Program-made: the position numbers and the translations under genes
The notes under the pieces: generated by a model
Databases searched by the model: none
What the model was told of the DNA's origin: nothing
Seen by the model: only the letters and a program-made list of their open reading frames with translations
Shown: positions 1-64,000 of the stretch, piece after piece
Position numbering within the stretch: the first letter of the stretch is position 1
Layout of the letters: the number at the start of each line of letters is the position of its first letter
From: a virus
DNA length: 64,000 bases
IMG/VR virus record: IMGVR_UViG_3300005732_000005
Span: 62,001-126,000 of that record
Strand: one strand, 5' to 3'

Positions 1-222
1 TATGAAGCTATTGATGAGACCTTAGTTAAAGGTACATGGATGGCTTGGACACACTACACAGATGATGAAGTTTGGGAACTTAAGAAGTCAGGTGAAATTG
101 GCGGATTATCTCCATCTTGTCTTGGTAGTGTTGATAAAGAAACTGGTGAGATTACTAACTTAGCTTTCACCAAAGAAGATTTCTATAAGCAAGTTGAAGA
201 AGGACAACATAATGCCTCTTAA
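1..222 (+). CDS. Prohead protease, XkdF-like (C-terminal part, cut by window edge)
   Basis: The reading frame is open from base 1 and ends at 220-222, so only the last 73 codons are present. The segment with GTWMAWTHYTDDEVW, KSGEIGG and LSPSC resembles the C-terminal part of XkdF/peptidase S78_2-type phage serine proteases, where a short stretch after the protease core has the form W..G....D.E.W...KSG...G.S. The catalytic residues would lie upstream and are not visible. Known role of the family: cleavage of scaffold and capsid precursors during prohead maturation. The position just before a scaffold, decoration protein and capsid gene supports the call. The next gene starts 10 bp inside this one. 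Confidence 0.75.
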   Translation, partial: YEAIDETLVKGTWMAWTHYTDDEVWELKKSGEIGGLSPSCLGSVDKETGEITNLAFTKEDFYKQVEEGQHNAS

Positions 223-1189
223 TATTGTTAAAGATGCTAAAGAATTTAGTCCTCACATTGCTGCTTGTTCTCATACATTAAACGATGGTGCTGCTAATAA
301 TCGTAACATTGATTTGATTCAAAAGTCAAAGATTAAATCTGATAAAGAAATCATGTTACTTAAGATGCTTCAACAAGATACACCAGAAGTTGTTGAGAAA
401 GCAAGTGTTCGTAATGTTGAGAAGATGCTTTATTCAGCATTGAAAGAGAAATTCACTTCTGCAGATAGTTACTCTTGGGTTTGGTTACGTGACTTTGATC
501 ATTCTATTCCAGAGCCTGTAGCTGTATTTGAGATGGATGAGAAGATTTACCAAATCGGATTCACTCTTTTAGGTAATGGTTTACTTGAATTGAATGATGA
601 TATGGAAGAATTAATCCATCACGATGTTTACACAACAGCAGAAGAAAATGAATTGGTTTTAAAAGGTAAGTTGGTTGAAGATGAACCTGTTGAAACTGAA
701 AGCTCAGATAATTCTGAGGAAATTGAAGAAGAGGGAGAGCAATCAACCTCAGAAGATAATCTAGAAGAAAAAGAAGAGGAAACTATGTCTGAGAAAAAAG
801 ACGCTCCTGTAGAGTTTTCAAAAGCTCAACTTAATCAAATCGAAGAGTTACTTAAAGCTAAAGAAGCTGAAACACTAGCTCGTATCGAAGCAGAAAACCT
901 ACTTAAGTCAACTACTGAAACATTATCTGGTTTAGAAATGGTTGAGTCTGCTGACGTAGAAGTGCTTGCTAAAGGTATTGTTGCTAACCAAGAACTTGGT
1001 GAAGTGTTTGTTAAGTCACTAGCTAATGCACAAGAGCTTATCAAATCAGCTAAAGCTGAAGCAGAAGAAGTTCGTAAAGAACTAGGTTCACATGAGCAAA
1101 TCACTGACGAAAGTGAAGTTAAAGAACTTGAGAAAGGTACTGACACAGCTTCAGCACTTGCAGCTCAAATGGCTAAATTAAAAGCTTAA
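212..1189 (+). CDS. Putative capsid scaffolding / assembly protein
   Basis: 325 codons from the ATG at 212. A TTG lies further upstream in frame, but AAGAAGGA at about 197-204 is placed correctly for 212. Residues 1-150 form a mixed domain. They are followed by a very acidic Glu/Ser-rich linker (about 150-190) and a helical, Ala/Glu/Lys-rich coiled-coil-like C-terminal part ending ALAAQMAKLKA. An acidic linker plus coiled coil directly between prohead protease and capsid genes is typical of scaffolding proteins. An in-frame ATG at 785, preceded by AGAGGAA, could give a separate 134-residue scaffold core. No specific family is recognised for the N-terminal half. Role inferred from composition and position. 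Confidence 0.6.
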   Translation: MPLNIVKDAKEFSPHIAACSHTLNDGAANNRNIDLIQKSKIKSDKEIMLLKMLQQDTPEVVEKASVRNVEKMLYSALKEKFTSADSYSWVWLRDFDHSIPEPVAVFEMDEKIYQIGFTLLGNGLLELNDDMEELIHHDVYTTAEENELVLKGKLVEDEPVETESSDNSEEIEEEGEQSTSEDNLEEKEEETMSEKKDAPVEFSKAQLNQIEELLKAKEAETLARIEAENLLKSTTETLSGLEMVESADVEVLAKGIVANQELGEVFVKSLANAQELIKSAKAEAEEVRKELGSHEQITDESEVKELEKGTDTASALAAQMAKLKA

Positions 1190-1215
1190 TAAGAATAATA
1201 AAGAGGAATATTTAA

Positions 1216-1560
1216 ATGGCTACATTAAATCGTGAACAGATTGTTGCTAACGCTCTTGCAGGTCAAGGTGCTGGTGATGACATGACTCATACAACTATCT
1301 CTGTTACTAAGACAGCTACTATGGTCAATGGTACTTTGTTACTAACTAACCGTACAGAAGCTGCTACTGGTGACCTTGCTGCTAATATTGTTTATGTAAT
1401 TGATGATCCAGAGATTCAATTTGCTGCTACTGGTGCTGTGGTAGAGGTTCGTGCAGTAGAAGAGCTTGATTGGGTTAAGTTCTACGGTGATAACCTTAAA
1501 ATTGGTAGTACTGCATTAACTGCAGCTCAACAAGGCACTTTTGCTAAAAAGTACGCTTAA
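1216..1560 (+). CDS. Putative capsid decoration protein (lambda gpD-like)
   Basis: 114 codons with AGAGGAA upstream of the ATG. The protein is rich in Ala, Thr, Val and Gly, has no membrane segment, and is predicted beta-rich. Size and gene order (scaffold, small protein, major capsid protein) match decoration or head-stabilising proteins of the gpD type, which bind the outside of expanded capsids. The sequence is too diverged for me to name a conserved motif, so the role rests on position and composition. Confidence 0.6.
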   Translation: MATLNREQIVANALAGQGAGDDMTHTTISVTKTATMVNGTLLLTNRTEAATGDLAANIVYVIDDPEIQFAATGAVVEVRAVEELDWVKFYGDNLKIGSTALTAAQQGTFAKKYA

Positions 1561-1588
1561 TAATAAGAATAATTAGAGGAAATTTAAA

Positions 1589-2635
1589 ATGGCAGATATC
1601 CGTCAAGGCGAACAGGGTTTACAGAATTTTACACCACTTATGGACTTAGTTCCTCGCCAAGAGAACATGCTACAACGTATGGGTCTATTCTCTGTAGTAG
1701 AATACACAACTGAGAAAGTAACTGAGTTTGAACGTCGAGTTCTTGGTATTGATACTATGTACTCTGTTGAGCGTGGTGCTGATCGTCAGTATGCTGGTGA
1801 TGAAGGCGCGCAAACAGCGTTACTAAAAATTCCATTCTTCACGTTAGATAAAGTTATCAAGCCTAGCGATGTTGACCAACTACGTGAGTTCTTAACAGCT
1901 ACTGATCCAGAGACAGTTCGTAGCCGTGTTGAGAAAGTTATTGCTCGTATCCAACGTGGTCACGTAGAGTTACACAAGAATGTAATGTATGAAGCACTAG
2001 TTAGTAACTCTACTTATGCTAAAGATCGTGCTGGTAATGACCGTGCTGGTTATGTTAAGAACTTCCAAACAGCTTTCGAAGTTGCTGATGCTGATATGTA
2101 CAACGGTGCGGCTAACGGTGCTAAGACTATCGACCTAGATGACCAAACTATTAACCCAGCAGATGAGTTTGAATTGTTCCGTAAGCACGTATTCAATAAA
2201 GCTGGTGATGGTGGTGACAACTATCGTCTAGTAGTGTTAATGGGTAGCGGTTCATTCACTAAGCTTAAGAATCACTCAGACTACGTAGAAGCTTTTGCTA
2301 ACTATGCTTCTAACGAAGAGCCTTTACGTCAACGTTTAGGTGGTCTACGTACTTCACGTGTTCTTGAGTGGCAGGGTGTTACTTACATCGAAGATGTTTC
2401 TGGTAAGATTGATGATGACAAGATTATCGGTTTCCCACTAGATATGGAAGATATGTTCCAACTTCACTATGGTCATGCTGACACTATCGCTGCTCAGAAT
2501 GGTGATGAGGCTGTTTCAGAAGCTTACCTTTACATCAACGAAACCGATGCTCGTAAGGTTGGCGTTGAAAGTGAAGCTGCTCTTGTGGCATGTATCACAC
2601 GTCCTGAGTTGATCGCTCGTTGGACAGAATCATAA
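1589..2635 (+). CDS. Major capsid protein, lambda gpE family
   Basis: 348 codons, ATG preceded by TTAGAGGAAATTTAAA. The N-terminal MADI..GEQGLQNFTPLMDLVPRQEN, the RRVLGIDTMYSVERGAD stretch, and the C-terminal YLYINETDARKVGVESEAAL and ITRPELIARW stretches are characteristic of the phage major capsid protein E family. Length is normal for the family (about 340 residues). It forms the HK97-fold shell. A strong terminator follows at 2657-2683, so this is probably the last gene of the head transcription unit and highly expressed. Confidence 0.9.
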   Translation: MADIRQGEQGLQNFTPLMDLVPRQENMLQRMGLFSVVEYTTEKVTEFERRVLGIDTMYSVERGADRQYAGDEGAQTALLKIPFFTLDKVIKPSDVDQLREFLTATDPETVRSRVEKVIARIQRGHVELHKNVMYEALVSNSTYAKDRAGNDRAGYVKNFQTAFEVADADMYNGAANGAKTIDLDDQTINPADEFELFRKHVFNKAGDGGDNYRLVVLMGSGSFTKLKNHSDYVEAFANYASNEEPLRQRLGGLRTSRVLEWQGVTYIEDVSGKIDDDKIIGFPLDMEDMFQLHYGHADTIAAQNGDEAVSEAYLYINETDARKVGVESEAALVACITRPELIARWTES

Positions 2636-2656
2636 TCGTTTATAAAACAATGACTT

Positions 2657-2683
2657 AGAGAGGACTTGTTCCTCTCTTCTTTT
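2657..2683 (+). terminator. Intrinsic terminator after the capsid gene
   Basis: Perfect 8-bp stem AGAGAGGA/TCCTCTCT with loop CTTGT, followed by TCTTTT. It lies 21 bp after the capsid stop codon. Confidence 0.8.
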
Positions 2684-2741
2684 ACTAAAGTATTTTCTTA
2701 GTAGAATATTTCACTAAAAGAATAAATCAGGAGAACAAATT

Positions 2742-3251
2742 TTGCAAGTAGCAGTTTTAAAAACTAAAAAACTATTCCTAGAGTTCCTTATTGAAAAGGG
2801 TCTAGATAAAATTAATATGAATAAATCTCTTCAGGACAAAGCTCGTTGGTCTGTATATGTTGATGACTTACGTATCTATAATGCCCGTCTAGCAGACTTA
2901 ATCCTAGAGTTGAACGAGTCTTTAGATATCTTTATTGACCCTTCTAAGAGTCGTCCTTTAACAATCAATGCTATCAAGTTAGTTTATTCAGAGGATAAGA
3001 AAGTTGCCGTACAACAAAAAGAAGCAGCAAAGCAAATCTTCCAAAAAGAAGAAGACAAAGAAGAAGCAAAAGATTCGTCGTTAATTGTTCCTGCGACAGT
3101 TGATTGGAAATGGATTGAGTCTTTAAAGAATAATAAAGAAGATAAAGTTAAGTTGGATGAGTATGCTCAGAAAGAGTTTAATATTGAACTGAAACGTTCT
3201 ATGACTCTTAAGAATATGATCGCTGACTTCAAAGAACAATTAGAAAAATAA
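2742..3251 (+). CDS. Head-region protein with C-terminal HeH/LEM-like motif
   Basis: 169 codons from a TTG at 2742. AGGAGA at about 2730 fixes this start. The protein is highly charged, with a Lys/Glu-rich middle (about residues 85-110). The last 35 residues, with LDEYAQKEFNIEL and SMTLKNMIADF, look like the HeH/SAP-type helix-extended-loop-helix motif that occurs at the C-terminus of many phage head-region proteins and probably binds DNA. The N-terminal 90 residues are not recognised. It is bracketed by two terminators (2657, 3279), so it appears to be transcribed separately or by readthrough. Confidence 0.5.
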   Translation: MQVAVLKTKKLFLEFLIEKGLDKINMNKSLQDKARWSVYVDDLRIYNARLADLILELNESLDIFIDPSKSRPLTINAIKLVYSEDKKVAVQQKEAAKQIFQKEEDKEEAKDSSLIVPATVDWKWIESLKNNKEDKVKLDEYAQKEFNIELKRSMTLKNMIADFKEQLEK

Positions 3252-3278
3252 ATAACAATTATAATTGTATAATAAGAT

Positions 3279-3313
3279 GCCCCTAACCTGATAAGGTTCA
3301 GGGGCTTTTTTTG
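3279..3313 (+). terminator. Intrinsic terminator
   Basis: Stem GCCCCT(-)AACCT/AGGTT(C)AGGGGC with a GATA loop and one bulged base, followed by TTTTTTTG. A textbook strong terminator 28 bp after the preceding stop codon. Confidence 0.9.
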
Positions 3314-3339
3314 TTTCTGTAATACACTAAGGAATACAG

Positions 3340-4233
3340 ATGAATTATAACAAAACTGTCTACACATCTCCAATGGTATTTGCGGCAGGACAGGATCATG
3401 AAATAGAAGCTCCTCTAGGTGATACTTATTTCATAACACTGACGGAATGGCAAAACCGCCCTTTAAACCTTCTTCCTGCGAGACCTGCTATTGAAAGAGA
3501 TAAGGTTATACGTAACACCTTGTTTATCCGAGACACTAATAGTCATATTGCAGATATTGTTACAGAAGGTGAAGATTTAAATGTAGTTGTGGCGCTCACA
3601 GAAGCCTATGGGATAGATATCTCATTTGATTGGACAATCACTCACGGTGGAGATTTTATCAACGGAGAAGCGAACTGGGAGAAGGACGAGAGTAACTATA
3701 ACTACCAGCAACTTCACAGAGACACTGTGGATGCGGATTACAACGCAACACTTACTGGGCAAGCTACTATTGCGGCAGGGGATACCACTGTGACTATCAC
3801 TATTCCCACTGTAGACGATGCTGTTTTCACAGGTGGTGAAAACTCTTACAAGGTAAGTACAATCACTTTAAGTAATTACTCTGTCGGTACAGGTGATATT
3901 CTTCCAGATGAAAGTCGTACAAGTTCTTTGATCATTATGAGTGATAGTTCTCCTAGACCTATTATAGAGGGCGTGGTCTCTTTATGGGTTCGTATGGGTG
4001 AAGATACTGAAATGGAGAGATTAGGTGGCAGGTCTGATGCTGTGAGTTTTTCTCTTGGTCAAGACACTAATGGAGATAGTCTTTTAGAAACTTGTATCTT
4101 TGATGATACCCCTATCGAAAAGCTTATTTTTAGAGTAGCGGAAGATCCTACAGCACCCAACGGTGAAGATATTACACAAACCACTTTAAGGTTTAATGCA
4201 CAAATTAAGTCTGGTAGAAGAAACCTAAATTAA
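3340..4233 (+). CDS. Virion/fibre-region protein with Calx-beta-like domain
   Basis: 297 codons. About residues 125-205 contain DYNATLTGQATIAAGDTTVTI, then TIPTVDDAVFTGGENSYKV and ITLSNYSVGTG, and end in SSLIIMSD. This is the pattern of a Calx-beta domain (D-Y..., AG.T..TI.I..., D....E...V.L), an extracellular beta-sandwich seen in adhesins and phage fibres. The flanking regions are not recognised. It is first in a co-directional series of large, low-complexity virion proteins after a terminator, so a tail fibre or head-fibre role is likely but inferred. Confidence 0.5.
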   Translation: MNYNKTVYTSPMVFAAGQDHEIEAPLGDTYFITLTEWQNRPLNLLPARPAIERDKVIRNTLFIRDTNSHIADIVTEGEDLNVVVALTEAYGIDISFDWTITHGGDFINGEANWEKDESNYNYQQLHRDTVDADYNATLTGQATIAAGDTTVTITIPTVDDAVFTGGENSYKVSTITLSNYSVGTGDILPDESRTSSLIIMSDSSPRPIIEGVVSLWVRMGEDTEMERLGGRSDAVSFSLGQDTNGDSLLETCIFDDTPIEKLIFRVAEDPTAPNGEDITQTTLRFNAQIKSGRRNLN

Positions 4234-4234
4234 G

Positions 4235-4243
4235 TGTTATAAT
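4235..4243 (+). promoter_or_regulatory. Extended -10 promoter TGTTATAAT
   Basis: TG-T-TATAAT just after the stop codon at 4233 and 29 bp before the next ATG (4272). No convincing -35. It is one of about ten near-identical extended -10 sites in the window. Confidence 0.65.
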
Positions 4244-4271
4244 AGTAGTATTAACAGAATAAGGAGCTATT

Positions 4272-6116
4272 ATGGCTATACCTAAGAGAGGATCTGGTGT
4301 TCCACCAAGGTCTGTTGGAGGAAAAGGTGGTGAAATTGCTGTACATAACACAGACTGTTCCTTACCCAATGAAGTATCTTCCTCAGTTAAAAGATTGGTA
4401 ATAGGTGAAGGTTTAGGTTTCACAGCTTATGTAGATGCTGATGATGAAGGTTGTATAATCATAGGGCAGCCGCCAAACTTCCTACCACCTCTTTGGCAAA
4501 TGGATAACCAAACCTCAACTATTGTAAGAGTAGGTCTTCCTGATGGAGGTAACTTCTTTGCAGGGCTAAATGATAACTGGGCAGGAACAGCGCGCACTGC
4601 AACACAGAACACATCACTAACATGGACTTCTGGACAATCAACGGGTTTCGGAAGTACATCCTCTGTTAATGTAAATATTACTGATGGTGGTTTGACACCT
4701 TATGCCAATTTGAATTTCCCTACAGCAGGTAACAGTGATACCACAACTGGTAGAGTACGGGTTCGTGTTACAGGTACAACTGCTGATGGTGATGGTAGTC
4801 GGAATGCAGCAACCATTGCAATAACGGTAGATTTACAAGGTTTACTTGATGATGCGGGAAATGGGCATACATCAGGTAGTTTTAGAGTAAGATTCACTCA
4901 CACAGATTTTGACGGTACTCAAAGGGTTTTTGAAGAAAGTTTCTTCTTAGATGATAATAATAATGCAGATATATTTATAAACCCTAATGCAACTGGCTTA
5001 AGAGAGTTTCACATAGAACGTGTACAACACGGTATAGGTAACGGTATTGTTAAGTACTTATCAGGTATTGGTTATTATACAACAGGTACTCGTTACAGTA
5101 TGACCACAGGTGTTGTTGAGAATCATAATCTTGACAGTAGTCGTGTAGACCAAAGTTATGTATTTGATATGGATGGTTTTGGAGTAGCTGACTATAATAC
5201 ATCTCCTTGGACTAGTGTCTCAGATTTCCAACTTATGCTTACAGATGTTGATAGGTTTGATAATCAAATGGGTTATGTACCTGATGACAGTACTAATACT
5301 ATCAACCGAGCAAACTTTAGACATATAGGATTTACTCAAGCACTAGTTAATGTTCGAGATGCTTGGGGTAGTAGTCCACAATACCCTTCTCCTAGTTTTA
5401 ACATGATGGTTGACACTTTTACTGATGATAGTACCAATCTAATTGAAACCTTCAACGGAGAAACTTTACGCTTAGAGGGTGATTATGCAACACCTTGGGA
5501 TAGTGAAACTATTAGAGCTGACGGCCATGCAATTGTGTTTGGTGGGGGATTGTATCGTGGAGTAGACTTGCCTACTATAGACGAGAATGTTTTAGGGGTA
5601 ACAGGTAGTTTAGGGGATGCTTCTGCATTCTTTCCTGACAAGTTTATGGATGACTCTGTAAGACCACAACCTAATTATTCAACTCACGCACAAAAGGCTG
5701 TATACTTCAGAGAGTTCAGGGCAAACAACCCAACCACCAGTTACGGCAGTATGACATTCACTATTACAACAGAGAATGGTATTGAGACGGATATCAATGC
5801 AGGTAATGTTGAAATTTACATTTGGAAGTTAGGTTCTAGTGCTCCAACTTCACCCAACCTAGTATTACCTCCAACATACGACCCTGCTAACCCTGACCTA
5901 AGTAAGGTTAATAGTATTTGGTTACATGAACCTTATGACTTTGGTAATTTTGATGACGGTGCTACACAAAATGTAGGTACGAATGGTTGCCTAGTTAATA
6001 TAGCAGGTAGTACTTTAACAGCTACCTTTGGTGGTGCTAATGTTGAAGGTGGTGTATTAGTAAGAATAGATATAAGCGGAGGCGCTAGGATAGATCATAT
6101 AGTAGCCGCTTTTTAA
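4272..6116 (+). CDS. Putative tail fibre / adhesin, 614 aa
   Basis: AAGGAG lies 5 bp upstream of the ATG. The protein is rich in Asn, Thr, Gly and Asp with alternating short beta-like segments, has no signal peptide or transmembrane segment, and a Pro/Gly-rich N-terminus (MAIPKRGSGVPPRSVGGKGG). Composition and neighbours fit a fibre-like receptor-binding or virion surface protein. I recognise no named domain. An aromatic- and Asp-rich C-terminal half could be carbohydrate-binding, but this is inference. Confidence 0.45.
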   Translation: MAIPKRGSGVPPRSVGGKGGEIAVHNTDCSLPNEVSSSVKRLVIGEGLGFTAYVDADDEGCIIIGQPPNFLPPLWQMDNQTSTIVRVGLPDGGNFFAGLNDNWAGTARTATQNTSLTWTSGQSTGFGSTSSVNVNITDGGLTPYANLNFPTAGNSDTTTGRVRVRVTGTTADGDGSRNAATIAITVDLQGLLDDAGNGHTSGSFRVRFTHTDFDGTQRVFEESFFLDDNNNADIFINPNATGLREFHIERVQHGIGNGIVKYLSGIGYYTTGTRYSMTTGVVENHNLDSSRVDQSYVFDMDGFGVADYNTSPWTSVSDFQLMLTDVDRFDNQMGYVPDDSTNTINRANFRHIGFTQALVNVRDAWGSSPQYPSPSFNMMVDTFTDDSTNLIETFNGETLRLEGDYATPWDSETIRADGHAIVFGGGLYRGVDLPTIDENVLGVTGSLGDASAFFPDKFMDDSVRPQPNYSTHAQKAVYFREFRANNPTTSYGSMTFTITTENGIETDINAGNVEIYIWKLGSSAPTSPNLVLPPTYDPANPDLSKVNSIWLHEPYDFGNFDDGATQNVGTNGCLVNIAGSTLTATFGGANVEGGVLVRIDISGGARIDHIVAAF

Positions 6117-6130
6117 AGTAAGGACTTGAT

Positions 6131-6280
6131 ATGCAATTTTATAAAAACATTTCGTTGGTGGAAATCTCTGACGGAAAGTGGCAACTAGTGGTGAAGGTTA
6201 ATGAGGTTAAAGAAGAGCGTATTAACTTGACAGATTCTCAACTTAACTACATCCTCTCTATGTTCCGTCAAGGAGTTTAA
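6131..6280 (+). CDS. Small protein, 49 aa
   Basis: ATG at 6131 with AAGGA ahead, stop TAA 2 bp before the next gene at 6283. Starts MQFYKNISLVEISDGKW and ends LNYILSMFRQGV. Charged, soluble and not recognised. Tight packing and a good ribosome binding site support that it is real. A small chaperone for the neighbouring fibres is possible but speculative. Confidence 0.6.
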   Translation: MQFYKNISLVEISDGKWQLVVKVNEVKEERINLTDSQLNYILSMFRQGV

Positions 6281-6282
6281 AT

Positions 6283-9111
6283 ATGGCTTTTACGAACGAG
6301 GAGATTATAAAACTAGCTGGTAATGTTCTAGCAGCGGGGGTTATAGATGCGGCAGGTAATAGTTGGTACGAAACATTAAACCCTAATAGTTTCATTACAG
6401 ACCCAGAAAGTATTTGGTCAGACATGACCTCTTTAAAAGGATTACCTGCTGATAACTTCAATCAAGCCGTACAAAACAGTGTAAATAATCCTGACCTTAT
6501 TGGAAGATACGGTATTGACGATGATGGTACTTTTAATGACACCACTGCATTAAGATTAACTCCCGTTGCAGGTACGAATAATACAACTTATATTTGTTAT
6601 AACGCATTTGGTGATCCTTCTGGGGGTGTTCAGAAAAACTGGATACAACCTCAGTTAATACCTAGGTCGAATGGTTTCCCTAGTTCAGCCTACTCACCTG
6701 TAATATTTTCAGGTTTACCTAGTGGAGGTAATAGGATACTCACTTCTTCTGGTAATGACGGTAACTGGGTATCACACTTCTGGAATCCTGCGGGTGGTTT
6801 GTTACTAATTTCTACTGATGAAGCGCCCCCTTCTGCGGTATTCCCTTCACAAGATTTATACCTCTGTGGTTTCTTTTATAATGGACAAACAGGCGGGGCA
6901 GGGGGTTCTTCAGGTAGCAGTATCTTATTAGAAGATCCTAACGGTAGGTGGAGAATTACGGCAGAGGATGGTGCTCATTTACATTTCCAGAGATGGGATT
7001 TAGAAGGTGGTGTACCTCAATGGAACACTCACTTTAAAATAGGCGCTTCTGCAACCACTGATGGTATCAACCTAACTAAACCTTATGCAATAAATGCCGA
7101 CCTCAATTTAAACTCCTTAGAGGACGGTGGTGACCCTATACTGAGGCCTATATTCTCTGTCAAGGATTTAGATGAGAACTTTGTATACGGCAATAGCGAC
7201 CACACTACAGTACTTGAAACAGCTAAAGGTAAAGAAGTAGAAAGAGCTGTAACTGTAATAAATCAACAGGAGTTTGAAAACAGACCCTTGTTTGATGAAG
7301 ATATAGTTTTAGATACCACAGATACTCCTGAACCAGACAGTGTTACAGAAATATCTTGGCACAGCGATATTAATTACAGTACAGATGCTTCTCATATACG
7401 TTTCAATGAAATAGCTTTTGATGTAGTGGAGTCTAGTGACGATGTTAATGGTGTACCTATAAGAATATCTGTTGAAAGGCAAGATGGAGAATTAGTACAA
7501 GAGAATATCAGTCTAGCTTCCCTCCAAGCGGGTGTTAATGGCGGTTTTAACTTTAAAACGGGTTATAATTTTTACACAATAAACCCTAAGTACAGTGATG
7601 TGCGTACTGCAAGAAACATCACTAGATTACAATTACCTATAGGTTACAAGGTTAAACTTAAGGGTGGTACTTATACCTTCTTCAATACTCAAACCAATCA
7701 AATGGAGAACCAGTTTGTACCTAGGCAAAAGTCTAAAGTTGAGTATGTGAATTATGTTAATGTCCTTGACGGTTCTAATGTAAAAGAGGAAGTGTACAAA
7801 GATTCTAATGTTGTATTGGATCACGGTGTAGGTAGTTGGTATCCAACTGAGACTACTCAGTTTACATCGCTGGCCTCCCCCTCTGAACATTCTGATATAT
7901 CCAGAGCGGTACTCGGTAATTATAACTCCAAGACATACGTTGCTTCAGGTAATGAAGGTCTACATATACTTTTCCAAGACGACTCAACTAGAAGACAATT
8001 CTGGACAGAACCCTCAGTAGAGCGCAGGAATGCAGGGGATGTACCACTACAAACAAAAACTATATCACGTCTTGAGATTGACGTAGAGAATTTGTTTGCT
8101 TCTGAATTGCAAGAGACGATTTGGGATGTAGTCAACATTGAGAAGATTTTACCTTTATTCAGGTATGAAGGCGATACACCTATCTCTTATCGTGTCTCCA
8201 TCGAATCTGCAAATAGTGTGGGTAATTTCTTGTTACAGGAAAACCAGACTAGGTATGCCTTACTGAATAAGAAGGGGGATACAAGGTTTGTTATAAATCC
8301 TGCAAACAACCCTACTGACCCAGACTACCACGAATTACGGTTACCTAGAGAAACCCTGACTGTGGATAACTTCACCAAAAAGAAGATAGTTTTTGAGTTC
8401 CATGAACCTATAAAAGTTTACGGTAACTATATAAATGTAACAGACCCTTTAGATCCTGAAGGTACAGGAACTTTTATTCCTAGTATAAAAGCTACGGTGG
8501 TACGAGTATTTGAGAGACCTATTGTTACAGGAGATGACTTAGAGCAACGGGTAGATGAAATAGAAGGTCAACAAGAGTGGGCTTATGCTACGCAACATAA
8601 TTGGCCCACTATTCATGAGATACCTACGGATATGTGGTTGGCAGATGGTGATGGAGAACCTATCTTCTGGGCTGAGGAGTCAGGGCTGGCAGCAGACCAA
8701 GACGAACATCAATGGTTGTTCGATACAGGGATGGAAGCTTATTACCAACCTTTAATCACCCAAGGTACTGTAGCTAATAACAATATAACCTTAAACCCCT
8801 TAGTTGTTCATGTACCTTATGATTCTGTTAAAGAGTTTAGTGTGGTATTCGGTTGGGATAATTCTTTGAATGATGATCCGCTTATCGAGACTGCTAGTTT
8901 TACATTTTACATAGCTACACATGGAAGAAATGCTGATACACAAATTAGTATACAAGTACCTAAAGGTGCAAGCTTAATTTACAATTTCACTAAGAGACGT
9001 AACGGAAGATATGGCTATAGGGCAACCCCGTTTAATGATAATCTTGCATCTACTTCGCAAGTAGGTGACTTATCTGACACATACCCTGCAGATCCGAATC
9101 CACCAATTTAA
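6283..9111 (+). CDS. Large putative tail fibre protein, 942 aa
   Basis: Largest ORF of the fibre block; AAGGAG overlaps the previous stop. Rich in Asn, Asp, Thr and Gly. The N-terminal MAFTNEEIIKLAGNVLAAGVID is a short helix that may attach to a partner. The middle has IILEDPNGRWRITAEDG-like beta segments, and the C-terminal 200 residues contain a helix (DDLEQRVDEIEGQQEW) of the kind that often precedes a trimeric distal domain. No enzyme motif is seen. Receptor binding is inferred from size and genomic position. Confidence 0.5.
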   Translation: MAFTNEEIIKLAGNVLAAGVIDAAGNSWYETLNPNSFITDPESIWSDMTSLKGLPADNFNQAVQNSVNNPDLIGRYGIDDDGTFNDTTALRLTPVAGTNNTTYICYNAFGDPSGGVQKNWIQPQLIPRSNGFPSSAYSPVIFSGLPSGGNRILTSSGNDGNWVSHFWNPAGGLLLISTDEAPPSAVFPSQDLYLCGFFYNGQTGGAGGSSGSSILLEDPNGRWRITAEDGAHLHFQRWDLEGGVPQWNTHFKIGASATTDGINLTKPYAINADLNLNSLEDGGDPILRPIFSVKDLDENFVYGNSDHTTVLETAKGKEVERAVTVINQQEFENRPLFDEDIVLDTTDTPEPDSVTEISWHSDINYSTDASHIRFNEIAFDVVESSDDVNGVPIRISVERQDGELVQENISLASLQAGVNGGFNFKTGYNFYTINPKYSDVRTARNITRLQLPIGYKVKLKGGTYTFFNTQTNQMENQFVPRQKSKVEYVNYVNVLDGSNVKEEVYKDSNVVLDHGVGSWYPTETTQFTSLASPSEHSDISRAVLGNYNSKTYVASGNEGLHILFQDDSTRRQFWTEPSVERRNAGDVPLQTKTISRLEIDVENLFASELQETIWDVVNIEKILPLFRYEGDTPISYRVSIESANSVGNFLLQENQTRYALLNKKGDTRFVINPANNPTDPDYHELRLPRETLTVDNFTKKKIVFEFHEPIKVYGNYINVTDPLDPEGTGTFIPSIKATVVRVFERPIVTGDDLEQRVDEIEGQQEWAYATQHNWPTIHEIPTDMWLADGDGEPIFWAEESGLAADQDEHQWLFDTGMEAYYQPLITQGTVANNNITLNPLVVHVPYDSVKEFSVVFGWDNSLNDDPLIETASFTFYIATHGRNADTQISIQVPKGASLIYNFTKRRNGRYGYRATPFNDNLASTSQVGDLSDTYPADPNPPI

Positions 9112-9123
9112 ATAGGAATTACC

Positions 9124-11631
9124 ATGCCTAGACGCATAAATGATATACCTTTCCGCACAAGGGATCAGTTAAACAACACTTTCCAGATGATTACCACTAA
9201 TCCTGCGGATTTTACACAATTAAGTCGTGTAGCTGTGACAGATTTTCGTGGATCTGGTATATTTTACTCGTCACTTGAACCAACTATAAATCCCGAAGCA
9301 AATACAAACTTACCTAACTATATCCAGAATGATATATTTTTACGTGACTCTGCTGCGGGTCTACAACTGTACACATGGAACCATGTCGATGATTCTTGGA
9401 GCACCCCTAAGAAGTTAAACGGTATAAGGTTATTAGATTCTTCAGATTTCCCTTTAATACCTAACCTAGACTTACGTATCACCAACCTCATAAGTAATAT
9501 ACCTTTTGAAGCAGATTACTACCTAAACAATACACTTTCCCTTATTTTCGGTGGTTACGATGGAGCATTAGGTTTTAACTTCTCTGCTCAAGAGTTTAAT
9601 CGTTATAAAGCGATACGTAACGTTATCACTTTTACCTACCAAGGTACAGATGTTATTGGTTATGACGATCCCGCAGCTTACTGGACAGCTTTTATGGCCG
9701 ATACTGGTAAGACTGACCTTCAAAAAGCCACTTACAACTTCCCCACACACGGTGATACGGTACACATACTTCTAGAAGGTGATGAAGGTCACGGTGGTTG
9801 GTTATATACTTTTGACAATGGTATTACTGCTAACGATCCCTCTCAACAAGTTAATTATAATCTGAAATTTAATGCTGACCCTGCTGATTCCACAAGAAAA
9901 GTACATGCACGTCAGGAGAGGGTTTGGAGTGAGTTTGCAGAGCCTGTCCAGAACGATAAGAAATACCGTCAAGGGGATAGTCACTACGACACAGATAACG
10001 GTGTTCTGTGGTCAGGTTACAATGAAGGAATAGCACCAACAACTGACTTAACTGTATTGTTTGATAACTTTACTCACATGAAAGGTTCATCTCTTCTATC
10101 TGCTAAGGATGTTAATGGAGATTGGGAAGTTCCTGTTAAAGATGATGCTACCTATCAAGCAAATGATTATATCTTAACGAATACTAACAGTACACCAAGA
10201 ATACACGGCCCGTATGTAATGGGTGCTGCTAACGATCATGAAGCTTGGCCTTTGTATACTATTTTACGTGGCAGCATTGTTCATGACGTAACAGTAGGTA
10301 ATATTCCTACAGTCTTCACAGGTGATTACCCTACGATTGATGGTGTTATGGTTGCTTCGGGTGACACTATCCGAGAAATATATACACCTGATGTTAAAAT
10401 CTATGAGTACTATGATGGTGTTTTGATAGATTATAACTTAAAAGGTATGGCTTGGGGTGTGCTACGCAGACCAATACACCCAACAAGGGTATCCTACTCC
10501 TCAGAAACTTTACTTCCTGTTCGTAATGATAATATCTATTATGAAAATGAGATTGTAAGGAATGCCGTTGGGGACTTATTCCGTTATACAGAAGGTCAAG
10601 CTACTGACCAAGATGCCTTTACTCAGTTAGAGAATCTTAAAGCAAATGTAATATTTGTAGTAGAGGATGTTAATGGAGATTACGTACCTACTACCGTTAA
10701 CGACGGATCAATAGGTTTTATTGCTCAAGATAATGATACTCTAGAAGTGAGATGTACAGCTACTGGTAGTACCAAAGTTGTCCTTTATACTGCAAATGTA
10801 TCTGCTGATGGTACAACTATTACTTGGATAGATAGGCGTAGTAAGTTTGGTCAAAGAACTTTTGAAGATACAGGTTTTCTTGATCCTACCCCTAGTGTAG
10901 ATTTATATACTGAGGGAGACTATGTGGTCACAGCTTCAGGTAGAAGATACGAATACCATGAAACTAGTAATAATTTACAGTTTTCGGATTGGGTGCGTGG
11001 TAGTCATATTGAAGTAACCAATTCACTAGATAACAACTTCGCACCAAATATTGATAATGCCACTGGTCAGGTTTCAGGGTTCGGTAATATGATGGTTAAG
11101 ACAGGTGATGTTGCTGAGATTGTTATAACTGGGTCACCTACTGATAAAACCTTTAGGTATGAAGTTGTACAAGATTTCCCTATAGTACTAGGTCCCCGTA
11201 CAAATGTACACCCTACACGGTTATTCGACAGATCAAGTACAAACGCAAGACCTGTTGCTGATGACAGTCAATATACTAACGGGGACTTTGTAGATAATTC
11301 CGTGACTGGTATGAGATATGGTCCTTATGTAGAAAATGCCCCTGACGATGTAACAGCTTGGCCTGACTATCAACGTATTGGTGGTGAAGATTACAGTATC
11401 GACCTAGGGCATCAACCTAACAGACACTATCTTCAAAATGATCATGCTATTCACGATGGTAGTTTGTATAAAGCCCGTGTTGCTTTGAATGGTACAAGTT
11501 CTCCTATACCTTTTAACGAAGCAGATTGGGATTTAGTATTACAAGGTGTTCAGGATCTACGTGACAGTGACAACTCTAAACACACCATGAGTTTAGTAAA
11601 CGGGGTATTCACAGTAACACCTAAACCTTAA
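9124..11631 (+). CDS. Repeat-containing tail fibre protein, 835 aa
   Basis: A short module recurs about five times, starting near residues 274, 337, 465, 590 and 710. Its pattern is P-V-x-[ND]-D-x-x-Y-x-x-x-[DE], followed about 20 residues later by an aromatic segment. The clearest pair is HGPYVMGAANDHEAWPLY against YGPYVENAPDDVTAWPDY. Such repeated Tyr/Trp modules are typical of phage fibre shafts and glycan-binding tips. It starts 13 bp after the previous fibre gene and probably belongs to the same operon. No catalytic residues seen. Confidence 0.55.
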   Translation: MPRRINDIPFRTRDQLNNTFQMITTNPADFTQLSRVAVTDFRGSGIFYSSLEPTINPEANTNLPNYIQNDIFLRDSAAGLQLYTWNHVDDSWSTPKKLNGIRLLDSSDFPLIPNLDLRITNLISNIPFEADYYLNNTLSLIFGGYDGALGFNFSAQEFNRYKAIRNVITFTYQGTDVIGYDDPAAYWTAFMADTGKTDLQKATYNFPTHGDTVHILLEGDEGHGGWLYTFDNGITANDPSQQVNYNLKFNADPADSTRKVHARQERVWSEFAEPVQNDKKYRQGDSHYDTDNGVLWSGYNEGIAPTTDLTVLFDNFTHMKGSSLLSAKDVNGDWEVPVKDDATYQANDYILTNTNSTPRIHGPYVMGAANDHEAWPLYTILRGSIVHDVTVGNIPTVFTGDYPTIDGVMVASGDTIREIYTPDVKIYEYYDGVLIDYNLKGMAWGVLRRPIHPTRVSYSSETLLPVRNDNIYYENEIVRNAVGDLFRYTEGQATDQDAFTQLENLKANVIFVVEDVNGDYVPTTVNDGSIGFIAQDNDTLEVRCTATGSTKVVLYTANVSADGTTITWIDRRSKFGQRTFEDTGFLDPTPSVDLYTEGDYVVTASGRRYEYHETSNNLQFSDWVRGSHIEVTNSLDNNFAPNIDNATGQVSGFGNMMVKTGDVAEIVITGSPTDKTFRYEVVQDFPIVLGPRTNVHPTRLFDRSSTNARPVADDSQYTNGDFVDNSVTGMRYGPYVENAPDDVTAWPDYQRIGGEDYSIDLGHQPNRHYLQNDHAIHDGSLYKARVALNGTSSPIPFNEADWDLVLQGVQDLRDSDNSKHTMSLVNGVFTVTPKP

Positions 11632-11641
11632 TATGAGAGGC

Positions 11642-11675
11642 AGAGATGTCTCTTTATTTTTAAAAGAGAGATTAA
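11642..11675 (+). other. Hairpin ahead of the collar-type genes
   Basis: TCTCTTT and AAAGAGA pair (7 bp) across the loop ATTTTTA. The 3' arm contains the GAGAGA ribosome binding site of the ATG at 11679, so the hairpin could act as a weak terminator or lower translation of the next gene. Interpretation is inference. Confidence 0.35.
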
Positions 11676-11678
11676 TAT

Positions 11679-12338
11679 ATGTTAACTCAAGCTATGGAAC
11701 TTGAGCCTGTCGTTAAAGGTATGGTAGATATCTATACAGGCGATCCCAACAATTTACCTACTGGATGGTATGTTGCAGACGGAAGAACAGTTAATATAAA
11801 CGGTACTAATGAAGTTCTTGTAGATTTGACAGGAAATCGAGGTTTTCTTATGTTGGCGGGACAGATTGGTGACCCTGAACTCCTTACAGACATAATCCAG
11901 TCTACAGGTGCTCCTAGTGCAGTGGTAACCGCTGAAGGTGCTTCCGAACACACCCACGTTTTCACAACAACCCCTAGTGCAAACTTTAATACTAATAGTG
12001 ACGGTGAACATGGACACACCGTTAACTGGGAGGCTAAAGTTAATTTCTCCTCAGATGAGCAAACTGTTGACGTGGATAGCGGTAGTGATCCCGCAAGGTA
12101 TACTAATGCGGGTAATGCTGACGTTTGGGAGTACAGAAACAGGTTTTCAGGTCATGTCAGTGTCTCTACAGGAGGAGCTGGATGGGCTAATGATCACTCT
12201 CACCACAATCATACTATTAATGCAAGTTCTAGGCAATTTAGCACTAATACAGGACACGAGCATAATTTTGTAGGACAAGATAATATAACTCAACCTAGGC
12301 ATAAAGAGATTTACCTAGTTGTTTATATGGGAGGTTAA
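11679..12338 (+). CDS. Tail collar / short-fibre-like protein with His-x-His motifs (copy 1)
   Basis: 219 codons. The N-terminal segment VDIYTGDPNNLPTGWYVADG is a collar-type signature (G-D...P.GW...DG). The rest carries repeated HTH, HGH, HSHHNH and HEHN motifs. His-x-His pairs bind metal ions along the shaft of trimeric phage fibres such as T4 gp37, and recur in collar domains like T4 gp12. It is the first of three tandem paralogues (next starts 12342 and 12961), all 203-219 residues long. Role as a receptor-binding tip is inferred. Confidence 0.6.
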   Translation: MLTQAMELEPVVKGMVDIYTGDPNNLPTGWYVADGRTVNINGTNEVLVDLTGNRGFLMLAGQIGDPELLTDIIQSTGAPSAVVTAEGASEHTHVFTTTPSANFNTNSDGEHGHTVNWEAKVNFSSDEQTVDVDSGSDPARYTNAGNADVWEYRNRFSGHVSVSTGGAGWANDHSHHNHTINASSRQFSTNTGHEHNFVGQDNITQPRHKEIYLVVYMGG

Positions 12339-12341
12339 TAT

Positions 12342-12959
12342 ATGGCAACTAAAGAAATGCAGTACTCTAGTATGTGTGACAACACTATAGATATGTTCAT
12401 AGGTGATCCTGCGGATATACCTTTAGGGTGGGTAATATCGGATGGAGGGATACATAATGGTATTCAAACGGAAGATTTAAGAGGTATCTTTTTAAAAGGA
12501 GCACCTTCTACAGGAAGGGACCTAAACATACAAAACCATACAACTGCAGCACCATCTAATACTGTTACGGTGAATTCAACCAGTGAACATAGGCACAATA
12601 TACGGTTCAACACTACCACCCTGTCAGAAGGTACTCATGAGCACAGCTTCAGAAGTGTTAATGGATTAGCTTCTTTAAGGTGTAGAGGTTATAACAGGTC
12701 AGGTTTAGATACAAATGGTAACTGGTATGGTTACATACGTTCTCATGGTAATATTAACACTATGATTAGTCAAACTGTAGCTTTACAATATGACGGTACT
12801 ACGAATTCCTCCGAACACTCTCATGCCGTGCTTAAAGATACAAATACTTTTGCAACAGATGACACAGGGTCGGAGCACACGCATAATCTCACAGGTGGTG
12901 ATGGTCAAACTGAACCTAAACACATAAAAGTAATTTACATAACATTCGTGGGATTCTAG
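12342..12959 (+). CDS. Tail collar / short-fibre-like protein with His-x-His motifs (copy 2)
   Basis: 205 codons, starting 3 bp after copy 1, with GGGAGG upstream. The N-terminal IDMFIGDPADIPLGWVISDG aligns with copy 1. His pairs occur at EHRHN, THEHS, EHSHA and EHTHN. The protein ends TEPKHIKVIYITFVGF, matching TQPRHKEIYLVVYMGG of copy 1. The central variable region differs fully between copies, as expected for diversifying receptor-binding domains. Confidence 0.6.
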   Translation: MATKEMQYSSMCDNTIDMFIGDPADIPLGWVISDGGIHNGIQTEDLRGIFLKGAPSTGRDLNIQNHTTAAPSNTVTVNSTSEHRHNIRFNTTTLSEGTHEHSFRSVNGLASLRCRGYNRSGLDTNGNWYGYIRSHGNINTMISQTVALQYDGTTNSSEHSHAVLKDTNTFATDDTGSEHTHNLTGGDGQTEPKHIKVIYITFVGF

Positions 12960-12960
12960 T

Positions 12961-13572
12961 ATGACAATAAGACTAAAATATGCTGTATCAGGATCAGTTA
13001 AACTTTTTGTAGGTGATCCTTTAGACCTAGTAGATACTGGGTGGGAAGTAGTAGAAGACTTGACACTTGAAGGTCACTTTATAAAAGGTGCGGCAGTTAA
13101 TGAAAGTGGTAGCTTAACAACTAAATTTTCAGGTAATACTTCTGTTCAAGGGATAAGCTTAAGTGGGGGTGCTCATACGCACGATGATGCAAATGATTCT
13201 GGATGGATAGGTGATGTTGCAGGAGGGACTTGTACTTCCGACCTCCACAGTCATAGGGCAACTAATAGGACTACATTTTTTGAAGACGCAACGGCTTTCT
13301 TAGAGGGTTGCTCTTATGTAACTTCAAGTGGTTATACAAAAGGCGGGGGTAGTAATAACTCTAGGGCTTTAGGAATAAACCGAGGAACTGGTAATACAAA
13401 CGGAAACTATGTGACAACAGATGCATCAGGACACAACCACCCAGAGGGTGTAGCCAATTATCAACAATTTGATGGTGGTAGTGATCACAATCATGCTATA
13501 GAAGTAGATTCGTGGGATGCAGAAACAAGACCTAACTGTACTAAAGTTTACCTGATTCGATGGACTAGGTAG
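12961..13572 (+). CDS. Tail collar / short-fibre-like protein with His-x-His motifs (copy 3)
   Basis: 203 codons, starting 1 bp after copy 2. The N-terminal VKLFVGDPLDLVDTGWEVVED and C-terminal AETRPNCTKVYLIRW correspond to the ends of copies 1 and 2. His pairs: AHTHD, LHSHR, GHNHP and DHNHA. The DG after the GW motif is replaced by ED, so this copy is the most diverged. It is the last gene before a convergent terminator. Confidence 0.6.
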   Translation: MTIRLKYAVSGSVKLFVGDPLDLVDTGWEVVEDLTLEGHFIKGAAVNESGSLTTKFSGNTSVQGISLSGGAHTHDDANDSGWIGDVAGGTCTSDLHSHRATNRTTFFEDATAFLEGCSYVTSSGYTKGGGSNNSRALGINRGTGNTNGNYVTTDASGHNHPEGVANYQQFDGGSDHNHAIEVDSWDAETRPNCTKVYLIRWTR

Positions 13573-13598
13573 AGAAGCTTTAATAAGCTTCTCTTCTA
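13571..13598. terminator. Bidirectional terminator between convergent genes
   Basis: Perfect 10-bp stem AGAGAAGCTT/AAGCTTCTCT with loop TAAT. The stem overlaps the stop codons of both the + gene ending at 13572 and the - gene ending at 13580. Confidence 0.8.
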
Positions 13599-14302
13599 TT
13601 AGTAGTAACCCAACTTGTGACAATACTCTTATCAACAGAGCCTACCCGATTACCTCTGTGTTCACAATCTACCCAAGGACTGAATAAAACAAGTTGACCT
13701 GCTTTAGGTCTGACAGCTATCTTCTGCCCAGTGAATACAGTGTATCCTTCTTGATTCTTAGTTACAGGGAGTTCATTAAGTGTAAGCATCCAAGTAAGTA
13801 CCCTAAATCTGCTGCGCTGGTCATCCCCTGCGAAGGTTTCTGAGTGATTGGAAGGGTAACCCCCTCCTTTACCTTTAATGCCGTAAGGGTTGCTCTCCTG
13901 AGGTGCATAGTATTGAAACTGTCCATGTTGTATAGAGTAATAATCTGCCAACACTGTTTCAGGAGAAGGTAAGTTTTGATAACTGTTTAATCCAAAATCA
14001 CCTGCACTGTACAACATGTTAGGATTATCTTTATAGTAATCTACAATACATTCGGCTACCTTCCTCTCTATTTCTTCTGCGACAACTCTGAACTCGTGTC
14101 CAACAGGATATTGCTGAATAGGGTTCATATCTCTCGAATCTTTCACTTCCTTGTTTTTACCACTCCCTGTTACACCATCCCTGTCCTGTCCTTGATCTCT
14201 ATACTTTTTAAATAAAGTATTAGCCTTAAAAGCTAAATCTCCTGAAAGACAATTGTGGTATATACTAATCCCACCTCTTTGGGTTTTCTCTCCCTTGTAC
14301 AT
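13580..14302 (-). CDS. 2-oxoglutarate/Fe(II) dioxygenase (prolyl-4-hydroxylase-like)
   Basis: 240 codons from the ATG at 14302, with GGGAGG six bases upstream. The C-terminal half has the order expected for a P4H-type double-stranded beta-helix: FQYY, then HSE (an H-x-E variant of the usual HxD), RVLTWMLTLN, IAVRPKAGQLVLFSPW, a distal His in DCEH, and a basic residue in VDKSIVTSWV for 2-oxoglutarate binding. The family hydroxylates proteins or nucleic acids. The substrate is unknown here. The gene overlaps its upstream neighbour by TGATG, so the pair is co-translated. Sitting among fibre genes, it may modify a virion protein, but that is inference. Confidence 0.65.
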   Translation of the reverse strand: MYKGEKTQRGGISIYHNCLSGDLAFKANTLFKKYRDQGQDRDGVTGSGKNKEVKDSRDMNPIQQYPVGHEFRVVAEEIERKVAECIVDYYKDNPNMLYSAGDFGLNSYQNLPSPETVLADYYSIQHGQFQYYAPQESNPYGIKGKGGGYPSNHSETFAGDDQRSRFRVLTWMLTLNELPVTKNQEGYTVFTGQKIAVRPKAGQLVLFSPWVDCEHRGNRVGSVDKSIVTSWVTTNRREAY

Positions 14303-14925
14303 CACTCGCCTCCCTTTAAATTCTCTTTAAGGAAAATACGTAAACAATTATCATATGTATCGATTGACTCTAAGAACATCTCTTTCTTAGTTTGGAGTTC
14401 TAGGAGTTTCTTATCTGCATCTTCTTTAATGCGATCCATTTCACTTTCAACTTTGGCAAGAGAATAAACCTTCTGCCCACGCTTGTTGACCATATCCATG
14501 TAACAATCAAGGGAAGTTCCTTTTTCCGCAGAGGTTCTTTGTTTATCAGATTCTGTAGATAATTCTTCCACAGAAGATTCAGAGAACTGTTCGATAAAAG
14601 TATCTTCTTGTTCAAAAACATCTTCCACAGTTTTATCCTTTAACCCAAACCCCACTAACAAATCGTCGGGTGCAAGGGATAATTGGTGGAAACCTTTCGG
14701 TATATAGGTCATACCTGTTTTATCAAACCAACCTTCTTCATCGATATCCATTCCCTTTAAGAAAAGTAAACTTTTATCTTCTGAATTCTTAAGGCAAGGG
14801 ACTAAATCTTCCATAAGATTCTCACCTTCTGCAGTTACTAAGTTGAAAAGTTTAATTGGCTTGCCATCTTTTTCTTGTTGACAAATCCATTCATCATCGT
14901 TACCAAACTTACAAATCTTTATCAT
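14302..14925 (-). CDS. Hypothetical protein with C-terminal coiled coil
   Basis: 207 codons; GAGAGGAA ahead of the ATG. A mixed N-terminal domain (IPKGFHQLSLAPDDLLVGFG) is followed by an acidic Ser/Glu linker (about 120-140) and a long charged helix (VESEMDRIKEDADKKLLELQ) predicted as coiled coil. No family recognised. It is stop-start coupled with the 2OG oxygenase gene, so the two may work together. Confidence 0.6.
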   Translation of the reverse strand: MIKICKFGNDDEWICQQEKDGKPIKLFNLVTAEGENLMEDLVPCLKNSEDKSLLFLKGMDIDEEGWFDKTGMTYIPKGFHQLSLAPDDLLVGFGLKDKTVEDVFEQEDTFIEQFSESSVEELSTESDKQRTSAEKGTSLDCYMDMVNKRGQKVYSLAKVESEMDRIKEDADKKLLELQTKKEMFLESIDTYDNCLRIFLKENLKGGE

Positions 14926-14970
14926 ACAAATATTCCTCTCTTTTTAAATTAACCTAATTTCAGTATAACA

Positions 14971-14979
14971 TGTTATAAT
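14971..14979 (+). promoter_or_regulatory. Extended -10 promoter TGTTATAAT
   Basis: TG-T-TATAAT 31 bp before the ATG at 15010. It is divergent from the - strand gene starting at 14925. No clear -35. Confidence 0.7.
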
Positions 14980-15009
14980 AAGTAGTCAATAATAATAAAG
15001 GTTATAATT

Positions 15010-16335
15010 ATGGTTAATGAATTGGATGATTGGGGGTTTTACCCCTTAGATGCTCAAGGTAACCCTTACCAAGAAGTAGGTTTACAACATGGAGCTACTT
15101 TTGAAGGCAGAGTAAACTCCAGATTTACAACAGCATGGAACCGAATGAAGATTACGTCTGTTGCTACTCAAAGATCTATATTTGATAGATCTGTCAATGG
15201 AGACTTATCTAAAGGTATATACATCTTAGAATACGAACAACCTCCTACTAAGGATTATGTAAGATTTTTAGATGATTCCAAGGCAAGACAAATATATAAG
15301 AGTCAGCCAAGGGATTTAGTATCTTCTAACTGGTATCTAGATTTTCTAGTATTTGAAGTTCTTGAGTCCACACAACCTCAGGTTGATGTTTGGAGGGCAG
15401 CTAATCTGGACACCCTTTTCAGAACTAAGTTATATAAGGTTGCAGAAAGTACTACTTCTTTTGACAGTTTACAAGATTTTAAAAACTTACAATACCAGTA
15501 CCAAGGTTGGAAAGCAGATAATTACTTAATAGGTGTTTCTAGATACGATACTATGGATGTGGACGAATCTAGGATAAGGTACTTAGATATCACAGCCAAA
15601 AATGATGGTAGGTTTTTTAATACGTTCCACCAAAATGTACATCACAATAGTAAAAACGACTTTCCAAAAGGTATGTATGCAGTATACTCTCAGGCAGAAG
15701 GTTTAGATGTTAATGTACGGTACGATATATCTAGTTTTCAAATAAAGAGGGATTTAGACGGGATTTCGGGATCGGATACACTATTAAGTACCAACAGTAT
15801 AGAGAGAGGGGTAAGACCTAGCGGATATTGTCACTTGATAAGGAGGATTTCTAGTTTTACAAATTCGCCTGAGAGTAACCCTAAATTTCCTGAAATAAAA
15901 GTACCTTCTTATATGTTAGGTACGTATAGAGGTGCTAGAGTGTACACGTTCAAACTAGATAACTCTAATGTGAATAACAACTCGGTAACTTTCAGAAGTA
16001 ATATACATGGTAATGAACCTGTAAACACAAGTACACTTGTACTGGATACAAAAGACCCTAACACAGGCAGCCTACATGGAGGACTTGCGCGCGCGGTAGG
16101 TTTCTTGAAATGTGTTAAGGGTGGCGGTAAACTTAAAGTTTCTAGAAGTGACCCACAAGGGAATTATCTGAGCGTATACCAAGGTTTAACATCTTGTGGT
16201 TTTTATTCTACAGATAATCCTACAAAAATTATTATGCAGGATTCTGCAGACGGTACTGTATTTCTAGGTTTGAATTTAAAATTGGAAGGGACAGGTACTT
16301 TGGAAGGGACAGAGTGGGAAGTGGTTTATATATGA
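15010..16335 (+). CDS. Hypothetical virion-type protein, 441 aa
   Basis: Stand-alone transcription unit: own extended -10 promoter upstream, convergent terminator downstream. The protein is soluble, beta-rich, and contains many Asn, Ser, Tyr and Arg residues, with a Gly-rich C-terminal part (LHGGLARAVGFLKCVKGGGKL). Its composition resembles fibre or tailspike proteins of the neighbourhood. No domain recognised. Confidence 0.5.
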   Translation: MVNELDDWGFYPLDAQGNPYQEVGLQHGATFEGRVNSRFTTAWNRMKITSVATQRSIFDRSVNGDLSKGIYILEYEQPPTKDYVRFLDDSKARQIYKSQPRDLVSSNWYLDFLVFEVLESTQPQVDVWRAANLDTLFRTKLYKVAESTTSFDSLQDFKNLQYQYQGWKADNYLIGVSRYDTMDVDESRIRYLDITAKNDGRFFNTFHQNVHHNSKNDFPKGMYAVYSQAEGLDVNVRYDISSFQIKRDLDGISGSDTLLSTNSIERGVRPSGYCHLIRRISSFTNSPESNPKFPEIKVPSYMLGTYRGARVYTFKLDNSNVNNNSVTFRSNIHGNEPVNTSTLVLDTKDPNTGSLHGGLARAVGFLKCVKGGGKLKVSRSDPQGNYLSVYQGLTSCGFYSTDNPTKIIMQDSADGTVFLGLNLKLEGTGTLEGTEWEVVYI

Positions 16336-16338
16336 AAT

Positions 16339-16361
16339 AAAGGGAGCTAGATACTCCCTTT
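16339..16361. terminator. Bidirectional terminator
   Basis: AAAGGGAG/CTCCCTTT stem with loop CTAGATA, between the convergent stop codons at 16335 and 16373. Confidence 0.8.
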
Positions 16362-16372
16362 TATAGTTATCT

Positions 16373-17464
16373 TTAATTTCTTATTTCTAACTCAAAAAGT
16401 ATACATTGTTTCATATCAGGTAAATAGTTTGTTGAATCCGCATACAGTACTATTTGGATAGTGTTAGCTTGATAGTTACCAGAAGTTTTACCACAAGCCA
16501 CCCATGCTTCATCGAAGGTTAAACTGAAACCTGTAGTCCCTGTGACGTTTGGTAAAGGTCTCATATCTTCATTGTGTAGACCTATCTCCCATACAGGATT
16601 GGTAAGACCAGTTAAAAGTCCTGCACCTGAACTACCATTTAATGTCAATGCACCATTACCTTCAGTTAAGGAAACATCCCACACCTCGTTACCTGTCAAA
16701 GATCCTATGGAAACTCTACCACTACCAAAAGCTGTCAGGTTAGTTATCCCTGCACTGCCAGATGCATCTCCTAGTATAATATCTACAGTTTCATGAAATG
16801 TCTCGTTGCCTCCCTGAGAATGTATCGCAGTATACCCTGTAGCTACGTTCTGGGGGCTATCCGAGTCTAAGGCGGTAATTATAAACCTGAGACCTTCCTC
16901 TCTGTACCTATTAGTTACTGGGTATTTTATGCCTTTATTCCCCCACGCTTGTCTATACAACTCTAAAGTGGTCTTGGTGTCTGTGTGGTTCATTCTTACA
17001 GCACCATCGTAATCTGACAATTGCCTAGGTCGTTGATCATTGAAACCACTTAACATTTTCCATCTTATAGAAGCAGGTACTATCGGTGGGGTAAATCCTG
17101 CAGTACCAGCTACATCTCCTAAGGGGTCTATACCGTCATACACTAAACTGTCATTCCATCCCACAAACCCTTCATAACGTGCATTCCAAATATTACCATC
17201 TGAGTATACACCTCCTCCTGTATAACCTTGCCAGTGTCCGTCAGGGATGTTTATCCAACCATCTTTACCTGTAGGTATATAATCTGGGTCTGGGGGCGGG
17301 TACTCTTGACCAACATCAGGTAATCCTCCACTTCCACCGTCAACATTACCACCTTTACCGAAACCTGCACCTATAAGACCAGTCCCACTCCAACCATTAT
17401 GTCTAGCACCCATATTAATTTCTTGGATGATACCTGACCACCCATTATGTCTTGAATTAGGCAT
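16373..17464 (-). CDS. Hypothetical virion-type protein, 363 aa
   Basis: AGGAGA upstream of the ATG at 17464. The N-terminus repeats RHNGWSG twice within 28 residues, followed by a Gly/Pro-rich linker (GKGGNVDGGSGG, EYPPPDPDYIP). The C-terminal 230 residues are beta-rich with Gly/Ser/Thr repeats such as GDASGSAGITN and LNGSSGAGLLTG. This resembles a fibre with an N-terminal attachment peptide. It is probably in one operon with the gene at 17478. Confidence 0.5.
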   Translation of the reverse strand: MPNSRHNGWSGIIQEINMGARHNGWSGTGLIGAGFGKGGNVDGGSGGLPDVGQEYPPPDPDYIPTGKDGWINIPDGHWQGYTGGGVYSDGNIWNARYEGFVGWNDSLVYDGIDPLGDVAGTAGFTPPIVPASIRWKMLSGFNDQRPRQLSDYDGAVRMNHTDTKTTLELYRQAWGNKGIKYPVTNRYREEGLRFIITALDSDSPQNVATGYTAIHSQGGNETFHETVDIILGDASGSAGITNLTAFGSGRVSIGSLTGNEVWDVSLTEGNGALTLNGSSGAGLLTGLTNPVWEIGLHNEDMRPLPNVTGTTGFSLTFDEAWVACGKTSGNYQANTIQIVLYADSTNYLPDMKQCILFELEIRN

Positions 17465-17477
17465 AATATTCTCCTAA

Positions 17478-17858
17478 TTACTTATAAGTAGCTTCTCGGT
17501 TACCAGCTAGCGAATCTTGGTAGAAGTAGATTGAATATGTACCTGTGACACTTGTTGGAGTAACTGTTACTGAATGCACCCAGTTATTTTCGATAGTGAA
17601 TGATTGTAAATCTGCTGCTGAAAGTGTAACAGTTCGTGCTGCTCCCGCCGCATCTAGTAAGACTTCATCATTAGCTTTAGGATGATACTTCACATGAAAA
17701 GCTAATGTACCTAAATCATCTGTTGTGTTTGCGTATGCAAAAGATACTTGTGTAACAGGTGCTCTCCAATGACTAAGAACAATCTCTTGAGCACCATCTG
17801 CCTGAGTAAGTCCTTCTACTTCTGTTGTATACTTTTCCACTTCGCCTAAATTTGCCAT
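17478..17858 (-). CDS. Small putative virion protein, 126 aa
   Basis: AGGAAA ahead of the ATG. Soluble beta-rich domain with no Cys residue; the segments SHWRAPVTQVSFAYANTT and NWVHSVTVTPTSVTGTYSI suggest a single beta-sandwich. Not recognised. It has its own extended -10 promoter (17894-17902) and is divergent from a similar-sized gene at 18026; both may be surface or decoration proteins. Confidence 0.5.
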   Translation of the reverse strand: MANLGEVEKYTTEVEGLTQADGAQEIVLSHWRAPVTQVSFAYANTTDDLGTLAFHVKYHPKANDEVLLDAAGAARTVTLSAADLQSFTIENNWVHSVTVTPTSVTGTYSIYFYQDSLAGNREATYK

Positions 17859-17893
17859 AATTTTTATTTCCTATTGTTGTATAAACTATAGGT

Positions 17894-17902
17894 ATTATAA
17901 CA
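17894..17902 (-). promoter_or_regulatory. Extended -10 promoter TGTTATAAT (minus strand)
   Basis: Reverse complement of ATTATAACA, 36 bp upstream of the ATG at 17858. It forms a divergent pair with the + promoter at 17930. Confidence 0.65.
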
Positions 17903-17929
17903 TACCTGTTGATACTTAGGAAGCTTCTG

Positions 17930-17938
17930 TGGTATAAT
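17930..17938 (+). promoter_or_regulatory. Promoter TTGATA - 18 bp - TATAAT with extended -10
   Basis: TG-G-TATAAT, with TTGATA 18 bp upstream (17909-17914). The predicted leader before the ATG at 18026 is about 80 nt. Confidence 0.65.
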
Positions 17939-18025
17939 AGCTTACAGTAAGAGGGGAGGTGCTTGGTGGACACAACCTTTAGATATTTACACCACTGATT
18001 ATAATCATAAAATAGGAATAAAAAT

Positions 18026-18385
18026 ATGCGTAAGTTAGAAATGGTTTCAAAGGTATACCCTGAGGTTGTAGAAGTTAAAGGTAGTGATGCAGCTATCACT
18101 CATGAGTTAGATCGTGTTGTTGATTCTCTAGAAGTAATCCCTGCTGGTATCACTCTTATTGCAGATGGTTCTGTTGTTACCGCTGCTGCAGGTGATGATA
18201 TTGTAGTGACAGGTTCTCTTGACGGTATTAACTTCTTCGGTTTAGGTGCTACACATGCTGCACCAGCTACTATGGCACTAGATGAGCCTATCCCTGTAGC
18301 AATCACTTCTGCTGTTAAATACCTTCGTTTTACTTCTGCTCAAATCCAGAATACGGAAGAGTGGAAAGCTCATATCGTACTTTAA
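18026..18385 (+). CDS. Small putative virion protein, 119 aa
   Basis: Preceded by AGGAATAAAAAT. Ala/Val/Thr/Gly-rich, acidic, with VVTGSLDGINFFGLG and AVKYLRFTSAQI. Codons are GCT/GGT/CGT-rich like the capsid gene, suggesting high expression. A decoration or head-fibre subunit is plausible but unproven. A strong terminator follows directly, so it forms a one-gene unit. Confidence 0.5.
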   Translation: MRKLEMVSKVYPEVVEVKGSDAAITHELDRVVDSLEVIPAGITLIADGSVVTAAAGDDIVVTGSLDGINFFGLGATHAAPATMALDEPIPVAITSAVKYLRFTSAQIQNTEEWKAHIVL

Positions 18386-18398
18386 TAGTGTAAATAAT

Positions 18399-18423
18399 AA
18401 GGAGGCTTAGTGCCTCCTTTTTT
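18399..18423 (+). terminator. Intrinsic terminator
   Basis: AAGGAGGC/GCCTCCTT stem with loop TTAGT, running into T(6). It lies 14 bp after the stop codon at 18385. Confidence 0.9.
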
Positions 18424-18437
18424 ATTGGGAGAAATTT

Positions 18438-18725
18438 ATGTCACAAGAAAACAACGATTTTCAAAAGCAAGCTTTAGGAAAAACACCTTCCGCAGCACTA
18501 GCTATCTGTGGAATAATTATAGCTCTTTCATTAAGTTTCAATATCGCCAATATAAATATTTCTGAAGGCATTAATAGGTGGTTAGCTGCAAAAGCCCTTG
18601 CCACGGAATTAGAGGTTCAGAGAGAAAACGTTCCTGTAGATAAAGAACTTTTAAAAAGAGTTGAAACTTTAGAGGAAGTGGTGGAAGATCTGAAAAAGAA
18701 CTCCCACCCTCCTGCAAGGAAATAA
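18438..18725 (+). CDS. Single-pass membrane protein, 95 aa (holin/spanin-like layout)
   Basis: GGGAGA ahead of the ATG. Residues about 18-38 (AALAICGIIIALSLSFNIANI) form one membrane helix. They are followed by a charged coiled-coil-like region (VDKELLKRVETLEEVVEDLKK) and a Pro-rich end. The architecture fits an i-spanin, type III holin or virion membrane-anchored factor. No lysis gene is adjacent, so function stays open. Confidence 0.5.
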   Translation: MSQENNDFQKQALGKTPSAALAICGIIIALSLSFNIANINISEGINRWLAAKALATELEVQRENVPVDKELLKRVETLEEVVEDLKKNSHPPARK

Positions 18726-18726
18726 T

Positions 18727-19293
18727 ATGGCTACAGATAATACTATAAAACCTGTGGCGATTATAGATCCACAAACCAAACGGGAAGTGTACACATCTTC
18801 CTTAACAAATATGCGGGGAAGCGGTTTTTATGGCTTCCAAGATACACAATACACTGGGGCTAATAAACTCCTTGTAGCAGAAGACATCCAAACAAAACTC
18901 ACTTTCACTAGTCCAACATTTGTCAAAGATAAACGTCCTCAAATAGGAAACACTTTCTACGATATGTATGATTTCACTTCACAAACAATTATGACATATC
19001 CTGAGTTTGAAGATGGTATTTATCGTGTAAGGTTACAATTTGTTGCAGAGAATACTACAGGTGCGAGTGGGCAAGGTGTCAGGGTTAGTCTGTACAGTCC
19101 GTCACAGGGTTTTTCTTTGGATAGGAATACGATTGCACTAGTTAAGGGTGCAGGTGAGCCACAGAGGGTTAGAGAGGTCTTTACCTTCTATTCAGATTCT
19201 TTGACAGATGATGGTTTAGAAATAAGGATCACTCCTTTGAATGGAGATGTTCGTATCTATAATGCTAACCTTTTAATAACAGCTAATATGTAG
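18727..19293 (+). CDS. Hypothetical virion-type protein, 188 aa
   Basis: Starts 1 bp after the previous stop codon, so it is co-transcribed. Soluble and beta-rich (FEDGIYRVRLQFVAENTTG, LEIRITPLNGDVRIY), with the look of a jelly-roll or carbohydrate-binding module. No family recognised. Confidence 0.5.
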   Translation: MATDNTIKPVAIIDPQTKREVYTSSLTNMRGSGFYGFQDTQYTGANKLLVAEDIQTKLTFTSPTFVKDKRPQIGNTFYDMYDFTSQTIMTYPEFEDGIYRVRLQFVAENTTGASGQGVRVSLYSPSQGFSLDRNTIALVKGAGEPQRVREVFTFYSDSLTDDGLEIRITPLNGDVRIYNANLLITANM

Positions 19294-19301
19294 GAAAAAT
19301 A

Positions 19302-19661
19302 ATGGCTTTTACAAAAACATTTTCTCACACAATAGATATTGCTTCAGGAAATTATTCTACTGGGACAGATGATATTGTGATGAATATTCTCGACAAAGAA
19401 GTTTATACTTTACAATTAACAATTGTAGATGGTGGTACTGCTGTCGATCTAACCTCTCTCACAGCAGAATTCTTGGATGGGACAGTTGCCTTACCAAATG
19501 TATCTGTTACGGATGCTGCTACTGGTAGAGTGGATATTACTTTTGCAGATGTATCTGGTTATTCACAGAATGACGTTAAGAGTATTATCTTGAAGATTAC
19601 AGATGGCACTCTAGAACGTCATTACAAAGGATTTAAGATGTCTTTCTACACATTACCTTAG
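19302..19661 (+). CDS. BppU N-terminal-like baseplate/fibre adaptor domain, 119 aa
   Basis: The pattern YTLQLTIVDGGTAVDLTSLT, then FLDG..ALP, ...ATGRVDITFADVSGY and LKITDGTLERHY matches the layout of the N-terminal beta domain of siphophage BppU-like baseplate proteins: drive-strand, DLT, short loop, D..G.V.I, K..LKI.DG. In those phages it anchors receptor-binding proteins. Assignment is from pattern recognition only. It ends at a convergent terminator. Confidence 0.45.
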   Translation: MAFTKTFSHTIDIASGNYSTGTDDIVMNILDKEVYTLQLTIVDGGTAVDLTSLTAEFLDGTVALPNVSVTDAATGRVDITFADVSGYSQNDVKSIILKITDGTLERHYKGFKMSFYTLP

Positions 19662-19672
19662 AAAGAAGATAT

Positions 19673-19703
19673 AGCCTCTCAGAGTGGATTTGAGGGGCTT
19701 TCC
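19673..19703 (+). terminator. Terminator, convergent region
   Basis: AGCCTCTC/GAGGGGCT stem (one G-T pair), then TTTCC. The 5' arm overlaps the stop codon of the - gene ending at 19679. Confidence 0.6.
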
Positions 19704-19906
19704 ATAAACATCTCAACAGGACTTTTCCCTCCTAGAATAGAATAATATTCTCCATCCTCCTTATATTGTGAGAAGTAGTGAAGTGCTTCATCTAATTGTT
19801 GCTTCTCTGTTCCACCATACACACTCCACAAACCAAGCTTACACTCAATACTATTTTCCTTCACAATAACACATTTCTGAAAATCCTCTAGTAATTTAAT
19901 AGTCAC
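19679..19906 (-). CDS. Hypothetical protein, 75 aa
   Basis: GTG start at 19906 with GGAGG upstream, inside the end of the preceding gene. Small and soluble (LDEALHYFSQYKEDGEYYSI). Not recognised. Coupled to the gene at 19908. Confidence 0.55.
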   Translation of the reverse strand: MTIKLLEDFQKCVIVKENSIECKLGLWSVYGGTEKQQLDEALHYFSQYKEDGEYYSILGGKSPVEMFMESPSNPL

Positions 19907-19907
19907 T

Positions 19908-20270
19908 TCACACCTCCCAAGTTTTATCTTTCATATCAAAAATACCTTGCTCAAATAAACACACCCCTTGTCCAAGACAGTATGCTATCAAGAACGTATA
20001 GTTGTCAAGCATTTTATATTCTGAACGTTTCTCTATTGCATCCAAGAGAGTGTGATACAAAGTATAACCAATTTTCTTATAAGCTCCATATGCAAAAGTG
20101 CCACTTTCTTTTAGAGAGTGCATTGTTGTTAAGGGTTTACGTTTCTCAGACATGATTATGTAATAATGGTGCGTTAGTTCATCATCAACACACTTTGCCA
20201 GATTAAGTTGTGGAAGATGATATTCACCTTTTCCAATGATAATTTTTCCTTCGATATTTAGTTTGTACAT
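19908..20270 (-). CDS. Hypothetical protein, 120 aa
   Basis: ATG at 20270 preceded by AGGAGAGTATACC. Mixed alpha/beta, with HHYYIIMSEKRKP and LIAYCLGQGVCLFEQG. Not recognised. It forms a two-gene - strand unit with the GTG gene downstream (1 bp gap). Confidence 0.55.
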   Translation of the reverse strand: MYKLNIEGKIIIGKGEYHLPQLNLAKCVDDELTHHYYIIMSEKRKPLTTMHSLKESGTFAYGAYKKIGYTLYHTLLDAIEKRSEYKMLDNYTFLIAYCLGQGVCLFEQGIFDMKDKTWEV

Positions 20271-20305
20271 GGTATACTCTCCTAAATGTTATTAATTTAG
20301 AAGTA

Positions 20306-20314
20306 TGTTATAAT
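20306..20314 (+). promoter_or_regulatory. Extended -10 promoter TGTTATAAT
   Basis: TG-T-TATAAT placing the transcript start near 20321, which rules out the TTG at 20328 and supports the TTG at 20361 as the start codon of the next gene. Confidence 0.7.
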
Positions 20315-20360
20315 AGAGTATTATATATTGTCAAGAATGATTTTTGTTGAGGAGGTGATT

Positions 20361-21614
20361 TTGAGAGGAATAGAAGATAGTTTTACAGGTACAAAGTTTG
20401 ATACTCCTAAAGGAGGTGTACTTACTGTGCTAGGTCATAATGGTTTGGCAGGGAATAAGAGGAAGTATTTCGTTGAGTGCAACATTTGTAGCAAGGATGA
20501 GGAGTTATTTCCTGATGGTTTTGTCTCCAGTAAAGGTAACCTTTTAATTGGTAGGATTCCGTGTGGCTGTGCTGTTAGTACTAAGTGGACGGAAGATCAA
20601 AGAATTGTCCAGATAAAACGGAAGTGTGAAGAGAGGGGTTACGATTTTCTAGGGTTGGCAGAAGAGTTTAAAGGTGGTCGTACTAAATTGAAGTTGTACA
20701 ATCCCAAAACAAACAATACTTGGGAAAGTTCAAATATAACAGGTTTCCTTCGAGGAAGTGGAGATCCTATTGAAGGGTTTTTGAAAACTAAGGAGGCTAG
20801 TACTTCACTTGATGAGGTACACATTGAAGAGTTTATTAAGACAGGTAAGTTCTTAGAAGGCACAACCTTCACACGTAATACAACTAAGAAGGATTCTAGA
20901 GGAAGGTATCCGTACTGGGATGTAATATGTCCTTTGTGCAGTGATGATGAATACGTGAAGAATCGTGTATGTTCTGGTATTTTTTCATGCGCGACCAGTC
21001 ACCTTAAAAGGGGTAAACTTACCTGCAGGTGCTCCAAAACTTACCGTTGGACACAAGATCAAAGAGAGTATCAAATCGGAAAAGTATGCTCGCAAGAAAA
21101 CCTTACTTTCATTGGTTGGGAGGGAGAGTATAAAAACTGTAAAAGTAAATTTAATTGGAAGTGCTCAGAAGGCCATAGGAACGTAACTTCTTTAAATGAT
21201 TTCTTAAAAGGTATCAGATGTACACAATGTTTTCAAGAATACTCGGTTATTAACGGTTATTACCCTGACCGAACGAAAGAACAAGATTACTTATATATCT
21301 ACTATTTATCTGAGGAGAATTATCTAAAGGTAGGAAGAAGCTTCAACTTAAGCCGAAGGCAAAAAGAGAACCAAATACGTATAAATAACTACAACCCACA
21401 TTCAAAAATACGTGTCCTTAAAACCTTTACAGGTACTCACAAAGATATATACGATCTTGAACAAAAAATCCTATCTGACTTGAAAAGTTTCCAAGTAAAT
21501 GGTTACGGTTCGAGTGAATTATTGTCTGTAGAAGCCTTACCTTCTATATGGAATATCATTAATAGTTGTCAGGAAGTGACTCTATACCAAAATAAACTTA
21601 TAAAAGAGGAATAA
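20361..21614 (+). CDS. GIY-YIG/T5orf172-like nuclease domain with zinc-finger repeats
   Basis: TTG start at 20361, chosen because a full anti-SD match (GAGGAGGTGAT) lies 5 bases upstream; an earlier in-frame TTG falls in the promoter. Two zinc-binding repeats, each with CxxC...CxC followed by W-T-x-D-Q-R and a F-x-G segment, span about 35-300. The last 100 residues (YLYIYYLS, YLKVGRSFNLSRR, DLEQKILSDL) look like a GIY-YIG-type fold of the T5orf172 sort: Y-I-Y, K-V-G-R, and a late Glu. It is likely a free-standing mobile or homing endonuclease. It is an isolated unit between virion genes, typical for such insertions. Confidence 0.6.
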   Translation: MRGIEDSFTGTKFDTPKGGVLTVLGHNGLAGNKRKYFVECNICSKDEELFPDGFVSSKGNLLIGRIPCGCAVSTKWTEDQRIVQIKRKCEERGYDFLGLAEEFKGGRTKLKLYNPKTNNTWESSNITGFLRGSGDPIEGFLKTKEASTSLDEVHIEEFIKTGKFLEGTTFTRNTTKKDSRGRYPYWDVICPLCSDDEYVKNRVCSGIFSCATSHLKRGKLTCRCSKTYRWTQDQREYQIGKVCSQENLTFIGWEGEYKNCKSKFNWKCSEGHRNVTSLNDFLKGIRCTQCFQEYSVINGYYPDRTKEQDYLYIYYLSEENYLKVGRSFNLSRRQKENQIRINNYNPHSKIRVLKTFTGTHKDIYDLEQKILSDLKSFQVNGYGSSELLSVEALPSIWNIINSCQEVTLYQNKLIKEE

Positions 21615-21618
21615 AATA

Positions 21619-22170
21619 ATGGATTTTTCAAGTAAATCGGTTCCAGTTATTGCAGAGTACCTGAGGTTTTGGCTAGGTTCGGCAGGAGACTCTGTAATTT
21701 CAGATGAAACCCTGAATTATATCATTGAACTAACCCTTGCCCAAAATGAAAGTGCCTCGGGTTGTGATATAATTTTCAAATCGGCCATATCAACATTGGA
21801 ATGGTTGATTCGTAAAAGCGAACAAGGTAGTGCTGGTACTAGTGTTGGTGCGAGCGGAGAGTTGGAGAGTTTCACAGAGCAGGTGGGCGAGGTCACCATA
21901 ACCAAGAAATTTGACGTTTCTGGAACAACAACTTCGGGCAAGGAGGCTGGGTGGGATCGAATATTGTCTGATCTCCTTGCCGACCCAAACAGCATCGGGT
22001 GTGTTGTCACTCAATCTGAAGCTGTTGTTAAAGGTGTCGGGGAATGTCACTTCGGAGGAACATCCAACGAAGAATACTCACGTGTCAAGAACAACCCTGA
22101 CTCAAGAGGGGCATTCTCTTCATACTCAGCACCTTACCGACAGAATCTTGCTGGAAGAAAACTTTACTAA
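21619..22170 (+). CDS. Putative head-completion / head-tail adaptor protein, 183 aa
   Basis: AGAGGAA ahead of the ATG. The N-terminal 70 residues (VIAEYLRFWLGSAGDSVIS, ETLNYIIELTLAQN, FKSAISTLEWLIRK) are helical, like gp6-type connector proteins with short helices around a W-L motif. The C-terminal half is Ser/Gly-rich and ends YRQNLAGRKLY. GC content of the second half is near 50%, clearly above its neighbours, so it may have been acquired recently. Function is inferred with low confidence. Confidence 0.4.
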   Translation: MDFSSKSVPVIAEYLRFWLGSAGDSVISDETLNYIIELTLAQNESASGCDIIFKSAISTLEWLIRKSEQGSAGTSVGASGELESFTEQVGEVTITKKFDVSGTTTSGKEAGWDRILSDLLADPNSIGCVVTQSEAVVKGVGECHFGGTSNEEYSRVKNNPDSRGAFSSYSAPYRQNLAGRKLY

Positions 22171-22176
22171 CAAAAA

Positions 22177-22196
22177 GGAGGCTTACGCCTCCCTCC
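22177..22196. terminator. Convergent terminator
   Basis: GGAGGC/GCCTCC stem with TTAC loop. It has an A5 tract on the left, which becomes T5 on the - strand, so it best serves the - gene ending at 22199. The arm sequence is the same as the terminator at 18399. Confidence 0.75.
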
Positions 22197-22198
22197 CC

Positions 22199-23179
22199 TT
22201 ACCTCAAAACCTTCTTCTCAACAATTTTCCACTTCTCAGCACCACTCACACCTTGCACAAAAGAAGTAAACCCTGCCACAAAGAATCTCTGCTGCCCAAT
22301 ATAAGCCTCTGTTTCAGTGAAGTAACTATCCCTAACAAAGATGCTTATACGTTTCTGATTGTTATATGGAACTGTAAACACTTTTGCCGTCTTTGGCAAG
22401 TTCTTTTTAATCTCATTAAGATATTCTTTCAAAGAAGCAAACCCTGTGGCAGAGTTACAATTCTTATCACAACCATTCACCCAATCAAGAAACCTTACTC
22501 GATACTCATGATACCCTACCTTAACTTTCTCTCTTACAATTTGATACTGTGGCTGAGACATTGCTGCTTGTGCCTTAGCTAAGTTTTCTTCAACAACCTT
22601 TCTTTCGTGATCATTACTTGCCCATAGTTCGAACATTGGTTGACAAGTAGTTCTGATCAAATTGTCCTTTGGTAAACGTAAAAGTGTCTTTAAGGGAGAC
22701 TGATTACTTTCTACATGTGTTCTGTATGTCCTTAAGCAATGCATATTACTTTCCACAGCAAAACTAAACTCTGCAGACTCTTTCATTACAGATTGAAATC
22801 CTGCACAATTATTATCCTTATCAGCAAACACTCTTCCAACCTGAACACCTGCAGCCCAACTACCATTCCCGAAAGCATTATTCTGCACACCAGATAACCT
22901 TGCCTTAGAAGCACCTGCTGATACATAACTAAAACTCTGAGCACAACTAGCACCATCCTTACCAACACTATTTACAGGAATATTACCTATTGGACTACTG
23001 AGATACATTTGTTGCTGCATAACCGCTGTGTTGGCATTAGATATCGCTTGTGATTGATCCTGACTCCACACCTCATTCTCACTAGAAGGGTAATTTGGGC
23101 AAGTTCCATCTGAGCAAGTGTTATTTGCCAAAGTGTTTGTTGCAAAAAGTAAAGCTGTTGTTAAAATAAGTTTCTTCAT
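22199..23179 (-). CDS. Exported protein with Sec signal peptide, 326 aa
   Basis: Start ATG at 23179 with AGGAGA upstream; a longer frame upstream lacks a ribosome binding site. MKKLILTTALLFATNTLANN is a clear signal peptide with cleavage after TLA. The mature protein carries about ten Cys residues, several in pairs suggesting disulfides (CSDGTC, CDKNC), and ends with IFVRDSYFTE and WKIVEKKVLR. No enzyme family is recognised. A phage protein exported to the periplasm or outside the host could act in superinfection exclusion, envelope modification or host behaviour. Confidence 0.65.
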   Translation of the reverse strand: MKKLILTTALLFATNTLANNTCSDGTCPNYPSSENEVWSQDQSQAISNANTAVMQQQMYLSSPIGNIPVNSVGKDGASCAQSFSYVSAGASKARLSGVQNNAFGNGSWAAGVQVGRVFADKDNNCAGFQSVMKESAEFSFAVESNMHCLRTYRTHVESNQSPLKTLLRLPKDNLIRTTCQPMFELWASNDHERKVVEENLAKAQAAMSQPQYQIVREKVKVGYHEYRVRFLDWVNGCDKNCNSATGFASLKEYLNEIKKNLPKTAKVFTVPYNNQKRISIFVRDSYFTETEAYIGQQRFFVAGFTSFVQGVSGAEKWKIVEKKVLR

Positions 23180-23188
23180 CAATAATCT

Positions 23189-23240
23189 CCTAATGTAATC
23201 AAATTTAGTTACTTTGCCTAATGTAACCATTTTCAGTTAC
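23189..23240. repeat. Two 24-bp direct repeats, each with an internal inverted repeat
   Basis: Positions 23189-23212 and 23217-23240 share 20 of 24 bases (both begin CCTAATGTAA and end AGTTAC), a 28-bp period. Each copy contains GTAA[TC]...GTTAC, an imperfect palindrome. They lie directly upstream of the exported-protein gene, and the proximal copy touches its ribosome binding site. A regulator binding site is plausible; inference. Confidence 0.55.
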
Positions 23241-23260
23241 AGCTAAATTTCAGGCAATAA

Positions 23261-23298
23261 AAAAGCTTGACCAGAATAATATCCGACCAAGCTTTTAT
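23261..23298 (-). terminator. Terminator after the exported-protein gene at 23318
   Basis: AAAAGCTTG/CAAGCTTTT 9-bp stem. On the - strand the descending arm continues as TTTT TATTG. It separates the two exported-protein genes. Confidence 0.7.
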
Positions 23299-23317
23299 TG
23301 TCAACAACTATTTTAAA

Positions 23318-23914
23318 TTAATCAAAATATGATTTAACGTTGTAAGATGTCTTATGTTCAGTAGTGACTGTTTGTAAATTAGTTTTCACTGTTTGGTTAT
23401 AAGTATTACCTTCATTGATACTGCCAATCTCTACACCAGTATCATAAATCTTACCAGAGAAACGGCTACCACCACTCACTTCTGTCACAGACTGATTATC
23501 CATCGTAGTGATATTTGTGTGAGATAAACGCTCTGAAGAGTTACCTGCCTTGAATGCTCCCAACTCGGTTGACACTTCGCAGATAGTCCCTGTTGCAGTG
23601 TTATCAATTGTTTGAGTAATATCTAGTTGTGTAGTGGATTTTTCCCAAGACTTGAAATCGCCGATCACAGAGTAATCATTACCTTTATTCACATCAGTAA
23701 CACAACCCGAACAAGGATACACTGTGATATCATAATCACCTTTGATACCCTTAAGACTTACATTTGACCAAGACTTGTCTTGACCAGTGATCTTTACATC
23801 ACCAGTTGTTCTAACAGTTTTTGTCCCTGTAGTAAAGTTGCTTGAGAAGTCTACAGCTTGTGAACTGAATGTTGTTGCTAAAAGTAATGTTGCTACTGCT
23901 AATAATTTTTTCAT
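23318..23914 (-). CDS. Exported protein with Sec signal peptide, 198 aa
   Basis: AGAGGAAATATTCT ahead of the ATG. Residues 1-20 (MKKLLAVATLLLATTFSSQA) form a signal peptide ending in AQA. The mature part is Thr/Ser/Asn-rich, predicted beta, with CSGC and one more Cys, and repeated T-x-T-x motifs near the end (YNQTVKTNLQTVTTEHKTSY). No family recognised. It is the second exported protein of a divergently regulated pair and has its own extended -10 promoter. Confidence 0.65.
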   Translation of the reverse strand: MKKLLAVATLLLATTFSSQAVDFSSNFTTGTKTVRTTGDVKITGQDKSWSNVSLKGIKGDYDITVYPCSGCVTDVNKGNDYSVIGDFKSWEKSTTQLDITQTIDNTATGTICEVSTELGAFKAGNSSERLSHTNITTMDNQSVTEVSGGSRFSGKIYDTGVEIGSINEGNTYNQTVKTNLQTVTTEHKTSYNVKSYFD

Positions 23915-23951
23915 AGAATATTTCCTCTTTGTTAATGTTTGTTTATATTTA

Positions 23952-23960
23952 ATTATAACA
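23952..23960 (-). promoter_or_regulatory. Extended -10 promoter TGTTATAAT (minus strand)
   Basis: Reverse complement of ATTATAACA, 38 bp upstream of the ATG at 23914. No good -35. Confidence 0.65.
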
Positions 23961-23996
23961 CTTTTGTAGTAGGTATGCTACCAACCTTTTATCTAA

Positions 23997-24512
23997 TCAC
24001 TCCTTCAAACTACCCTCCTTTGTTCTGATTAAGTATATTTCACTCTCATCACAATTACGTTCATAATGATACCAAGATCCAGGACGGTGTTTTCTGCAAC
24101 TCAATCTTAAGAAAGTTGTTCCGTTAAAAAGAGTGGATTCTACATCTAACACATCTACAACGTTACCCTCGTCCATATAAAAATCCGCATCCCCACTAAC
24201 AACAATTTCCACCTCATCACCAACCTTAATCCCTAAATCCTTCCAATTTTCCAGAGTGATACGTACTCTGTTAGAGCTTACCTTATTGGTAGGTGTTTCT
24301 AGCTTCTCAGTGATACTCTGAGGGACTTTCTCTACCAAGCAAGGTGAATACTCCTCGGGAGATAACATACGCTCCAAAGCTTTCTCATGAGCCGATAGAA
24401 TACCTTTTGCAAAGTGTAATTGTTTCTCAAGGGTTTTAATCTTAAGATTAATCTCTTCTACAGCAAGTTTATCGTTGTAAATAGTTTCTTGTAAATTTGT
24501 AATTTGTTTCAT
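23997..24512 (-). CDS. Hypothetical protein with N-terminal coiled coil, 171 aa
   Basis: Start ATG at 24512, with AGAGAGG nine bases upstream; the longer frame upstream overlaps another gene. About residues 1-50 (LAVEEINLKIKTLEKQLHFAK) are a coiled coil. The C-terminal 100 residues are beta-rich (RVRITLENWKDLGIKVGDEVEIV, FLRLSCRKHRPGSWYHYER), resembling an SH3- or OB-like barrel. Not recognised. Confidence 0.6.
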   Translation of the reverse strand: MKQITNLQETIYNDKLAVEEINLKIKTLEKQLHFAKGILSAHEKALERMLSPEEYSPCLVEKVPQSITEKLETPTNKVSSNRVRITLENWKDLGIKVGDEVEIVVSGDADFYMDEGNVVDVLDVESTLFNGTTFLRLSCRKHRPGSWYHYERNCDESEIYLIRTKEGSLKE

Positions 24513-24514
24513 AA

Positions 24515-24688
24515 TTATAACCTCTCTAAGATTGAAACCGCTATTAAAATTAAAACTGGAGTAAATAACGCACCCATACAAAAACCTTTCCAAAAATCAT
24601 CCTTATCTAGCGAATTCACTTCCCTGCAGTGTAGTGCTTTTGGTGGAACTAATCTACTCTTACCATTACTACCTGAAAATTCTGACAT
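24515..24688 (-). CDS. Small membrane protein, 57 aa
   Basis: ATG at 24688 preceded by GAGGAG, stop TAA 2 bp before the next gene. Soluble N-terminus (MSEFSGSNGKSRLVPPKAL), then one transmembrane helix at about 35-54 (FCMGALFTPVLILIAVSIL). Clearly packed in the operon. Function unknown. Confidence 0.6.
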   Translation of the reverse strand: MSEFSGSNGKSRLVPPKALHCREVNSLDKDDFWKGFCMGALFTPVLILIAVSILERL

Positions 24689-24701
24689 CACTCTTTCTCC
24701 T

Positions 24702-24893
24702 CTAGCTAAAAACCACTTCCCACAATACCACTATCATTGCAAACAAGCAACCTATTTTTGCACCTAATGTGAAACTTTGCACAACACGTTTCTTCACCCT
24801 AGGAACTCTTTTCATAATGGCTTTGCTTGAGAGTAATGTCAATGCTACCAAATAACAAATTGTTGCATAAATTATTATTGGAATAGCTGTCAC
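24702..24893 (-). CDS. Two-pass membrane protein, 63 aa
   Basis: Two hydrophobic helices (about 3-22 and 43-62) flank a basic loop (KAIMKRVPRVKKRVVQ). The start overlaps the upstream stop codon by ATGA. Size and topology are compatible with a class II holin, but the lytic enzyme in this window is 38 kb away, so the role is open. Confidence 0.55.
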   Translation of the reverse strand: MTAIPIIIYATICYLVALTLLSSKAIMKRVPRVKKRVVQSFTLGAKIGCLFAMIVVLWEVVFS

Positions 24894-25300
24894 TTTGTTT
24901 TCTCCTCAAACTTTTTCTTTAAACGTAGATATTCCTTCTTCTCGAAATATTCTTTTGGTAGAGTGCAAGTGTATTTCTGAGTACCTGCTTGTCGAGAACA
25001 ATTCCTCCGAAAGAACTTATCTATTGTATCAAAATAGCCACCTGAGTCAATACCTTTTTCAGGGATATGTTTCACTAAGATTCCATGATCACGGCAATCT
25101 ACTTCTGTCATATATGCTTGGTGACCTGACAATACTCTATAATAACATTTACCAGAGACCTTTCCTTGGTATAATTTACTACTCCCTCCCCAAACACCTC
25201 TGTTAATATCTTTAATCTCTACGTAACCCTCTGGCAGAGCATAACTCATACTAGGTAATCCAACCATACCTACCAACAATAAAACCTTCTTAAAACTCAT
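24890..25300 (-). CDS. Exported Cys-rich protein, 136 aa
   Basis: ATG at 25300 with TAGGAGG upstream. MSFKKVLLLVGMVGLPSMSYA is a signal peptide. The mature part has five Cys residues spaced for disulfides and a basic C-terminal helix (EYFEKKEYLRLKKKFEEKTK). Together with the genes at 22199 and 23318 this is the third exported protein within 3 kb. No family recognised. Confidence 0.6.
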   Translation of the reverse strand: MSFKKVLLLVGMVGLPSMSYALPEGYVEIKDINRGVWGGSSKLYQGKVSGKCYYRVLSGHQAYMTEVDCRDHGILVKHIPEKGIDSGGYFDTIDKFFRRNCSRQAGTQKYTCTLPKEYFEKKEYLRLKKKFEEKTK

Positions 25301-25371
25301 TCTACGTCCTCCTAAAATCAATTTCACAAACAAGAAAGCCCTCTCACCAAGACTCCCTCTTCAATAAGGAA

Positions 25372-25401
25372 ATATTAGCAAAAGGGCTTATGTTGTGTCA
25401 A
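25372..25401 (-). promoter_or_regulatory. Promoter TTGACA - 18 bp - TAATAT (minus strand)
   Basis: TTGACA at 25401-25396 and TAATAT at 25377-25372. A transcript would start near 25365 and lead into the exported protein at 25300. An AGCCCT/AGGGCT pair flanks this region and may form a long-loop terminator for the upstream gene. Confidence 0.65.
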
Positions 25402-25404
25402 GAG

Positions 25405-25644
25405 TTATTTTTGTAAATCCACCAATTTAATTTCAATAAGGCCACATTTATAACGAGACTGTCCTTCCCACCACTCATCCACTTCGTCGTCAGTTTTCCA
25501 ACCCAAAATCTCATAAGTGTGGTTACTTAGAAACAATTCAATACTATCCGTTTTACAATAATGAGCTGTCTCAATAATAACACCTGAACCTAAAGTGTCA
25601 TGTACAACCCAAAATTTAGGTGAAAGTTTTTGTTGTTTGTTCAT
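25405..25644 (-). CDS. Hypothetical protein, 79 aa
   Basis: ATG at 25644 with AGGAGA upstream. Contains KFWVVHDTLGSGVIIETAHY and an acidic Trp-rich segment (DDEVDEWWEG). Not recognised. Last gene of the leftward series that starts near 28.6 kb. Confidence 0.55.
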   Translation of the reverse strand: MNKQQKLSPKFWVVHDTLGSGVIIETAHYCKTDSIELFLSNHTYEILGWKTDDEVDEWWEGQSRYKCGLIEIKLVDLQK

Positions 25645-25655
25645 TATCTTCTCCT

Positions 25656-25922
25656 TTATATAAAATTTAAACATCCATATAAATAAGCTTTTATAGACTT
25701 ATCGCAATTAGCTCCGTTAATAACTTGATATTCTCCGTCACCTAAATCGAAATACAATTGCGAACCTGTACTCAACGATGACATAAAACCTGCCTTTTGG
25801 TAAACTTTAAAATCTGCAAACCATTTTGGTTCGTCATAATGAGAGTTAATCTCGTTTAATAGGTCAGCGATCTCTTCATCAGGGTGTTGTGGTTTGTAAG
25901 GTAAAAATGTTGTTGATGGCAT
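25656..25922 (-). CDS. Hypothetical protein, 88 aa
   Basis: GAGGAG ahead of the ATG. Helical N-terminus (DEEIADLLNEINSHYDEPKW), beta C-terminal half. Its ATG overlaps the stop region of the zinc-finger gene upstream. Not recognised. Confidence 0.55.
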   Translation of the reverse strand: MPSTTFLPYKPQHPDEEIADLLNEINSHYDEPKWFADFKVYQKAGFMSSLSTGSQLYFDLGDGEYQVINGANCDKSIKAYLYGCLNFI

Positions 25923-26479
25923 TATCTATTCTCCTCAAAATTAATTCTTACACTTTGCCAATACTTATCACTAACAGTTTTCTGACCTTCACACCTGTTT
26001 TTGCAATAATAGAACTTTCCAAACTTACCTTCTTGAGGTGTCATACTTTCTCTACAACAATTACATGTAGGAAATTCTTTATAAAGGTTATTGCTTGCTT
26101 CTTTATTCAACCAAGTAGTGTCATTTAATTTGGTGTAACCTAGGTCAATTAAATCTTCTTCTGATAGTGTTTCTGGATCAAAACGGTCTCTTTGGACATT
26201 TCCTGTTCTAGACTTAAGTGAGTGTGCTAGTTCAAAATCCTTCACTGCATGAGCTAACTCATTTTCAACAGCTTCCTTTGTAGGGATATAACTTCTATCC
26301 CAAGCAGATTCAACACTAGGATCACACTCTTGTCCCAGTTCATTAATGATACCTGCTTCATAAGCTTCGTGGATTCCTACTCTCCCTGCAACATAATCAT
26401 CACAAAAAGCTTCGTGGTCAATACACATATCTAAGGAATCTTGTGCATGTTGTCCAATTACAAAGCCTCCCAAACCCAA
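25922..26479 (-). CDS. Hypothetical protein with C-terminal zinc finger
   Basis: The C-terminal part has C-x-C-C (TCNCCRE) and, after a loop with GKFGKFYYC, C-x3-C, resembling a topoisomerase-type or zinc-ribbon finger; it ends INFEENR. The N-terminal 100 residues are acidic and helical. The start is uncertain: TTG at 26479 with AGGAAA upstream gives 185 residues and a 22-bp overlap with the previous gene; the first in-frame ATG is 17 codons later. Confidence 0.5.
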   Translation of the reverse strand: MGLGGFVIGQHAQDSLDMCIDHEAFCDDYVAGRVGIHEAYEAGIINELGQECDPSVESAWDRSYIPTKEAVENELAHAVKDFELAHSLKSRTGNVQRDRFDPETLSEEDLIDLGYTKLNDTTWLNKEASNNLYKEFPTCNCCRESMTPQEGKFGKFYYCKNRCEGQKTVSDKYWQSVRINFEENR

Positions 26480-26775
26480 GTTTCAACTTTCCTAAGTCTA
26501 CATTTTACAAACTCCTCTCCGTTTTCTAAGCAGTGTTTGGCATCTTTATATCTATTGTCTCCTTGGTACTCTTGCATCCAATATCCTCTCAAATGGTCTG
26601 GTGTAGGTTTATCACAATAATCTTCGTAACAAAAATAAGTATTATTTACAGAAATTAAGTACTTGGTTTGTGGTACACCCTTCCTCCTGTCAACAAGTAT
26701 TTCATCTTCCTCTGTGAAATTATCTACGAGTATGTCTAAGTCTTCTTTAGAAAGGTTGTGTGTTGATGTTACCAT
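26458..26775 (-). CDS. Hypothetical protein, 105 aa
   Basis: GAGGAG ahead of the ATG at 26775. Mixed, with VPQTKYLISVNNTYFCYEDY and a Trp-rich C-terminus (VETWVWEAL). Not recognised. Overlaps the next gene by 22 bp if that one uses TTG. Confidence 0.5.
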   Translation of the reverse strand: MVTSTHNLSKEDLDILVDNFTEEDEILVDRRKGVPQTKYLISVNNTYFCYEDYCDKPTPDHLRGYWMQEYQGDNRYKDAKHCLENGEEFVKCRLRKVETWVWEAL

Positions 26776-26843
26776 TATTTATTCTCCTCAAAATTAATTT
26801 CAACAAAATGTATCTTATCGTAAAAGGGTTGTTTGTGCAAGTG
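26775..26843 (-). pseudogene. Possible remnant of a duplicated gene 3' end
   Basis: Between two genes, 22 codons without a start codon read ...FYDKIHFVEINFEENK-stop. The last 10 residues nearly equal the end of the zinc-finger protein at 25922 (VRINFEENR). This suggests a duplicated and decayed 3' end, now serving as the leader and ribosome binding site for the gene at 26775. Confidence 0.3.
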
Positions 26844-28109
26844 TTAAAACTCTATGTCGTAAAAACAGTTTCTATTATCACCAAGCACTTCTTTCCAACC
26901 ATCCCTCATAGTCTGTATCAGAAGGTCTCTATCATTAACTGAAACTACAAAACTATCGTGCCAAGGAAGTACACATTTACTAAGGTTCGTGAACACGTTT
27001 ATAACATAAGCTGCAATCTCAGAATCATAGTGTTGCAACATTGCCCACAAATCTTCTTTACCAAACCAGTGAGCTATATTTTCATTCTTTTCAATAAGCC
27101 TATCGAATATTTTTGTTATATCTCCCTTCCCAAGACGGATACCTTTGAATTCAGACTTTTCTGAGAATATCTTGAACAAAGCTGCTTTTGCTGTTTTAAT
27201 ATCCTTGGAGTTAAGTAGACACATCATAGCATATTTACTTAAAAGTCTGGATGAATTTGTATCATCACCCTCTCCAAGTATATCTTTTATACAACAGTAA
27301 GGTTCCCAACTCATAGGTTTATAAACTTTATCTATTTCCATTAAGATTCTAGGGTGCATCTGTTTAAAATCAACTTCTGTTGTTTTCATTCCATTAATGG
27401 TTATGTGTTTCCTGAACTCAGATCTGGTAGTTTGTAAACAACTTTGAGTGTACCACCTACCATGCTTATCTAAACAGTCAGTGAAAACTCTTTTATATAC
27501 TGCACAAACAGGATGCATTTTACACCTTATATCGAAAGCTTCAAGAACCTTATTATACTTTACTACAAGCTCTCTTTTATTCTTTATACCTCTTAATTTA
27601 CTTAATTCGGTAATAAGGTCTCCCGTCTTAGAATCCCTAAGTTCGATAAATGTTGCAACAGGAAGTGGTCTACCTACACGCTCCATATCTACCTTATCAA
27701 AAACTTCTATAAGTCTATCAGTTATAGTGTAGCAACTTTTTAAACTGGTATTTGTTTCTAGATCAAAGAAACCTTTATACAGATTTATGTAACCTAGTTT
27801 ATCAAGTGTTTCAACAACCCTCTTACACTTTACATAAGAGATCTTACTTCCATTAAGTTCATTTGCCTTTGTGTAATTAGCTTTTCGTAAGGAAAACATG
27901 CTACCACTAAGTCCCTTTTTTATAGGGTTAATAGCTGATGTGATAAAAACCCAAACCTCTTTTTTGTGATTACTAGGTAAGTACTTCATAAAATGATTGT
28001 GGACAGGTATAAGCTTCTTATTCTCATTGAAACCTATATAGAAAGGTTCACAACCTATCGTTATTAATGTTCTGTCTTCTGGAGATAGATCCTTTAGATT
28101 TATTGTCAT
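26844..28109 (-). CDS. Winged-helix + TV-Pol-like polymerase/replication protein
   Basis: About 421 residues. ATG at 28109 is preferred because AAGGTGA lies 8 bases upstream; an ATG three codons earlier is possible. Residues about 50-145 (VWVFITSAINPIKK, KRVVETLDKLGYINLYKG, CYTITDRLIEVFDK) look like a winged helix of the replication-initiator type. The rest matches the superfamily-A palm described as TV-Pol (transposon/viral polymerases): motif A TTEVDFKQMHPRIL with the metal Asp, a helix with KYAMMCLLNSKD, and motif C LPWHDSFVV with a His-Asp pair. Proposed role: template-directed synthesis or replication initiation by the phage or a resident selfish unit. It is coupled to an upstream RHH gene. 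Confidence 0.6.
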   Translation of the reverse strand: MTINLKDLSPEDRTLITIGCEPFYIGFNENKKLIPVHNHFMKYLPSNHKKEVWVFITSAINPIKKGLSGSMFSLRKANYTKANELNGSKISYVKCKRVVETLDKLGYINLYKGFFDLETNTSLKSCYTITDRLIEVFDKVDMERVGRPLPVATFIELRDSKTGDLITELSKLRGIKNKRELVVKYNKVLEAFDIRCKMHPVCAVYKRVFTDCLDKHGRWYTQSCLQTTRSEFRKHITINGMKTTEVDFKQMHPRILMEIDKVYKPMSWEPYCCIKDILGEGDDTNSSRLLSKYAMMCLLNSKDIKTAKAALFKIFSEKSEFKGIRLGKGDITKIFDRLIEKNENIAHWFGKEDLWAMLQHYDSEIAAYVINVFTNLSKCVLPWHDSFVVSVNDRDLLIQTMRDGWKEVLGDNRNCFYDIEF

Positions 28110-28251
28110 TACATTCACCTTCGTTATTTAGGTTAATATTGTTAATCATTATGTAATTTACGCATTTAAGTATATAAGTGGCTCTGGACATACTAGCTCT
28201 ATTAGAATCAATATACTCTAATATAGGTCTAGGAAGTATCAATTTCAACAT
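28048..28251 (-). CDS. Ribbon-helix-helix (CopG/Arc-like) protein, 67 aa
   Basis: ATG at 28251 with GGAGAAATACTT upstream. The N-terminus LKLILPRPILEYIDS then MSRATYILKCVNYIM has the form strand-helix-turn-helix typical of RHH regulators. The basic, Asn-rich tail overlaps the start of the TV-Pol-like gene by 62 bp. Overlap suggests translational coupling, as in plasmid copG-rep pairs; autoregulation of the polymerase gene is inferred. Confidence 0.6.
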   Translation of the reverse strand: MLKLILPRPILEYIDSNRASMSRATYILKCVNYIMINNINLNNEGECNDNKSKGSISRRQNINNDRL

Positions 28252-28344
28252 AAGTATTTCTCCAATAAGTATGTATATAGTTAGAAAGGGGAGTTCATAT
28301 GGTTCGCTAAAAACTATAAAACCTATATAAAATAATCACTTAAC

Positions 28345-28575
28345 CTACGTTTTTTGAATTCGGTTTGTTAAATGTATCTCTATTTCACCTCCCAATACCT
28401 TAATAACTTCTACTATTACATCCACACTTACATCAGATCCTGACCTAGTTAAAATAGAGGTTAATTGGGATTTGTGAAAACCTCCATCTCCCATCGCAAC
28501 TATTTGGTCGTAGGTGAGCTTGTTTTCATACTTGAGAGTTTTAACTATATCGCAAAGCTTGCTTTTAACATTCAT
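28345..28575 (-). CDS. XRE/Cro-like DNA-binding regulator, 76 aa
   Basis: ATG at 28575, supported by AGGAGA; an ATG six codons earlier sits at the predicted transcript start and has no ribosome binding site. The sequence KLTYDQIVAMGDGGFHKSQL then SVDVIVEVIKVLGGEIEI has the helix-turn-helix and C-terminal dimer strand seen in small XRE/HigA-like proteins. Likely represses or activates local promoters; no toxin partner is seen next to it. Confidence 0.6.
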   Translation of the reverse strand: MNVKSKLCDIVKTLKYENKLTYDQIVAMGDGGFHKSQLTSILTRSGSDVSVDVIVEVIKVLGGEIEIHLTNRIQKT

Positions 28576-28598
28576 TTGATTTCTCCTGTTCATAATAC

Positions 28599-28607
28599 AT
28601 TATACCA
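28599..28607 (-). promoter_or_regulatory. Extended -10 promoter TGGTATAAT (minus strand)
   Basis: TG-G-TATAAT, predicted transcript start near 28592, about 17 nt ahead of the XRE gene start at 28575. The interval 28608-28822 has no gene I can support. Confidence 0.65.
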
Positions 28608-28822
28608 TGAATATTTCTATATACCAAGTTTCCTGAACAACTATAAAAGTAGGTAGGTTTTATCAAGATTATTCTCCTACAAATTACCCCTATTATACAA
28701 CTATGGTGCCCTCTAAGACGTAAGTCTATGTTTCATAAGGAAAAGCACCTCTAAAATTACCTATCACTGGAACACTAAAAAACCACTCCCATTTGCAACA
28801 ATTTTCCTTCGAAATAATGACC

Positions 28823-29104
28823 TCATCTCAACTTCACACTACTGGCACAAAACTTATAGCTAGAACAATCATTAGCCACAATATGCTTGCCAATAAAAGT
28901 TTTCATATGTTCAATAAATTCATCATTTGTCATATCATCTAGTGTATCCACATCTCCAAAGGTGCCATCTTCATCATCAATTGCAAAATCAATAATTACA
29001 ACACCTCCAGTAGTTGTCTCTACAATAAACCCTTCGAAATAGGATTGTTCCCACACATCATCATAACCCTCTTCCACACCTACAATTTCACCTTCAATCT
29101 TCAT
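28823..29104 (-). CDS. Hypothetical acidic protein, 93 aa
   Basis: GAGGTTGTT upstream. Very acidic beta-rich protein (IVGVEEGYDDVWEQSYFEGFIV, IIDFAIDDEDGTFG). The EGF-[IV]V-x-[TD] segment resembles the protein at 29392 (EEGFVVTDGG), so they may be distant relatives. Not recognised. Confidence 0.55.
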   Translation of the reverse strand: MKIEGEIVGVEEGYDDVWEQSYFEGFIVETTTGGVVIIDFAIDDEDGTFGDVDTLDDMTNDEFIEHMKTFIGKHIVANDCSSYKFCASSVKLR

Positions 29105-29146
29105 AACAACCTCTCACCATTATACCTACAGTAGTGTGATATTTAA

Positions 29147-29395
29147 TCACTTCCAAACCCATTGAATCTTTGTCTCAGAATATCCTTTTGGGAAAACTAT
29201 GTCAATTGTGTAATAAGTATCAAGGTCTTTAATTACATCAATAATTTCGAAACAATACTCATTTTTCAATTGATCAATCACTTCATCAAGACCTCTTATA
29301 GACCCGTAAGCACTCAAATAGTTTTTAATGGAAAGTTTATCCGAAAAAGGGAAATTATATCCATCACTATCTAGGTAAAAATATTTCTTATTCAT
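29147..29395 (-). CDS. Hypothetical protein, 82 aa
   Basis: AAGGAGTTGTT ahead of the ATG, overlapping the stop of the upstream gene by ATGA. Acidic/aromatic, with IDVIKDLDTYYTIDIVFPKGY. Not recognised. Confidence 0.55.
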   Translation of the reverse strand: MNKKYFYLDSDGYNFPFSDKLSIKNYLSAYGSIRGLDEVIDQLKNEYCFEIIDVIKDLDTYYTIDIVFPKGYSETKIQWVWK

Positions 29396-29763
29396 AACAA
29401 CTCCTTCAAATGACTTAGTGTAAAAGAAAATCCATCAAGATATCTTTCTTCTAACCTTGTAATAAATTCTTTAGCAGTTTCCTCTTTTGTAGAAGAGTCT
29501 GTCAATTCCTCTAACAAATCTTTAATCCAATATTCTTCCCAACAAGAATCATAACCATCATCCTCAAAGTAGCCAACTGTACCATCAAGATACACTACCA
29601 AACTCTTATCACCACCATCCGTTACAACAAAACCTTCTTCTGTAGTTTGTTCCTCTTCATGAAGGACATTATTTGTAATAAATTTTGGTTTAATATCATA
29701 CCTACTATCTTCGATATATTCCATCATAAGCTTTAGTTCTTGTTTAGTGATTAAGTTTTTCAT
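29392..29763 (-). CDS. Hypothetical acidic protein, 123 aa
   Basis: GAGGAG upstream of the ATG. Glu/Asp-rich, with TVGYFEDDGYDSCWEEYW and a Leu-rich helical C-terminus. Acidic small proteins in early clusters are often inhibitors of host enzymes; no specific assignment possible. Confidence 0.55.
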   Translation of the reverse strand: MKNLITKQELKLMMEYIEDSRYDIKPKFITNNVLHEEEQTTEEGFVVTDGGDKSLVVYLDGTVGYFEDDGYDSCWEEYWIKDLLEELTDSSTKEETAKEFITRLEERYLDGFSFTLSHLKELL

Positions 29764-29764
29764 A

Positions 29765-30145
29765 TTATTTCTCCTCTAATTTTCCAACACTACCATAAAC
29801 TAATTCACTCTCAACTTCAACATCCACTTCACCATAATAATCTTCTGTGTAAGATGTTTTCAATTCAACTTTGATCATAACGTTATCACCTTCTCGGACA
29901 TCAAAATTATCTTTAATCAGCCCATGCATATCCATACATTCCCAATGCAAAACAGATTCCTCATCATAAGAGAGATATTCTGTATCAAACTCCACATCTT
30001 TGTCAAGGATTTCATAGTTAATATCACCTAGATAATGTAGCTGGTATTTTATTGTGCATGTTGGAGAGATTTCTTGTAATCTATATTCCGTACGTTCAAT
30101 GTCTCCAATCTCTTGTATTGCTATATTCCAGTTAAAACTACTCAT
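29765..30145 (-). CDS. Hypothetical acidic protein, 126 aa
   Basis: ATG at 30145, fixed by GAGG six bases upstream. The start lies inside the last codons of the 58-residue gene at 30138. Beta-rich and acidic (YLGDINYEILDKDVEFD, EGDNVMIKVELKTSY, GEVDVEVESELVYG). Not recognised. Confidence 0.55.
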   Translation of the reverse strand: MSSFNWNIAIQEIGDIERTEYRLQEISPTCTIKYQLHYLGDINYEILDKDVEFDTEYLSYDEESVLHWECMDMHGLIKDNFDVREGDNVMIKVELKTSYTEDYYGEVDVEVESELVYGSVGKLEEK

Positions 30146-30314
30146 CACTCACCTCTAATTCAAAATCACACTCAAGGATAGCACTCTTTACATCAGATAG
30201 TGACATTTCCTTACATTCATAATCCCAGTGATACTCAATCGAACTCACGGTTATATTAATCTCACCATCACGGATCATCTCTTTGATAACCTCTTTAATT
30301 AATTTCTTATCCAT
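30138..30314 (-). CDS. Hypothetical protein, 58 aa
   Basis: ATG at 30314 with GGGAGG upstream, stop TAG overlapping the start of the next gene by 8 bp. Begins MDKKLIKEVIKEMIRDGEIN and has SSIEYHWDYECKEM. Overlapping stop-start on both sides makes it convincing. Confidence 0.6.
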   Translation of the reverse strand: MDKKLIKEVIKEMIRDGEINITVSSIEYHWDYECKEMSLSDVKSAILECDFELEVSDE

Positions 30315-30315
30315 A

Positions 30316-30513
30316 TTAACCTCCCAATAAATAACCTATAATGAAAAATATAACCGTCACCAATACCTGTGCATCACGTATACTTTCTAAACGATTCTGT
30401 ATGTCATCTTCTAACTTACTCAAGTGTATCCTTTGTAGGGTAGCATCCTTGCCCAGAACAGCTTGATTGTAAGATTCAAGAGTATCTTGGTTGATACGGT
30501 ATCTACTGGACAT
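30316..30513 (-). CDS. Tail-anchored membrane protein, 65 aa
   Basis: Start ATG at 30513 inside the end of the TM2 gene, with GAGAG upstream. Charged helical N-terminus (LSKLEDDIQNRLESIRDAQ) and one C-terminal membrane helix (VLVTVIFFIIGYLLGG). Co-translated with the TM2-domain protein, so the two may interact in the membrane. Confidence 0.55.
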   Translation of the reverse strand: MSSRYRINQDTLESYNQAVLGKDATLQRIHLSKLEDDIQNRLESIRDAQVLVTVIFFIIGYLLGG

Positions 30514-30811
30514 CCCCACTCTCTATCATCACCATACACCCTTGGTAAATATCTTTATTCACTTCTTCTACAACAAACCATGTGTGAACAAAACCTAGCA
30601 TCACAGCAATTACATGTAGGAACATTAAAGCACCTCCTGTAATAAACCCTAAAGCAAGAAGCATAAGGATTGCTAATCCCCAATCGTTCTTACCGCAATA
30701 GAAGTAGTGTGCTCCGAAAGCTCCTAAGAAAAATCCAACGATATATGCGATAAGGGCATTCTTCTTGCGACTGTTGTATAACATTTCTACTTGTAACATC
30801 TTATTCATCAT
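30503..30811 (-). CDS. TM2-domain membrane protein, 102 aa
   Basis: GAGGAG six bases ahead of the ATG at 30811. Residues about 17-85 (KKNALIAYIVGFFLGAFGAH, YFYCGKNDWGLAILM, then a second hydrophobic helix) match the TM2 domain: two membrane helices joined by a short loop, with G-x-H-x-F-Y at the first turn. TM2 proteins occur across bacteria and phages; function is not established. Confidence 0.7.
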   Translation of the reverse strand: MMNKMLQVEMLYNSRKKNALIAYIVGFFLGAFGAHYFYCGKNDWGLAILMLLALGFITGGALMFLHVIAVMLGFVHTWFVVEEVNKDIYQGCMVMIESGDVQ

Positions 30812-31040
30812 TCTTCTCCTCATTGTTAATTTCTACCGACTCCATATCTTCGAAAGGGTTTAACTCCCAAGACACCACCTCATTCTCACTGAGTAACGTT
30901 TTGAGAGCATTTCTCAAGTGACGAGTATCTTGTTCTACCTTACGGTCATATTCCTCTTTGTGAGCTTTCTCTACTTCAAGGATACGTTTATGGTAAGCAT
31001 CTATTCTTGCTTGAACTAATGGTTCGTATAAGAGTTTCAT
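30801..31040 (-). CDS. Hypothetical helical protein, 79 aa
   Basis: GAGGAG ahead of the ATG. Long charged helix (AYHKRILEVEKAHKEEYDRK), acidic tail EINNEEKNDE. First gene of the unit under the promoter at 31079-31098. Confidence 0.55.
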   Translation of the reverse strand: MKLLYEPLVQARIDAYHKRILEVEKAHKEEYDRKVEQDTRHLRNALKTLLSENEVVSWELNPFEDMESVEINNEEKNDE

Positions 31041-31076
31041 TGTTAGTCTCCTCTGTTTCGATAGGTATAATATTCT

Positions 31077-31098
31077 CAGAAAAGATCTCTCTAGTCAA
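31077..31098 (-). promoter_or_regulatory. Promoter-like TTGACT with AATATT (minus strand)
   Basis: TTGACT at 31098-31093; an AT-rich -10 (AATATT or ATATTA) follows after 18-19 bp (from about 31074). It faces the gene at 31040. Confidence 0.45.
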
Positions 31099-31127
31099 GG
31101 ACTTTTTGAAAAATCTTTTATTAGGTA

Positions 31128-31847
31128 TTAAATAAACTCATCCTCTTTAAGTTTCTTATGTAAATAAAGCTCACCTTTTCCAGTGACCATTGTTACATTG
31201 AAAACTCGACTGTTCCTAGTAGTCTGTTTCACCACAAAGTAACCTTGATCCACAAATCTTTGGTAAGGGCGGTTGTTGTCCATAAGGATCTTAAGTTCTC
31301 TTAATTTATCGTATAGCTTATTCCTGCCTACACCAAGAGCTTTCGCTACACTATTCATATCCTGCAGATTAACTACCTCACTAACATCATTGGCGAAATC
31401 AATCTTGTGCTGATTGTCTTTTCTGAAAATCAGTCCTTCTCTGATTATAGTTTTAGCATCTGCAGGTAAGTCTTTGTAGAATGTCTCCATAATAAGGTCT
31501 ACATCACTAACAAAACCACCTGTCTTACGTATTGTTGGTAATACTTCTTCCATCACCCAATCTTGGAATTCTTCTGCATTAGACATCCTACTCCTCATTA
31601 CCAACCTATACACATCTTTCTCAGGGATGAGTTTAATACCTGTAGGTTTTGCATCCATACCTAATTCTAACGTTTCGTTATAATTAAGTTTAATCAAGAA
31701 CTTACAATGGTCTTTTAAGGTTTTACTAGGATTTGTGTACTCTAGTATCTTACAAACCTCGTTACCTACAAAATAAGGTTTATCCTCATAAACCACCACT
31801 TCCAATTGACCAAAAACTTCATGGTCAAACTTATTCACTTTCGTCAT
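31128..31847 (-). CDS. Phage antirepressor, BRO-N + KilAC
   Basis: GGAGAAAGATT ahead of the ATG. Residues about 10-110 (LEVVVYEDKPYFVGNEVCKI, YTNPSKTLKDHC, PEKDVYRLVMRSRM, FQDWVMEEVLPTIRKTG) are a Bro-N domain. Residues about 150-239 (MNSVAKALGVGRNKLYDKLR, PYQRFVDQGYFVVKQ) are a KilAC/ANT domain. Such proteins counter phage repressors or rewire host transcription. Together with XRE and RHH genes nearby this suggests a repressor-type switch, although no integrase is visible. Confidence 0.85.
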   Translation of the reverse strand: MTKVNKFDHEVFGQLEVVVYEDKPYFVGNEVCKILEYTNPSKTLKDHCKFLIKLNYNETLELGMDAKPTGIKLIPEKDVYRLVMRSRMSNAEEFQDWVMEEVLPTIRKTGGFVSDVDLIMETFYKDLPADAKTIIREGLIFRKDNQHKIDFANDVSEVVNLQDMNSVAKALGVGRNKLYDKLRELKILMDNNRPYQRFVDQGYFVVKQTTRNSRVFNVTMVTGKGELYLHKKLKEDEFI

Positions 31848-31919
31848 AATCTTTCTCCTCTTTTATTAATAAATTTATTCCCACATTTAACCTTCCTTTT
31901 CAAAACTACTCTTCCATAA

Positions 31920-32255
31920 TCATTCCTCCATCAAATTTTCAATGTCACTAAGTATATCGTCACAATCTTCAAAGTCAACCATTTCTTCAAATAAATTTTC
32001 CTCGGGATTGTTCATTAAGAAAGTGTTTCTCAAGTCTTCAATATCCAGACAAGGGTCTACCTTAGACCAACACCCCACTTCCAACTCGCCACTTTCTGCC
32101 ATCTTCCTTAACTCATTAAGACGTTCTCTTATCTTAAGATACTCTTGTTTTGGCATACGATCTATGAAGTCAAGATGTAACCTAGCAAAGTAAAGTTTAT
32201 CCCAATACTCTTTGTTTATAACAGGATCTAGGAATGACGGAACATGACCTTTCAT
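31920..32255 (-). CDS. Hypothetical acidic protein, 111 aa
   Basis: The start overlaps the stop of the small membrane gene by ATGA. Helical (YWDKLYFARLHLDFIDRMPK), very acidic C-terminus (FEEMVDFEDCDDILSDIENL). Not recognised. Confidence 0.55.
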   Translation of the reverse strand: MKGHVPSFLDPVINKEYWDKLYFARLHLDFIDRMPKQEYLKIRERLNELRKMAESGELEVGCWSKVDPCLDIEDLRNTFLMNNPEENLFEEMVDFEDCDDILSDIENLMEE

Positions 32256-32389
32256 ATAATACTCTCCAAAACATCTTTCAAAATAAACATATCTATCACT
32301 AACAATATCAACCCAACAAGAACTTTAATCTCCAAGGGAATACTTGGGTCAACAAGAACGTTAATTAAAATAAAAGCCATTACACACAT
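32252..32389 (-). CDS. Small membrane protein, 45 aa
   Basis: ATG at 32389 with CAGGAGCAGATC upstream. Two hydrophobic segments (MCVMAFILINVLV; IKVLVGLILLVIDMFIL) around a short polar turn. First gene of a - strand unit directly behind a strong TTGACG-17-TACAAT promoter. Confidence 0.6.
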   Translation of the reverse strand: MCVMAFILINVLVDPSIPLEIKVLVGLILLVIDMFILKDVLESII

Positions 32390-32418
32390 GATCTGCTCCT
32401 GATTTATTTAGTAAGAAC

Positions 32419-32447
32419 ATTGTAAGAGAAGAAACCTTTTACGTCAA
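32419..32447 (-). promoter_or_regulatory. Promoter TTGACG - 17 bp - TACAAT (minus strand)
   Basis: TTGACG at 32447-32442 and TACAAT at 32424-32419. Drives the small membrane gene at 32389. It lies back-to-back with the + promoter for the tail operon. Confidence 0.75.
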
Positions 32448-32471
32448 CAACTTTTTGAAAATTTTATCTAA

Positions 32472-32500
32472 TTGATAATGGTTGTTATTCCTGTTATAAT
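32472..32500 (+). promoter_or_regulatory. Promoter TTGATA - 17 bp - TATAAT for the tail gene block
   Basis: TTGATA at 32472, TATAAT at 32495 with TG extension (TGTTATAAT 32492-32500). The best complete sigma70-type site of the extended -10 group. It heads the neck-tail-baseplate genes. Confidence 0.8.
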
Positions 32501-32525
32501 AACTAATAAACACGGAGACATATTT

Positions 32526-32666
32526 ATGACAAAGAAAGTTGTTAAAGTGACACGTAATTATCCAGATGGTTCCAAAGAGGAACTTGAGATTGAGGTCACT
32601 CCTAAAAAGAAAACAACTCCTCGCAAAAAGAGGACAACTAATGCAAATAAAGATAACGAGAAGTAA
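32526..32666 (+). CDS. Small Lys-rich protein, 46 aa
   Basis: ATG at 32526 with GGAGA upstream. Starts MTKKVVKVTRNYPDGSKEEL and ends in a Lys/Thr/Arg-rich tail (KKKTTPRKKRTTNANKDNEK) likely to bind nucleic acid. First gene of the tail operon. Confidence 0.6.
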   Translation: MTKKVVKVTRNYPDGSKEELEIEVTPKKKTTPRKKRTTNANKDNEK

Positions 32667-33117
32667 AGATAGACGACCATTAAATAGGTTATTATCTAGA
32701 ATCCAAACTCTCCACAATAAAAGTGTCTCAATAGGTTACTTTAAAGACCAACGTGCTCACAAACAAGCTGATATGCCTTATGCAAACCTCCTTTTTATAC
32801 ACGCTTTTGGTTTGGTAGATGGTGCTCCTGTGAGGGATGTGATGTCTAACATTAAACCTTTCTTGGGTGGTGGTGAGCAACAGAGTAACTTTTTTAAAGA
32901 CCTTCTTAAGAGATATTTTAAGAAAGGTTCTAGATATACAGCACAAGAGTTTCTGAGTGATATTGGCCAGAGTTATAGAGATAAAGGTAAGGCAGTGTTT
33001 GGTAACCCTAACTTACTGGAAGTTACTAACAATCCTACACCTTTACTAGACACTAAAGAGCTTAGAGATAACTTTGCTTACAAAACTTCTATTACAATGA
33101 AAACAGTTACGAGGTAG
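32641..33117 (+). CDS. Neck / tail-completion protein (gp10/gpG-type)
   Basis: ATG at 32641 inside the end of the previous gene, with AGAGGACAACTA upstream; 158 codons. The order SVSIGYFKD, then PYANLLFIHAFG..DGAPVRDVMS, SNIKPFLGGG and C-terminal PLLDTKELRDNFAYKTSI fits the HK97-gp10/Mu-gpG-like family (A..HE.G, P.RpFl, PLiDTG.L...). These act in head-tail joining or tail completion. Confidence 0.6.
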   Translation: MQIKITRSKDRRPLNRLLSRIQTLHNKSVSIGYFKDQRAHKQADMPYANLLFIHAFGLVDGAPVRDVMSNIKPFLGGGEQQSNFFKDLLKRYFKKGSRYTAQEFLSDIGQSYRDKGKAVFGNPNLLEVTNNPTPLLDTKELRDNFAYKTSITMKTVTR

Positions 33118-33119
33118 GT

Positions 33120-33485
33120 ATGTCGATTAGTTTATTTAACAGATCAGAGACCTTGTACAGGACAAACTCTAACAATTGGTATTATGGTGAAGATGGTAGA
33201 CCTGTCTTCACGGAAGATACTGAGACAATAACTTGCTCTATTCAACCATATCGTGATGGTAAAAATACCTTCCGAGTGCCAGAGGGTTTCCAAAGTATTT
33301 ACGGTATAAAGGTTTACTCTAAAGAACAGATTATTGCCAACGATGAAGTGCTTGAGACGCTCGGAGACGAGATTGAATATGAAGGTCAAAGGTTTGTATG
33401 TATTGATGTAGCAAACTTCACAGGACACGGCCTGACTATCCCTGAACACTACTTAGCTCTGTTCTACAGAAAGGATAAACGATAA
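33120..33485 (+). CDS. Putative head closure / head-tail connector protein
   Basis: 121 codons. ITCSIQPYRDGKNTFRVPEG, then GDEIEYEGQRFVCIDV, is the pattern of head-closure (stopper-like) small beta proteins, which sit between completion and tail terminator genes. Start 2 bp after the previous stop. Assignment leans on gene order. Confidence 0.5.
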   Translation: MSISLFNRSETLYRTNSNNWYYGEDGRPVFTEDTETITCSIQPYRDGKNTFRVPEGFQSIYGIKVYSKEQIIANDEVLETLGDEIEYEGQRFVCIDVANFTGHGLTIPEHYLALFYRKDKR

Positions 33486-34063
33486 TGAGTTTTGAATCCA
33501 AGAAATTAGAACTAGCTTTAGGTGATATGGTGTCCGTAGCAATTGGTGACAAACTATCTACTATGAGAAAAATGGTTGATGGCACAGTGGTTGATGTCCC
33601 AAGTGTGATCCTTGCTAGAAATATGTCGCCCATTAGTGGGAAAGTTCCTCCTGCCCCTGATTATCCTTTCTTGATGGTAGATAAAGCTCAGACACAAAAA
33701 GTGGTTAGTGTACAAGAGAAATACTTTGATGGTGATGATCATATTCACGAAACAGGTATTGTTGTCAGAGTAAATGTTAAAATCTTTGGAACAAGTGATC
33801 ACGATGTAGATGATATTGCTGGATTACTTGACCAATCTTTCACTGTTGATGATTACAGAAACTTAATAGAAACAAATTACGGTAAAAGATGTCGCATGAT
33901 GAGGACAAGTGATGTGGTAACAACTGCAGCCTCTCTAAACGATGTCTACCAAGAAGTAGCTACCTTTGATGTATATTTCTCTACAGTAAGAAGTTTCACT
34001 GTAAAGGATGCACCTTCTTTCGGAAAAGCCGAAACACCAGATTTAGACTTGAAAAGAGTTTAA
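33485..34063 (+). CDS. Tail terminator / neck protein
   Basis: 192 codons; overlaps the previous stop by one base (TAATG). APDYPFLMVDKAQTQKV, then ETGIVVRVNVKIFGTSDHDVDDIAGLL and DVYQEVATFDVYFST match the tail-terminator-type layout: P-Y-L, a central beta strand with G, and a D.YQ....-.....f ending. Forms the ring capping the tail tube in related phages. Confidence 0.6.
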   Translation: MSFESKKLELALGDMVSVAIGDKLSTMRKMVDGTVVDVPSVILARNMSPISGKVPPAPDYPFLMVDKAQTQKVVSVQEKYFDGDDHIHETGIVVRVNVKIFGTSDHDVDDIAGLLDQSFTVDDYRNLIETNYGKRCRMMRTSDVVTTAASLNDVYQEVATFDVYFSTVRSFTVKDAPSFGKAETPDLDLKRV

Positions 34064-34117
34064 ACTCACAGTGTATACGCGATGCACTAAAAATAACTAT
34101 AATTATAGGAAGATAAG

Positions 34118-35539
34118 ATGACGGTACAATTAGCAACCGCAGATATCTCGTTCGGTAGTTCTACTGTTGCAAGACCTTCTGTTCAAAAGCAGATTTTCTT
34201 AGCACGACATAACTACTGGTCTGAGAAAACAAAAATTTATACAGACTTGGATAGTATCATTGAGGATGGTGTTCCGTCAACAAGCTCTATCTATCGTGCA
34301 GCACGTTCTCACTTCGCACCAACTCCCCATTTACGAGAGTTTAAAGTGGGTCGTTTAGAAACGACAAGTATTATTGCTCCAGTGGATGTTGTTACTGGTA
34401 AAATTTATGGTCTTACTCTGGATGCTAAAGATGCTGCGGCAAGTGTTGACTTTGCTTATACAGCTCAAGCGGCAGACACAGAAGAAGATATCGTAACAGC
34501 TCTAAAAGCAGCTATTGACGCACAAGCTGATATTACAGCAAAGATTACGGTGACAGTAGTAGGTACTGGTGCAAATGCTACTATCACTCTGGCACACGCA
34601 GTAGAAGATGATTGGTTCACTGTTTCAGCACTTCTTAACGTTACAGAAACATTCCCTGCAACACCAGAACGTCCTGCTGCAGAAGAGTTAGCTTCTATCA
34701 ACGATAAAGATGACGACTACTATGTAGTGACGAGTGATGTTAAAGATGGTACGTTTGTTACACAATTAGCTGGTGAACTTGAGTCACGTTTCAATTTCTA
34801 TTGTGTATCTCTTGCTGAAGCAGATGTTTACTTAGGTACAGCTACTGGTTCATTCAAGACACTTATTGCAGACAATGCTTACTTGTCAACATACCCGTTC
34901 TATCACCACGAAGCAGAAACTACTTACCCAGAATGTGCTCACATGAGTGAAGTGTTTACTTTAATTGACACAGGTATTACTTTTGCAAACCGTCCTACTT
35001 CAGGGGTTGGTGAGAGTAAAACTGTTGATGGTGAACCGCTTACAGCTACTCAAACAAACAACCTTATGACAAATGGTGTTAACTTCTTTGCACGTACTCA
35101 GGTTGCAGGTAGCCAATCAGCTCAAGCTCTTAACTCTGCTATCTCAACAGGTAAAGATGGTGGTGGTCGTGTTGCTTCAGGTGAGTATGCTTTCAACGTG
35201 GTTGGTCGTGATGTAATGCAGATTGAGATTGAAGCTTCTCTGACAGATTTACTTACTTCTCAGAAGACAGGTCGTTTGGCATGGGATTCAGCATCTCTTG
35301 CAAAAGCTTACTCTTCTATTAACAAAGTTATGAAGAAGTTTGCTAACACTGATGGTTGGAACTTAATCTATGGTCAACAAGACTTAGACTTCCCATACCG
35401 TATCACTTTACCAGAACTAAATTCGCTATCAGCAGCAGATCGTAAACTTGGTGTATTAAAGAACGTTACGTTCCGAGCATTCCTTAAAGATGCTATTCAC
35501 CTTGCACAGATCACTGGTAACCTTGATCGTCCAGCATAA
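34118..35539 (+). CDS. Tail sheath protein (contractile; DUF3383-like)
   Basis: 473 codons, AGGAAG upstream. It has the N-terminal handshake arm (residues 1-60), an inserted Ala/Thr-rich beta domain (about 85-190, KIYGLTLDAKDAAASV), and a C-terminal domain with ASGEYAFNVVGRDVMQIEIEA, LTDLLTSQKTG, PYRITLPELNSLS and VTFRAFLKDAIHLAQITG. Position before the tube protein supports it. It defines the phage as a myovirus. Confidence 0.8.
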   Translation: MTVQLATADISFGSSTVARPSVQKQIFLARHNYWSEKTKIYTDLDSIIEDGVPSTSSIYRAARSHFAPTPHLREFKVGRLETTSIIAPVDVVTGKIYGLTLDAKDAAASVDFAYTAQAADTEEDIVTALKAAIDAQADITAKITVTVVGTGANATITLAHAVEDDWFTVSALLNVTETFPATPERPAAEELASINDKDDDYYVVTSDVKDGTFVTQLAGELESRFNFYCVSLAEADVYLGTATGSFKTLIADNAYLSTYPFYHHEAETTYPECAHMSEVFTLIDTGITFANRPTSGVGESKTVDGEPLTATQTNNLMTNGVNFFARTQVAGSQSAQALNSAISTGKDGGGRVASGEYAFNVVGRDVMQIEIEASLTDLLTSQKTGRLAWDSASLAKAYSSINKVMKKFANTDGWNLIYGQQDLDFPYRITLPELNSLSAADRKLGVLKNVTFRAFLKDAIHLAQITGNLDRPA

Positions 35540-35554
35540 TAGGAAATAATAACA

Positions 35555-36052
35555 ATGGCAAAGATTTATTCACCAGAAGACGTTAAGCTGACATTTGCTG
35601 GTATCGAAGAACTATCTGGTTGGAAGAGTATCTCTATTACACGTAATAATGATAACTTCTCTCCAAACCCTTCTGCAGACGGTGTTCAGGCTTACACAAA
35701 GATTGCTGATAAGTCGGGTATGATGACTATCTCAGTTCCTCACACAGCAACTAAATTCCACACAGCAATGGCTGCTTACCAAGCACTTATTGACGCAAAC
35801 CCTTCTAAGGATGTGACAGTAGATGCTTCTTTAATTGACCCTGCGGGTGGTAACTGTACTATCCTTGATGGTATCCGTCTTAACAAAATGGCAGATCCTT
35901 CATACGAAGCAGAGATGACTGACTCAGAGTATACTTTCTTAATTGACAATGTGTATTATGCACCTGTTCCAGAAGGTTATGACGAGACAGCAAGTGAAAT
36001 CAGCAACGCATATACTTTCGCAAGCACTATTGCAGCAAACGCTGGCTTATAA
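35555..36052 (+). CDS. Tail tube protein (DUF3277-like)
   Basis: 165 codons. MAKIYSPEDVKLTFAGIEEL, then GVQAYTKIADKSGMMTISVP and CTILDGIRLNKMADPSYEAEM is the pattern of small myovirus tube proteins. GCA/GTT-rich codons suit high expression. A strong terminator follows. Confidence 0.8.
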   Translation: MAKIYSPEDVKLTFAGIEELSGWKSISITRNNDNFSPNPSADGVQAYTKIADKSGMMTISVPHTATKFHTAMAAYQALIDANPSKDVTVDASLIDPAGGNCTILDGIRLNKMADPSYEAEMTDSEYTFLIDNVYYAPVPEGYDETASEISNAYTFASTIAANAGL

Positions 36053-36066
36053 TATAAAATAATAAT

Positions 36067-36105
36067 AAAAGCACTATCCCACTTCATTAGGGGTGGTGCT
36101 TTTTT
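36067..36105 (+). terminator. Strong terminator after the tail tube gene
   Basis: 14-bp stem from AAAAGCACTATCCC to GGGGTGGTGCTTTT (two G-T pairs), loop ACTTCATTA, then TTTTTTCG. Probably lets sheath and tube be made in excess over the downstream genes. Confidence 0.9.
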
Positions 36106-36127
36106 CGTTTAAAGAGAGAGAAGAACT

Positions 36128-36604
36128 ATGGCATTCGTAGCAAAGAAAATCGAATCAAAGCAAAAGAATCACACATTTGAAATTGAGTTTAAAACATTAG
36201 ATATTTACAAAGCATTTTCGTATCAATCATTTATTGGTGAAATCATTCTTCCTATCACAGGTGGTATGATGGATGAGCAAAGTAACGTTTCTGAGGATGA
36301 TATCTTTGGCAATAAGAGCACAATGTTCAAGGACTTATTCACCCACTTAGCTAAGAGTTTAAGCGATCCTCGTATGCAAGAATTGTTTGCAGAGATGATG
36401 GAAGGTGCTCAATACAAGTGTCCTATTACAAAACAACAGAAACCTCTTAATCCAGAAGAATTATTTGATGGTGACTTTGCATTTATGAACGATGTGTTCA
36501 TGCAAGCATTGGAGGTGAATTTCAGCCACCTTTTTACAGAAGGCGGTATTCTCAAGTCACTGACAGGAAAGACACTGGGTCTACTGTCAACAGAGATCGA
36601 GTAA
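36128..36604 (+). CDS. Tail assembly chaperone, short (G-type) product
   Basis: 158 codons with GAGAGAAGAACT ahead. FEIEFKTLDIYKAFSYQSFIG, an acidic middle and KCPITKQQKPLNPEELFDG. It lies between tube and tape measure, the standard place for G/GT chaperones, and a second open frame overlaps its end in -1. It would bind the tape measure during tail assembly. Confidence 0.7.
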   Translation: MAFVAKKIESKQKNHTFEIEFKTLDIYKAFSYQSFIGEIILPITGGMMDEQSNVSEDDIFGNKSTMFKDLFTHLAKSLSDPRMQELFAEMMEGAQYKCPITKQQKPLNPEELFDGDFAFMNDVFMQALEVNFSHLFTEGGILKSLTGKTLGLLSTEIE

Positions 36605-36813
36605 TTAAGCAAGTAGAAAACTTCAAACAAGATCCTATCTTAAATAGAATTCACCGAGTAGGGAAGTATGTAGCCAAACACTACTTACTTCCTTTAGCTT
36701 ATGTTAAGGATAATATGAGTGTGAGTGAGTTTCTTGATATGGAAGATGAGATGTTGATATCAGAAGATTTTGAAAATGCCTATTATCTGGATACCGCACC
36801 AAAACAAGAATAG
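36475..36813 (+). CDS. Tail assembly chaperone, T-type extension (translated by -1 frameshift)
   Basis: Second frame, open from 36475 to the TAG at 36811-36813, with no proper start codon or ribosome binding site. Downstream of the shift it encodes ...VIKQVENFKQDPILNRIH, HYLLPLAYVKDNMSVSEFLD and ends LDTAPKQE. The stop lies 7 bp before the tape-measure gene. The helical, charged content is typical of T domains. Confidence 0.65.
   Translation, partial: LCIYERCVHASIGGEFQPPFYRRRYSQVTDRKDTGSTVNRDRVIKQVENFKQDPILNRIHRVGKYVAKHYLLPLAYVKDNMSVSEFLDMEDEMLISEDFENAYYLDTAPKQE
36565..36571 (+). other. Candidate -1 programmed frameshift site A GGA AAG
   Basis: The heptamer resembles the lambda G-T site (G GGA AAG). 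Zero-frame codons GGA AAG begin at 36566. It is the best slippery sequence inside the overlap 36475-36604, where both frames are open. Shifting here joins about 146 residues of the short protein to 83 from the second frame. Confidence 0.55.
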
Positions 36814-36820
36814 GTAATTT

Positions 36821-39031
36821 ATGGCAAAGAATTATATTGAAGAATACTTCATAAAAATCTCCGCTGACAGTAATGATGCTGTTAAAAAGATTAAACAGGA
36901 TATGGCGAGCTTAGTTGCCAATTCTACAAAACTTACTAAGCAAGCTTCTAAGATAGAGGAGAATCTTAAGAAGAAGACCACTGCAGCAAAGACAGCCGCT
37001 GAGAAGGAGTATGATACTGTAGCAAGCGCTCTTAGAAAGAAAAGGGTCTCTGATGAGGAAAAGGCTTCTAAAAGAGAGATTGACTTAGCAAAATCTGCCT
37101 ACAGTAAGAAAGTTAATATCACAAAAGCTGCTGTTGCTCAAATAACCAACTCTAATAATGCAACCTTGTCTAAAATGAAGGACTTCTATGAAGATCAGGT
37201 TAAGATTGCTAAGGGTGCTAATGAAGATTTCTTACTTGTAGAACGAGCTTTAAACAAGAAGATACTTGCAGATACAAAAGACAAGACTCAAAGAGAAATT
37301 GACTTAGCAAAAATCAAGCACAAAAGAGAAACCCAATTCACTAAGCAAGTTGTTTCACAGATAACTGATAAGAATAACACTGTTTTACAACAGATGAAAG
37401 ATTTTTATAAGGAAGAAGAGAAACTTGCTAAGAAGAGTTATGATAACAAGAATACTAGACTTAGTGCCATTGAAAGAAGAGTTAATGCTATAACAAGGAC
37501 AGCCTACTTCCAAGACCTTGAGCAAATGTCTCCTACCAAACACAAAGCTGCTATGAAGAATATTCGTGAGGCAGCAATGAGTGGTGATTTAGAGGCTGTT
37601 AAGGATGCTGCTGCGGGTGCCCAGAGGGAAGTGAGAAATCTTCGTAGGCAAATGGTTGGTCTGCAAGCTGTGCAGAATGGATTAACTGATTCTACGAGGA
37701 ATATGTTGAGAAGTTATATTTCCTTGTTTGCATTGTTTGAAGCTACAACTGCTATTAAGAATGTTGGTATGCAGTTTGAAGGTATGCGCGCCTCTATGTT
37801 AGCTGCAACTTTTGGTACTGAAACTTCTGCTGACAACCTTAAGTTCGTAGATGATCTAGCTGTTCGTCTAGGTATTAACTTGAAAGATGCAACAGATGCC
37901 TATATCAAGCTGAAATTTGCTGCTAAAGGTAAGATGGATACGGGTCAAATGGAAGAACTCTTTACAGCAGTTACAGAGTTTGGTACAGCGTTGAAAGTTG
38001 ATAAAGAGGCTATGAAAGGTGCTCTAAAAAGTATCTCTCAGATGTTGAATAAGAATCAGTTAATGGCAGAAGAGGTCAAGAACCAATTTTCGGAACATTT
38101 GCCCGGTGGTTTAGGTATTTTTGCCAAGGCAATGAATGTCACTGAACGTGAGTTTTTGAAGATGATGGAACGTGGAGAGTTGATGGCTACAGAGGTTCTT
38201 CCTCTAGTTACAAAAGAGCTTCACAAATCAGCAAGAGCTAACGGTGCATTAGAGCAAGCATTAAAATCTGTATCTGTTACTGAAGGTCAATTAATAACAC
38301 AATCTCAAAAGGCTGGTGATGAGATATTTAGGTCTGGTTTTGGAGAAGGCCTGACAGAACTATACAGAACACTAACAAATATTTTGAAAGATGCAGGACC
38401 ACAGTTACAGAAAATAGGTAAAGTTTTTGGGACGATCTTCAAAGGTATAGCTCATGTACTGAAACTAATTGAACCTCCTTTAAAAGCTATTATCAACAAC
38501 ATAGAGCTTCTAGGTGGTGCTTACATTATAGGCAAGTTGGCAACCTTACGAGTAGCACTGATGAGAACATTCTTACCTATAACAGCAGCTCTTGGTGCAG
38601 CAGAAGAGTTAATTTCGTTATTCAGTGATAAGCTTGTCGGTGCAACAGAGAAGAAGTTAGGTTACCAAATCAATGTTGCAGAAGGGACTAGAACAGACCT
38701 TGTGCAGAGAGGTGATAAGATTTACTCTCAAGCTCAAACAAGGCGATCACTACTAGCAGACCCTTCTTCAGGTAAAACAGAATTAGCTACTATGACAGAA
38801 GCTCAGTTCGACAAACTAGGTATGTTAGACAAAGCAGGTTTAGTGGTTGAACAAATAGGGGCAATGCAAGCTGACCTTTTCAAACAAGGTCTTCATAAGC
38901 TTTTCTGGGACGATATTAAACCTGTTTCACCTAACGTTACAGTTAACAACAATATCTCAGGTGCTGGAGACCCAGAAGCAGTTGCTAGAGAGGTTGTGAG
39001 ACAATCTTACCAGAATTTAGGAGTCAGGTAA
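36821..39031 (+). CDS. Tail tape measure protein
   Basis: 736 codons. N-terminal Lys/Glu coiled coil (about 20-220) with a tandem repeat: REIDLAKSAYSKKV...KMKDFYEDQVKIAK near 87-135 and REIDLAKIKHKRET...QMKDFYKEEEKLAK near 165-213. Then a TMP-N-like domain (about 290-480): LFEATTAIKNVGMQFEGMRA, LKDATDAYIKLKFAAKG, NQLMAEEVKNQFSEHLPGG. Hydrophobic segments lie around 560-600. Length implies a short contractile tail (roughly 100 nm at about 1.5 angstrom per residue). Confidence 0.85.
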   Translation: MAKNYIEEYFIKISADSNDAVKKIKQDMASLVANSTKLTKQASKIEENLKKKTTAAKTAAEKEYDTVASALRKKRVSDEEKASKREIDLAKSAYSKKVNITKAAVAQITNSNNATLSKMKDFYEDQVKIAKGANEDFLLVERALNKKILADTKDKTQREIDLAKIKHKRETQFTKQVVSQITDKNNTVLQQMKDFYKEEEKLAKKSYDNKNTRLSAIERRVNAITRTAYFQDLEQMSPTKHKAAMKNIREAAMSGDLEAVKDAAAGAQREVRNLRRQMVGLQAVQNGLTDSTRNMLRSYISLFALFEATTAIKNVGMQFEGMRASMLAATFGTETSADNLKFVDDLAVRLGINLKDATDAYIKLKFAAKGKMDTGQMEELFTAVTEFGTALKVDKEAMKGALKSISQMLNKNQLMAEEVKNQFSEHLPGGLGIFAKAMNVTEREFLKMMERGELMATEVLPLVTKELHKSARANGALEQALKSVSVTEGQLITQSQKAGDEIFRSGFGEGLTELYRTLTNILKDAGPQLQKIGKVFGTIFKGIAHVLKLIEPPLKAIINNIELLGGAYIIGKLATLRVALMRTFLPITAALGAAEELISLFSDKLVGATEKKLGYQINVAEGTRTDLVQRGDKIYSQAQTRRSLLADPSSGKTELATMTEAQFDKLGMLDKAGLVVEQIGAMQADLFKQGLHKLFWDDIKPVSPNVTVNNNISGAGDPEAVAREVVRQSYQNLGVR

Positions 39032-39032
39032 C

Positions 39033-39638
39033 ATGACAGCTAAAACAAAGTTTTACTTTACACGGAAAGATAACTCTGACACTTATGAACTGTCATCAAC
39101 AACAGCTTGTAGGGTATCAGAATCTGCCCGTATTACAAACAGACGTGTTGAGGATGGTAAGTCTCTTTCGGACAACTACTATCTTGAGAATAGAGTGGTA
39201 ACCTTTGATGGAATCATCACCGATATTCGTAACAATAGTAGTGTTGAAGGTACAGAGAAATTCTTGAATGAATTACGTGAGTTGAGAGGACTGGATATTC
39301 CAGCTCTTCTCGATGTCCAAGCAAACAATCAATTCATTCCAAATTGCCTTATCCAAACACTAGATATTTCAACTGATCCTAAGACAGGTGTTTACGCTTG
39401 GAAAGTGAATATGGTTTTGAAGGAGGTAACTTTTGCAGAAAGAGCTTCTCTAGTGGAAGTTGCTGAACCAAAAGAATCTCGTAAGGATGAAGTTAGCGGT
39501 ACAAGAGACCGTTCTACCAACACTGTCCAAGAAGTTGAAGTGAGCACCACTATCGGTGCAGATGCAGCTTCTACAATAGGGCTACTTCCTTCAGGAATAC
39601 CTGTAATACCACCACCTACAGACAACGGAGGCACATAA
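39033..39638 (+). CDS. Dit-like / baseplate hub-proximal protein
   Basis: 201 codons. YELSSTTACRVSESARITNR, then YYLENRVVTFDGIITDIRNN, EKFLNELRELRGLDIPALLDV and LIQTLDISTDPKTGVYAWKVNMVLKEVTF matches Dit-like proteins of contractile phages (phage- and bacteriocin-type), with a Pro-rich tail (PVIPPPTDNGG). Placed right after the tape measure, as expected. Confidence 0.6.
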   Translation: MTAKTKFYFTRKDNSDTYELSSTTACRVSESARITNRRVEDGKSLSDNYYLENRVVTFDGIITDIRNNSSVEGTEKFLNELRELRGLDIPALLDVQANNQFIPNCLIQTLDISTDPKTGVYAWKVNMVLKEVTFAERASLVEVAEPKESRKDEVSGTRDRSTNTVQEVEVSTTIGADAASTIGLLPSGIPVIPPPTDNGGT

Positions 39639-39994
39639 TGCCAAAGGCTATACGTGTAGATGATTTATCTTCTCAAGTGCAGCAAATCACTTTAAATGGT
39701 ATCACCCTTTACTTGAAGATTTACTTCCTAACAGGATACACTTCTAACGGGTGGTATGTAGATTTCTTGGATCAAGATAGGAACCTTCTTTACGGAGGTA
39801 GACGTATTACAGCAGGAACTAACCTCACATACCTTTCTCCTGATGTAGTGGATACTTTAGGGGGTCATATCTTCTGTGTAAATGTTGCCGCCACAAGAGA
39901 ACCTCTCACAAGAGATAATTTCTCTACAAAAGGAGATTATCAGTTGTGGTATTATACTAACGAGGAGATTGCAAATGCCACTTCTCAAGCGTAA
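39638..39994 (+). CDS. Baseplate plug-like protein (Pam3 gp18-type)
   Basis: 118 codons, overlapping the previous stop by one base (TAATG). ITLNGITLYLKIYFLTGYTS, then WYVDFLDQDRNLLYGGRRITAGTNLTYL is the layout of the small baseplate plug family (nG..Y.l.l.y....gW.ld..D..g..L..g..l..g..ll). Assignment from pattern and position between Dit-like and hub. Confidence 0.5.
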   Translation: MPKAIRVDDLSSQVQQITLNGITLYLKIYFLTGYTSNGWYVDFLDQDRNLLYGGRRITAGTNLTYLSPDVVDTLGGHIFCVNVAATREPLTRDNFSTKGDYQLWYYTNEEIANATSQA

Positions 39995-40955
39995 ATATAG
40001 ATTAGTGGTAGGAAAGCCTCCTATCACTACTATCACTACAGAGTATATTACTGAAGATGAAGTATTTGGTCAACTGTTTATTCCCAAAGAGAATGATTAC
40101 CGTACAGTGACATTAAATGCTGTAGAGATAACCGAGCTTGATATAAACGCCACTATTTCAAGTAAGGCAGGTGGTAAGAATTCGTCATCTGTAATTAAGA
40201 TTTATAACTTGTCAGAAGATACTCGTAATATTGTGGAAAGAGTGAATAACTACGTTATTCTAGAGGCAGGTTATGCTTCTGATGAAGAGCTTAAAGTTGT
40301 ATTTACTGGTCAAGTGAGTGAGTTCTTTACAGAGAATGTCGGAGAAGATTTAGTGACTACTTTACAATGTAAAGATGGTTATATTCCAAACAATACCCTC
40401 AGGGTAGACAAGTTCTTCCCAGCAGGGGTTACCGCAGATACCATATTTAAGTACATAATTGACCAGTATAAAAAGGTTGGTGTTCCGTTAGGTTTCTATT
40501 CAGGGTTTAGCGATAAGAAGGAACGTGTTGAGTATGTCCAACTTCCTATGCCACAAGACACCACTTTCTATATGGGATACACTTTAACAGGTTATCTCTG
40601 GGATGAACTAAAAGACTTGACTAAAAGTTTGGGCTATGTTTGTTATATTACAAACGGAAGATTGTTCATCCACCCGAAGGGATTCACTCGTGCAGTGGAG
40701 CAGTTTGAAGTAGATCATTCTCAAATATACTCTATTAAGAAAAGTGGTAAAGCCAACAACAATACTACTGGTAAATCAGATACTGGTGTAAATATATCAC
40801 TTCCTTTAGATGCAAGGATGGATGTTGATAAACAGATCAAAGTTATTGGCGGAGACTTTGAAGGTGTTTATAAAATTATGGAACGTTCATTTAATATCAG
40901 TATTTTTGATGGAAACTTTGATACCAATCTAGTTTGCAAATCGGTAGAGGCATAA
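39975..40955 (+). CDS. Baseplate hub protein (gp27-like)
   Basis: 326 codons from the ATG at 39975, which has GGAGA upstream and overlaps the previous gene by 20 bp. Typical hub beta domains: ITELDINATISSKAGGKNSS, VILEAGYASDEELKVVFTGQ, TLQCKDGYIPNN and GRLFIHPKG. It anchors the spike that follows at 41056. Confidence 0.7.
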   Translation: MPLLKRKYRLVVGKPPITTITTEYITEDEVFGQLFIPKENDYRTVTLNAVEITELDINATISSKAGGKNSSSVIKIYNLSEDTRNIVERVNNYVILEAGYASDEELKVVFTGQVSEFFTENVGEDLVTTLQCKDGYIPNNTLRVDKFFPAGVTADTIFKYIIDQYKKVGVPLGFYSGFSDKKERVEYVQLPMPQDTTFYMGYTLTGYLWDELKDLTKSLGYVCYITNGRLFIHPKGFTRAVEQFEVDHSQIYSIKKSGKANNNTTGKSDTGVNISLPLDARMDVDKQIKVIGGDFEGVYKIMERSFNISIFDGNFDTNLVCKSVEA

Positions 40956-41017
40956 TCTTGCCTTTACCACACTCATTCTCTCCCGTCAACACTCCTCTCG
41001 CATAATCCTCTCTTTAA

Positions 41018-41026
41018 TGTTATAAT
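41018..41026 (+). promoter_or_regulatory. Extended -10 promoter TGTTATAAT
   Basis: TG-T-TATAAT 30 bp before the spike gene ATG (41056). No clear -35. An internal promoter for the distal baseplate genes. Confidence 0.7.
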
Positions 41027-41055
41027 AAATAATACAAACAACATAGGAGAGAGGG

Positions 41056-41715
41056 ATGCCCTTTTCAACACAAGACGCTCCTGATTTAAAGATTATTCTG
41101 GAAAAAGAATTAGATATCTTTAAAGAAAGGGTTAACGTCTCAATTCCTGCTGTTATCCAAGAATTCGACCCAGAAGAACAAGTTGCAAGAGTTAAACCTA
41201 CTATTTACGAAATGTATAAAGATGGTGTAACTAAATCTATGCCAGATATATTTTACGTTCCAGTCATATTTCCTTCTAGTGGAGGTGGTAGTTTAACTTT
41301 TCCAGTAAAGAAAGGTGATGAAGTTATGCTGGTATTCTCCCAAAGAGCTTTTGATCAGTGGTGGGTGAGTAGTAAAGTTCCTTCTAAGCCGACTGTACAA
41401 CGGTATCACGACTATAATGATGCGGTGGCTATCATTGGGTTAAAGAGTAGACAAAACAGCCTCAAAGCAAGCACAGAGAACGTAGAGCTAAGGTTTGATG
41501 ATGATCAAGGGGAGATGATTAATAAAATCACAATGACCCCAGAAGGTAAGTTCAAAATAGAGAATAAAGAAGAAGAGTTGTTACAGGTGATGGAAGATTT
41601 TATCACTGCTGCAATCAATATGACAACAAGTACTCTTCCAAACCCTCTACAACCTCCTAACAATAAAGCTGAATTTGAAGCACTATTACCAAGAATAAAG
41701 AAATTGAAGGGGTAG
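41056..41715 (+). CDS. Baseplate spike protein (Gp138 N-terminal type)
   Basis: 219 codons, AGGAGAGAGGG upstream. VSIPAVIQEFDPEEQVARVKP is the OB-like start; FPSSGGGSLTFPVKKGDEVMLVFSQRAFDQWW is the Gp138-N hallmark. A C-terminal domain rich in charged beta segments (NVELRFDDDQGEMINKITMT) forms the spike. Punctures the outer membrane on contraction. Confidence 0.8.
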   Translation: MPFSTQDAPDLKIILEKELDIFKERVNVSIPAVIQEFDPEEQVARVKPTIYEMYKDGVTKSMPDIFYVPVIFPSSGGGSLTFPVKKGDEVMLVFSQRAFDQWWVSSKVPSKPTVQRYHDYNDAVAIIGLKSRQNSLKASTENVELRFDDDQGEMINKITMTPEGKFKIENKEEELLQVMEDFITAAINMTTSTLPNPLQPPNNKAEFEALLPRIKKLKG

Positions 41716-41721
41716 AATATT

Positions 41722-41904
41722 ATGCCAATGGTAGATGCAGATGCTGTAGCAAGAATTATGGCAAGAGTAAGAGCAGTAGACTATAACAACACTCCTGTCG
41801 ATAATGAGCAGCACATACAGACACTTGTCGAAGAGATATTAGCTGAAGTTAGAAATGCCACGGTCACCACACCAACAGACGGAGCTTCAGGAACAATATC
41901 ATGA
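41722..41904 (+). CDS. Small baseplate-region protein, 60 aa
   Basis: Short Ala/Val/Arg-rich helical protein (DADAVARIMARVRAVDYNN). Its stop overlaps the gp25-like gene start by ATGA. A comparable small gene often sits between spike and wedge genes. Function not known. Confidence 0.55.
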   Translation: MPMVDADAVARIMARVRAVDYNNTPVDNEQHIQTLVEEILAEVRNATVTTPTDGASGTIS

Positions 41905-42260
41905 CAGATGTAGTATTAGATGAAAATTTCGGAATAGTTTTTGAAGACAATGATATGAAACTTTTCCAAGAAGATGACCCTCGTTTGGTGGCACAACGTT
42001 TAGAGATAAAATTATCCTCTTACAAAGGTGAGTGGTTCTTAGATAGAAACTATGGTATTCCTTGGATACAAGAGATCTTATCTAGAAGAGGAACTAAAGA
42101 CCTTGCAGATGCTAACATTCGAAGAGTAATATTATCAGATCCTGATGTTAAGTCAATAACAAATTACCGAAGCAGTGTAAGAAATTCTAAGTTAGAGGTA
42201 GTTTTTGACGGAACACTTGTTAACGGATCTAGTTTCACAAGTTTAACATTACAGGTGTAA
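41901..42260 (+). CDS. Baseplate wedge protein, gp25-like
   Basis: 119 codons. DDPRLVAQRLEIKLSSYKGEW, then YGIPWIQEILSRRGTKDLADANIRRVI is the gp25/gpW-lysozyme-like wedge family: L..RL...E.F.d..yG, and L...I..aL..dP.V. Starts the sheath via its handshake domain. Confidence 0.85.
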   Translation: MTDVVLDENFGIVFEDNDMKLFQEDDPRLVAQRLEIKLSSYKGEWFLDRNYGIPWIQEILSRRGTKDLADANIRRVILSDPDVKSITNYRSSVRNSKLEVVFDGTLVNGSSFTSLTLQV

Positions 42261-42261
42261 G

Positions 42262-43710
42262 ATGGCAGATTTTGGTTTAACAGATAAAGGTTTTGTGGCA
42301 AAACGGTTTGAGGATATCGTTAATGACCGCAAGAGCCAGATACAACAAGAGTTTGGGATAGATTTAGATTCTAATCCAGATAACGCTCTAAAGATTTATA
42401 CACAAATTTTATCACTAGCTTCCTCAGAAAACTGGGCTACAACTGCAGCACTACAATCCGTAATGGATATTGACAATGCGAGTGATGTTTACTTAGATAT
42501 ACTGTGTGCTGCAAAACTTATTTATCGTCAAGGAGCTGAACCTTCAAGAGGAGATGTTCTTGTTGAGATAAATGAGATTTCAGAACTAACACTTCCTGCT
42601 GAAAGTAGCTTCTATAACGTTAACAATAAACAATTCAATACTGAAGAGATATTCACTTTAAGTGTAGCTAATCCGCAAACAGTAAGTATTACTCCAGAAG
42701 CAACTTATACAGGAGATATTAATTTCTCAGTAGCAGGTGCAAGTTTTAGTAAGAATGTTACCGCAGAAGGTGGAATTTTACAAGCATTACAAGCCTTGAG
42801 AGATGACCTTTTAGCAGTAGATTACTTTGCAGAAGTAGTGGATGCCTCCACATTAAAGATTCGAAAGATTGAGGATGTAGGTGCTACAAGCTCAGACTTC
42901 TCTTATGCAAGTGTTTCTGGTACAGGTGATGTTCTTATCGGAAGATATGTTACGGTAGCTTACACAGAGTCTGGAGACTTCACATTCCCTGAGGACACAC
43001 TTACCGTTGCCCCTAGTTTCTCGGTCATACAAAGTTTCTATAACAAAGAGATTACTGGTGGTAGGTATCGTGAGACAGATGAAGAACTTCGTTACCGTTT
43101 TAAGAATGGTCAGAGTGTTTTAGGTAATGGTACACCTTCTGCAATCAAGTCCAAGCTTTTAGGTATAGATGGAGTAAGTGCAGTAAGTGTTGAAGAAAAC
43201 CATACAATGTTTGAAGACAGTAATGGTCGTCCACCTAAGAGTCAAGAGATTATTGTAAAGGGTGGAGAGGATGTTGAAGTTGCTCAAATGATTCTTGATA
43301 GTGCAGCAGGTGGTATAGAATTATTTGGTAATACAAGTGTTACAATCAGAGATTTGAACGGAGATAACAGGGCTGTAAAATTTAGCCGTATTACCCAACA
43401 ATATATCACTTTACGTATTGTATTTGAAAAGTACGATGAAGAGCAATTCCCTGCAAACGGTGCAGAACTTATTGCACAAGCTTCTCAGGATTATATCAAC
43501 TCTTTGAATGTAGGTAATGATGTAATAGGTGGTAGGATTTCTGCGAACATTTACAATAAAGTGAGTGGTATAGAAGTGGTGGAAGTTCAGATGTTTGTTT
43601 CAGATGATCCTTCTCAAGCAGCTACAAGCTACCAAACAGCCCCTATCAGAATTTCAACTTCTCAAGAAGCAGTTTGTTTAGATGGGAAAATATTAGTCGT
43701 AGAGGTGTAA
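42262..43710 (+). CDS. Baseplate protein J-like (gpJ/gp6 wedge)
   Basis: 482 codons. MADFGLTDKGFVAKRFEDIV, then A(A)...RQGAEPSRGDVLVEI, and the motif GGRYRETDEELRYRFKN with GNGTPSAIKSKLLGIDGVSAVSVEEN is diagnostic of baseplate J. C-terminal VNDVIGGRISANIYNKVSGIE-like region is usual. Length normal. Confidence 0.9.
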   Translation: MADFGLTDKGFVAKRFEDIVNDRKSQIQQEFGIDLDSNPDNALKIYTQILSLASSENWATTAALQSVMDIDNASDVYLDILCAAKLIYRQGAEPSRGDVLVEINEISELTLPAESSFYNVNNKQFNTEEIFTLSVANPQTVSITPEATYTGDINFSVAGASFSKNVTAEGGILQALQALRDDLLAVDYFAEVVDASTLKIRKIEDVGATSSDFSYASVSGTGDVLIGRYVTVAYTESGDFTFPEDTLTVAPSFSVIQSFYNKEITGGRYRETDEELRYRFKNGQSVLGNGTPSAIKSKLLGIDGVSAVSVEENHTMFEDSNGRPPKSQEIIVKGGEDVEVAQMILDSAAGGIELFGNTSVTIRDLNGDNRAVKFSRITQQYITLRIVFEKYDEEQFPANGAELIAQASQDYINSLNVGNDVIGGRISANIYNKVSGIEVVEVQMFVSDDPSQAATSYQTAPIRISTSQEAVCLDGKILVVEV

Positions 43711-43711
43711 T

Positions 43712-44512
43712 ATGTCAGACGTTAAAAACATTGACTTTAATACCTTTCCAGATGAATTACTTCCTACCAGATTCTTATCAGATGATAGTCACACCCGTTT
43801 CTTAAAGGTATTCCTTGAAGAAGAGCAATTGTTCCAAGATGAACTGAGAAAGTTTATCGAACAAGGGATGGACGTTGACAAGGCTACTGGTAGACAGTTA
43901 GATATTGTTGCAAAGTTATCTAATATTATCAGAGACACTGATGAGGCAGATGAAGATTTAAGAAGCAGAGTTAAGCTTCGAAGGTTTATTGATAATTCCT
44001 CAGGAACGATTAATGAACTTTTAAGATTTCTAAATGAGATTACAGGTAATACAGAGAGTAAACTCTTTGAATACTATCCTGCTTCTATAATGGCACAGAC
44101 CACTTCTGAAGATTACCCTGCAGACCTAGCAAATAGTTTTGATAAATTATGTGCCTCGGGTGTGAATGGTCATACAGTTTTACACCTTCGAGGTGGTAAT
44201 GGTTTAATTTTCGAAGATAGTGCTGCTACCCACACTCTTGTTGCAACAGGAAGTGGTGAAGTTGGTATGGGGGCAGGAGAGGATACAGCACTCTCAGCAG
44301 GGTATGTATTACCAGACGACCCATCTACCGTAAAAGAGTCCAGTAAGTTGGTAGATTCTACATTACTATATAGAAGCTCTCTAAGAAACTCTGGTGAAGA
44401 CAGGATGCACTCTGGAGAAAATGAAGCTGATTCAGGCGGACTTATTTTAAATGATCCCCCTATTCTGAAAGGTGTTCTTGGTAATACATACACTAATGAT
44501 AAATATTTGTAG
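43712..44512 (+). CDS. Baseplate wedge / tail-fibre adaptor (DUF2612-like)
   Basis: 266 codons. N-terminal two-thirds match the gpI/DUF2612 layout: FLEEEQLFQDELRKFIEQG, ATGRQLDIVAKLSNI, DEDLRSRVKLRRFIDNSSGT and INELLRFLNEITG. The last 90 residues are Gly/Ser/Asp-rich and probably link to the fibre encoded next. Confidence 0.75.
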   Translation: MSDVKNIDFNTFPDELLPTRFLSDDSHTRFLKVFLEEEQLFQDELRKFIEQGMDVDKATGRQLDIVAKLSNIIRDTDEADEDLRSRVKLRRFIDNSSGTINELLRFLNEITGNTESKLFEYYPASIMAQTTSEDYPADLANSFDKLCASGVNGHTVLHLRGGNGLIFEDSAATHTLVATGSGEVGMGAGEDTALSAGYVLPDDPSTVKESSKLVDSTLLYRSSLRNSGEDRMHSGENEADSGGLILNDPPILKGVLGNTYTNDKYL

Positions 44513-44523
44513 GAAATTATATA

Positions 44524-45390
44524 ATGGCGAAGGTTAATAAACAAGCTATTACTTGGTGCTGGGAACTTACATACGATGTAAACGGCAGACCGAGTAGAGA
44601 ATTTATGCCATATGAGATTGCTTTGAAGGGATTAGTTTCTGATGAGCAAGGTATTGGTAGGCAACAATTTAATGAATTATTTTACCAGTTTGGTCAAGCG
44701 ATTGTTACTGTAGAAGAAGGTTATGAAGAGGCAGTTTCTGCTGAGGCAGATGCTCGTTCTCAGGCAGATAATGCTTTACAGCAGAACATTAATCAAGAAG
44801 TAAGCGATCGTCAACAGGCTGATCAGACTATACAAGAGAATCTGGATAGAGAGATTGACTTTTTAAACCAAGATCTTGAACCTCTTACAGGAGCTTTAGC
44901 TCAAGCTATCATGCAACAGCTACACCCTGTAGGGAGTGTGTGGACTACTGCTGGAAATCAAAATCCTGCTACACAATTAGGTTTTGGTACTTGGACTAAG
45001 AGAGGCGGTTTCGTAGTAGGTCAGGAAGATGGTGATGCAGATTTTGGTACTGCAGGTAACACTGGTGGTAGTAAGGATCATACACATACATTCTCAGATG
45101 ACCCTACAACATCAAGTAATGGCGGAGAAAATCTAACTATTCCTAGAGATGGTTGGGGGGTAGATGGCGTTACTCCTGCTCCTGCACAGGCAACTACCTC
45201 AGGAAGGATGATGGTTGGAAGTGGTCTAGTGGATAACACAGAAACCTTGGAATCGTTAAACGGTGCAGGTAATGACCAAACTGTTACCACAACAGACCAC
45301 ACTCATACAGTAAGTGTCTCTGGAACAACAGGTTCATCTTCAAATCTACCTCCTTATCGAGTGTATAATGTCTGGGAAAGGACAGCTTAA
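44524..45390 (+). CDS. Tail fibre with Gp10 C-terminal-type receptor-binding domain
   Basis: 288 codons. Residues 1-60 form an attachment domain; about 65-125 a coiled coil (AVSAEADARSQADNALQQNI). The rest is the gp10-C/collar fold: LHPVGSVWTT, NPATQLGFGTWTKRGGFVVG, DHTHT twice and a final LPPYRVYNVWERTA. Metal-binding His-x-His pairs as in copies at 11.7-13.6 kb. Likely the main receptor-binding fibre of the baseplate. Confidence 0.75.
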   Translation: MAKVNKQAITWCWELTYDVNGRPSREFMPYEIALKGLVSDEQGIGRQQFNELFYQFGQAIVTVEEGYEEAVSAEADARSQADNALQQNINQEVSDRQQADQTIQENLDREIDFLNQDLEPLTGALAQAIMQQLHPVGSVWTTAGNQNPATQLGFGTWTKRGGFVVGQEDGDADFGTAGNTGGSKDHTHTFSDDPTTSSNGGENLTIPRDGWGVDGVTPAPAQATTSGRMMVGSGLVDNTETLESLNGAGNDQTVTTTDHTHTVSVSGTTGSSSNLPPYRVYNVWERTA

Positions 45391-45429
45391 GAAAGGAATA
45401 TTTTCTGAGAAGGAATTTTGGACAAAAAG

Positions 45430-45463
45430 AAAGCCCGTCACAATTAAGTGAACGGGCTTTTTG
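45430..45463. terminator. Bidirectional terminator closing the tail block
   Basis: AAGCCCGT/ACGGGCTT stem with inner CAC/GTG, flanked by an A-rich left and T-rich right side. Separates the + tail genes from the - replication genes. Confidence 0.85.
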
Positions 45464-45494
45464 TTTATGTAAGTTATTGTTTTAAAACAACTTT

Positions 45495-46718
45495 TTAGAA
45501 AGGGATCGTATCATCAAAGTCATCTAAATCTTCTACAGGTAAACTTTCTACAGGTTTACTTGCATTAACTTCCTCTTTAGGAACACTCTCTTTCACAGAA
45601 GTTTCCTTTCGAGCAGGAGGTTGTTCCTGAGATTGTTCACCTCGGATTTCAGAAATAGCTTTAGCAAAAGGAGTAGATGTATAATCAACACCCTTCTCAA
45701 AACTATACTCATTACCTGTCTTCTTAGAAACACCTTCAATCAAGAATGTCTTACTAGATGAAGCACGTTTAAGGAAACCATAACTATCTAGGCTGATGTA
45801 TTTCATCTCATCCTGTGATAAGTGACTTACATCGTCAAGCAGCGCCCCAATGAAAGGCATTAACTCTTTACCGTCAAAAGCTTTCTTAATCTGCTGGTCT
45901 GCTGTGAAAACAGAATCATCTGGCATATCAAGGTCTTGCACTTCAGTAGGTTTTGCACAGCTAAAGAACACACCTACCTTACCTGAACCATCTTCTTCAT
46001 TGTAATCACGATCATCTAAATCAGCTTTAACTGTAAATGAACAAACAGCTTCTGCTAAAGTCGCAATATCGAACTCACTAGAGATTAACTCTTTCTCTCG
46101 ACCTGCTGCTGCACAAATCTTATAAACAAGATTGTTTTCACGAACAGGTTTGTAACTGCCATCAAAAACAATTGTCTTGTAGAAGTCTGTGTGGAAGCCT
46201 GTAGAACCATTCAAACAAACACGTAAAGGTTTTTCACCTAAATGTCGCATACTTTCATTAGGGTTCTTTGAATGATCAATCATAACCTGTGGAAAGTCTA
46301 CCGTCACACCATATTCCTGTTGAGGAAAGCTAGGTGATGTTTGTTTACGAACACGTTCACTTTTCTTAGTCTGATCATTATACTCCATAGTCCAAACGAA
46401 ATCGTGAGTAGGGTTCTTTTCTTTCCAAGCAAGCTCTTCCTGAGAATACTCTTCACCTTCTGCGGGTAAAGCACACTTCGTAGTCCACTCACTATCTTTT
46501 GCAGGAGGGAAGCCTAAGTCTTGGATGTAACTTACCACACCAATTAAACTCTTCTCCTTGCGTTTCTTACCGTTAGCTAATTCTTTCGCTTTAGCATTAA
46601 AACATTCCCACTGATATAAATTCCAAGCATTACGTTCCTCTTGTGACACACCGCCACCTGATTCACCGTTACCTGTATTCATGGGTTGGTCTGCTGCTGC
46701 TTTCTTAGAAAATGCCAT
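45495..46718 (-). CDS. Single-stranded DNA-binding protein (putative)
   Basis: 407 codons, GAGGAGAAGTATA ahead of the ATG. Large N-terminal region with OB-like beta segments and many aromatic residues (HDFVWTMEYNDQTKK, KVGVFFSCAKPTEV). The C-terminus is a Pro/Glu-rich linker ending EDLDDFDDTIPF, equal in style to the acidic DDDIPF tip of bacterial SSBs that recruits partners. Belongs to the replication block with polymerase and primase-helicase. Longer than host SSBs (about 180). Preceded by a strong promoter and a 190-nt leader. Confidence 0.65.
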   Translation of the reverse strand: MAFSKKAAADQPMNTGNGESGGGVSQEERNAWNLYQWECFNAKAKELANGKKRKEKSLIGVVSYIQDLGFPPAKDSEWTTKCALPAEGEEYSQEELAWKEKNPTHDFVWTMEYNDQTKKSERVRKQTSPSFPQQEYGVTVDFPQVMIDHSKNPNESMRHLGEKPLRVCLNGSTGFHTDFYKTIVFDGSYKPVRENNLVYKICAAAGREKELISSEFDIATLAEAVCSFTVKADLDDRDYNEEDGSGKVGVFFSCAKPTEVQDLDMPDDSVFTADQQIKKAFDGKELMPFIGALLDDVSHLSQDEMKYISLDSYGFLKRASSSKTFLIEGVSKKTGNEYSFEKGVDYTSTPFAKAISEIRGEQSQEQPPARKETSVKESVPKEEVNASKPVESLPVEDLDDFDDTIPF

Positions 46719-46908
46719 ATTATACTTCTCCTCTGTTAGTTTTAAGTATATTCATTGTTGTATCTCAAATGTTTGTATATCTAAATTCTGTGATTAAGTC
46801 ACAACTCTGTGTTGGAATATCTCTATCCCGAAAGGTTCTTATTACGAGCTACCTTTTGTCAGAAAATCACGTTTCAAAGGTTGTCTGATTCAACAAAGTG
46901 GTAGCTTA
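46719..46908 (-). promoter_or_regulatory. Long structured leader of the SSB gene
   Basis: About 190 nt between the predicted start of transcription and the ATG. Pairings seen on the - strand: GCTACC near the 5' end with GGTAGC about 55 nt later, and GTGA/TCAC around a CTTAA loop (46790s). May allow translational feedback by SSB, as with T4 gp32, but this is inference. Confidence 0.35.
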
Positions 46909-46914
46909 TAATGT

Positions 46915-46943
46915 ATGATAACTTTTTAAAGGTTGTGTGTCAA
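46915..46943 (-). promoter_or_regulatory. Promoter TTGACA - 17 bp - TATCAT for the SSB gene
   Basis: Perfect TTGACA at 46943-46938, TATCAT at 46920-46915. Same layout as the promoter at 48269-48297. Confidence 0.8.
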
Positions 46944-46973
46944 GGGAGATGTTAGATAAATCTAACTTTTCCC
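46944..46973 (-). terminator. Hairpin after the small membrane gene
   Basis: GTTAGA/TCTAAC plus GGGA/TCCC stem directly behind the stop codon at 46975. No T run, so termination may be partial, and it abuts the -35 of the SSB promoter. Confidence 0.5.
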
Positions 46974-46974
46974 T

Positions 46975-47148
46975 CTAATTAAAAATTTTACCAAAAAGTT
47001 TATTTATTTTCTGCGAGTATCTTACACTAAAGACTTTCAAAAGTAAACCTATTAATGTAAATAATCCTAGTAAGAAAATGCCCGTCATTCCCAGAAAGAA
47101 TACCATTGCCCCGAGAATGAATCCTATTAGTAGTGATAATTTGTTCAT
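46975..47148 (-). CDS. Two-pass membrane protein, 57 aa
   Basis: ATG at 47148 with GGAGAG upstream. Hydrophobic helices at about 4-22 and 24-42 (LSLLIGFILGAMVFFLG, GIFLLGLFTLIGLLL), basic C-terminus (RYSQKINKLFGKIFN). Holin-like topology but no lysis context. Confidence 0.55.
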   Translation of the reverse strand: MNKLSLLIGFILGAMVFFLGMTGIFLLGLFTLIGLLLKVFSVRYSQKINKLFGKIFN

Positions 47149-47150
47149 AG

Positions 47151-47435
47151 TTAATCTCTCCAACCTAATAATTTAGCTACAATATTTTCGTGCTGGTTAA
47201 ACACACCTTTAGGCCAACAACTTAATTGAGAATTACCTGCAACATAGGTGATCAATTCTTCCTGTGTTTGCTCCAAACAATTAATACCTACGTCCTTCCT
47301 GCCATACAAATAAGGATAGGCAATTTGCTTTAAAGCTTTACGTTCCTCACCTTTAATACTTTCATCTTGGAGTAGTTGGATAAGTTTTAACGTATCTACG
47401 TCACCCTCGCAGATAAATTGTGTTTCTTTAGTCAT
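47151..47435 (-). CDS. Hypothetical protein, 94 aa
   Basis: GGAGAAGATT ahead of the ATG. Helical (VDTLKLIQLLQDESIKGEER) with Cys/Trp near the C-terminus (LSCWPKGVFNQHENIVAKLL). Not recognised. Confidence 0.55.
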   Translation of the reverse strand: MTKETQFICEGDVDTLKLIQLLQDESIKGEERKALKQIAYPYLYGRKDVGINCLEQTQEELITYVAGNSQLSCWPKGVFNQHENIVAKLLGWRD

Positions 47436-47458
47436 AATCTTCTCCTATAATTTTTAAA

Positions 47459-48238
47459 TTAACTCTTAACAACACCCTTAAACACTTGAGCGATTTCATT
47501 GATATTCATTTTACTCTTTGCTTCGAATAAGTCAAGACTTTCTTGAACAATTTTTGTTGTGCAGACAATATTATCTTTAGAGACAGGTTTTGTCTTATCC
47601 TTCACCCACACAGAACGGTCTGACAAGCTCTCTGGCAAACTATTTCCTGTTAGCTGACACTTCTTACGCAAGAGAGTTCTTTTGTAGTCAGAGAATCGTA
47701 CATCAAGCCTGCCACCACTGTCAACAATTAGTTCTCCCCACTCAGAGAACATCTTAGTAACATTCACTTCTTCTAAACGTTTCTTTCTCTCACGAGCTTC
47801 ATTTGCCAGACGAATATTCTCTTTAGCAATGTTACTCTTGATGTCAAGGTATGGCTTCTGTCGATCAGATAATACTTCTGGAGAGTTGAATAGTTTTGTC
47901 AAGGATTTGACAAGGTTTTCTTCCTCCACAGTGTTTGCGACAAGGGATTCTCCTCTATCGATAATAACGTTCTTGATGTCATTGGCTACCTTTGTCACCC
48001 ATACACAGTTTTCAAGAGAGTAAGGCATCTCTGAGTTGATACGTTCTATCGTAGGGTAGTAATTATGGTTACTGCTTTTATTGAAAACAAACTTCTTGTT
48101 GGTATAAGCACAATTCTCCGTAGAGCGTAATTTGTAAAAGTGTTCAAACTCTTCAAGAGAGAAATTCCATGCAAGGTTACGTTTTGCTGCAAGTTCTTTC
48201 TTGTGGTTGTAATATTCTTTGATAGACATGTTTGACAT
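47459..48238 (-). CDS. HNH-like nuclease-fold protein with two treble-clef-like units
   Basis: 259 codons. First unit: CAYTNKKF, then YYPTIERINSEMPYSLENCVW and ANDIKN, the C-x-x-[TG]...P-[ST]-[IL]-[ED]-R-[ID]...GY...N-x-[VW]...N.-K series of phage HNH endonucleases. Second, degenerate unit near the C-terminus: CQLTG, then VWVKDKTKPVSKDNIVCT. Between them lies a basic coiled coil (ANEARERKKRLEEVN). The first unit lacks an obvious catalytic His pair, so activity is uncertain. Could be a homing or replication-linked nuclease. Confidence 0.55.
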   Translation of the reverse strand: MSNMSIKEYYNHKKELAAKRNLAWNFSLEEFEHFYKLRSTENCAYTNKKFVFNKSSNHNYYPTIERINSEMPYSLENCVWVTKVANDIKNVIIDRGESLVANTVEEENLVKSLTKLFNSPEVLSDRQKPYLDIKSNIAKENIRLANEARERKKRLEEVNVTKMFSEWGELIVDSGGRLDVRFSDYKRTLLRKKCQLTGNSLPESLSDRSVWVKDKTKPVSKDNIVCTTKIVQESLDLFEAKSKMNINEIAQVFKGVVKS

Positions 48239-48268
48239 AAATTATTCTCCAATTGATTAACTGTGATA

Positions 48269-48297
48269 ATGATAACCTTGGTGGTGAGGGGTGTCAA
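48269..48297 (-). promoter_or_regulatory. Promoter TTGACA - 17 bp - TATCAT for the HNH-like gene
   Basis: TTGACA at 48297-48292, TATCAT at 48274-48269. Transcript start near 48262, 25 bp before the ATG at 48238. Confidence 0.8.
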
Positions 48298-48318
48298 CAA
48301 TTATTTGAAATAAATTTT

Positions 48319-48354
48319 ATATAAAAAGCCCACTCTCCGAAGAGAATGAGCTTT
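48319..48354 (-). terminator. Terminator with UUCG loop
   Basis: On the - strand AAAGCTCATTCTC and GAGAGTGGGCTTT pair over 13 bp (two G-U pairs) around a TTCG tetraloop, followed by TTTATATAAA. It closes the gene at 48368. Confidence 0.85.
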
Positions 48355-48367
48355 TGTTAAGGAGAGA

Positions 48368-48667
48368 TTAATCCTCTAGTTTACGTAGTTCTTTTAAGTG
48401 AGACATACCTTTAGAAAGATCCTTCTCTTTATTCTTACGAATATAGTTGGCAAATTGAAGAAGATCCTTGTTGTTAGAGAGCTCCTTTGCAGAAAACTTT
48501 GTACGGGATTTACTAGTTCCACGACCATTAGTGATCTCTATAGAAATAATATCCTCTGCATTTAGGCTTTCTAGCTGAAGGATAAGTTCTTTAACAACCT
48601 CTACATTTTCTTCAAGAATATGTTCCATCTCATCAGGCATACCTTTGAACATTTTACTTTTTGACAT
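48368..48667 (-). CDS. Hypothetical protein, 99 aa
   Basis: AGAGGTGATG ahead of the ATG. Helical: PDEMEHILEENVEVVKELIL, then KSRTKFSAKELSNNKDLLQF and a basic tail. Not recognised; could bind nucleic acid. One-gene unit with its own promoter and terminator. Confidence 0.6.
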   Translation of the reverse strand: MSKSKMFKGMPDEMEHILEENVEVVKELILQLESLNAEDIISIEITNGRGTSKSRTKFSAKELSNNKDLLQFANYIRKNKEKDLSKGMSHLKELRKLED

Positions 48668-48722
48668 AATACATCACCTCTTAGATAAATGTCTGTAGGA
48701 GAAGTATTTCCCCTACAAAAGT

Positions 48723-48731
48723 ATTATATCA
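48723..48731 (-). promoter_or_regulatory. Extended -10 TGATATAAT (minus strand)
   Basis: TG-A-TATAAT 56 bp ahead of the ATG at 48667, between the 21-codon ORF and that gene. No clear -35. Confidence 0.5.
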
Positions 48732-48740
48732 CGAAAGAGA

Positions 48741-48806
48741 CTATTCTGGAAAAGGGTGTTCCTCTGAGTAAGGGTATTTGTTGTAGAGAGTGATTTCTGT
48801 GGTCAT
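48741..48806 (-). CDS. Possible 21-residue peptide
   Basis: ATG at 48806 with GGAGAAATAAC upstream, stop TAG at 48741. Sequence MTTEITLYNKYPYSEEHPF plus two residues. It sits behind a strong promoter and ahead of the gene at 48667. Could be a leader peptide or micro-protein. Confidence 0.4.
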   Translation of the reverse strand: MTTEITLYNKYPYSEEHPFPE

Positions 48807-48838
48807 GTTATTTCTCCTAAATATTTAATCTGTTAATT

Positions 48839-48867
48839 ATATTACTGTGTGAAAGTTAAGTTGTCAA
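48839..48867 (-). promoter_or_regulatory. Promoter TTGACA - 17 bp - TAATAT (minus strand)
   Basis: TTGACA at 48867-48862, TAATAT at 48844-48839. Located right after the stop of the gene at 48874. Confidence 0.75.
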
Positions 48868-48873
48868 GGGAAT

Positions 48874-49104
48874 TTAATTAAATTGCAACTTAATAAACTC
48901 TCCTCGAAGATTGCACACATTCTGCTTATTACTTCTATAAGCAAGGTAACTTTCCCAAGATAATCCATGACTTCTATGAGCAGGAACTCTGTAAACATTA
49001 ATCAACTCCACACCAAGATCATTCTTCCAAAGATATAACCCTTCTGAGTTAATATGATTACCTGTGAAAAGGGATTTATCTATTTTAAGGGTTGGTACTT
49101 TCAT
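48874..49104 (-). CDS. Hypothetical protein, 76 aa
   Basis: GGAGAAAATAATATT ahead of the ATG. Contains LYLWKNDLGVELINVYRVPA and SHGLSWESYLAYRSNKQN. Not recognised. Confidence 0.55.
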   Translation of the reverse strand: MKVPTLKIDKSLFTGNHINSEGLYLWKNDLGVELINVYRVPAHRSHGLSWESYLAYRSNKQNVCNLRGEFIKLQFN

Positions 49105-49143
49105 AATATTATTTTCTCCAAAAGGTTTGTTTCGTTGAGAGGT

Positions 49144-49172
49144 ATATTAGGGGAAAAGGAGGTGGATGTCAA
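49144..49172 (-). promoter_or_regulatory. Promoter TTGACA - 17 bp - TAATAT (minus strand)
   Basis: TTGACA at 49172-49167, TAATAT at 49149-49144; start near 49137, 33 bp before the ATG at 49104. Confidence 0.75.
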
Positions 49173-49239
49173 GGGGGAATTTTGGGAAAAGTTTTTGTTG
49201 GGGAGGTGGGTGGACACGCTAGGTGTCCGATGTGGGAGG

Positions 49240-50307
49240 TCACACAATAGATGTGTATCGTTCTTGACGAACCAGAGGGTAGATGTTGCCATCAAAGAGT
49301 TTATAGCATTTTTGAGGAGGAAGATCCTCCTTGACAACCTTCATCGTTGTCTGGTGAGGCTTATTCTGAAACTTGTACCATAAGCACTCATTGGTCTTCC
49401 CAGTTTTATTGGTGTAGAAACCCTTACTTCCCGTAGAAACATTATAACCTGAAAGAATTCCAGCAAGATGAACACCTTCAGATATATTTGTCCAGTTCTG
49501 AGTGATAACTTTTATACCATTTTTACTAAGGTGTCCATCTGCTTTTTGAAAAGCATCCATAAAGGCTTCGACATTACTGGTCGGTTGATCAATAATAAAC
49601 CCAACAAGGTCTATTTTATATTTACAAAGTCTTTCAAACCCTAATTTTTCCCAGTAATCCCTGAACCATTGAGACTCTATGTAGTAGTTTCTGCATACGT
49701 TTGGTGACCGTTTTCTCTTGTGTGAGAAAGATAAGCAGCCTAACCTATTCATTAAGTTTTCTATCTCCTTGCCATACTTGTTATCATTCTGAGTTACTGT
49801 TGCAATGACACCTTTCCTTTTACCAAAAGATGCTGATGTCCTCTCAGATTTCTTGCTCCAACTTATATATCCGTCAGATAATAACCACCCTAGTAATCTA
49901 CACTCGTCTTCTGTTATATTAGTTTCACTGTTGTTCCGAAATGTAGCGCTGTTTCTGATATGGAATTCGCAAGATAAATTGTCCACATTCCTATGATCCA
50001 AAATATGTTTTCTGGAATTATCTGATAGAGTCATTCTCCTATATCCAAAAACTTTGTTGTCCTTTGAATACTTAAATTTCCAAAAACTATGTGATAACTC
50101 TACAACGCCCTTAAAACCTTCATGGATATTCTCAATAGTGTACCAAGAGTATTTGAATTCTTGGTCGGAACAAAGGATCTCTGTACCATTATAAATGTTC
50201 CAGACGGGTTTCCAACCTTGTTTAGTTAAGACATAACTGTCATCCGTAATCCAAGAATCAGATTCCATGTCACTTCTTTCATGTAAAATAATGTTGCTCA
50301 AACTCAA
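49240..50307 (-). CDS. LAGLIDADG endonuclease-like protein with Hint/intein-like N-terminus
   Basis: 355 codons from a TTG at 50307 with AAGGAG six bases upstream (an ATG 14 codons later is possible). N-terminal part: SDSWITDDSYVLTKQGWKPV, then ...GTEILCSDQEF resembles the first blocks of inteins (residue 1, D-[ST]-x-V-x-T-x-x-G). Two LAGLIDADG-type helices follow: ECRLLGWLLSDGYISW and VEAFMDAFQKADGHLS. No terminal His-Asn and no C-extein, so it is not an active intein; it is a free-standing gene. Sits directly after the intron-bearing polymerase and may mobilise its introns in trans. Confidence 0.6.
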   Translation of the reverse strand: MSLSNIILHERSDMESDSWITDDSYVLTKQGWKPVWNIYNGTEILCSDQEFKYSWYTIENIHEGFKGVVELSHSFWKFKYSKDNKVFGYRRMTLSDNSRKHILDHRNVDNLSCEFHIRNSATFRNNSETNITEDECRLLGWLLSDGYISWSKKSERTSASFGKRKGVIATVTQNDNKYGKEIENLMNRLGCLSFSHKRKRSPNVCRNYYIESQWFRDYWEKLGFERLCKYKIDLVGFIIDQPTSNVEAFMDAFQKADGHLSKNGIKVITQNWTNISEGVHLAGILSGYNVSTGSKGFYTNKTGKTNECLWYKFQNKPHQTTMKVVKEDLPPQKCYKLFDGNIYPLVRQERYTSIV

Positions 50308-50333
50308 TATTTTCTCCTTATTTATTAATAAAC

Positions 50334-50357
50334 AAAAATACCACCCCGAAGGGTGGT
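50334..50357 (-). terminator. Terminator with UUCG loop after DNA polymerase
   Basis: ACCACCC-TTCG-GGGTGGT perfect 7-bp stem on the - strand, followed by ATTTTTG. Separates the polymerase from the LAGLIDADG gene. Confidence 0.9.
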
Positions 50358-50366
50358 TAGTTAAAA

Positions 50367-53300
50367 TTAGTGTGCTCCAGCCCACCCTTCTGTGTGATGA
50401 GCTACCAAGTATTCCCCTGTAATGTGTACAGGACAGTTTAATTCCTTGTAGGCATCCTCTATACACCTTACCATTAACTCACCTGCTCTGGAGTAGCACC
50501 TTCCTATACTTCCGTCCTCAAGAACTTTAGTATTACCTGAAAGTATAAATTTTCCACCCTCAAGATTATCAGCCTGATCTTTTGCCTCTATGATACACTT
50601 GAGTTGCTCCATTGTCATGTTGTATTCTTTTAGCATTTCTTTAGCTGTCTTATAGGGCTTCCCTTTTGATTTAGCTTTCTTAGATTTAGCTACATCTGCA
50701 AGTAATCTTTTTACAAGGTCTTGATCTGAAAAACCTGTTTCAAATCTCTTCCATCGGACAAGTTTGTCTGGAACTTGTAGCTGGTATTCATCCTTCCTGT
50801 TATAAGAGTCGTTAGCTCTTTCTGAGATCACTCTCAGTGTCGGGTCATATCACATTCCACGAGGGAATCCCACCGTTTCAGATACACTTGTATCCTACGA
50901 ACAACTACGTTCTGACCTCCGCACGTTCCCTTTCGGGCTTCGCTCAGGATTACCTCGTAAGGCTTCCCTGAATTAGATGGGTTTTTCGACATACATTGCT
51001 GTATGAAGCCACAATGAGTTTATGGTAGTAAATGGTCCTAGCTACACCCTTATCCAACAAACCTTCTTCTAAAGCTCTCTCGTGCCACAAAATACCTGCC
51101 AAATCCATCCCTATAGCTCCTGCACTTTGGAGATAACAATTTAACAATGAGTGCTTACTTCGTGTCCAGATTTTTCTTCCGTCAACGGCAACGATATACT
51201 TTTTACCTGAAGATTCCCAAACTTTCTCTAGATGTTCCTTTCTTTTCTTTAATCCGATGTTTCCATCCCAGAAAGCATCAATAACTTTTTGTCCTACTTC
51301 CTTACTTACTCCTAACATATTTGCTATTTTAGGGGCTGCTGCACCATACATTATCGTTACAGTCACACAAGGTCGTTAATCTTGCGCGGTTCTCTTATGA
51401 ACTCCTGTACGTCTCCGTACAGACTAGACTATATCTTTCTCTTCAACTTTACTTGTTAAGAGATCTGCCGTTTCGATTTAAAGCTTTCCGCTACCACTTG
51501 GCTCTACTCCCATCTCAGGGATAGTCGTTACACGTTCAAGAACATAATGTTCAAGCTTCGCTCGGTATTGTCTCTTCAAAAGAAGTAACTTCCACCGAAT
51601 TAGACAGTATTCAATTATAGGTTTCCCTATAAAGGGGCTAATTATTTAACCATAAGTGATGCCTTTGCCACCTTGCCTAGTTACCTCCCTTCCTGCAGCC
51701 TTGGAGTAGTTTTCAGCATTTCTTGAGTGAGCATCTTCTTCCTCCATTATCCTAAGATATTCTCCTCCGTCAAAGTCATAGGCTGCCCACGCTGCACACA
51801 TCCCTTCCAAGTTACTACCATCGATACCTAGTTGCCAGAATCCTTTTGGAACGGTGAATAAGCTCCTCATTTCATGACCTAAAAGTGCATCTGTAGAAGG
51901 TATATTTGCTATAACTGAGTGTTTTCTGCGATTCGTATTGGTCAGACCACTATATCTTGCAGGTAATTTACCATCTATTTTCAGACGAGGGTGGTTCAGC
52001 CAACCAGTTTCCTTATCTTCGTCAAAAGCTTTAATTACCGACCTCCTGTTACGAAGAGATAGCCACTTAACTATCTGACCCGCCATCTCACCATCAATCT
52101 TTTCCAGATTAGGGCAAAGCTCCCCACGATCATCTTTCAACTTTGCAGACATCGGTAAGAATCTTCCCTTTTTAACCACCCTTTGCATATCTTTGTGCTT
52201 CTCAGAGGTGATTTTCCTAATATCGAAGCCCATCTCCTCATTAATCCATTTTATGTAGATGGAGTCCTTCTTATCCTGCACCCATTCCCATGCCCTTTCC
52301 AAGACTTCAAATTCTGGGCGGTTCTTCTTGTTCTCGTCTCTTGTAACATCTTTTGTTCCTAGTATGGTAGGTATCCAACCACCTTCCTTAACCAACCACT
52401 CCTTTATATCTGCCTGATTAGCTAGTTTCATCGGCTCTTTTAAGAACTCTTCTGGAATATGTCTATCCTCTAATTGTTTTCTTAGTTTCTTCATCTGGTC
52501 ATCAGGTAAAGGAACTAAGGTATTAGCTTTATTAAGCTGACCACGTATAAAATCGGGCATCTTATCTTCATCCTCCACACCCATCTTAATACAATAGTTA
52601 TAACCGTTCTTACTTAGAGATCCGTCCTTCTTAAAGGCAGTTTTCGGAGGAGATACGTGTTGAAAGTATTCCTCATTAGGTTTGTAGCCTAAATACTTTC
52701 TTGCATAGTTCCATCCGTGACTACTTATTTCCCCTGCCTTATCAAAAGGATTAGCTGGAAAGTTAGGTTGACGACTCTCAGGTACATGTTTTAAAGGCAG
52801 TTTGGGTTCCACATCTTCCTCTATTTCCCTCATCATACTATCCACTTTCTCAAGCAATTTCCAAGCAGCCTTTTCATCGAAGACTACTCCCTGCTCCTCT
52901 TGGATTTGCATCAGATAGTCTGATTGAGAATTTCTTAATAAGGGAACTCTCCAATCAATACCCTTATCCTTCCCATCCTGAGATTCTTTAACCAAAGCTT
53001 GCCATTGCAATTCATTTATGATCACATCAACCCATACTCTGTCGCAATACTTCCACAAAGGTAGCCCTCTCCAGTCTTCTATTTGAACTTTTTGATTTGC
53101 AAGCTTATAGCCCCAGCTCTCTAATGAATGGCTGCCAATCGTCTTAGCCTTACCTCCAGAAGGATTCTTAACCTTAGAGGGACATCCGTGAGGTAATGGT
53201 CGGTCAGGGTATAGTGCCCTTGACATACTTAGTGTATCAAACAATCTTAGTTTTCTACTACCAATACTTTCTGGAAACATACTTGATTCCAATCCAAATT

Positions 53301-53607
53301 GATCAGCGATTGCCAGCAAATCGAATCCAAACTGGTTTTGACAACCTATAGCAGAAATGTCAGAGTCGTTCTCAATCCAATCAGGAAACTCTTTTAAATC
53401 TTTAATTCTTAGGTTGACATTTTTCTTATCAACAAATTCTTTTGCTTCTTTAAACTCGGGATGGGAGTGATCAAGAAAGATCACCCAATCATCTTTTGCA
53501 TATTGTTTAAAGAGCATTACGTGAAAGTGCGTCATATGGTCTTCAGGTGCAATGCTTTTACCAGCTAAACCGTCACTTTCAGTATCGTAAATATATAAGC
53601 CCTTCAA
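50367..53607 (-). CDS. DNA polymerase, family A, split into three exons
   Basis: Exons on the - strand: 53607-51649 (653 codons), 51354-51022 (111), 50792-50367 (141 plus stop), giving 905 residues if spliced. Exon 1 has the 3'-5' exonuclease motifs YDTESDG, NQFGFD and YCDRVWVD, and polymerase motif A DGSNLEGM with R-x3-K of motif B (RQGGK). Exon 2 completes motif B (IMYGAAAPKIANMLG) and ends in YYH; exon 3 starts DEYQL, restoring the catalytic HDE, and ends GWAGAH, the usual family C-terminus. All junctions fall between codons. The unspliced frames would be inactive fragments. Replicates the phage genome with the primase-helicase upstream. Confidence 0.85.
50793..51021 (-). other. Intervening sequence 2 (group I-like intron candidate, 229 nt)
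   Basis: Inserted between the His and Asp codons of the HDE motif. The exon ends in T and the element ends in G, as group I introns do. It is GC-richer and very structured (GAAGCCCGAAAGGGAAC; GGTGGGATTCCC). I do not see the common GACTAT/ATAGTC P7 pair; AGGTCA and TGACCC could form an alternative. No ORF inside. Subtype unresolved. Confidence 0.6.
51355..51648 (-). other. Group I intron in the polymerase gene, 294 nt
   Basis: Splits motif B between KGITYG and IMYG. The upstream exon ends in T (GGT), the intron ends in G (AACG). The conserved P7 elements are visible: TAACGACTATCCC and GATATAGTCTAG, with GACTAT pairing ATAGTC, in correct order. The first three bases TAA stop the unspliced frame. 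No ORF inside, so it depends on a protein in trans for mobility. Confidence 0.8.
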
Positions 53608-53620
53608 TACTTATCTCCTC

Positions 53621-55393
53621 TTAAAATGGTTCATCATCTTCCATATCTTCTTCGAAGTCGGGTAGAGGATCAAAGGTTTCTTCCTTCTCGTCGTCCCCTG
53701 CAACCGCTACCTCAGGTTCTTGATATCTTTGAACAGGTGTCCATTCACTCAACCTTTGACAGTATTCATCTTCAAGAAAGCCTTCAGGAGGCTCATCCAG
53801 AACCCCTGTATCTACATCATAGAACAAAGGTATTTTTGCTGTCCTACCGAACTTCCTATCATCTAGAACTAGGAAATGCCGTGTGTTTCTGACTTTTTCT
53901 GGTTGCTCAGGATCTTTATTGCCTTCTAATCCGAACATGTAGTGACAGGCTTGCATCATCGATCTAGATCCACGGAACTGACTACTCATAATCTTACCAC
54001 CAAACTCGTGAGAAGGACCTCTCTCGGGAGCTTTCAGGTGGCAAAAGCAGTAGTAAGTAAAACCTAAATCTTGACTCATCTTACTAATCTCATCAGCAAA
54101 TCTTTCCAACTCTGTGTTGGCTTCTGCAGCACTCATACCAGCAGTTAAACGAGTAATAGGATCAATAAAAATATCCTCTATATGCTCTACTAATACAGCG
54201 TGTCGTATAGCCCCCTTCAACTCATCCCAATTACAACGACCATAGTTATTGTACATCACTAATTTATGACCTACAGAGTCTACAGCTTCTGTCAATTCTT
54301 CATGAGTGAAGTAACTATTTTTAACAGTTTCATCTAAAGGGTTTCCCCATATATCTACTTCATTACCTTCGTTATTTATGAATATAATTTTCTCAGGATC
54401 AGAAAAGTTCTTCCTGTAAAACTTACCTGCTACTTTCTTGACAGTTTCATCTGGTTGCTCTTCAAATTTGAACAGAGCTACCTTTTGCGGATCTCCAAGT
54501 TTGTTTTTATCGTGAGTTGTTATGTGCTCAGTCAAAGTATCTACGATAACAGATTTACCCATCTTAACCCCTGCACCAAAGTAATACCCCTCGCCTATAC
54601 GTCTACCTAACGTAACTTTAGTAAGGCTTTTCCAAGGCCAAGGTTTACCTAGTGTAGGTAACTCAATAGCTTTATCACGGATTTCATCATATTTAACAAA
54701 ACCTTCAGGTGTAAACTGGATCGGCTTCATTAACGTCCAATAAAACTCTTCCTCTCCAAGTTCTTCCCAAGCTTCGCAAGGGTCTTTATCTTCAGGTAAA
54801 CTCACAACTTTGATATCTGGTAGGAGTCCATACACATTTGCCGTTGCTTCTTTACCCTTAACAATACCTTTTACTTTTTCATCGGCCGTTGCAGAATCGT
54901 TGTCAAAACATAGTATGTTTTCTGGGAACTTTTTCAAGTACTTTAAGTTATGTTTTTGGCCTATATTTTGAACTGCTGTAGCCGTACCGTTAGATATTGA
55001 AACAACACTTGGATTCCCAGAGGGATATTTGTTTTTTAGAGTTTGCCAAACAATCATGGCATCAAATTCACCTTCTGTGATCCAAATCTTCTTACCTCCA
55101 GTCTTATTGGATGCGTGAGTGCCAAACAAATCACATTTTATACCTTGATAACCAACCACATCAAAATGTCCTGCCTGCTGTTTAGGTTTTGTTAAATCTC
55201 TTTTCTTAAAACCTACAAGCTCTCCGTCAATGTGGTAAGGGAAGTAATAGGCGATAGGAGTTATACCGTCTTTACCACTGTAAGCAGTTCTAACACCGAA
55301 TTTCTCTGCAGTTTTCTTACCGATACCTCTACTATCGATCGCATCACAAGGGTAATTTAATATGTCCTCTAAAGTCTCTTTTGTGTAAGTCAT
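53621..55393 (-). CDS. Primase-helicase (T7 gp4-like)
   Basis: 590 codons from the ATG at 55393. N-terminal primase part with TOPRIM motifs (WITEGEFDAM and CFDND), then a DnaB-type helicase: Walker A GAGVKMGKS, Walker B DIFIDPITR, motif 3 YYCFCHLKAP and the arginine-finger region FRGSRSMMQACH. There is no zinc-binding domain ahead. The C-terminus is acidic, ending DFEEDMEDDEPF, like the T7 gp4 tail that binds polymerase. Unwinds DNA and makes primers. Confidence 0.85.
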   Translation of the reverse strand: MTYTKETLEDILNYPCDAIDSRGIGKKTAEKFGVRTAYSGKDGITPIAYYFPYHIDGELVGFKKRDLTKPKQQAGHFDVVGYQGIKCDLFGTHASNKTGGKKIWITEGEFDAMIVWQTLKNKYPSGNPSVVSISNGTATAVQNIGQKHNLKYLKKFPENILCFDNDSATADEKVKGIVKGKEATANVYGLLPDIKVVSLPEDKDPCEAWEELGEEEFYWTLMKPIQFTPEGFVKYDEIRDKAIELPTLGKPWPWKSLTKVTLGRRIGEGYYFGAGVKMGKSVIVDTLTEHITTHDKNKLGDPQKVALFKFEEQPDETVKKVAGKFYRKNFSDPEKIIFINNEGNEVDIWGNPLDETVKNSYFTHEELTEAVDSVGHKLVMYNNYGRCNWDELKGAIRHAVLVEHIEDIFIDPITRLTAGMSAAEANTELERFADEISKMSQDLGFTYYCFCHLKAPERGPSHEFGGKIMSSQFRGSRSMMQACHYMFGLEGNKDPEQPEKVRNTRHFLVLDDRKFGRTAKIPLFYDVDTGVLDEPPEGFLEDEYCQRLSEWTPVQRYQEPEVAVAGDDEKEETFDPLPDFEEDMEDDEPF

Positions 55394-55433
55394 CTTCTTA
55401 TTACCCCCTGTTCTTTTGTTCTTATAATAACCA

Positions 55434-55925
55434 TCAGAATTTCCCAATTTCCATCTCCTCTAACTTTTTCAAACCGTCACTAGCCTCACAAGCTAATCTA
55501 TCCGCTAAGTCATTCATTGGGTGGTCGGAATGCCCTTTTACCCACTCCCATTCTACAGAGTGATATTGGCAAAGCTTATCTAACTTTTGAATAAGGTCTT
55601 TGTTCTTAACATCCTTACCGTTAGCCGTTTTCCACCCTCGCCTTTTCCAACCACTCAACCAAGTTGTCATACATTGTATACAATACTTGGAGTCCGTTAT
55701 TAACTTCACATTGCAAGGCTCCTTTAAAGACTCCAATGCTAAGATACATGCTGTGAGTTCCGAGATATTGTTAGTCCCTTCAGGTATAGGATGCGAAATC
55801 TCTTTCATTTTACCTTTATACAACAAAACAACTCCTGCTCCACCATGATACTTAGTTTTGTCCTTTATTTGTTTTATAGCACTTCCGTCTGTGTAGGCTA
55901 CAACACACTTCCTCTCCCCACTCAC
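55434..55925 (-). CDS. Ribonuclease HI
   Basis: 163 codons from a GTG at 55925 with GGGGAGAG upstream. Complete set of catalytic residues: YTDGSA (Asp), NISELTACILAL (Glu), LITDSKYC (Asp) and the terminal NDLADRLAC (Asp), plus the basic protrusion SGWKRRGWKTANGKDVKN and VKGHSDHP. Removes RNA primers or R-loops. GTGA overlap with the upstream gene indicates coupling. Confidence 0.95.
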   Translation of the reverse strand: MSGERKCVVAYTDGSAIKQIKDKTKYHGGAGVVLLYKGKMKEISHPIPEGTNNISELTACILALESLKEPCNVKLITDSKYCIQCMTTWLSGWKRRGWKTANGKDVKNKDLIQKLDKLCQYHSVEWEWVKGHSDHPMNDLADRLACEASDGLKKLEEMEIGKF

Positions 55926-56167
55926 AACTCTCTCCCCAAAACACCCACACAATTATCCAAACTCCCTTCCACAAAACATTCCTTCACGACAACAAACCCT
56001 TTCTCAAGTAAACTTCTTGCTGTAAGGGTTGTGTAAATTCTTGCACAAGTGTTGTCCTTGTAATAACTAAAACTCTGTTTACCATTATCCATTTGGAACA
56101 CATATATTATTTTTCCAAAAGATATCTGTATAAGCATAGTTTTCTGAGCACTGGTTAATTTATCCAT
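55922..56167 (-). CDS. Hypothetical protein, 81 aa
   Basis: ATG at 56167 overlapping the upstream stop (TGATG), GAGGG ahead. Mixed alpha/beta (MLIQISFGKIIYVFQMDNGK, ARIYTTLTARSLLEKGFVVV). The layout, a basic beta hairpin with a helix, is winged-helix-like but weak. Not recognised. Confidence 0.55.
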   Translation of the reverse strand: MDKLTSAQKTMLIQISFGKIIYVFQMDNGKQSFSYYKDNTCARIYTTLTARSLLEKGFVVVKECFVEGSLDNCVGVLGREL

Positions 56168-56361
56168 CAAAACACCCTCATATCAAAACTATAATTTATC
56201 CGATGACATAACGCTTTTGCAGATTGTCTATCTATTCCTAATAAATCAGCAAATTGTTGGTGTAAATCTACTCCTTCTGCAATTAACAGATTTGCCTTAG
56301 GTTGTTTATACACTTTAACAAAAGCTAATATCTGTTCATCATTAATAAAAGTATAATCCAT
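56167..56361 (-). CDS. Hypothetical protein, 64 aa
   Basis: GGAGG ahead of the ATG. Helical, with LHQQFADLLGIDRQSAKALC reminiscent of a short DNA-binding helix-turn-helix, but no clear family. Overlaps both neighbours. Confidence 0.5.
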   Translation of the reverse strand: MDYTFINDEQILAFVKVYKQPKANLLIAEGVDLHQQFADLLGIDRQSAKALCHRINYSFDMRVF

Positions 56362-56746
56362 CTTGCTCTACCTCCTTTTCTTCGTAACAACTGTTCATAT
56401 GATCATACCACTCATCAAACTCTTCGTAAAGACTTTTATACTCACCTGATATAATGTAAGGCTCGAACATTTCAAAAAGGTTTTCTATCTGACTTTCATA
56501 GTTCTTCAGTTCCGCTGTACCTTTTACATGCAACAAATCATCTTCTGCTTCAATCATTTGAACACTTGTAAACCACCCTTTCCGACCATTATTAAAGAAT
56601 TTGTAATCTTTAAAATGAGGAGGGTAAATCTTATATGTAAAGTGTTCACTTTCGCTGTGTGGTTCTTTCAGCCACTCAATAAGTTCTATCAAGTTGGTAT
56701 CTTTCTGCAATACTAAGTCATACTTGAGTTCCGTATACATACCCAT
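56342..56746 (-). CDS. Hypothetical protein, 134 aa
   Basis: GGATAGAGATGGGT region; ATG at 56746 or two codons later. MYTELKYDLVLQKDTNLIEL and FEMFEPYIISGEYKSLYEEF; acidic with many aromatic residues. Not recognised. Confidence 0.5.
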   Translation of the reverse strand: MGMYTELKYDLVLQKDTNLIELIEWLKEPHSESEHFTYKIYPPHFKDYKFFNNGRKGWFTSVQMIEAEDDLLHVKGTAELKNYESQIENLFEMFEPYIISGEYKSLYEEFDEWYDHMNSCYEEKEVEQDGLYFY

Positions 56747-56748
56747 CT

Positions 56749-57069
56749 CTATCCTCCAATCTTCATAACAACATTATGTACCATTGCCAAATATTTTTCA
56801 GCAGCACGTTCCCATAATAAATCTTCCACTTGTTTAATGCAAACTTTAATATCTCCATCTTCTTCTAAATCAGATAATTTTATGTCCAACCTCTTTGGTA
56901 GGAGATCATAAGCATCCACATAAACCTCTATAATATAATTACAGAAAGACCAATCTACAGCAAGGAATTCATCTTCAAGTATACCTGTGATAACACCTTT
57001 TGTGATATCAGGGCAACCACTTTCCGTCTTTTCCAACCCAATCATCTTCGCCAATTCTACTTTATTCAT
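56749..57069 (-). CDS. Hypothetical protein, 106 aa
   Basis: ATG at 57069, with GGAGAG upstream inside the end of the previous gene. Acidic with IEVYVDAYDLLPKRLDIKLS. Not recognised. Confidence 0.55.
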   Translation of the reverse strand: MNKVELAKMIGLEKTESGCPDITKGVITGILEDEFLAVDWSFCNYIIEVYVDAYDLLPKRLDIKLSDLEEDGDIKVCIKQVEDLLWERAAEKYLAMVHNVVMKIGG

Positions 57070-57274
57070 TACCACTCTCCATAAGACGACCCCACTCTTC
57101 ACTTAAAATCTTCTCTACAGATTCTCTGTGGTATTTCAATTGTGACAAATGATTCCATAAAACAGGATTCACTTCCACCTTAAAGAACTCTGGAGCAATG
57201 TCCTTAAACCCTTCATCAAGATTATAATACTCTTGAATCATTAATATTTCATATTCGTTTGGTAACTTACTCAT
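57062..57274 (-). CDS. Hypothetical protein, 70 aa
   Basis: ATG at 57274 overlapping the lipoprotein gene end. Helical, acidic (YEILMIQEYYNLDEGFKDIA, YHRESVEKILSEEWGRLMES). Not recognised. Confidence 0.55.
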   Translation of the reverse strand: MSKLPNEYEILMIQEYYNLDEGFKDIAPEFFKVEVNPVLWNHLSQLKYHRESVEKILSEEWGRLMESGNE

Positions 57275-57515
57275 CACCTACCCCTCTTTCTAAAACAGTA
57301 TTTTTATAAGAGTTTAGATCCCATTCAGTTGGGTCACCTTTACACCAAACACCTGCCTGACCTGAAAAATATTCCGACATATAATTTACAGTACTCCCTT
57401 TCTCAGCACAAAGCTTTTCAGCATAATAAATATCTACACCATCGATTGTTTGCCAAAAACAACCTGACAAGGATAGTACTCCTGCAGTAATAATTGACAT
57501 CTTAATTTTACTCAT
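57267..57515 (-). CDS. Lipoprotein, 82 aa
   Basis: AGGAAATATTTGTT ahead of the ATG. N-terminal MSKIKMSIITAGVLSLSGC ends in a lipobox (L-S-G-C, Cys19), so the mature protein would be lipid-anchored at the outer or inner membrane. Mature part has two more Cys (KLCAEKG, VWCKG). Candidate superinfection-exclusion or o-spanin-like protein; not proven. Driven by the promoter at 57551-57580 with an overlapping palindrome. Confidence 0.65.
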   Translation of the reverse strand: MSKIKMSIITAGVLSLSGCFWQTIDGVDIYYAEKLCAEKGSTVNYMSEYFSGQAGVWCKGDPTEWDLNSYKNTVLERGVGDE

Positions 57516-57550
57516 AACAAATATTTCCTCCGTCTATCCACTATTTTAAT

Positions 57551-57580
57551 ATATTAATACCTATCTTTAGTGATTGTCAA
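57551..57580 (-). promoter_or_regulatory. Promoter TTGACA - 17/18 bp - TTAATA/TAATAT (minus strand)
   Basis: TTGACA at 57580-57575; -10 at 57557-57551. Drives the lipoprotein gene at 57515. Confidence 0.7.
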
Positions 57581-57587
57581 TCACTAA
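57567..57587. promoter_or_regulatory. Operator-like 21-bp palindrome over the -35
   Basis: Perfect inverted repeat with 10-bp arms TTAGTGATTG/CAATCACTAA and a single central base (57577), overlapping the TTGACA of the lipoprotein promoter. The shape is that of a dimeric repressor site. Confidence 0.65.
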
Positions 57588-57616
57588 TTAGACAAATTTG
57601 TATTTATTTAAAATAA

Positions 57617-57625
57617 TGTTATAAT
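57617..57625 (+). promoter_or_regulatory. Extended -10 promoter TGTTATAAT facing the structured RNA
   Basis: TG-T-TATAAT on the + strand, although all genes within 3 kb are on the - strand. Predicted start near 57631. Confidence 0.65.
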
Positions 57626-57630
57626 TAAGT

Positions 57631-57800
57631 ATAGGGTGCAGGGAAAGCAGAGCTTTCTTTACGTCACCACCCTGATACTTGGTTAATCCTGTATAAACCA
57701 CTAGGTTTGATTAGGTTCGAAACTGATCACTATAAACGCTTAGAGGCAAAGCCTCAACGCTTAGGACTGAATCCGTTTAGTGGATAGCGTTAGCTATCTT
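57631..57800 (+). ncRNA. Candidate structured non-coding RNA, unknown class
   Basis: About 170 nt with no ORF, behind a + strand promoter. Nested stem 57627-57638/57668-57680 (12 bp, one bulged G) enclosing the perfect hairpin GAAAGC-AGA-GCTTTC (57643-57657). Next AAACC-ACTA-GGTTT (57695-57708) extended by TAATC/GATTA, or alternatively GATTAG/CTGATC (57709-57728). Then an outer stem 57728-57738/57774-57782 around GAGGC-AAA-GCCTC (57743-57755). Last GATAGC-GTTA-GCTATC (57783-57798). The 9-mer AACGCTTAG occurs twice (57735, 57756). No known phage RNA family is recognised. The first stem extends about 4 bp upstream of the expected start site, so the true 5' end is uncertain. Confidence 0.55.
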
Positions 57801-57898
57801 CAGTATGTGGCATCACAATTTTCTTGACTAGCCAAATCTTCTAATACTTGTTGTATTGGGTGAAGTTCATCCCATCTTAAAGGGTGTTTAATTTCCAT
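57800..57898 (-). CDS. Small protein, 32 aa
   Basis: ATG at 57898 inside the end of the gene at 57877, preceded by GGAGGAAGA. Reads MEIKHPLRWDELHPIQQVLE and ends ENCDATY. Last gene of the leftward small-gene series; its stop codon abuts the RNA hairpin. Confidence 0.5.
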   Translation of the reverse strand: MEIKHPLRWDELHPIQQVLEDLASQENCDATY

Positions 57899-58110
57899 TC
57901 TTCCTCCATACACTCTTTCATTCTTAAAGTTGTAGCATCATTCAAATACCAAGTATCAAAAGGTAGTTTACCTTGTTCACGTTCACTTAGTTCCAAATTA
58001 GCTAACCAAATCTTTGCATTAGTAAGGGCTGTGAAATTAGGATTACCCTTCCCTTTACCAATTGTATTATAATCAATAATTTGTTGACATTTTTCTCTTG
58101 TTACAATCAC
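57877..58110 (-). CDS. Hypothetical protein, 77 aa
   Basis: GTG at 58110, chosen for GGAGGAGG five bases upstream; overlaps the upstream stop by GTGA. NPNFTALTNAKIWLANLELS and FDTWYLNDATTLRMKECMEE. Not recognised. Confidence 0.55.
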   Translation of the reverse strand: MIVTREKCQQIIDYNTIGKGKGNPNFTALTNAKIWLANLELSEREQGKLPFDTWYLNDATTLRMKECMEEEWKLNTL

Positions 58111-58379
58111 ACCCACCTCCTCCAAAATTTCCAATCTTTATAAATAATCTGCCCGTTAAAGTGTACCTCTTTGAACCGAGATAAATCTTGGACAGAATAA
58201 CCTTGCTCATAATATGTATCTTGGTCAGTTGTTGTATAAAGTTTACCACTGTGAATTAATTGTTCACACCAAAAATGTTCCACATTATGTCCGATAATAA
58301 TTCTTGAAACATTAACAATACCTGTCCAAGTTATAGTTGTCAAGTAAGCATATTGTTTTTCACTAGTATCATTTTGCAT
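58107..58379 (-). CDS. Hypothetical protein, 90 aa
   Basis: ATG at 58379 with AAGGAA six bases upstream. Beta-rich (YLTTITWTGIVNVSRIIIGH) and Trp/Arg-rich C-terminus (YKDWKFWRRWV). Not recognised. Confidence 0.5.
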   Translation of the reverse strand: MQNDTSEKQYAYLTTITWTGIVNVSRIIIGHNVEHFWCEQLIHSGKLYTTTDQDTYYEQGYSVQDLSRFKEVHFNGQIIYKDWKFWRRWV

Positions 58380-58512
58380 AAAACTTTCCTTTGTCACAAT
58401 AATTGCATGGTAACTTCTGAGGTTTTTGCCAACGGTAAATTGTCATTCCGTCTAGTTTATATCCTTCAGTGTATCCTTTATCTTTGCAGTGTTTACATTT
58501 TGGTTCACTCAC
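58369..58512 (-). CDS. Small zinc-ribbon protein, 47 aa
   Basis: GTG at 58512 with AAGGAG seven bases upstream, overlapping both neighbours by 8-11 bp. Two CxxC knuckles: CKHC near residue 6 and CNYC near residue 36, with Lys-rich loops, as in DnaJ-type or rubredoxin-like fingers. Likely nucleic-acid or protein binding. Confidence 0.6.
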   Translation of the reverse strand: MSEPKCKHCKDKGYTEGYKLDGMTIYRWQKPQKLPCNYCDKGKFYAK

Positions 58513-58939
58513 TCTCCCACTCCTTAAACTGTTCTTCCAAGAACTCTACTGCATAAGGATCATTTGTTTGGAAACTACTATTGGAAAGCAATTCTTTGCA
58601 GAAACCCTCCAATACAGAAAATTTATCTTCAACAGGTGTTTTTGCCGAAGGTAGTTTATCTTTATAGTCTCCCCATTTAGGATTCCAATCTTTCCCAATA
58701 ATCAATCGTGCTCGCCAGTCTGACATATCCGCATAACGACCACTTTCATCAACAATAGTTACACTTACAGAATCAATTCCATCTACATGACGTTCAATCT
58801 GTTCTTGGATTTCTGCTGCTTGTGAAAGGCATTCTTTGATGGTACGTGACATACCTCCCATACTAATACATCCAAAATCACCTGCACTTTTAGGAGTGAG
58901 TTCTAAAGTAAAATCGAAACACACCATTTTTGTCATCAT
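58505..58939 (-). CDS. Hypothetical protein, 144 aa
   Basis: GGTGATGAG region ahead of tandem ATGs at 58939/58936. LTPKSAGDFGCISMGGMSRT, helix CLSQAAEIQEQIERHVDGID, then beta VSVTIVDESGRYADMSDWRA. Not recognised. Confidence 0.5.
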   Translation of the reverse strand: MMTKMVCFDFTLELTPKSAGDFGCISMGGMSRTIKECLSQAAEIQEQIERHVDGIDSVSVTIVDESGRYADMSDWRARLIIGKDWNPKWGDYKDKLPSAKTPVEDKFSVLEGFCKELLSNSSFQTNDPYAVEFLEEQFKEWESE

Positions 58940-58948
58940 AATAACTCA

Positions 58949-59107
58949 TCACCTTCTTCCTCCACTATCAATACATTTCTTGCACATCACTTTATCAAAA
59001 GCTTTCCCCGTTAACAAGGAACTCTTTCCACAATAGTCACATTTTCTTCTAACACTCACTATTGCTAAGAGGAAAACTGTTATACAAATAAGAGCTACGA
59101 TACTCAT
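58949..59107 (-). CDS. Membrane-anchored zinc-finger protein, 52 aa
   Basis: ATG at 59107 immediately after the previous stop. Residues 2-18 (SIVALICITVFLLAIVS) form a membrane helix, then CDYC and CKKC knuckles 20 residues apart. Ends IDSGGRR. No related gene known to me. Confidence 0.55.
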   Translation of the reverse strand: MSIVALICITVFLLAIVSVRRKCDYCGKSSLLTGKAFDKVMCKKCIDSGGRR

Positions 59108-59108
59108 A

Positions 59109-59309
59109 TTACATTCCCAAAGCTGTCATAAACATTCGGAAAATAAAGGATGCCACAACTAAAAATACCACTATCACTACAGGTAGTGCAAAGAATAAAA
59201 TAAATGTAGTACACACCTTATCACTTAAATTATCTTCGTTGTGGTAACTTATAACTAAGCATATACAAAACCATACGCAACCTATAATAGCAATACTTTG
59301 CTCATCCAT
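59109..59309 (-). CDS. Membrane protein, 66 aa
   Basis: ATG at 59309 with GGAGG upstream, TGATG overlap with the previous gene. Two helices (SIAIIGCVWFCICLVISY; FILFFALPVVIVVFLVVASF). Unknown function. Confidence 0.55.
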   Translation of the reverse strand: MDEQSIAIIGCVWFCICLVISYHNEDNLSDKVCTTFILFFALPVVIVVFLVVASFIFRMFMTALGM

Positions 59310-59491
59310 CACACAACCTCCAACCTATTCACTTCAGCAAGCTTCTCTTTTGCATCTTCAACCTCTTGTTCAAGTTCACGGATCTCTAACTTCAGATTAC
59401 GAACCTTGTCAGCATATGTATCAATAGTGAAACGACAACGTTGTGTGATACGAATCTTCTCTTCTTTGGTGATAGTTTTAACATTACTCAT
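59309..59491 (-). CDS. Coiled-coil protein, 60 aa
   Basis: ATG at 59491 overlapping the previous stop, GGGAGAG upstream. Heptads in VRNLKLEIRELEQEVEDAKE. Probably self-associates or forms a partner interface. Confidence 0.6.
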   Translation of the reverse strand: MSNVKTITKEEKIRITQRCRFTIDTYADKVRNLKLEIRELEQEVEDAKEKLAEVNRLEVV

Positions 59492-59658
59492 CAAATCTCT
59501 CCCTCTTTAATCATCTTAACGATTTTACTAATTTCTGCAGCAATTCCTGTTTCTGGCAGGGTGTCTGTATTATGGATAAGCTCACCATCTCGGTATACAT
59601 ATAAACAATGACCATATTGCTGAATGACACAATCCTTATAAATTTGAATATTGTGCAT
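59491..59658 (-). CDS. Hypothetical protein, 55 aa
   Basis: ATG at 59658 with GGAGGGAAGG upstream, TGATG overlap with the next gene. Begins MHNIQIYKDCVIQQYGHCLY and has HNTDTLPETGIAAEIS. Better supported than the overlapping longer frame in another register. Confidence 0.6.
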   Translation of the reverse strand: MHNIQIYKDCVIQQYGHCLYVYRDGELIHNTDTLPETGIAAEISKIVKMIKEGEI

Positions 59659-59895
59659 CTACCTTCCCTCCTCAAAACGTTCTTCCGAAATAACACCTAT
59701 ATCACTATTCATACACTCCAAAACTACCTCACTAGGATAATGTCCATGAGTAGATTTAAAATCCTCTTGAACACTTACTCTCAGCCAATCCTTTGCAAGA
59801 GCTTCACCTTTATCAGTCCACTTCTGAGGAGGTAACTCTACCTCAATCCCAATCTTCTTGTCAACAACTTTCACTTTAAAAATATATTCTTTCAC
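59659..59895 (-). CDS. Hypothetical protein, 78 aa
   Basis: GTG at 59895 with GAGGAGGATGT upstream. Beta then helix (IFKVKVVDKKIGIEVELPPQ, EALAKDWLRVSVQEDF). Not recognised. GTGA coupling upstream. Confidence 0.55.
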   Translation of the reverse strand: MKEYIFKVKVVDKKIGIEVELPPQKWTDKGEALAKDWLRVSVQEDFKSTHGHYPSEVVLECMNSDIGVISEERFEEGR

Positions 59896-60257
59896 ACATC
59901 CTCCTCAAACCCTCTCAAACACTCCTGACGCTTCTTATGTTTCTTTAAGGAACGTTCGTCCTTTCCACAAGAGATATCCTCTCCAGAAGCTTCCTGCTTA
60001 CTAGAATTAATCTTTTCTAGTATGTTTTCCTTAAAAGGTTTATATGTATCCCCTTGTTCAGCCATCCCTGCCAAATAAATCATCCCTTTCTTAGACAACA
60101 CTTTCAGCATCTCATATTGCCAAGCGTTATACTTTCTTTTGAGGTAGGACATTATTTGCAAGTTCTTCTTTGCAATAGAAAGTTGACTCTTGAGAGCAGT
60201 GTTATCTTCTTCAAGTTCACGGATTCTCTCTAGGTAATGTTCGTTCTTCATAGACAT
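59892..60257 (-). CDS. Coiled-coil protein, 121 aa
   Basis: Start at the ATG 60257, seven bases after AGGAG; nearby ATGs at 60263 and 60251 are possible. LERIRELEEDNTALKSQLSI then YNAWQYEMLKVLSKKGMIYL and a Lys-rich tail. Not recognised. Confidence 0.5.
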   Translation of the reverse strand: MSMKNEHYLERIRELEEDNTALKSQLSIAKKNLQIMSYLKRKYNAWQYEMLKVLSKKGMIYLAGMAEQGDTYKPFKENILEKINSSKQEASGEDISCGKDERSLKKHKKRQECLRGFEEDV

Positions 60258-60267
60258 ACTCATTCTC

Positions 60268-60564
60268 CTACAATTTAATTGTTTCAAGGTTATTTGTCTT
60301 CAATTTACGCATCAGTTCTTCAAATGTCAAGTCCGAAAGTTCATCCCCATCAGGGTTTATTTTCTTGAGCTTATCTTCTGAACAAGCGATAATATTCCCC
60401 TCTTTAGTTGTGAATGGTAAGAACCAACCAAATTCGTAATCGTTTTTTAACGGGTTATAATATTTACTAGATTCATTCAGTACAAACCTCTTACCTAACA
60501 AACTCTTGTTTTTGTGCTGATGAACATAAATAATCTCCACCAAATCACCTTTCTTGAATTTCAT
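60268..60564 (-). CDS. Hypothetical protein, 98 aa (KOW/SH3-like N-terminus)
   Basis: ATG at 60564 with GGAGGAAGAAATA upstream. MKFKKGDLVEIIYVHQHKNK, then LLGKRFVL resembles a small barrel with the G-D-x-V-x-I motif; C-terminal helix DLTFEELMRKLKTNNL. Function unknown. Confidence 0.55.
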   Translation of the reverse strand: MKFKKGDLVEIIYVHQHKNKSLLGKRFVLNESSKYYNPLKNDYEFGWFLPFTTKEGNIIACSEDKLKKINPDGDELSDLTFEELMRKLKTNNLETIKL

Positions 60565-60797
60565 TATTTCTTCCTCCAAAGTTTCTTATTTTGTTGCTGC
60601 TTCACCCAAAAATGTTCTTCTTCTAGTATACCGTCTTTTGGTAGAAGGAGTGTAACCGAGTCACATATCAATCCTTCTTCAGGAATACCTACAACCACTA
60701 CCTCTTTTCCCGCAACCTTTAGTGCAGTAATAATATCTTCTGAGTAAACAACATCCTCATCTGCTGTAAAACTTACATAAATCTTTTCTTCGTACAT
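60564..60797 (-). CDS. Hypothetical protein, 77 aa
   Basis: ATG at 60797 with GGAGGAAATAATT upstream. Alpha/beta (IYVSFTADEDVVYSEDIITA, VVVVGIPEEGLICDSVTLLL). First gene of the leftward unit under the promoter at 60827-60855. Confidence 0.6.
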   Translation of the reverse strand: MYEEKIYVSFTADEDVVYSEDIITALKVAGKEVVVVGIPEEGLICDSVTLLLPKDGILEEEHFWVKQQQNKKLWRKK

Positions 60798-60826
60798 AAT
60801 TATTTCCTCCAATCAACTTGCCAACA

Positions 60827-60855
60827 AATCTATCTCACAAATATTCCTGTGTCAA
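60827..60855 (-). promoter_or_regulatory. Promoter TTGACA - 17 bp - TAGATT (minus strand)
   Basis: TTGACA at 60855-60850 and TAGATT at 60832-60827. Divergent from the + promoter at 60946; together they mark a switch of direction. Confidence 0.75.
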
Positions 60856-60945
60856 ATATTATTTTCGGTAAACTTTAATTTACTTATAAATGTTTTGTAA
60901 GAGGTATTCCTCTTAAAGTAAAATATATTTTCCCAAGTAAAGTTG

Positions 60946-60973
60946 TTGACAAGGAGAATATGTTTGGTAAGAT
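60946..60973 (+). promoter_or_regulatory. Promoter TTGACA - 16 bp - TAAGAT
   Basis: TTGACA at 60946, TAAGAT at 60968. Start near 60980, 27 bp before the ATG at 61007. Confidence 0.7.
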
Positions 60974-61006
60974 GTGTCTTGTTGAAACGAATTAGGAGAG
61001 TAAATA

Positions 61007-61405
61007 ATGATGAATAAACAATTAATACACAACAGCATACAGTGCCCTGATGGAACTATCCTTGTGTCTAAACACAGGTATGATTTTAAACAGCACATTC
61101 AAGAAGATGGAAGAGAGTACTTTGTAGATGGAGGAGTAGATTATCAAAGAGTAGGTCACTCCGATGACGAGTGGATTAATCTATCAGTGTATGTAGGTGA
61201 TGCACATGGCAAAATTAGAGAAGTTTTCACTTGGACTAGACAACTAGACGCCAACGGAAATGTATTACCAGAACCAGAAGTTGTTTTATTAAAAGATATT
61301 ACTGATGACCACCTGAACGCTTTGGTAGAATGGACTCTTGACGGATATCCTGATTATATCAATAGTGTTTTTGTTGAAGAAGTTAACTGGAGAAAGGGAG
61401 AATAA
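61007..61405 (+). CDS. Hypothetical protein, 132 aa
   Basis: AGGAGAG ahead of ATG ATG (61007/61010). IQCPDGTILVSKHRYDFKQH, then GGVDYQRVGHSDDEWINLSV; acidic C-terminal half. Resembles small proteins of unknown function carried in phage early regions. Not recognised. Confidence 0.55.
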   Translation: MMNKQLIHNSIQCPDGTILVSKHRYDFKQHIQEDGREYFVDGGVDYQRVGHSDDEWINLSVYVGDAHGKIREVFTWTRQLDANGNVLPEPEVVLLKDITDDHLNALVEWTLDGYPDYINSVFVEEVNWRKGE

Positions 61406-61408
61406 GTA

Positions 61409-61816
61409 ATGAATATCAAAGAATTTTACACAGCAAATTTTAAGCAACAAGTGGAAGAAAGAAATAAACCTATCGACACAACTCAGCTTCAATTAGATAG
61501 TGTCCAACTATTTATGGAACAACTTGGGTATAAATTGCACCACCCTCAAAAAGATTACCCTTCTCTATGGAAAGGTTTTATTAGAAAGGTTGATATTGAA
61601 GGCGTGTTGTTACCAAAGTGCCTGAGTTTTCAATACACCTGTCGTTTACATAACGCTGTTACAGAGAAAGAGTACCAGTTTACAGGTGCAGTAGCTAATT
61701 TCCCTGTAAACGTACTTATTTCCGCTTGCAAAGCTAAATTAGTTGAAAAAGTTTATTTACAACGAAAAGGTAAAAGTGTTAAAGTACAACAACATTGGGT
61801 AAAATTAGTAGATTAG
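61409..61816 (+). CDS. Hypothetical protein, 135 aa
   Basis: AGGGAGAA ahead of the ATG, 3 bp after the previous stop. Ends in a basic segment (LVEKVYLQRKGKSVKVQQHW). Not recognised. Confidence 0.55.
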   Translation: MNIKEFYTANFKQQVEERNKPIDTTQLQLDSVQLFMEQLGYKLHHPQKDYPSLWKGFIRKVDIEGVLLPKCLSFQYTCRLHNAVTEKEYQFTGAVANFPVNVLISACKAKLVEKVYLQRKGKSVKVQQHWVKLVD

Positions 61817-61828
61817 GAGATGCTTATT

Positions 61829-62047
61829 ATGAGTAACAGGTTAGATATTAAGATTTTAGGTGTGACTGTATGACATCATTTCAATATGATCAGTGAACAT
61901 ACGAAAGATAAGGGTAATTTAGATTGGAACTTGTTAGTGAATAGTGGTACACAGATTGTAACAAGAGAAGTTTGGGGGCATACTTATGAAATTGTTTTTA
62001 GTTATTGCCCTTATGAGGAAATTCTTATAGCAGAGTGTGTAAGATGA
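61829..62047 (+). pseudogene. Small gene interrupted by an in-frame TGA
   Basis: ATG at 61829 with AGGAG upstream. After MSNRLDIKILGVTV an in-frame TGA (61871-61873) occurs, but the same frame stays open for 57 more codons (HHFNMISEHTKDKGN, then ...VWGHTYEIVFSYCP and ending AECVR) to a stop that overlaps the next gene by ATGA. Either a recent nonsense mutation (one base from TGG) or UGA readthrough; context UGAC is leaky. Confidence 0.55.
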
Positions 62048-62256
62048 AAATTAAACAAACATACGTCAGAACCTTTAACCCTGCAGAAGCCTCCTATGCA
62101 AGTATCAGGACTGCAGCATGGTATCCTGTCACAAAAGCTGGTGTTTGGGGTGGAGGTAGAATAGTCAATAACAATGGCGAGGTATATTATATAGATTTGC
62201 ATAGTGTAGAAGTATGCCCTTATTGGGAAATTAAAACTGTGGAGGTGGAGTTGTGA
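62044..62256 (+). CDS. Hypothetical protein, 70 aa
   Basis: ATG at 62044 overlapping the previous stop. MKIKQTYVRTFNPAEASYAS, then WYPVTKAGVWGGGRIVNNNG. Not recognised. Confidence 0.5.
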   Translation: MKIKQTYVRTFNPAEASYASIRTAAWYPVTKAGVWGGGRIVNNNGEVYYIDLHSVEVCPYWEIKTVEVEL

Positions 62257-62768
62257 AAATGAAACACTTCCTTACAATATTACTTATCTTCTCAGGAATG
62301 TCTATGGCAAAAGATTGTTCTAAGTGGTATGATTTATCAGATGAACAAAGATATCGTCTCCAGTGGGCATATAGCTATGGTAAACAGTATGATCTAGGGT
62401 GGAGTATGTCTTCAATAGCGTGGCACGAATCTAAGGCAGGGGTGTATAAAGTCAACAGTAATTCTCAAGACTATGGCATCTTCCAAGTGAATATTACTAC
62501 GGCAAGCGACATCTTGGGGGTGTCAGGTTATTGGAATAAGCAAGCCCTTATTACAAGAATGGTTGTTGATGATGAGTTTAATGCTTACTTAGCTCTACAC
62601 GTATTGCAACATTTCCAGAAAACAAGAAAGTCTTGGAAGAGTGTTATTAGGTCATACAATGAAGGTAACAAATGGCTAAGGGATGAAAAATCTTCAAAGA
62701 AAAGTCTTGACTATTACCAAAAGATACGTAACAATGTGGTTACTTTGAGACAGTGTAGTGGATTTTAA
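62253..62768 (+). CDS. Lytic transglycosylase with signal peptide (candidate endolysin)
   Basis: 171 codons; GTG at 62253 with GGAGG upstream (an ATG two codons later is also possible). Residues 3-20 (MKHFLTILLIFSGMSMA) are a signal peptide or SAR-like anchor. Catalytic domain: AWHESKAG with the Glu, then SQDYGIFQVN and IRSYNEGNKWLRD, the E-S, [YF]-G-[IL]-[FM]-Q and [YA]-N-G series of SLT-type enzymes. Cuts peptidoglycan. Sec export would allow holin-independent release or use as an entry enzyme. Confidence 0.75.
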   Translation: MKMKHFLTILLIFSGMSMAKDCSKWYDLSDEQRYRLQWAYSYGKQYDLGWSMSSIAWHESKAGVYKVNSNSQDYGIFQVNITTASDILGVSGYWNKQALITRMVVDDEFNAYLALHVLQHFQKTRKSWKSVIRSYNEGNKWLRDEKSSKKSLDYYQKIRNNVVTLRQCSGF

Positions 62769-62777
62769 GGGGAGCAA

Positions 62778-62849
62778 ATGTACCACTTAGCAATAAAACA
62801 ACTTTACAAACAACAATCTGAACAACAGAAAACTTTAGAGGAGAAATAA
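62778..62849 (+). CDS. Possible 23-residue peptide
   Basis: ATG at 62778 preceded by GGGGAG, stop TAA 3 bp before the next gene. Gln/Lys-rich (MYHLAIKQLYKQQSEQQKTL). May only carry the ribosome binding site of the next gene (GAGGAG inside its last codons). Confidence 0.4.
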   Translation: MYHLAIKQLYKQQSEQQKTLEEK

Positions 62850-62852
62850 CTT

Positions 62853-63209
62853 ATGGCGGATTATGATTACAACTTAGCAAAACAAACTATTCAGAAATAT
62901 TCAGACCTACTGGAAGAAGCATCGCTTGGTATGGCAGAAGATTGGTTTTGGACAGCAGAAACTGTTTACGAAGAAGGTGTGTTTAAAATTAATTTAGATG
63001 AAGAAAATCTAATGATTGCAGGTATCGGGGGATCTACTTGGGCAACACCTACATTAAGCTTAAAGTTTAAAGATGGCTCGGAAAAACTACTACCTTGTTA
63101 TACAGGTGAAACAGATATTACTAAACGTCCTGAATGGTTAGAATTAGGTTGTTTGTCACAGCCTTGCCAAGATGAAATGGATAAGAAGCTAGGTAAGTAC
63201 TTAAACTAA
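62853..63209 (+). CDS. Hypothetical protein, 118 aa
   Basis: GAGGAGAAATAACTT ahead of the ATG. NLAKQTIQKYSDLLEEASLG, then LMIAGIGGSTWATPTLSLKF. Not recognised. Confidence 0.55.
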   Translation: MADYDYNLAKQTIQKYSDLLEEASLGMAEDWFWTAETVYEEGVFKINLDEENLMIAGIGGSTWATPTLSLKFKDGSEKLLPCYTGETDITKRPEWLELGCLSQPCQDEMDKKLGKYLN

Positions 63210-63223
63210 AGGAGAAATAGATT

Positions 63224-63478
63224 ATGGAATTCTTGAAATACCTGTACTTTAGTTTTAACCCTTTCCACAAACCAAGATTTAAAATTGGTGACAAGGTGCA
63301 AGAGAAGCCTAAGATTGTTTTTGAGGAGGAGGTTGTAGATTACAAAAAGATTCGCACAATAGCAAATATCTCCACTTGTGGAAAACATTATAAACTTTAT
63401 GATTTTATGGAATGTGAATCAAAATCTTCTGTAGCTTACACCGATGCAACACACCGACTAGTTGAGGAGGAGAAATAA
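63224..63478 (+). CDS. Hypothetical protein, 84 aa
   Basis: AGGAGAAATAGATT ahead of the ATG. N-terminal aromatic stretch (MEFLKYLYFSFNPFHKPRFK), then RFKIGDKVQEKPKIVFEEEV, a barrel-like G-D-x-V motif. Not recognised. Confidence 0.55.
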   Translation: MEFLKYLYFSFNPFHKPRFKIGDKVQEKPKIVFEEEVVDYKKIRTIANISTCGKHYKLYDFMECESKSSVAYTDATHRLVEEEK

Positions 63479-63479
63479 T

Positions 63480-63755
63480 ATGAATTTCAAAGAAAAACTG
63501 CAGTCAATCTACACAGCACCTTCTGAAGAAGAGATCCTTGATATGCAAGACTTTCTTCATCGACACGTAGAATATTGTTTTAAAGAGGGTGTTGATTCAA
63601 GAAGAATTCTTATTTCAAGTGAAGAATTTATGAGGAATGATATTGACTCGAAGAAGTTTATCAAGTATCTTGAACAGGAAGATATCGAGCACGAAGTTGG
63701 TAGGACAAATGCTTTGAGTAAAATTGAGAATGTTGTGATTGATTTGGAGGTGTAA
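63480..63755 (+). CDS. Hypothetical protein, 91 aa
   Basis: ATG at 63480 with GAGGAGGAG upstream. Helical and acidic (SEEEILDMQDFLHRHVEYCF, SRRILISSEEFMRNDIDSKK). Not recognised. Confidence 0.55.
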   Translation: MNFKEKLQSIYTAPSEEEILDMQDFLHRHVEYCFKEGVDSRRILISSEEFMRNDIDSKKFIKYLEQEDIEHEVGRTNALSKIENVVIDLEV

Positions 63756-63758
63756 GAG

Positions 63759-64000
63759 ATGAGTACAGAGAAGAAATATTTATCAGATGGTCGTAAAGTT
63801 GTAGTTATTGGCTCTATCAACAAAACAGAATATATTGTGCAAGAGGTGTATGTTACTGAGGATGGTAGTGAGATCCCAAGTGGTGAAAACTTTACAGCAA
63901 AGAATCTTCTTGATGAACCAGCTAAATCTTGGAAAGAGAAAGAAGCTGAGAAAATTGAGAAACAATTAGAGGATTGGAAACTTGAGAAAAAGAAGCTTGA
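63759..64000 (+). CDS. Hypothetical protein, 5' part cut by window edge
   Basis: ATG at 63759 with GGAGG in the end of the preceding gene; frame open to base 64000 (80 codons). Begins MSTEKKYLSDGRKVVVIGSI, has a short beta region (EYIVQEVYVTEDGSEIPSG) and turns into a Lys/Glu coiled coil. Confidence 0.55.
   Translation, partial: MSTEKKYLSDGRKVVVIGSINKTEYIVQEVYVTEDGSEIPSGENFTAKNLLDEPAKSWKEKEAEKIEKQLEDWKLEKKKL

What the first reader, a model, noticed from the sequence alone, without database searches (positions are those of the whole stretch)
26844..28251. Winged-helix + TV-Pol-like polymerase coupled to a ribbon-helix-helix gene
Seen: motif A (EVDFKQMHPR) and motif C (PWHDS) as in the TV-Pol branch of superfamily A, an N-terminal initiator-like winged helix, and an overlapping upstream RHH gene. 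The phage already has its own family A replicase at 50-53.6 kb. Inference: a second, possibly selfish or plasmid-like replication module (RHH copy control plus initiator-polymerase) living in a phage early region, or a phage-encoded inhibitor/primase.
Basis: partly seen in the sequence, partly recalled or inferred. Interest (0 to 1): 0.76.

Follow-up and report, generated by a model that had tools for sequence, protein, structure and literature searches.

The report
Swappable phage polymerase-and-regulator gene cassette
A marine phage that already carries its own DNA-copying enzyme also carries a second, smaller polymerase, predicted with high confidence, in a gene cassette shared by many large phages including the cholera phage ICP1, where it lies about where early genome copying has been reported to start, so it may be an unrecognised starter of phage DNA replication.

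Summary
The gene at 26844-28109 (-) encodes a 421-residue protein with a confidently predicted palm/fingers polymerase fold (pLDDT 90.7) behind an N-terminal winged-helix-like domain. Its two catalytic Asp residues are invariant in 24 of 24 sequences collected without using those motifs. It belongs to the TV-Pol family: 73 of 73 motif-bearing bacterial ORFs match its profile, some beside integrases and restriction-modification genes, as published for TV-Pol elements. PHROGs files it as phrog_4756, function unknown. It is under purifying selection.

It is not a simple plasmid-like insertion. An HTH gene, an RHH gene overlapping the polymerase start, and the polymerase form a cassette at a fixed locus between head and tail genes; 12 of 25 records carry two or three polymerase copies. 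Two phages 95.5% identical over 71 kb hold different cassette alleles at that locus. A single-copy 17-nt element precedes the cassette only in its own allele class.

In ICP1_2006_E the homologue (ORF100, 58951-60618) lies where early bidirectional replication was reported to peak ('near the 60 kb position'). Best reading: an origin-linked primase-polymerase under HTH/RHH control. Fold and family are secure; the origin role is inferred, and no activity has been shown.

The parts
26844..28109 (-). TV-Pol-family polymerase gene (421 aa from the ATG at 28109; longest ORF starts at GTG 28118)
   Evidence: ORF; phrog_4756 E 3.4e-129; A1/A5 conservation; AF2 model and fold matches; dN/dS 0.03 for VnaP vs 10AMN
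27666..28109 (-). N-terminal winged-helix-like domain, residues 1-148
   Evidence: AF2 of the domain alone pLDDT 95.0; weak structural matches only
27456..27458 (-). R218 codon, invariant arginine before motif A
   Evidence: invariant in A1 and A5
27369..27371 (-). motif A aspartate D247 codon
   Evidence: invariant in 24 of 24 and 32 of 32
27234..27248 (-). fingers RxxxK motif, R288 to K292
   Evidence: at least 90% in A1, invariant in A5; motif as defined for TV-Pol in PMC2579912
26955..26957 (-). motif C aspartate D385 codon (HDS)
   Evidence: invariant in 24 of 24; in A5, 28 of 32 rows were selected by a pattern that holds this motif
28048..28251 (-). ribbon-helix-helix-like gene (67 aa) overlapping the polymerase start by 62 nt
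   Evidence: phrog_31326 E 8.2e-16; RHH-like ORF beside the polymerase in 16 of 24 phage loci, overlapping in 15 (RHH likeness of divergent ones judged by eye)
28291..28307 (-). conserved single-copy element GCGAACCATATGAACTC, about 40 nt before the RHH start: candidate operator or initiator site
28345..28593 (-). HTH gene (82 aa; HTH_37-like, phrog_8994), first gene of the cassette
   Evidence: PF13744 E 4.1e-5, below its curated cut-off; phrog_8994 E 1e-21; homologue just upstream in 9 of 23 other phages, ICP1 included

Best explanation
The finding is a three-gene cassette: an HTH regulator, an RHH regulator, and a TV-Pol-family primase-polymerase with an N-terminal winged-helix-like DNA-binding domain. 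It sits at a fixed locus between the head and tail gene blocks of large marine gammaproteobacterial phages. Proposed mechanism: early after infection the cassette is transcribed from a promoter just upstream of the RHH gene. RHH (and/or HTH) protein binds the conserved upstream element and limits expression, and the overlap ties polymerase translation to RHH translation. The polymerase uses its winged-helix domain to engage DNA at or near its own locus and lays down the first primer or strand. The phage's own family A polymerase and primase-helicase then take over for bidirectional (theta) replication. The regulator, binding site and polymerase must match, so they are exchanged between phages as one unit. 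Shown by computation: fold, family, catalytic residues, purifying selection, cassette structure, the single-copy element, allele swapping. Inferred: catalytic activity, priming, autoregulation, and action at an origin in cis.
For: Fold and family: AF2 pLDDT 90.7; Foldseek 69 PDB hits at E <= 0.001, best apPol 9qsc E 9.1e-7; VIA 8att Z 15.0 (rmsd 3.7, 256 aligned), 9qsc Z 14.7 (4.1, 236), T7 RNAP 1s76 Z 13.6 (3.8, 257); catalytic Asp residues invariant in 24 of 24; 73 of 73 motif ORFs from bacterial genomes match the phage profile, best E 2.7e-76. Selection: dN/dS 0.03 and 0.11 in the two close pairs. Cassette: RHH-like ORF in 16 of 24 loci, HTH in 9 of 23 other phages. Single-copy element upstream only in the window's allele class. 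Allele swap between two phages 95.5% identical over 70.9 kb. [quoted passage not shown] Copies lie closer to GC-skew minima than rotated positions do: 14 copies in 7 genomes, mean 5.8 vs 11.7 kb, P 0.0007. CcPol with MP, placed in the TV-Pol group, primes DNA without a primer (passages).
Against: No activity has been measured. The ICP1 co-location was noticed after the fact. The paper gives only an approximate position in 1 kb bins, and the strain lacked CRISPR and cas2-3, so the peak could be several kb off the gene if its reference was shortened. GC-skew minima mark divergent transcription, so proximity of an early gene to them may be incidental. No iterons near the cassette. TV-Pol's usual D5-type helicase partner was not looked for near these phage genes. 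For CcPol, priming needs its partner MP, and no such partner was sought here. Several relatives have no recognisable RHH neighbour (7 of 24 none, 1 of 24 a non-RHH ORF).
Confidence: 0.42

Rival explanations
1. A selfish swapping cassette: the HTH-RHH-polymerase unit spreads between phages at a conserved locus, helped by neighbouring homing endonucleases, and primes repair synthesis or its own spread, not the phage's main replication.
For: Allele replacement at the same locus; 64-73% identity to four phages whose other detectable ORFs have median identities of 35-41%; annotated homing endonuclease directly downstream in 4 of 23 annotated loci; TV-Pols were first described in transposons and viruses; 12 of 25 records hold 2-3 copies.
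Against: The position is fixed, not scattered, for the main copy; strong purifying selection; the phage's own polymerase and primase-helicase look swapped too, so exchange alone does not mark selfishness; no integrase or resolvase seen in the cassette.
Confidence: 0.22
2. A de novo polymerase used in conflict (host takeover, counter-defence or exclusion of competing phages) and not in genome replication.
For: Location among small unknown genes; allelic diversity at a fixed locus is typical of conflict genes (established knowledge); a weak AbiA profile match, E 0.0053.
Against: The AbiA match is far below anything convincing; the overlap with a DNA-binding gene and the ICP1 position fit replication better.
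Confidence: 0.15
3. A single-subunit RNA polymerase that makes primer RNA or transcripts from its own promoter-like site.
For: Highest VIA rows are mitochondrial RNA polymerase initiation complexes; family A contains T7-type RNA polymerases; a conserved single-copy element lies upstream.
Against: Those Z values are tied with DNA polymerases (15.0 vs 14.7); Foldseek ranks DNA polymerases first; TV-Pol relatives are predicted, and CcPol shown, to make DNA.
Confidence: 0.1

Closest known systems
TV-Pol family (Iyer, Abhiman, Aravind 2008, PMC2579912)
   Same: Two palm aspartates, conserved arginine before motif A, fingers RxxxK, 400-600 residue protein without exonuclease; profile matches bacterial members across most of their length
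   Different: Sits in large phages that have their own PolA and primase-helicase; coupled to HTH and RHH genes, no D5 helicase, resolvase or integrase annotated beside it; 1-3 copies per genome
CcPol-MP primase-polymerase of SCCmec (PMC7581432, PMC10061031)
   Same: Small family A polymerase of the TV-Pol group, linked to replication start
   Different: [quoted passage not shown] here the adjacent small protein is RHH-like and the polymerase carries its own winged-helix-like domain
PolA and T7-type helicase-primase of the same phages (ICP1 Gp58/Gp57)
   Same: Family A polymerase, same genome
   Different: Full replicase genes; in the window they lie at 50-55.4 kb, more than 20 kb from this cassette
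phrog_4756 and phrog_31326
   Same: The polymerase and RHH gene are members
   Different: Both are listed as unknown function

Membership tests
TV-Pol family | two highly conserved palm aspartates | tested here: met
   D247 and D385 invariant in 24 of 24
TV-Pol family | absolutely conserved arginine before motif A | tested here: met
   R218 and R233 invariant in A1 and A5; which of them is the published hairpin arginine was not settled
TV-Pol family | fingers RxxxK motif | tested here: met
   R288 and K292, at least 90% in A1, invariant in A5
TV-Pol family | palm/fingers fold of superfamily A polymerases | tested here: met
TV-Pol family | thumb of two antiparallel helices | tested here: inconclusive
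   model shows one long helix, 175-190, in that region; coordinates were not inspected
TV-Pol family | sequence homology to bacterial TV-Pols in mobile regions | tested here: met
   73 of 73 motif ORFs match (80 of 119 stretches examined); integrase or restriction-modification neighbours in three of the six loci whose neighbours were scanned: L134, L150, L178. That these bacterial ORFs are the published TV-Pols rests on shared motifs, taxa and setting, not on accession matching
TV-Pol family | partner D5 helicase, resolvase, integrase or transposase nearby | not tested
   no such annotation was seen directly beside the phage genes, but neighbours were not scanned systematically
TV-Pol family | primase and polymerase activity | not testable with these tools
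   needs purified protein
CcPol-MP (PolA-SSB) primase | adjacent OB-fold SSB-like partner gene | not tested
   the adjacent small gene is RHH-like
Plasmid-type iteron replicon | iteron array at the initiator gene | tested here: not met
   only short two-copy repeats in 26300-29200
RHH DNA-binding proteins | strand-helix-helix dimer binding an operator | tested here: inconclusive
   sequence pattern fits; no Pfam match at E <= 1; binding untested

The most novel reading that the evidence does not exclude
Large marine phages carry one to three exchangeable initiator-polymerase cassettes, each founding its own origin: a winged-helix primase-polymerase, its paired regulators and a cis site that move as a unit, so that phage origins, like phage polymerases, are swapped between lineages. 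ICP1's early theta origin would be the first mapped example.
Probability: 0.22. Interest if true: 0.86.

Novelty: new variant of a known kind. Interest (0 to 1): 0.68.

Why it matters
It puts a function class on an unannotated phage protein family (phrog_4756). It also names a concrete candidate for the start of replication in ICP1, a well-studied phage whose complete replisome 'has yet to be characterized' (PMC9040626 passage) and whose satellite PLE interferes with its replication. If the origin role holds, origins of large phages would be swappable cassettes built on a primase-polymerase, which can be tested by one gene deletion and a coverage profile.

Tried and rejected
Sequence-only routes to the fold led nowhere: no Pfam family for the window protein at E <= 1, none shared by members, no NCBIfam family for it, and no polymerase in PDB sequence searches (2 hits, best E 1.8e-4 to an 'EF hand family protein' chain, not pursued; none; two irrelevant hits). 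The fold had to come from AF2.

Protein-pattern searches of viral contigs gave little: none, two loci, none, another the same two contigs, one ICP1 record. A DNA motif pattern worked: 41 of 44 stretches hold a profile match; L068, L069 and L100 do not.

Plasmid-like iterons: none. Defence role: only AbiA, E 0.0053, rejected. Terminators: none found against 0.9 expected; promoter matches no more than in shuffles. Specific kinship of the N-terminal domain to plasmid initiators: no Rep initiator among the 50 rows shown in each; absence there proves nothing. GC skew: kept only as weak support because minima coincide with divergent transcription.

Corrections: an earlier count said 13 of 25 records have 2-3 copies; the rows give 12 of 25 (in W11 a third, 81-base row abuts the second copy and was not counted). 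In one search one intended row (second PWH3a copy) was not picked up and one PWH3a row appears twice; rows c2/c3 come from a motif search in fetched pieces, so other copies are missing. In one search two of 13 RHH-profile hits (L052, L053) match only in the tail and were not counted as RHH. The two skew-minimum lists and copy positions were typed in.

Print searches: 'phrog_4756' 0 papers; 'ribbon-helix-helix' with 'TV-Pol' 0; 'TV-Pol' with 'phage' 6; ICP1 with 'gp100' 1 (listing only, not read). Subscription papers and preprints were mostly not searchable.

Full report
WHAT IS THERE. The ORF at 26844-28118 on the minus strand is real. Its conserved start is the ATG at 28109, giving 421 residues; the ribosome-binding sequence GAAGGTGA lies inside the codons of the upstream RHH-like gene. 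That gene, 28048-28251, overlaps the polymerase by 62 nt. Upstream lies an HTH gene, 28345-28593 (PF13744 E 4.1e-5, under its curated cut-off; phrog_8994 E 1e-21). The window is G000 positions 62001-126000 of a 140,374-base virus record. The major head protein is at 1.6-2.6 kb; a head protein, tail sheath, tape measure and baseplate genes lie at 33-44 kb. The cassette therefore lies between head and tail gene blocks.

IT IS A POLYMERASE BY FOLD. Sequence searches do not reach any named polymerase family. AlphaFold2 on an alignment of 32 sequences gave mean pLDDT 90.7 and pTM 0.87. Foldseek against the PDB returned 69 matches at E <= 0.001; the 50 shown are family A DNA polymerases, best 9qsc (apicoplast polymerase) at 9.1e-7. 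The VIA second look gave 8att (yeast mitochondrial RNA polymerase) Z 15.0, rmsd 3.7, 256 aligned; 9qsc Z 14.7, rmsd 4.1, 236 aligned; T7 RNA polymerase 1s76 Z 13.6, rmsd 3.8, 257 aligned. DNA and RNA polymerases are tied, so substrate cannot be read from this. Among viral predicted structures the top matches are mostly uncharacterised phage proteins, and a Zamilon virus replication protein appears at rank 41. Zamilon is a relative of Sputnik (recalled), whose TV-Pol is in the founding paper.

CATALYTIC RESIDUES. In the 24 sequences of A1 (the window and 23 collected by tblastn) D247 and D385 are invariant, as are R218, R233, Y271, S363 and H384; E245, H252, R288, K292 and D362 are at least 90% conserved. 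In A5 (32 sequences) D247, H252, R288 and K292 are also invariant, but 28 of its rows were found by a pattern that includes motif C, so D385 and S363 there are not independent. The TV-Pol paper defines the family by two palm aspartates, a conserved hairpin arginine and fingers RxxxK (PMC2579912, parts 1 and 2 of 3 read). The gene is under purifying selection: dN/dS 0.03 for VnaP against 10AMN and 0.11 for J2-1 against G001; the three wider pairs are at or near saturation.

FAMILY MEMBERSHIP. A DNA pattern for LQ..DS-17 residues-LP.HDS found 44 viral stretches, 41 of which hold an ORF matching the profile. In bacterial genomes the scan stopped at 119 stretches. I examined the 80 listed; 73 hold a pattern ORF and 73 of 73 match the phage profile, best E 2.7e-76; most of the 64 matching ORFs of 380 residues or more align from profile position 20-90 to about 425. 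The hosts include Rhodobacterales, SAR116, Loktanella and Desulfobacterota, overlapping the taxa in the TV-Pol paper. Ten neighbouring ORFs from six loci were scanned: phage integrases in L134 and L150, type I restriction-modification genes in L178 and L150. This matches the published setting of TV-Pol elements. All 32 members of A5 fall in phrog_4756, function unknown.

DISTRIBUTION AND COPIES. tblastn at E <= 1 found matches in 246 of 50,697 phage records: 114 Rheinheimera, 103 Vibrio, 14 Aeromonas and others; many are near-identical isolates. A profile search of 25 records chosen because they hold a match found 12 of 25 with two or three copies. In a tree of 66 sequences the window groups with 249E41-1, VnaP, 10AMN, 11895-B1 and J2-1 (six rows, support 100/100).

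A CONSERVED CASSETTE. I checked 24 phage loci (23 named plus the window). An RHH-like ORF stands beside the polymerase in 16, overlapping its start by 11-62 nt in 15 and ending 52 nt before it in one; one locus has a non-RHH ORF and seven have none. RHH likeness of the divergent ones is my reading of the sequence; a profile supports the closer ones. A homologue of the HTH gene lies just upstream in 9 of 23 other phages. In ICP1 the trio is ORF98, ORF99 and ORF100. In loci whose annotation shows neck or tail genes nearby, the cassette points away from them (L003-L006, L009, L010, L020, L022).

A SINGLE-COPY ELEMENT. About 40 nt before the RHH start is GCGAACCATATGAACTC (28291-28307). It occurs once in the window, with 0.12 expected at three mismatches. 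The core GCGAACCATAT is found upstream of the cassette in 11895-B1, 249E41-1, VnaP, 10AMN, J2-1 and G001, once each in the four of these genomes that I fetched (J2-1 without its last 295 bases), and not in 277E43-1, whose allele differs. Most of the flanking sequence does not align. It is a candidate operator or initiator site; which one is unknown.

ALLELE SWAPPING. Phages 249E41-1 and 277E43-1 are 95.5% identical over 70.9 kb and share a nearly identical second copy. At the main locus both flanks align at 85-96%, but across the cassette only two short stretches align (67 and 97 nt), the polymerases belong to different subfamilies, and the upstream element is present in one only. Regulators, site and polymerase are thus exchanged together. 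Against four phages the window's polymerase is 65, 73, 67 and 64% identical (ranks 3 of 33, 1 of 25, 4 of 31 and 5 of 51 among ORFs with a match of 80 columns or more; medians 38, 35, 41 and 39%). Against a fifth, 277E43-1, it is ordinary: 32%, rank 14 of 23.

LINK TO AN ORIGIN. Barth et al. (PMC7145576, section 18 read) report that ICP1 reads at 8 min peak 'near the 60 kb position', consistent with bidirectional theta replication. The strain was ICP1_2006_E lacking CRISPR and cas2-3. In the deposited ICP1_2006_E sequence ORF100 spans 58951-60618. [quoted passage not shown] If the authors mapped to a shortened reference, the gene would lie some kb to the left of the peak. I found the agreement after the fact, so it is suggestive only. 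Across seven genomes, 14 copies lie on average 5.8 kb from a GC-skew minimum against 11.7 kb for rotated positions (P 0.0007); minima also mark divergent transcription, so this is weak.

HOW IT PROBABLY WORKS. The overlap suggests that polymerase translation follows RHH translation, and the element just before the RHH gene suggests autogenous control; both are inferred. A family relative, CcPol with MP, makes DNA without a primer (passages of PMC7581432 and PMC10061031). I therefore favour an origin-linked primase-polymerase that starts early replication and hands over to the phage's own PolA and primase-helicase. Confidence is about 0.95 for fold and family, 0.85 for an active enzyme and 0.4 for the origin role (my estimates).

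LIMITS. N-terminal matches are weak, so 'winged helix' rests on topology. No partner protein was searched for. No activity is known. Novelty statements rest on the searches named under Tried and rejected.

Noticed in passing
window 51405-51657 (-): Group I intron (Rfam RF00028, 74.9 bits) splitting the phage's family A DNA polymerase gene, whose pieces lie at 50950-51366 and 51646-53607.
   Followed up: partly
window 50367-55447: Replication genes look mosaic: PolA pieces are 69-86% identical to VnaP but only 32-57% to two other phages, primase-helicase is 77% to 11895-B1 but 26-27% to three others, while tail genes match J2-1 at about 40% or less.
   Followed up: partly
window 31128-31847 (-): Bro-N/KilAC antirepressor gene near the cassette; the TV-Pol paper describes a Brucella TV-Pol element with a Bro-N/KilA-C gene.
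   Followed up: no
L007 7393-8448, L009 5270-6157, L010 5245-6153, L023 4334-5281: Annotated homing endonucleases directly downstream of the polymerase in four phages.
   Followed up: no
L165 2349-3716 and 3965-5299: Two TV-Pol genes in tandem in a Pseudodesulfovibrio assembly.
   Followed up: no
W11 (qdvp001) 81972-83390; W13 (2L372X) 10380-11648: The search table counts stop codons inside these second copies, so they may be decaying or have shorter true frames.
   Followed up: no
window 20328-21614 (+): Endonuclease gene (phrog_681, E 1.6e-100; weaker match to an HNH endonuclease family) a few kb from the cassette region.
   Followed up: no

Follow-up and report, generated by a model that had tools for sequence, protein, structure and literature searches.

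A phage genome without a TnpB/Cas12-like nuclease carries an orphan single-guide RNA of this phage nuclease family

The structured RNA element at positions 57617-57800 of the window, as the 64,000-nucleotide stretch of viral DNA analysed here is called (IMG/VR record IMGVR_UViG_3300005732_000005, positions 62,001 to 126,000), is firmly homologous to the guide RNAs of TnpB/Cas12-like nucleases encoded by phages, and represents an orphan single-guide RNA of that family. The initial annotation had taken it for a regulatory or decoy RNA of no class that could be named, a description now superseded by its identification as a guide-RNA scaffold of that nuclease family. Our preferred reading, to which we give a probability of about 0.58, is that of a non-autonomous, mobile natural single-guide RNA that would use the nuclease of a co-infecting phage in trans. 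Judged by its helicase, the phage of the window is related to Vibrio phage 11895-B1 and to the Vequintavirinae. Its 140-kb genome has ends that are identical over 68 bp and is thus complete, and the nuclease was not found anywhere in it, which is why the RNA is termed an orphan. Regularly spaced repeats of the CRISPR-array kind were likewise not found in this genome.

When IMG/VR was scanned for pairs of AACGCTTAG separated by a variable gap, 13 matches were returned, one of them a true homologue on a 7-kb contig (L025), while the other 12 bear no resemblance to the element. L025 is a fragment of a relative of the window phage, with one gene 88% identical in protein, and its copy of the RNA (L025-up) is 93% identical to the window element over 183 nt. 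This copy adjoins, divergently, the gene for a 483-aa TnpB-family nuclease with a Cas12f1-like/TnpB zinc-ribbon domain (Pfam, E 1e-15), which scores 108 bits with NCBIfam guided_TnpB against a cutoff of 100 and is called Cas12u3/Cas12f by PADLOC. Relatives of the nuclease are encoded by Pseudoalteromonas phage J2-1 (82%) and by L039 (85%), a contig binned with a Flavobacteriaceae MAG; the three proteins, 82-85% identical, have in common zinc fingers and an invariant D266/E349/D440 triad. An AlphaFold model made from the three sequences was poor (pLDDT 49) and was set aside. The J2-1 gene (L034 8001-9452; MF370964.1 85576-87027) is unannotated in its GenBank record. L039 also encodes a second, ordinary TnpB (369 aa; 294-1403, + strand); three tRNA genes lie in the roughly 900 bp that separate it from the Cas12-like nuclease downstream.

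A homologous RNA lies directly 3' of the nuclease gene in all three cases, preceded in L025 and J2-1 by TTGACT-N17-TATAAT. In L025 and L039 this downstream RNA consists of a tracrRNA plus a mini-CRISPR array: it terminates with an anti-repeat (GATATAACACCAT in L025), which base-pairs with the repeat GTGTTATATCACATACGTGATATGTA, present in two copies in L025 and three in L039 with a period of 60 nt. The arrays, with repeats of 26-28 nt, occupy L025 4218-4320 (- strand) and L039 4097-4245 (+ strand), and their spacers had zero matches in the known phage collection searched. The J2-1 form is a single omegaRNA-like molecule in which the scaffold is joined to the repeat end. We built a covariance model (R1) from these three nuclease-linked RNAs alone, leaving out the window sequence; over model positions 1-161 it matches 57628-57782 of the window (90.4 bits, E 2.2e-18), and its search of the whole window genome gave no other convincing match. 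A blastn comparison gave 82% identity over 56 nt. Scanning for the patterns GATTAGGTTCGAAACTGATC, CTTAGGACTGAATCCGTTTAG and TCACCACCCTGATACTTG gave no copies besides L025, the RNA is absent from the relatives recovered through the helicase gene (L002-L010), and a DNA similarity search of phages and plasmids with the element gave short AT-rich matches only. No Rfam family matched at either gathering or permissive thresholds. ARAGORN recognized neither a tRNA cloverleaf nor a tmRNA in the element, and the initial annotation too had seen no cloverleaf form; hammerhead and tmRNA-like readings were dropped as the required motifs are missing from the sequence. The features of the locus are as follows.

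57267..57515, - strand: small lipoprotein-like ORF, at the place where L025 has the nuclease gene
57551..57580, - strand: leftward sigma70-like promoter TTGACA-N18-TAATAT; the aligned L025 region precedes the nuclease gene
57567..57587: near-perfect 21-bp palindrome TTAGTGATTGTCAATCACTAA, overlapping the leftward -35 and aligning to the divergent promoter region between nuclease and RNA in L025
57589-57617, + strand: second rightward promoter candidate TAGACA-N17-AATAAT
57598..57625, + strand: rightward promoter candidate TTGTAT-N16-TATAAT with TG extension, proposed from sequence
57629..57782, + strand: guide-RNA scaffold, homologous to the tracrRNA/omegaRNA of the phage TnpB/Cas12-like nuclease (covariance model R1)
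57633..57673, + strand: helices A (57633-57638/57668-57673; 100% paired) and B (57640-57648/57652-57660; both-side changes in 6 of 9 pairs)
57677..57716, + strand: helix C (57677-57691/57702-57716), a long conserved hairpin; 14 pairs, 100% paired, 7 of 14 with both-side changes
57728..57782, + strand: helix E2 (57728-57738/57774-57782, 2-nt bulge) around hairpin E1 (57743-57747/57751-57755)
57783..57798, + strand: hairpin GATAGC-GTTA-GCTATC, in the place of the repeat:anti-repeat duplex of the tracrRNA/crRNA form; natural single-guide form
57799..57811, + strand: 3' handle TTCAGTATGTGGC, resembling the CRISPR repeat 3' end (GTGATATGTAAG) and the 3' ends of the J2-1 and HM1 RNAs
57800..57898, - strand: 32-codon ORF with GGAGG upstream, the remaining N-terminal part of a gene for a PinA-like Lon protease inhibitor; abuts the element and was overlooked in the initial annotation
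57812..57832, + strand: predicted guide ATCACAATTTTCTTGACTAGC, of assumed length, lying antisense to the QENCD codons in the pinA-like ORF

The + strand of 57617-57800 folds with -57.6 kcal/mol versus -41.4 in shuffles (z -4.1), and none of 200 shuffles equalled it. Across an alignment of five sequences, a small sample in which two rows are near-identical, the 43 pairs of the five helices are 98% paired and 17 of them are changed on both sides, as compared to 6.5 in shuffles (0 of 500); sliding the pairing partners abolishes the signal. Covariation, which had been put forward as a check on the structure, is thus present in these five helices. In particular, the region of helix E2 and its enclosed hairpin E1 carries a compensatory change from CAC/GUG to CUC/GAG in L039. 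Helix C was revealed by the comparison of homologues and missed by single-sequence folding, and 13 of its 14 pairs are also found in a sixth, very different copy from phage HM1 (6 of 20,000 shuffles as good). The five stems originally described hold in part: the nested 12-bp stem with its inner hairpin (57629-57680), the hairpins at 57743-57755 and 57783-57798 and the bulged long-range stem are retained, whereas the two small hairpins AAACC-ACTA-GGTTT and GATTAG-GTTCGAAA-CTGATC are not part of the conserved fold, homologues supporting helix C instead, whose 3' side overlaps the T-loop-like GTTCGAAA. Similarly, the 9-mer AACGCTTAG is indeed duplicated in the window, at 57735 and 57756, but the duplication is absent from the three nuclease-linked RNAs. 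A 10-nt inverted repeat on the DNA, TAGTGGATAG, is common to 57534-57543, in the leader of the leftward mRNA, and 57778-57787, in the 3' part of the RNA.

The window and L025-up RNAs share the single-guide form, in which the short hairpin GATAGC-GTTA-GCTATC replaces the repeat:anti-repeat duplex. The handle UAUGUR(A/G)(G/C) is common to the copies and the sequence diverges beyond it; in the window and in L025-up it ends in UAUGUGGC or UAUGUGAC, matching the repeat 3' end UAUGUAAG. The identity between these two RNAs ends right after the handle, as would be expected for a guide. The functional unit reaches beyond 57800, with the handle extending to 57811 and the predicted guide beginning at 57812, a start fixed by alignment of the handle; the 3' end of the window RNA is predicted as ATCACAATTTTCTTGACTAG.

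The neighbourhood of the element bears out the original description of an intergenic RNA: genes on both sides run leftward, no ORF lies inside, and an extended -10, TGtTATAAT, is present at 57617-57625, which fits a promoter of its own on the + strand. The palindrome TTAGTGATTGTCAATCACTAA has a single copy in the window, and no relative of the lipoprotein-like ORF was found in IMG/VR. The ORF at 57800-57898 corresponds to the N-terminal half of a Lon-protease inhibitor, PinA-like, that is known from Vequintavirinae and T4-like phages; the element cuts this gene short, and the point of truncation is exactly the start of the predicted guide. Elsewhere in the window, a group I intron (Rfam RF00028, 74.9 bits) lies at 51405-51657 (- strand) in the region of the leftward DNA polymerase gene, near a 408-aa ORF (49240-50466) that may encode a homing endonuclease, and the 428-aa protein encoded at 20328-21614 (+ strand) combines four stretches of CapR homology (Pfam PF21817, E 1e-53) with a weak T5orf172 domain.

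The insertion junctions of the relatives connect guides with empty alleles. The J2-1 guide is identical at 30 of 30 positions to its sister phage HM1, which is without the nuclease and has TTCC just 5' of the match, and the 93% homology between J2-1 and HM1 picks up again exactly at nucleotide 1 of the J2-1 guide. In L025, the cassette at 4218-6413 corresponds to an uninterrupted stretch of the window phage (L049 about 2444-3197), which is thus the empty allele for the cassette. Its terminal guides start at, or at most 1 nt from, both cassette junctions, run outward, and match the window phage at the junctions at 25 of 27 positions and, after CTCC, at 27 of 34; the target of L025-up in the window phage has TATT on its 5' side, not CC. 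Near-identical RNAs occupy different loci in related phages, pinA in the window and the gene-B locus in L025, implying that the element is mobile. For the window guide, a search of IMG/VR found no exact target, and no sister phage with an exact match was found. Six vequintavirus pinA alleles match it at 16-20 of 25 positions, the bases abutting the junction being CTCC in five and CACC in one, and Karamvirus pinA matches at 23 of 25 without the -CC motif. Overall, CC precedes guide position 1 in four of five site classes (chance 1/16 each), the exception being the L025-up site with TATT, a count that reads the J2-1 empty allele for the HM1 RNA as TACC and needs a 1-nt indel to do so.

A second orphan is the copy of the RNA found in HM1 itself (46.8 bits, E 1e-8); it lies beside tRNA genes and is an insertion relative to J2-1, where the site is empty. 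Homology between the two phages resumes 7 nt past the HM1 handle with 28 exact bases. J2-1 and HM1 are thus a reciprocal pair, the former carrying the nuclease and a guide for the empty allele of HM1, the latter an orphan guide for the empty allele of J2-1. On either side of the HM1 RNA is a copy of a small element (GGTGTCTTTATGCA...GTTATTT), which J2-1 has once; the HM1 copies lie at L052 about 4140-4510 (KF302034.1 72139-72509), next to tRNA-Arg and tRNA-Lys genes.

The most economical reading of these data is RNA-guided homing between phages, with orphan guides that would rely on a nuclease supplied by a co-infecting relative. The RNA is ordered as scaffold, hairpin, repeat-like handle and a guide derived from the flanking DNA. 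It would be made from the rightward promoter during infection and loaded in trans by the nuclease of a co-infecting sister phage, and the complex would then cut phage genomes that carry an intact pinA-like allele beside the -CC motif (YTCC). Repair of the cut may then introduce a copy of the RNA element at that site (homing); alternatively, the genome that was cut may be lost (interference). The carrier genome is proposed to be spared because the RNA, and not the motif, adjoins the guide sequence. The presence of the nuclease in sister phages points to phages borrowing, or redirecting, one another's cutting enzyme within one cell. Some observations sit less well with this reading: no sister phage with an exact match to the window guide was found, the L025-up target shows TATT instead of CC, 7 nt separate the HM1 handle from the exact 28-nt match to J2-1, and a relic that no longer works would look identical.

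Such a relic would have arisen if a full cassette had homed into pinA and then lost its nuclease, leaving an RNA that decays without function and a leftward promoter that drives the neighbouring genes. The homology to L025 does take in the divergent promoter region, another gene fills the position of the nuclease, and pinA remains truncated. Against decay, however, several differences from L025-up fall in loops while the helices persist, promoter elements are present, and the second orphan in HM1 points to a recurrent state rather than a single accident; we consider a relic unlikely. The same low probability is given to the decoy function suggested initially, in which the orphan RNA would act as an RNA anti-nuclease, occupying the nuclease of a rival phage and blocking that phage's own guides, two of which match the genome of the window phage. 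The window phage would be a natural target, as it is the empty allele for the L025 cassette and is matched by the terminal guides at 25/27 and 27/34; the orphan scaffold is close to L025-up, and phage RNAs that mimic CRISPR repeats (Racrs) inhibit Cas proteins (PMC10651486). On the other hand, L025 has retained the same single-guide RNA next to a nuclease of its own, a setting in which a pure decoy would defeat itself, and the handle is intact and continues into flank-derived sequence, as in the J2-1 RNA. The decoy thus stays as a rival that is not favoured, and the regulatory role named along with it finds no positive support.

Much less probable is a guide for gene silencing, whereby a partial match would let the nuclease bind without cutting and repress a gene in the manner of TldR. 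Related nuclease-dead TnpBs are repressors in phages (PMC13418256) and the L025-up RNA is divergent to the nuclease promoter, but the active site is intact in all three relatives and the guides are full-length flank sequence. Finally, the position in a promoter region between operons would suit an unrelated phage regulatory RNA or leader with an accidental likeness to nuclease-linked RNAs. An E-value of 2e-18 across the whole model contradicts such an accident, as do the blastn identity of 82% over 56 nt and the direct linkage to the nuclease in L025; this is the least probable of the explanations.

The favoured reading, a mobile guide acting through a borrowed nuclease, has counterparts in known systems. 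TnpB/omegaRNA of IS200/IS605 and IS607 elements share the RuvC nuclease family, the order of scaffold and guide with the guide matching the element flank, and a motif beside the guide in the empty allele, and TnpB of insertion sequences acts like a homing or gene-drive nuclease, including gene drive in plasmids (PMC8612924, PMC11870625). An empty allele of this style, with motif and guide, is seen for J2-1/HM1 (30/30 after TTCC), and for the window in distant pinA alleles only (16-20/25). Unlike those elements, the present family is carried by large tailed phages, and the window RNA stands alone, with its own predicted promoter, in a genome without the nuclease; no TnpA transposase was seen among the ORFs around the nuclease in L025, L039 and J2-1. 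The tracrRNA and 60-nt-period mini-array beside a Cas12u3/Cas12f-like protein in L025 and L039 recall type V-F/V-U CRISPR-Cas (Cas12f, Cas12u), from which the family differs in that no adaptation genes were seen, the RNA takes the form of a fused single guide in the window, and the terminal guides match insertion flanks. Viral mini-arrays borrow host CRISPR against related viruses (PMC11656645); here too a virus would supply the guide alone and borrow a nuclease to harm relatives. The mini-arrays use host Cas proteins, whereas the candidate donor here is another phage and scaffold and guide form one RNA. Racrs are likewise solitary phage-encoded RNAs that mimic part of a guide RNA, but as single repeat units, while the window RNA comprises a whole scaffold, handle and guide. 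The homing endonuclease gp210 of PhiPA3 cuts the co-infecting relative PhiKZ (PMC11620839), again a phage nuclease acting on a co-infecting relative, with protein-only recognition in place of an RNA guide. Moreover, a study of TldR notes that a broken tldR locus may still supply guide RNAs in trans (PMC13418256). A literature search of incomplete coverage returned no account of orphan single-guide RNAs in phages with nuclease-bearing sisters.

In transposons and plasmids, RNA-guided nucleases are known to further their own spread, and competition between phages is known to be decided by protein homing endonucleases. A nuclease-less mobile guide RNA in two separate phage lineages with nuclease-bearing sister phages would, if true, join both fields: some 200 bp and a borrowed enzyme would be all that selfish spread requires. 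More tentatively, and at somewhat less than even odds, phages of one group may share a trans-acting guide-RNA economy, in which nuclease-bearers aim homing at their sisters and nuclease-less phages hijack the aggressor's nuclease through mobile orphan guides directed against the aggressor's alleles; the reciprocal HM1/J2-1 pair would then be a natural example. Collectively, these findings offer a predicted target motif and make guide-RNA action between co-infecting phages directly testable, and a compact nuclease family in which tracrRNA, fused and single-guide forms of the RNA occur side by side may be useful for understanding the origin of CRISPR from TnpB.
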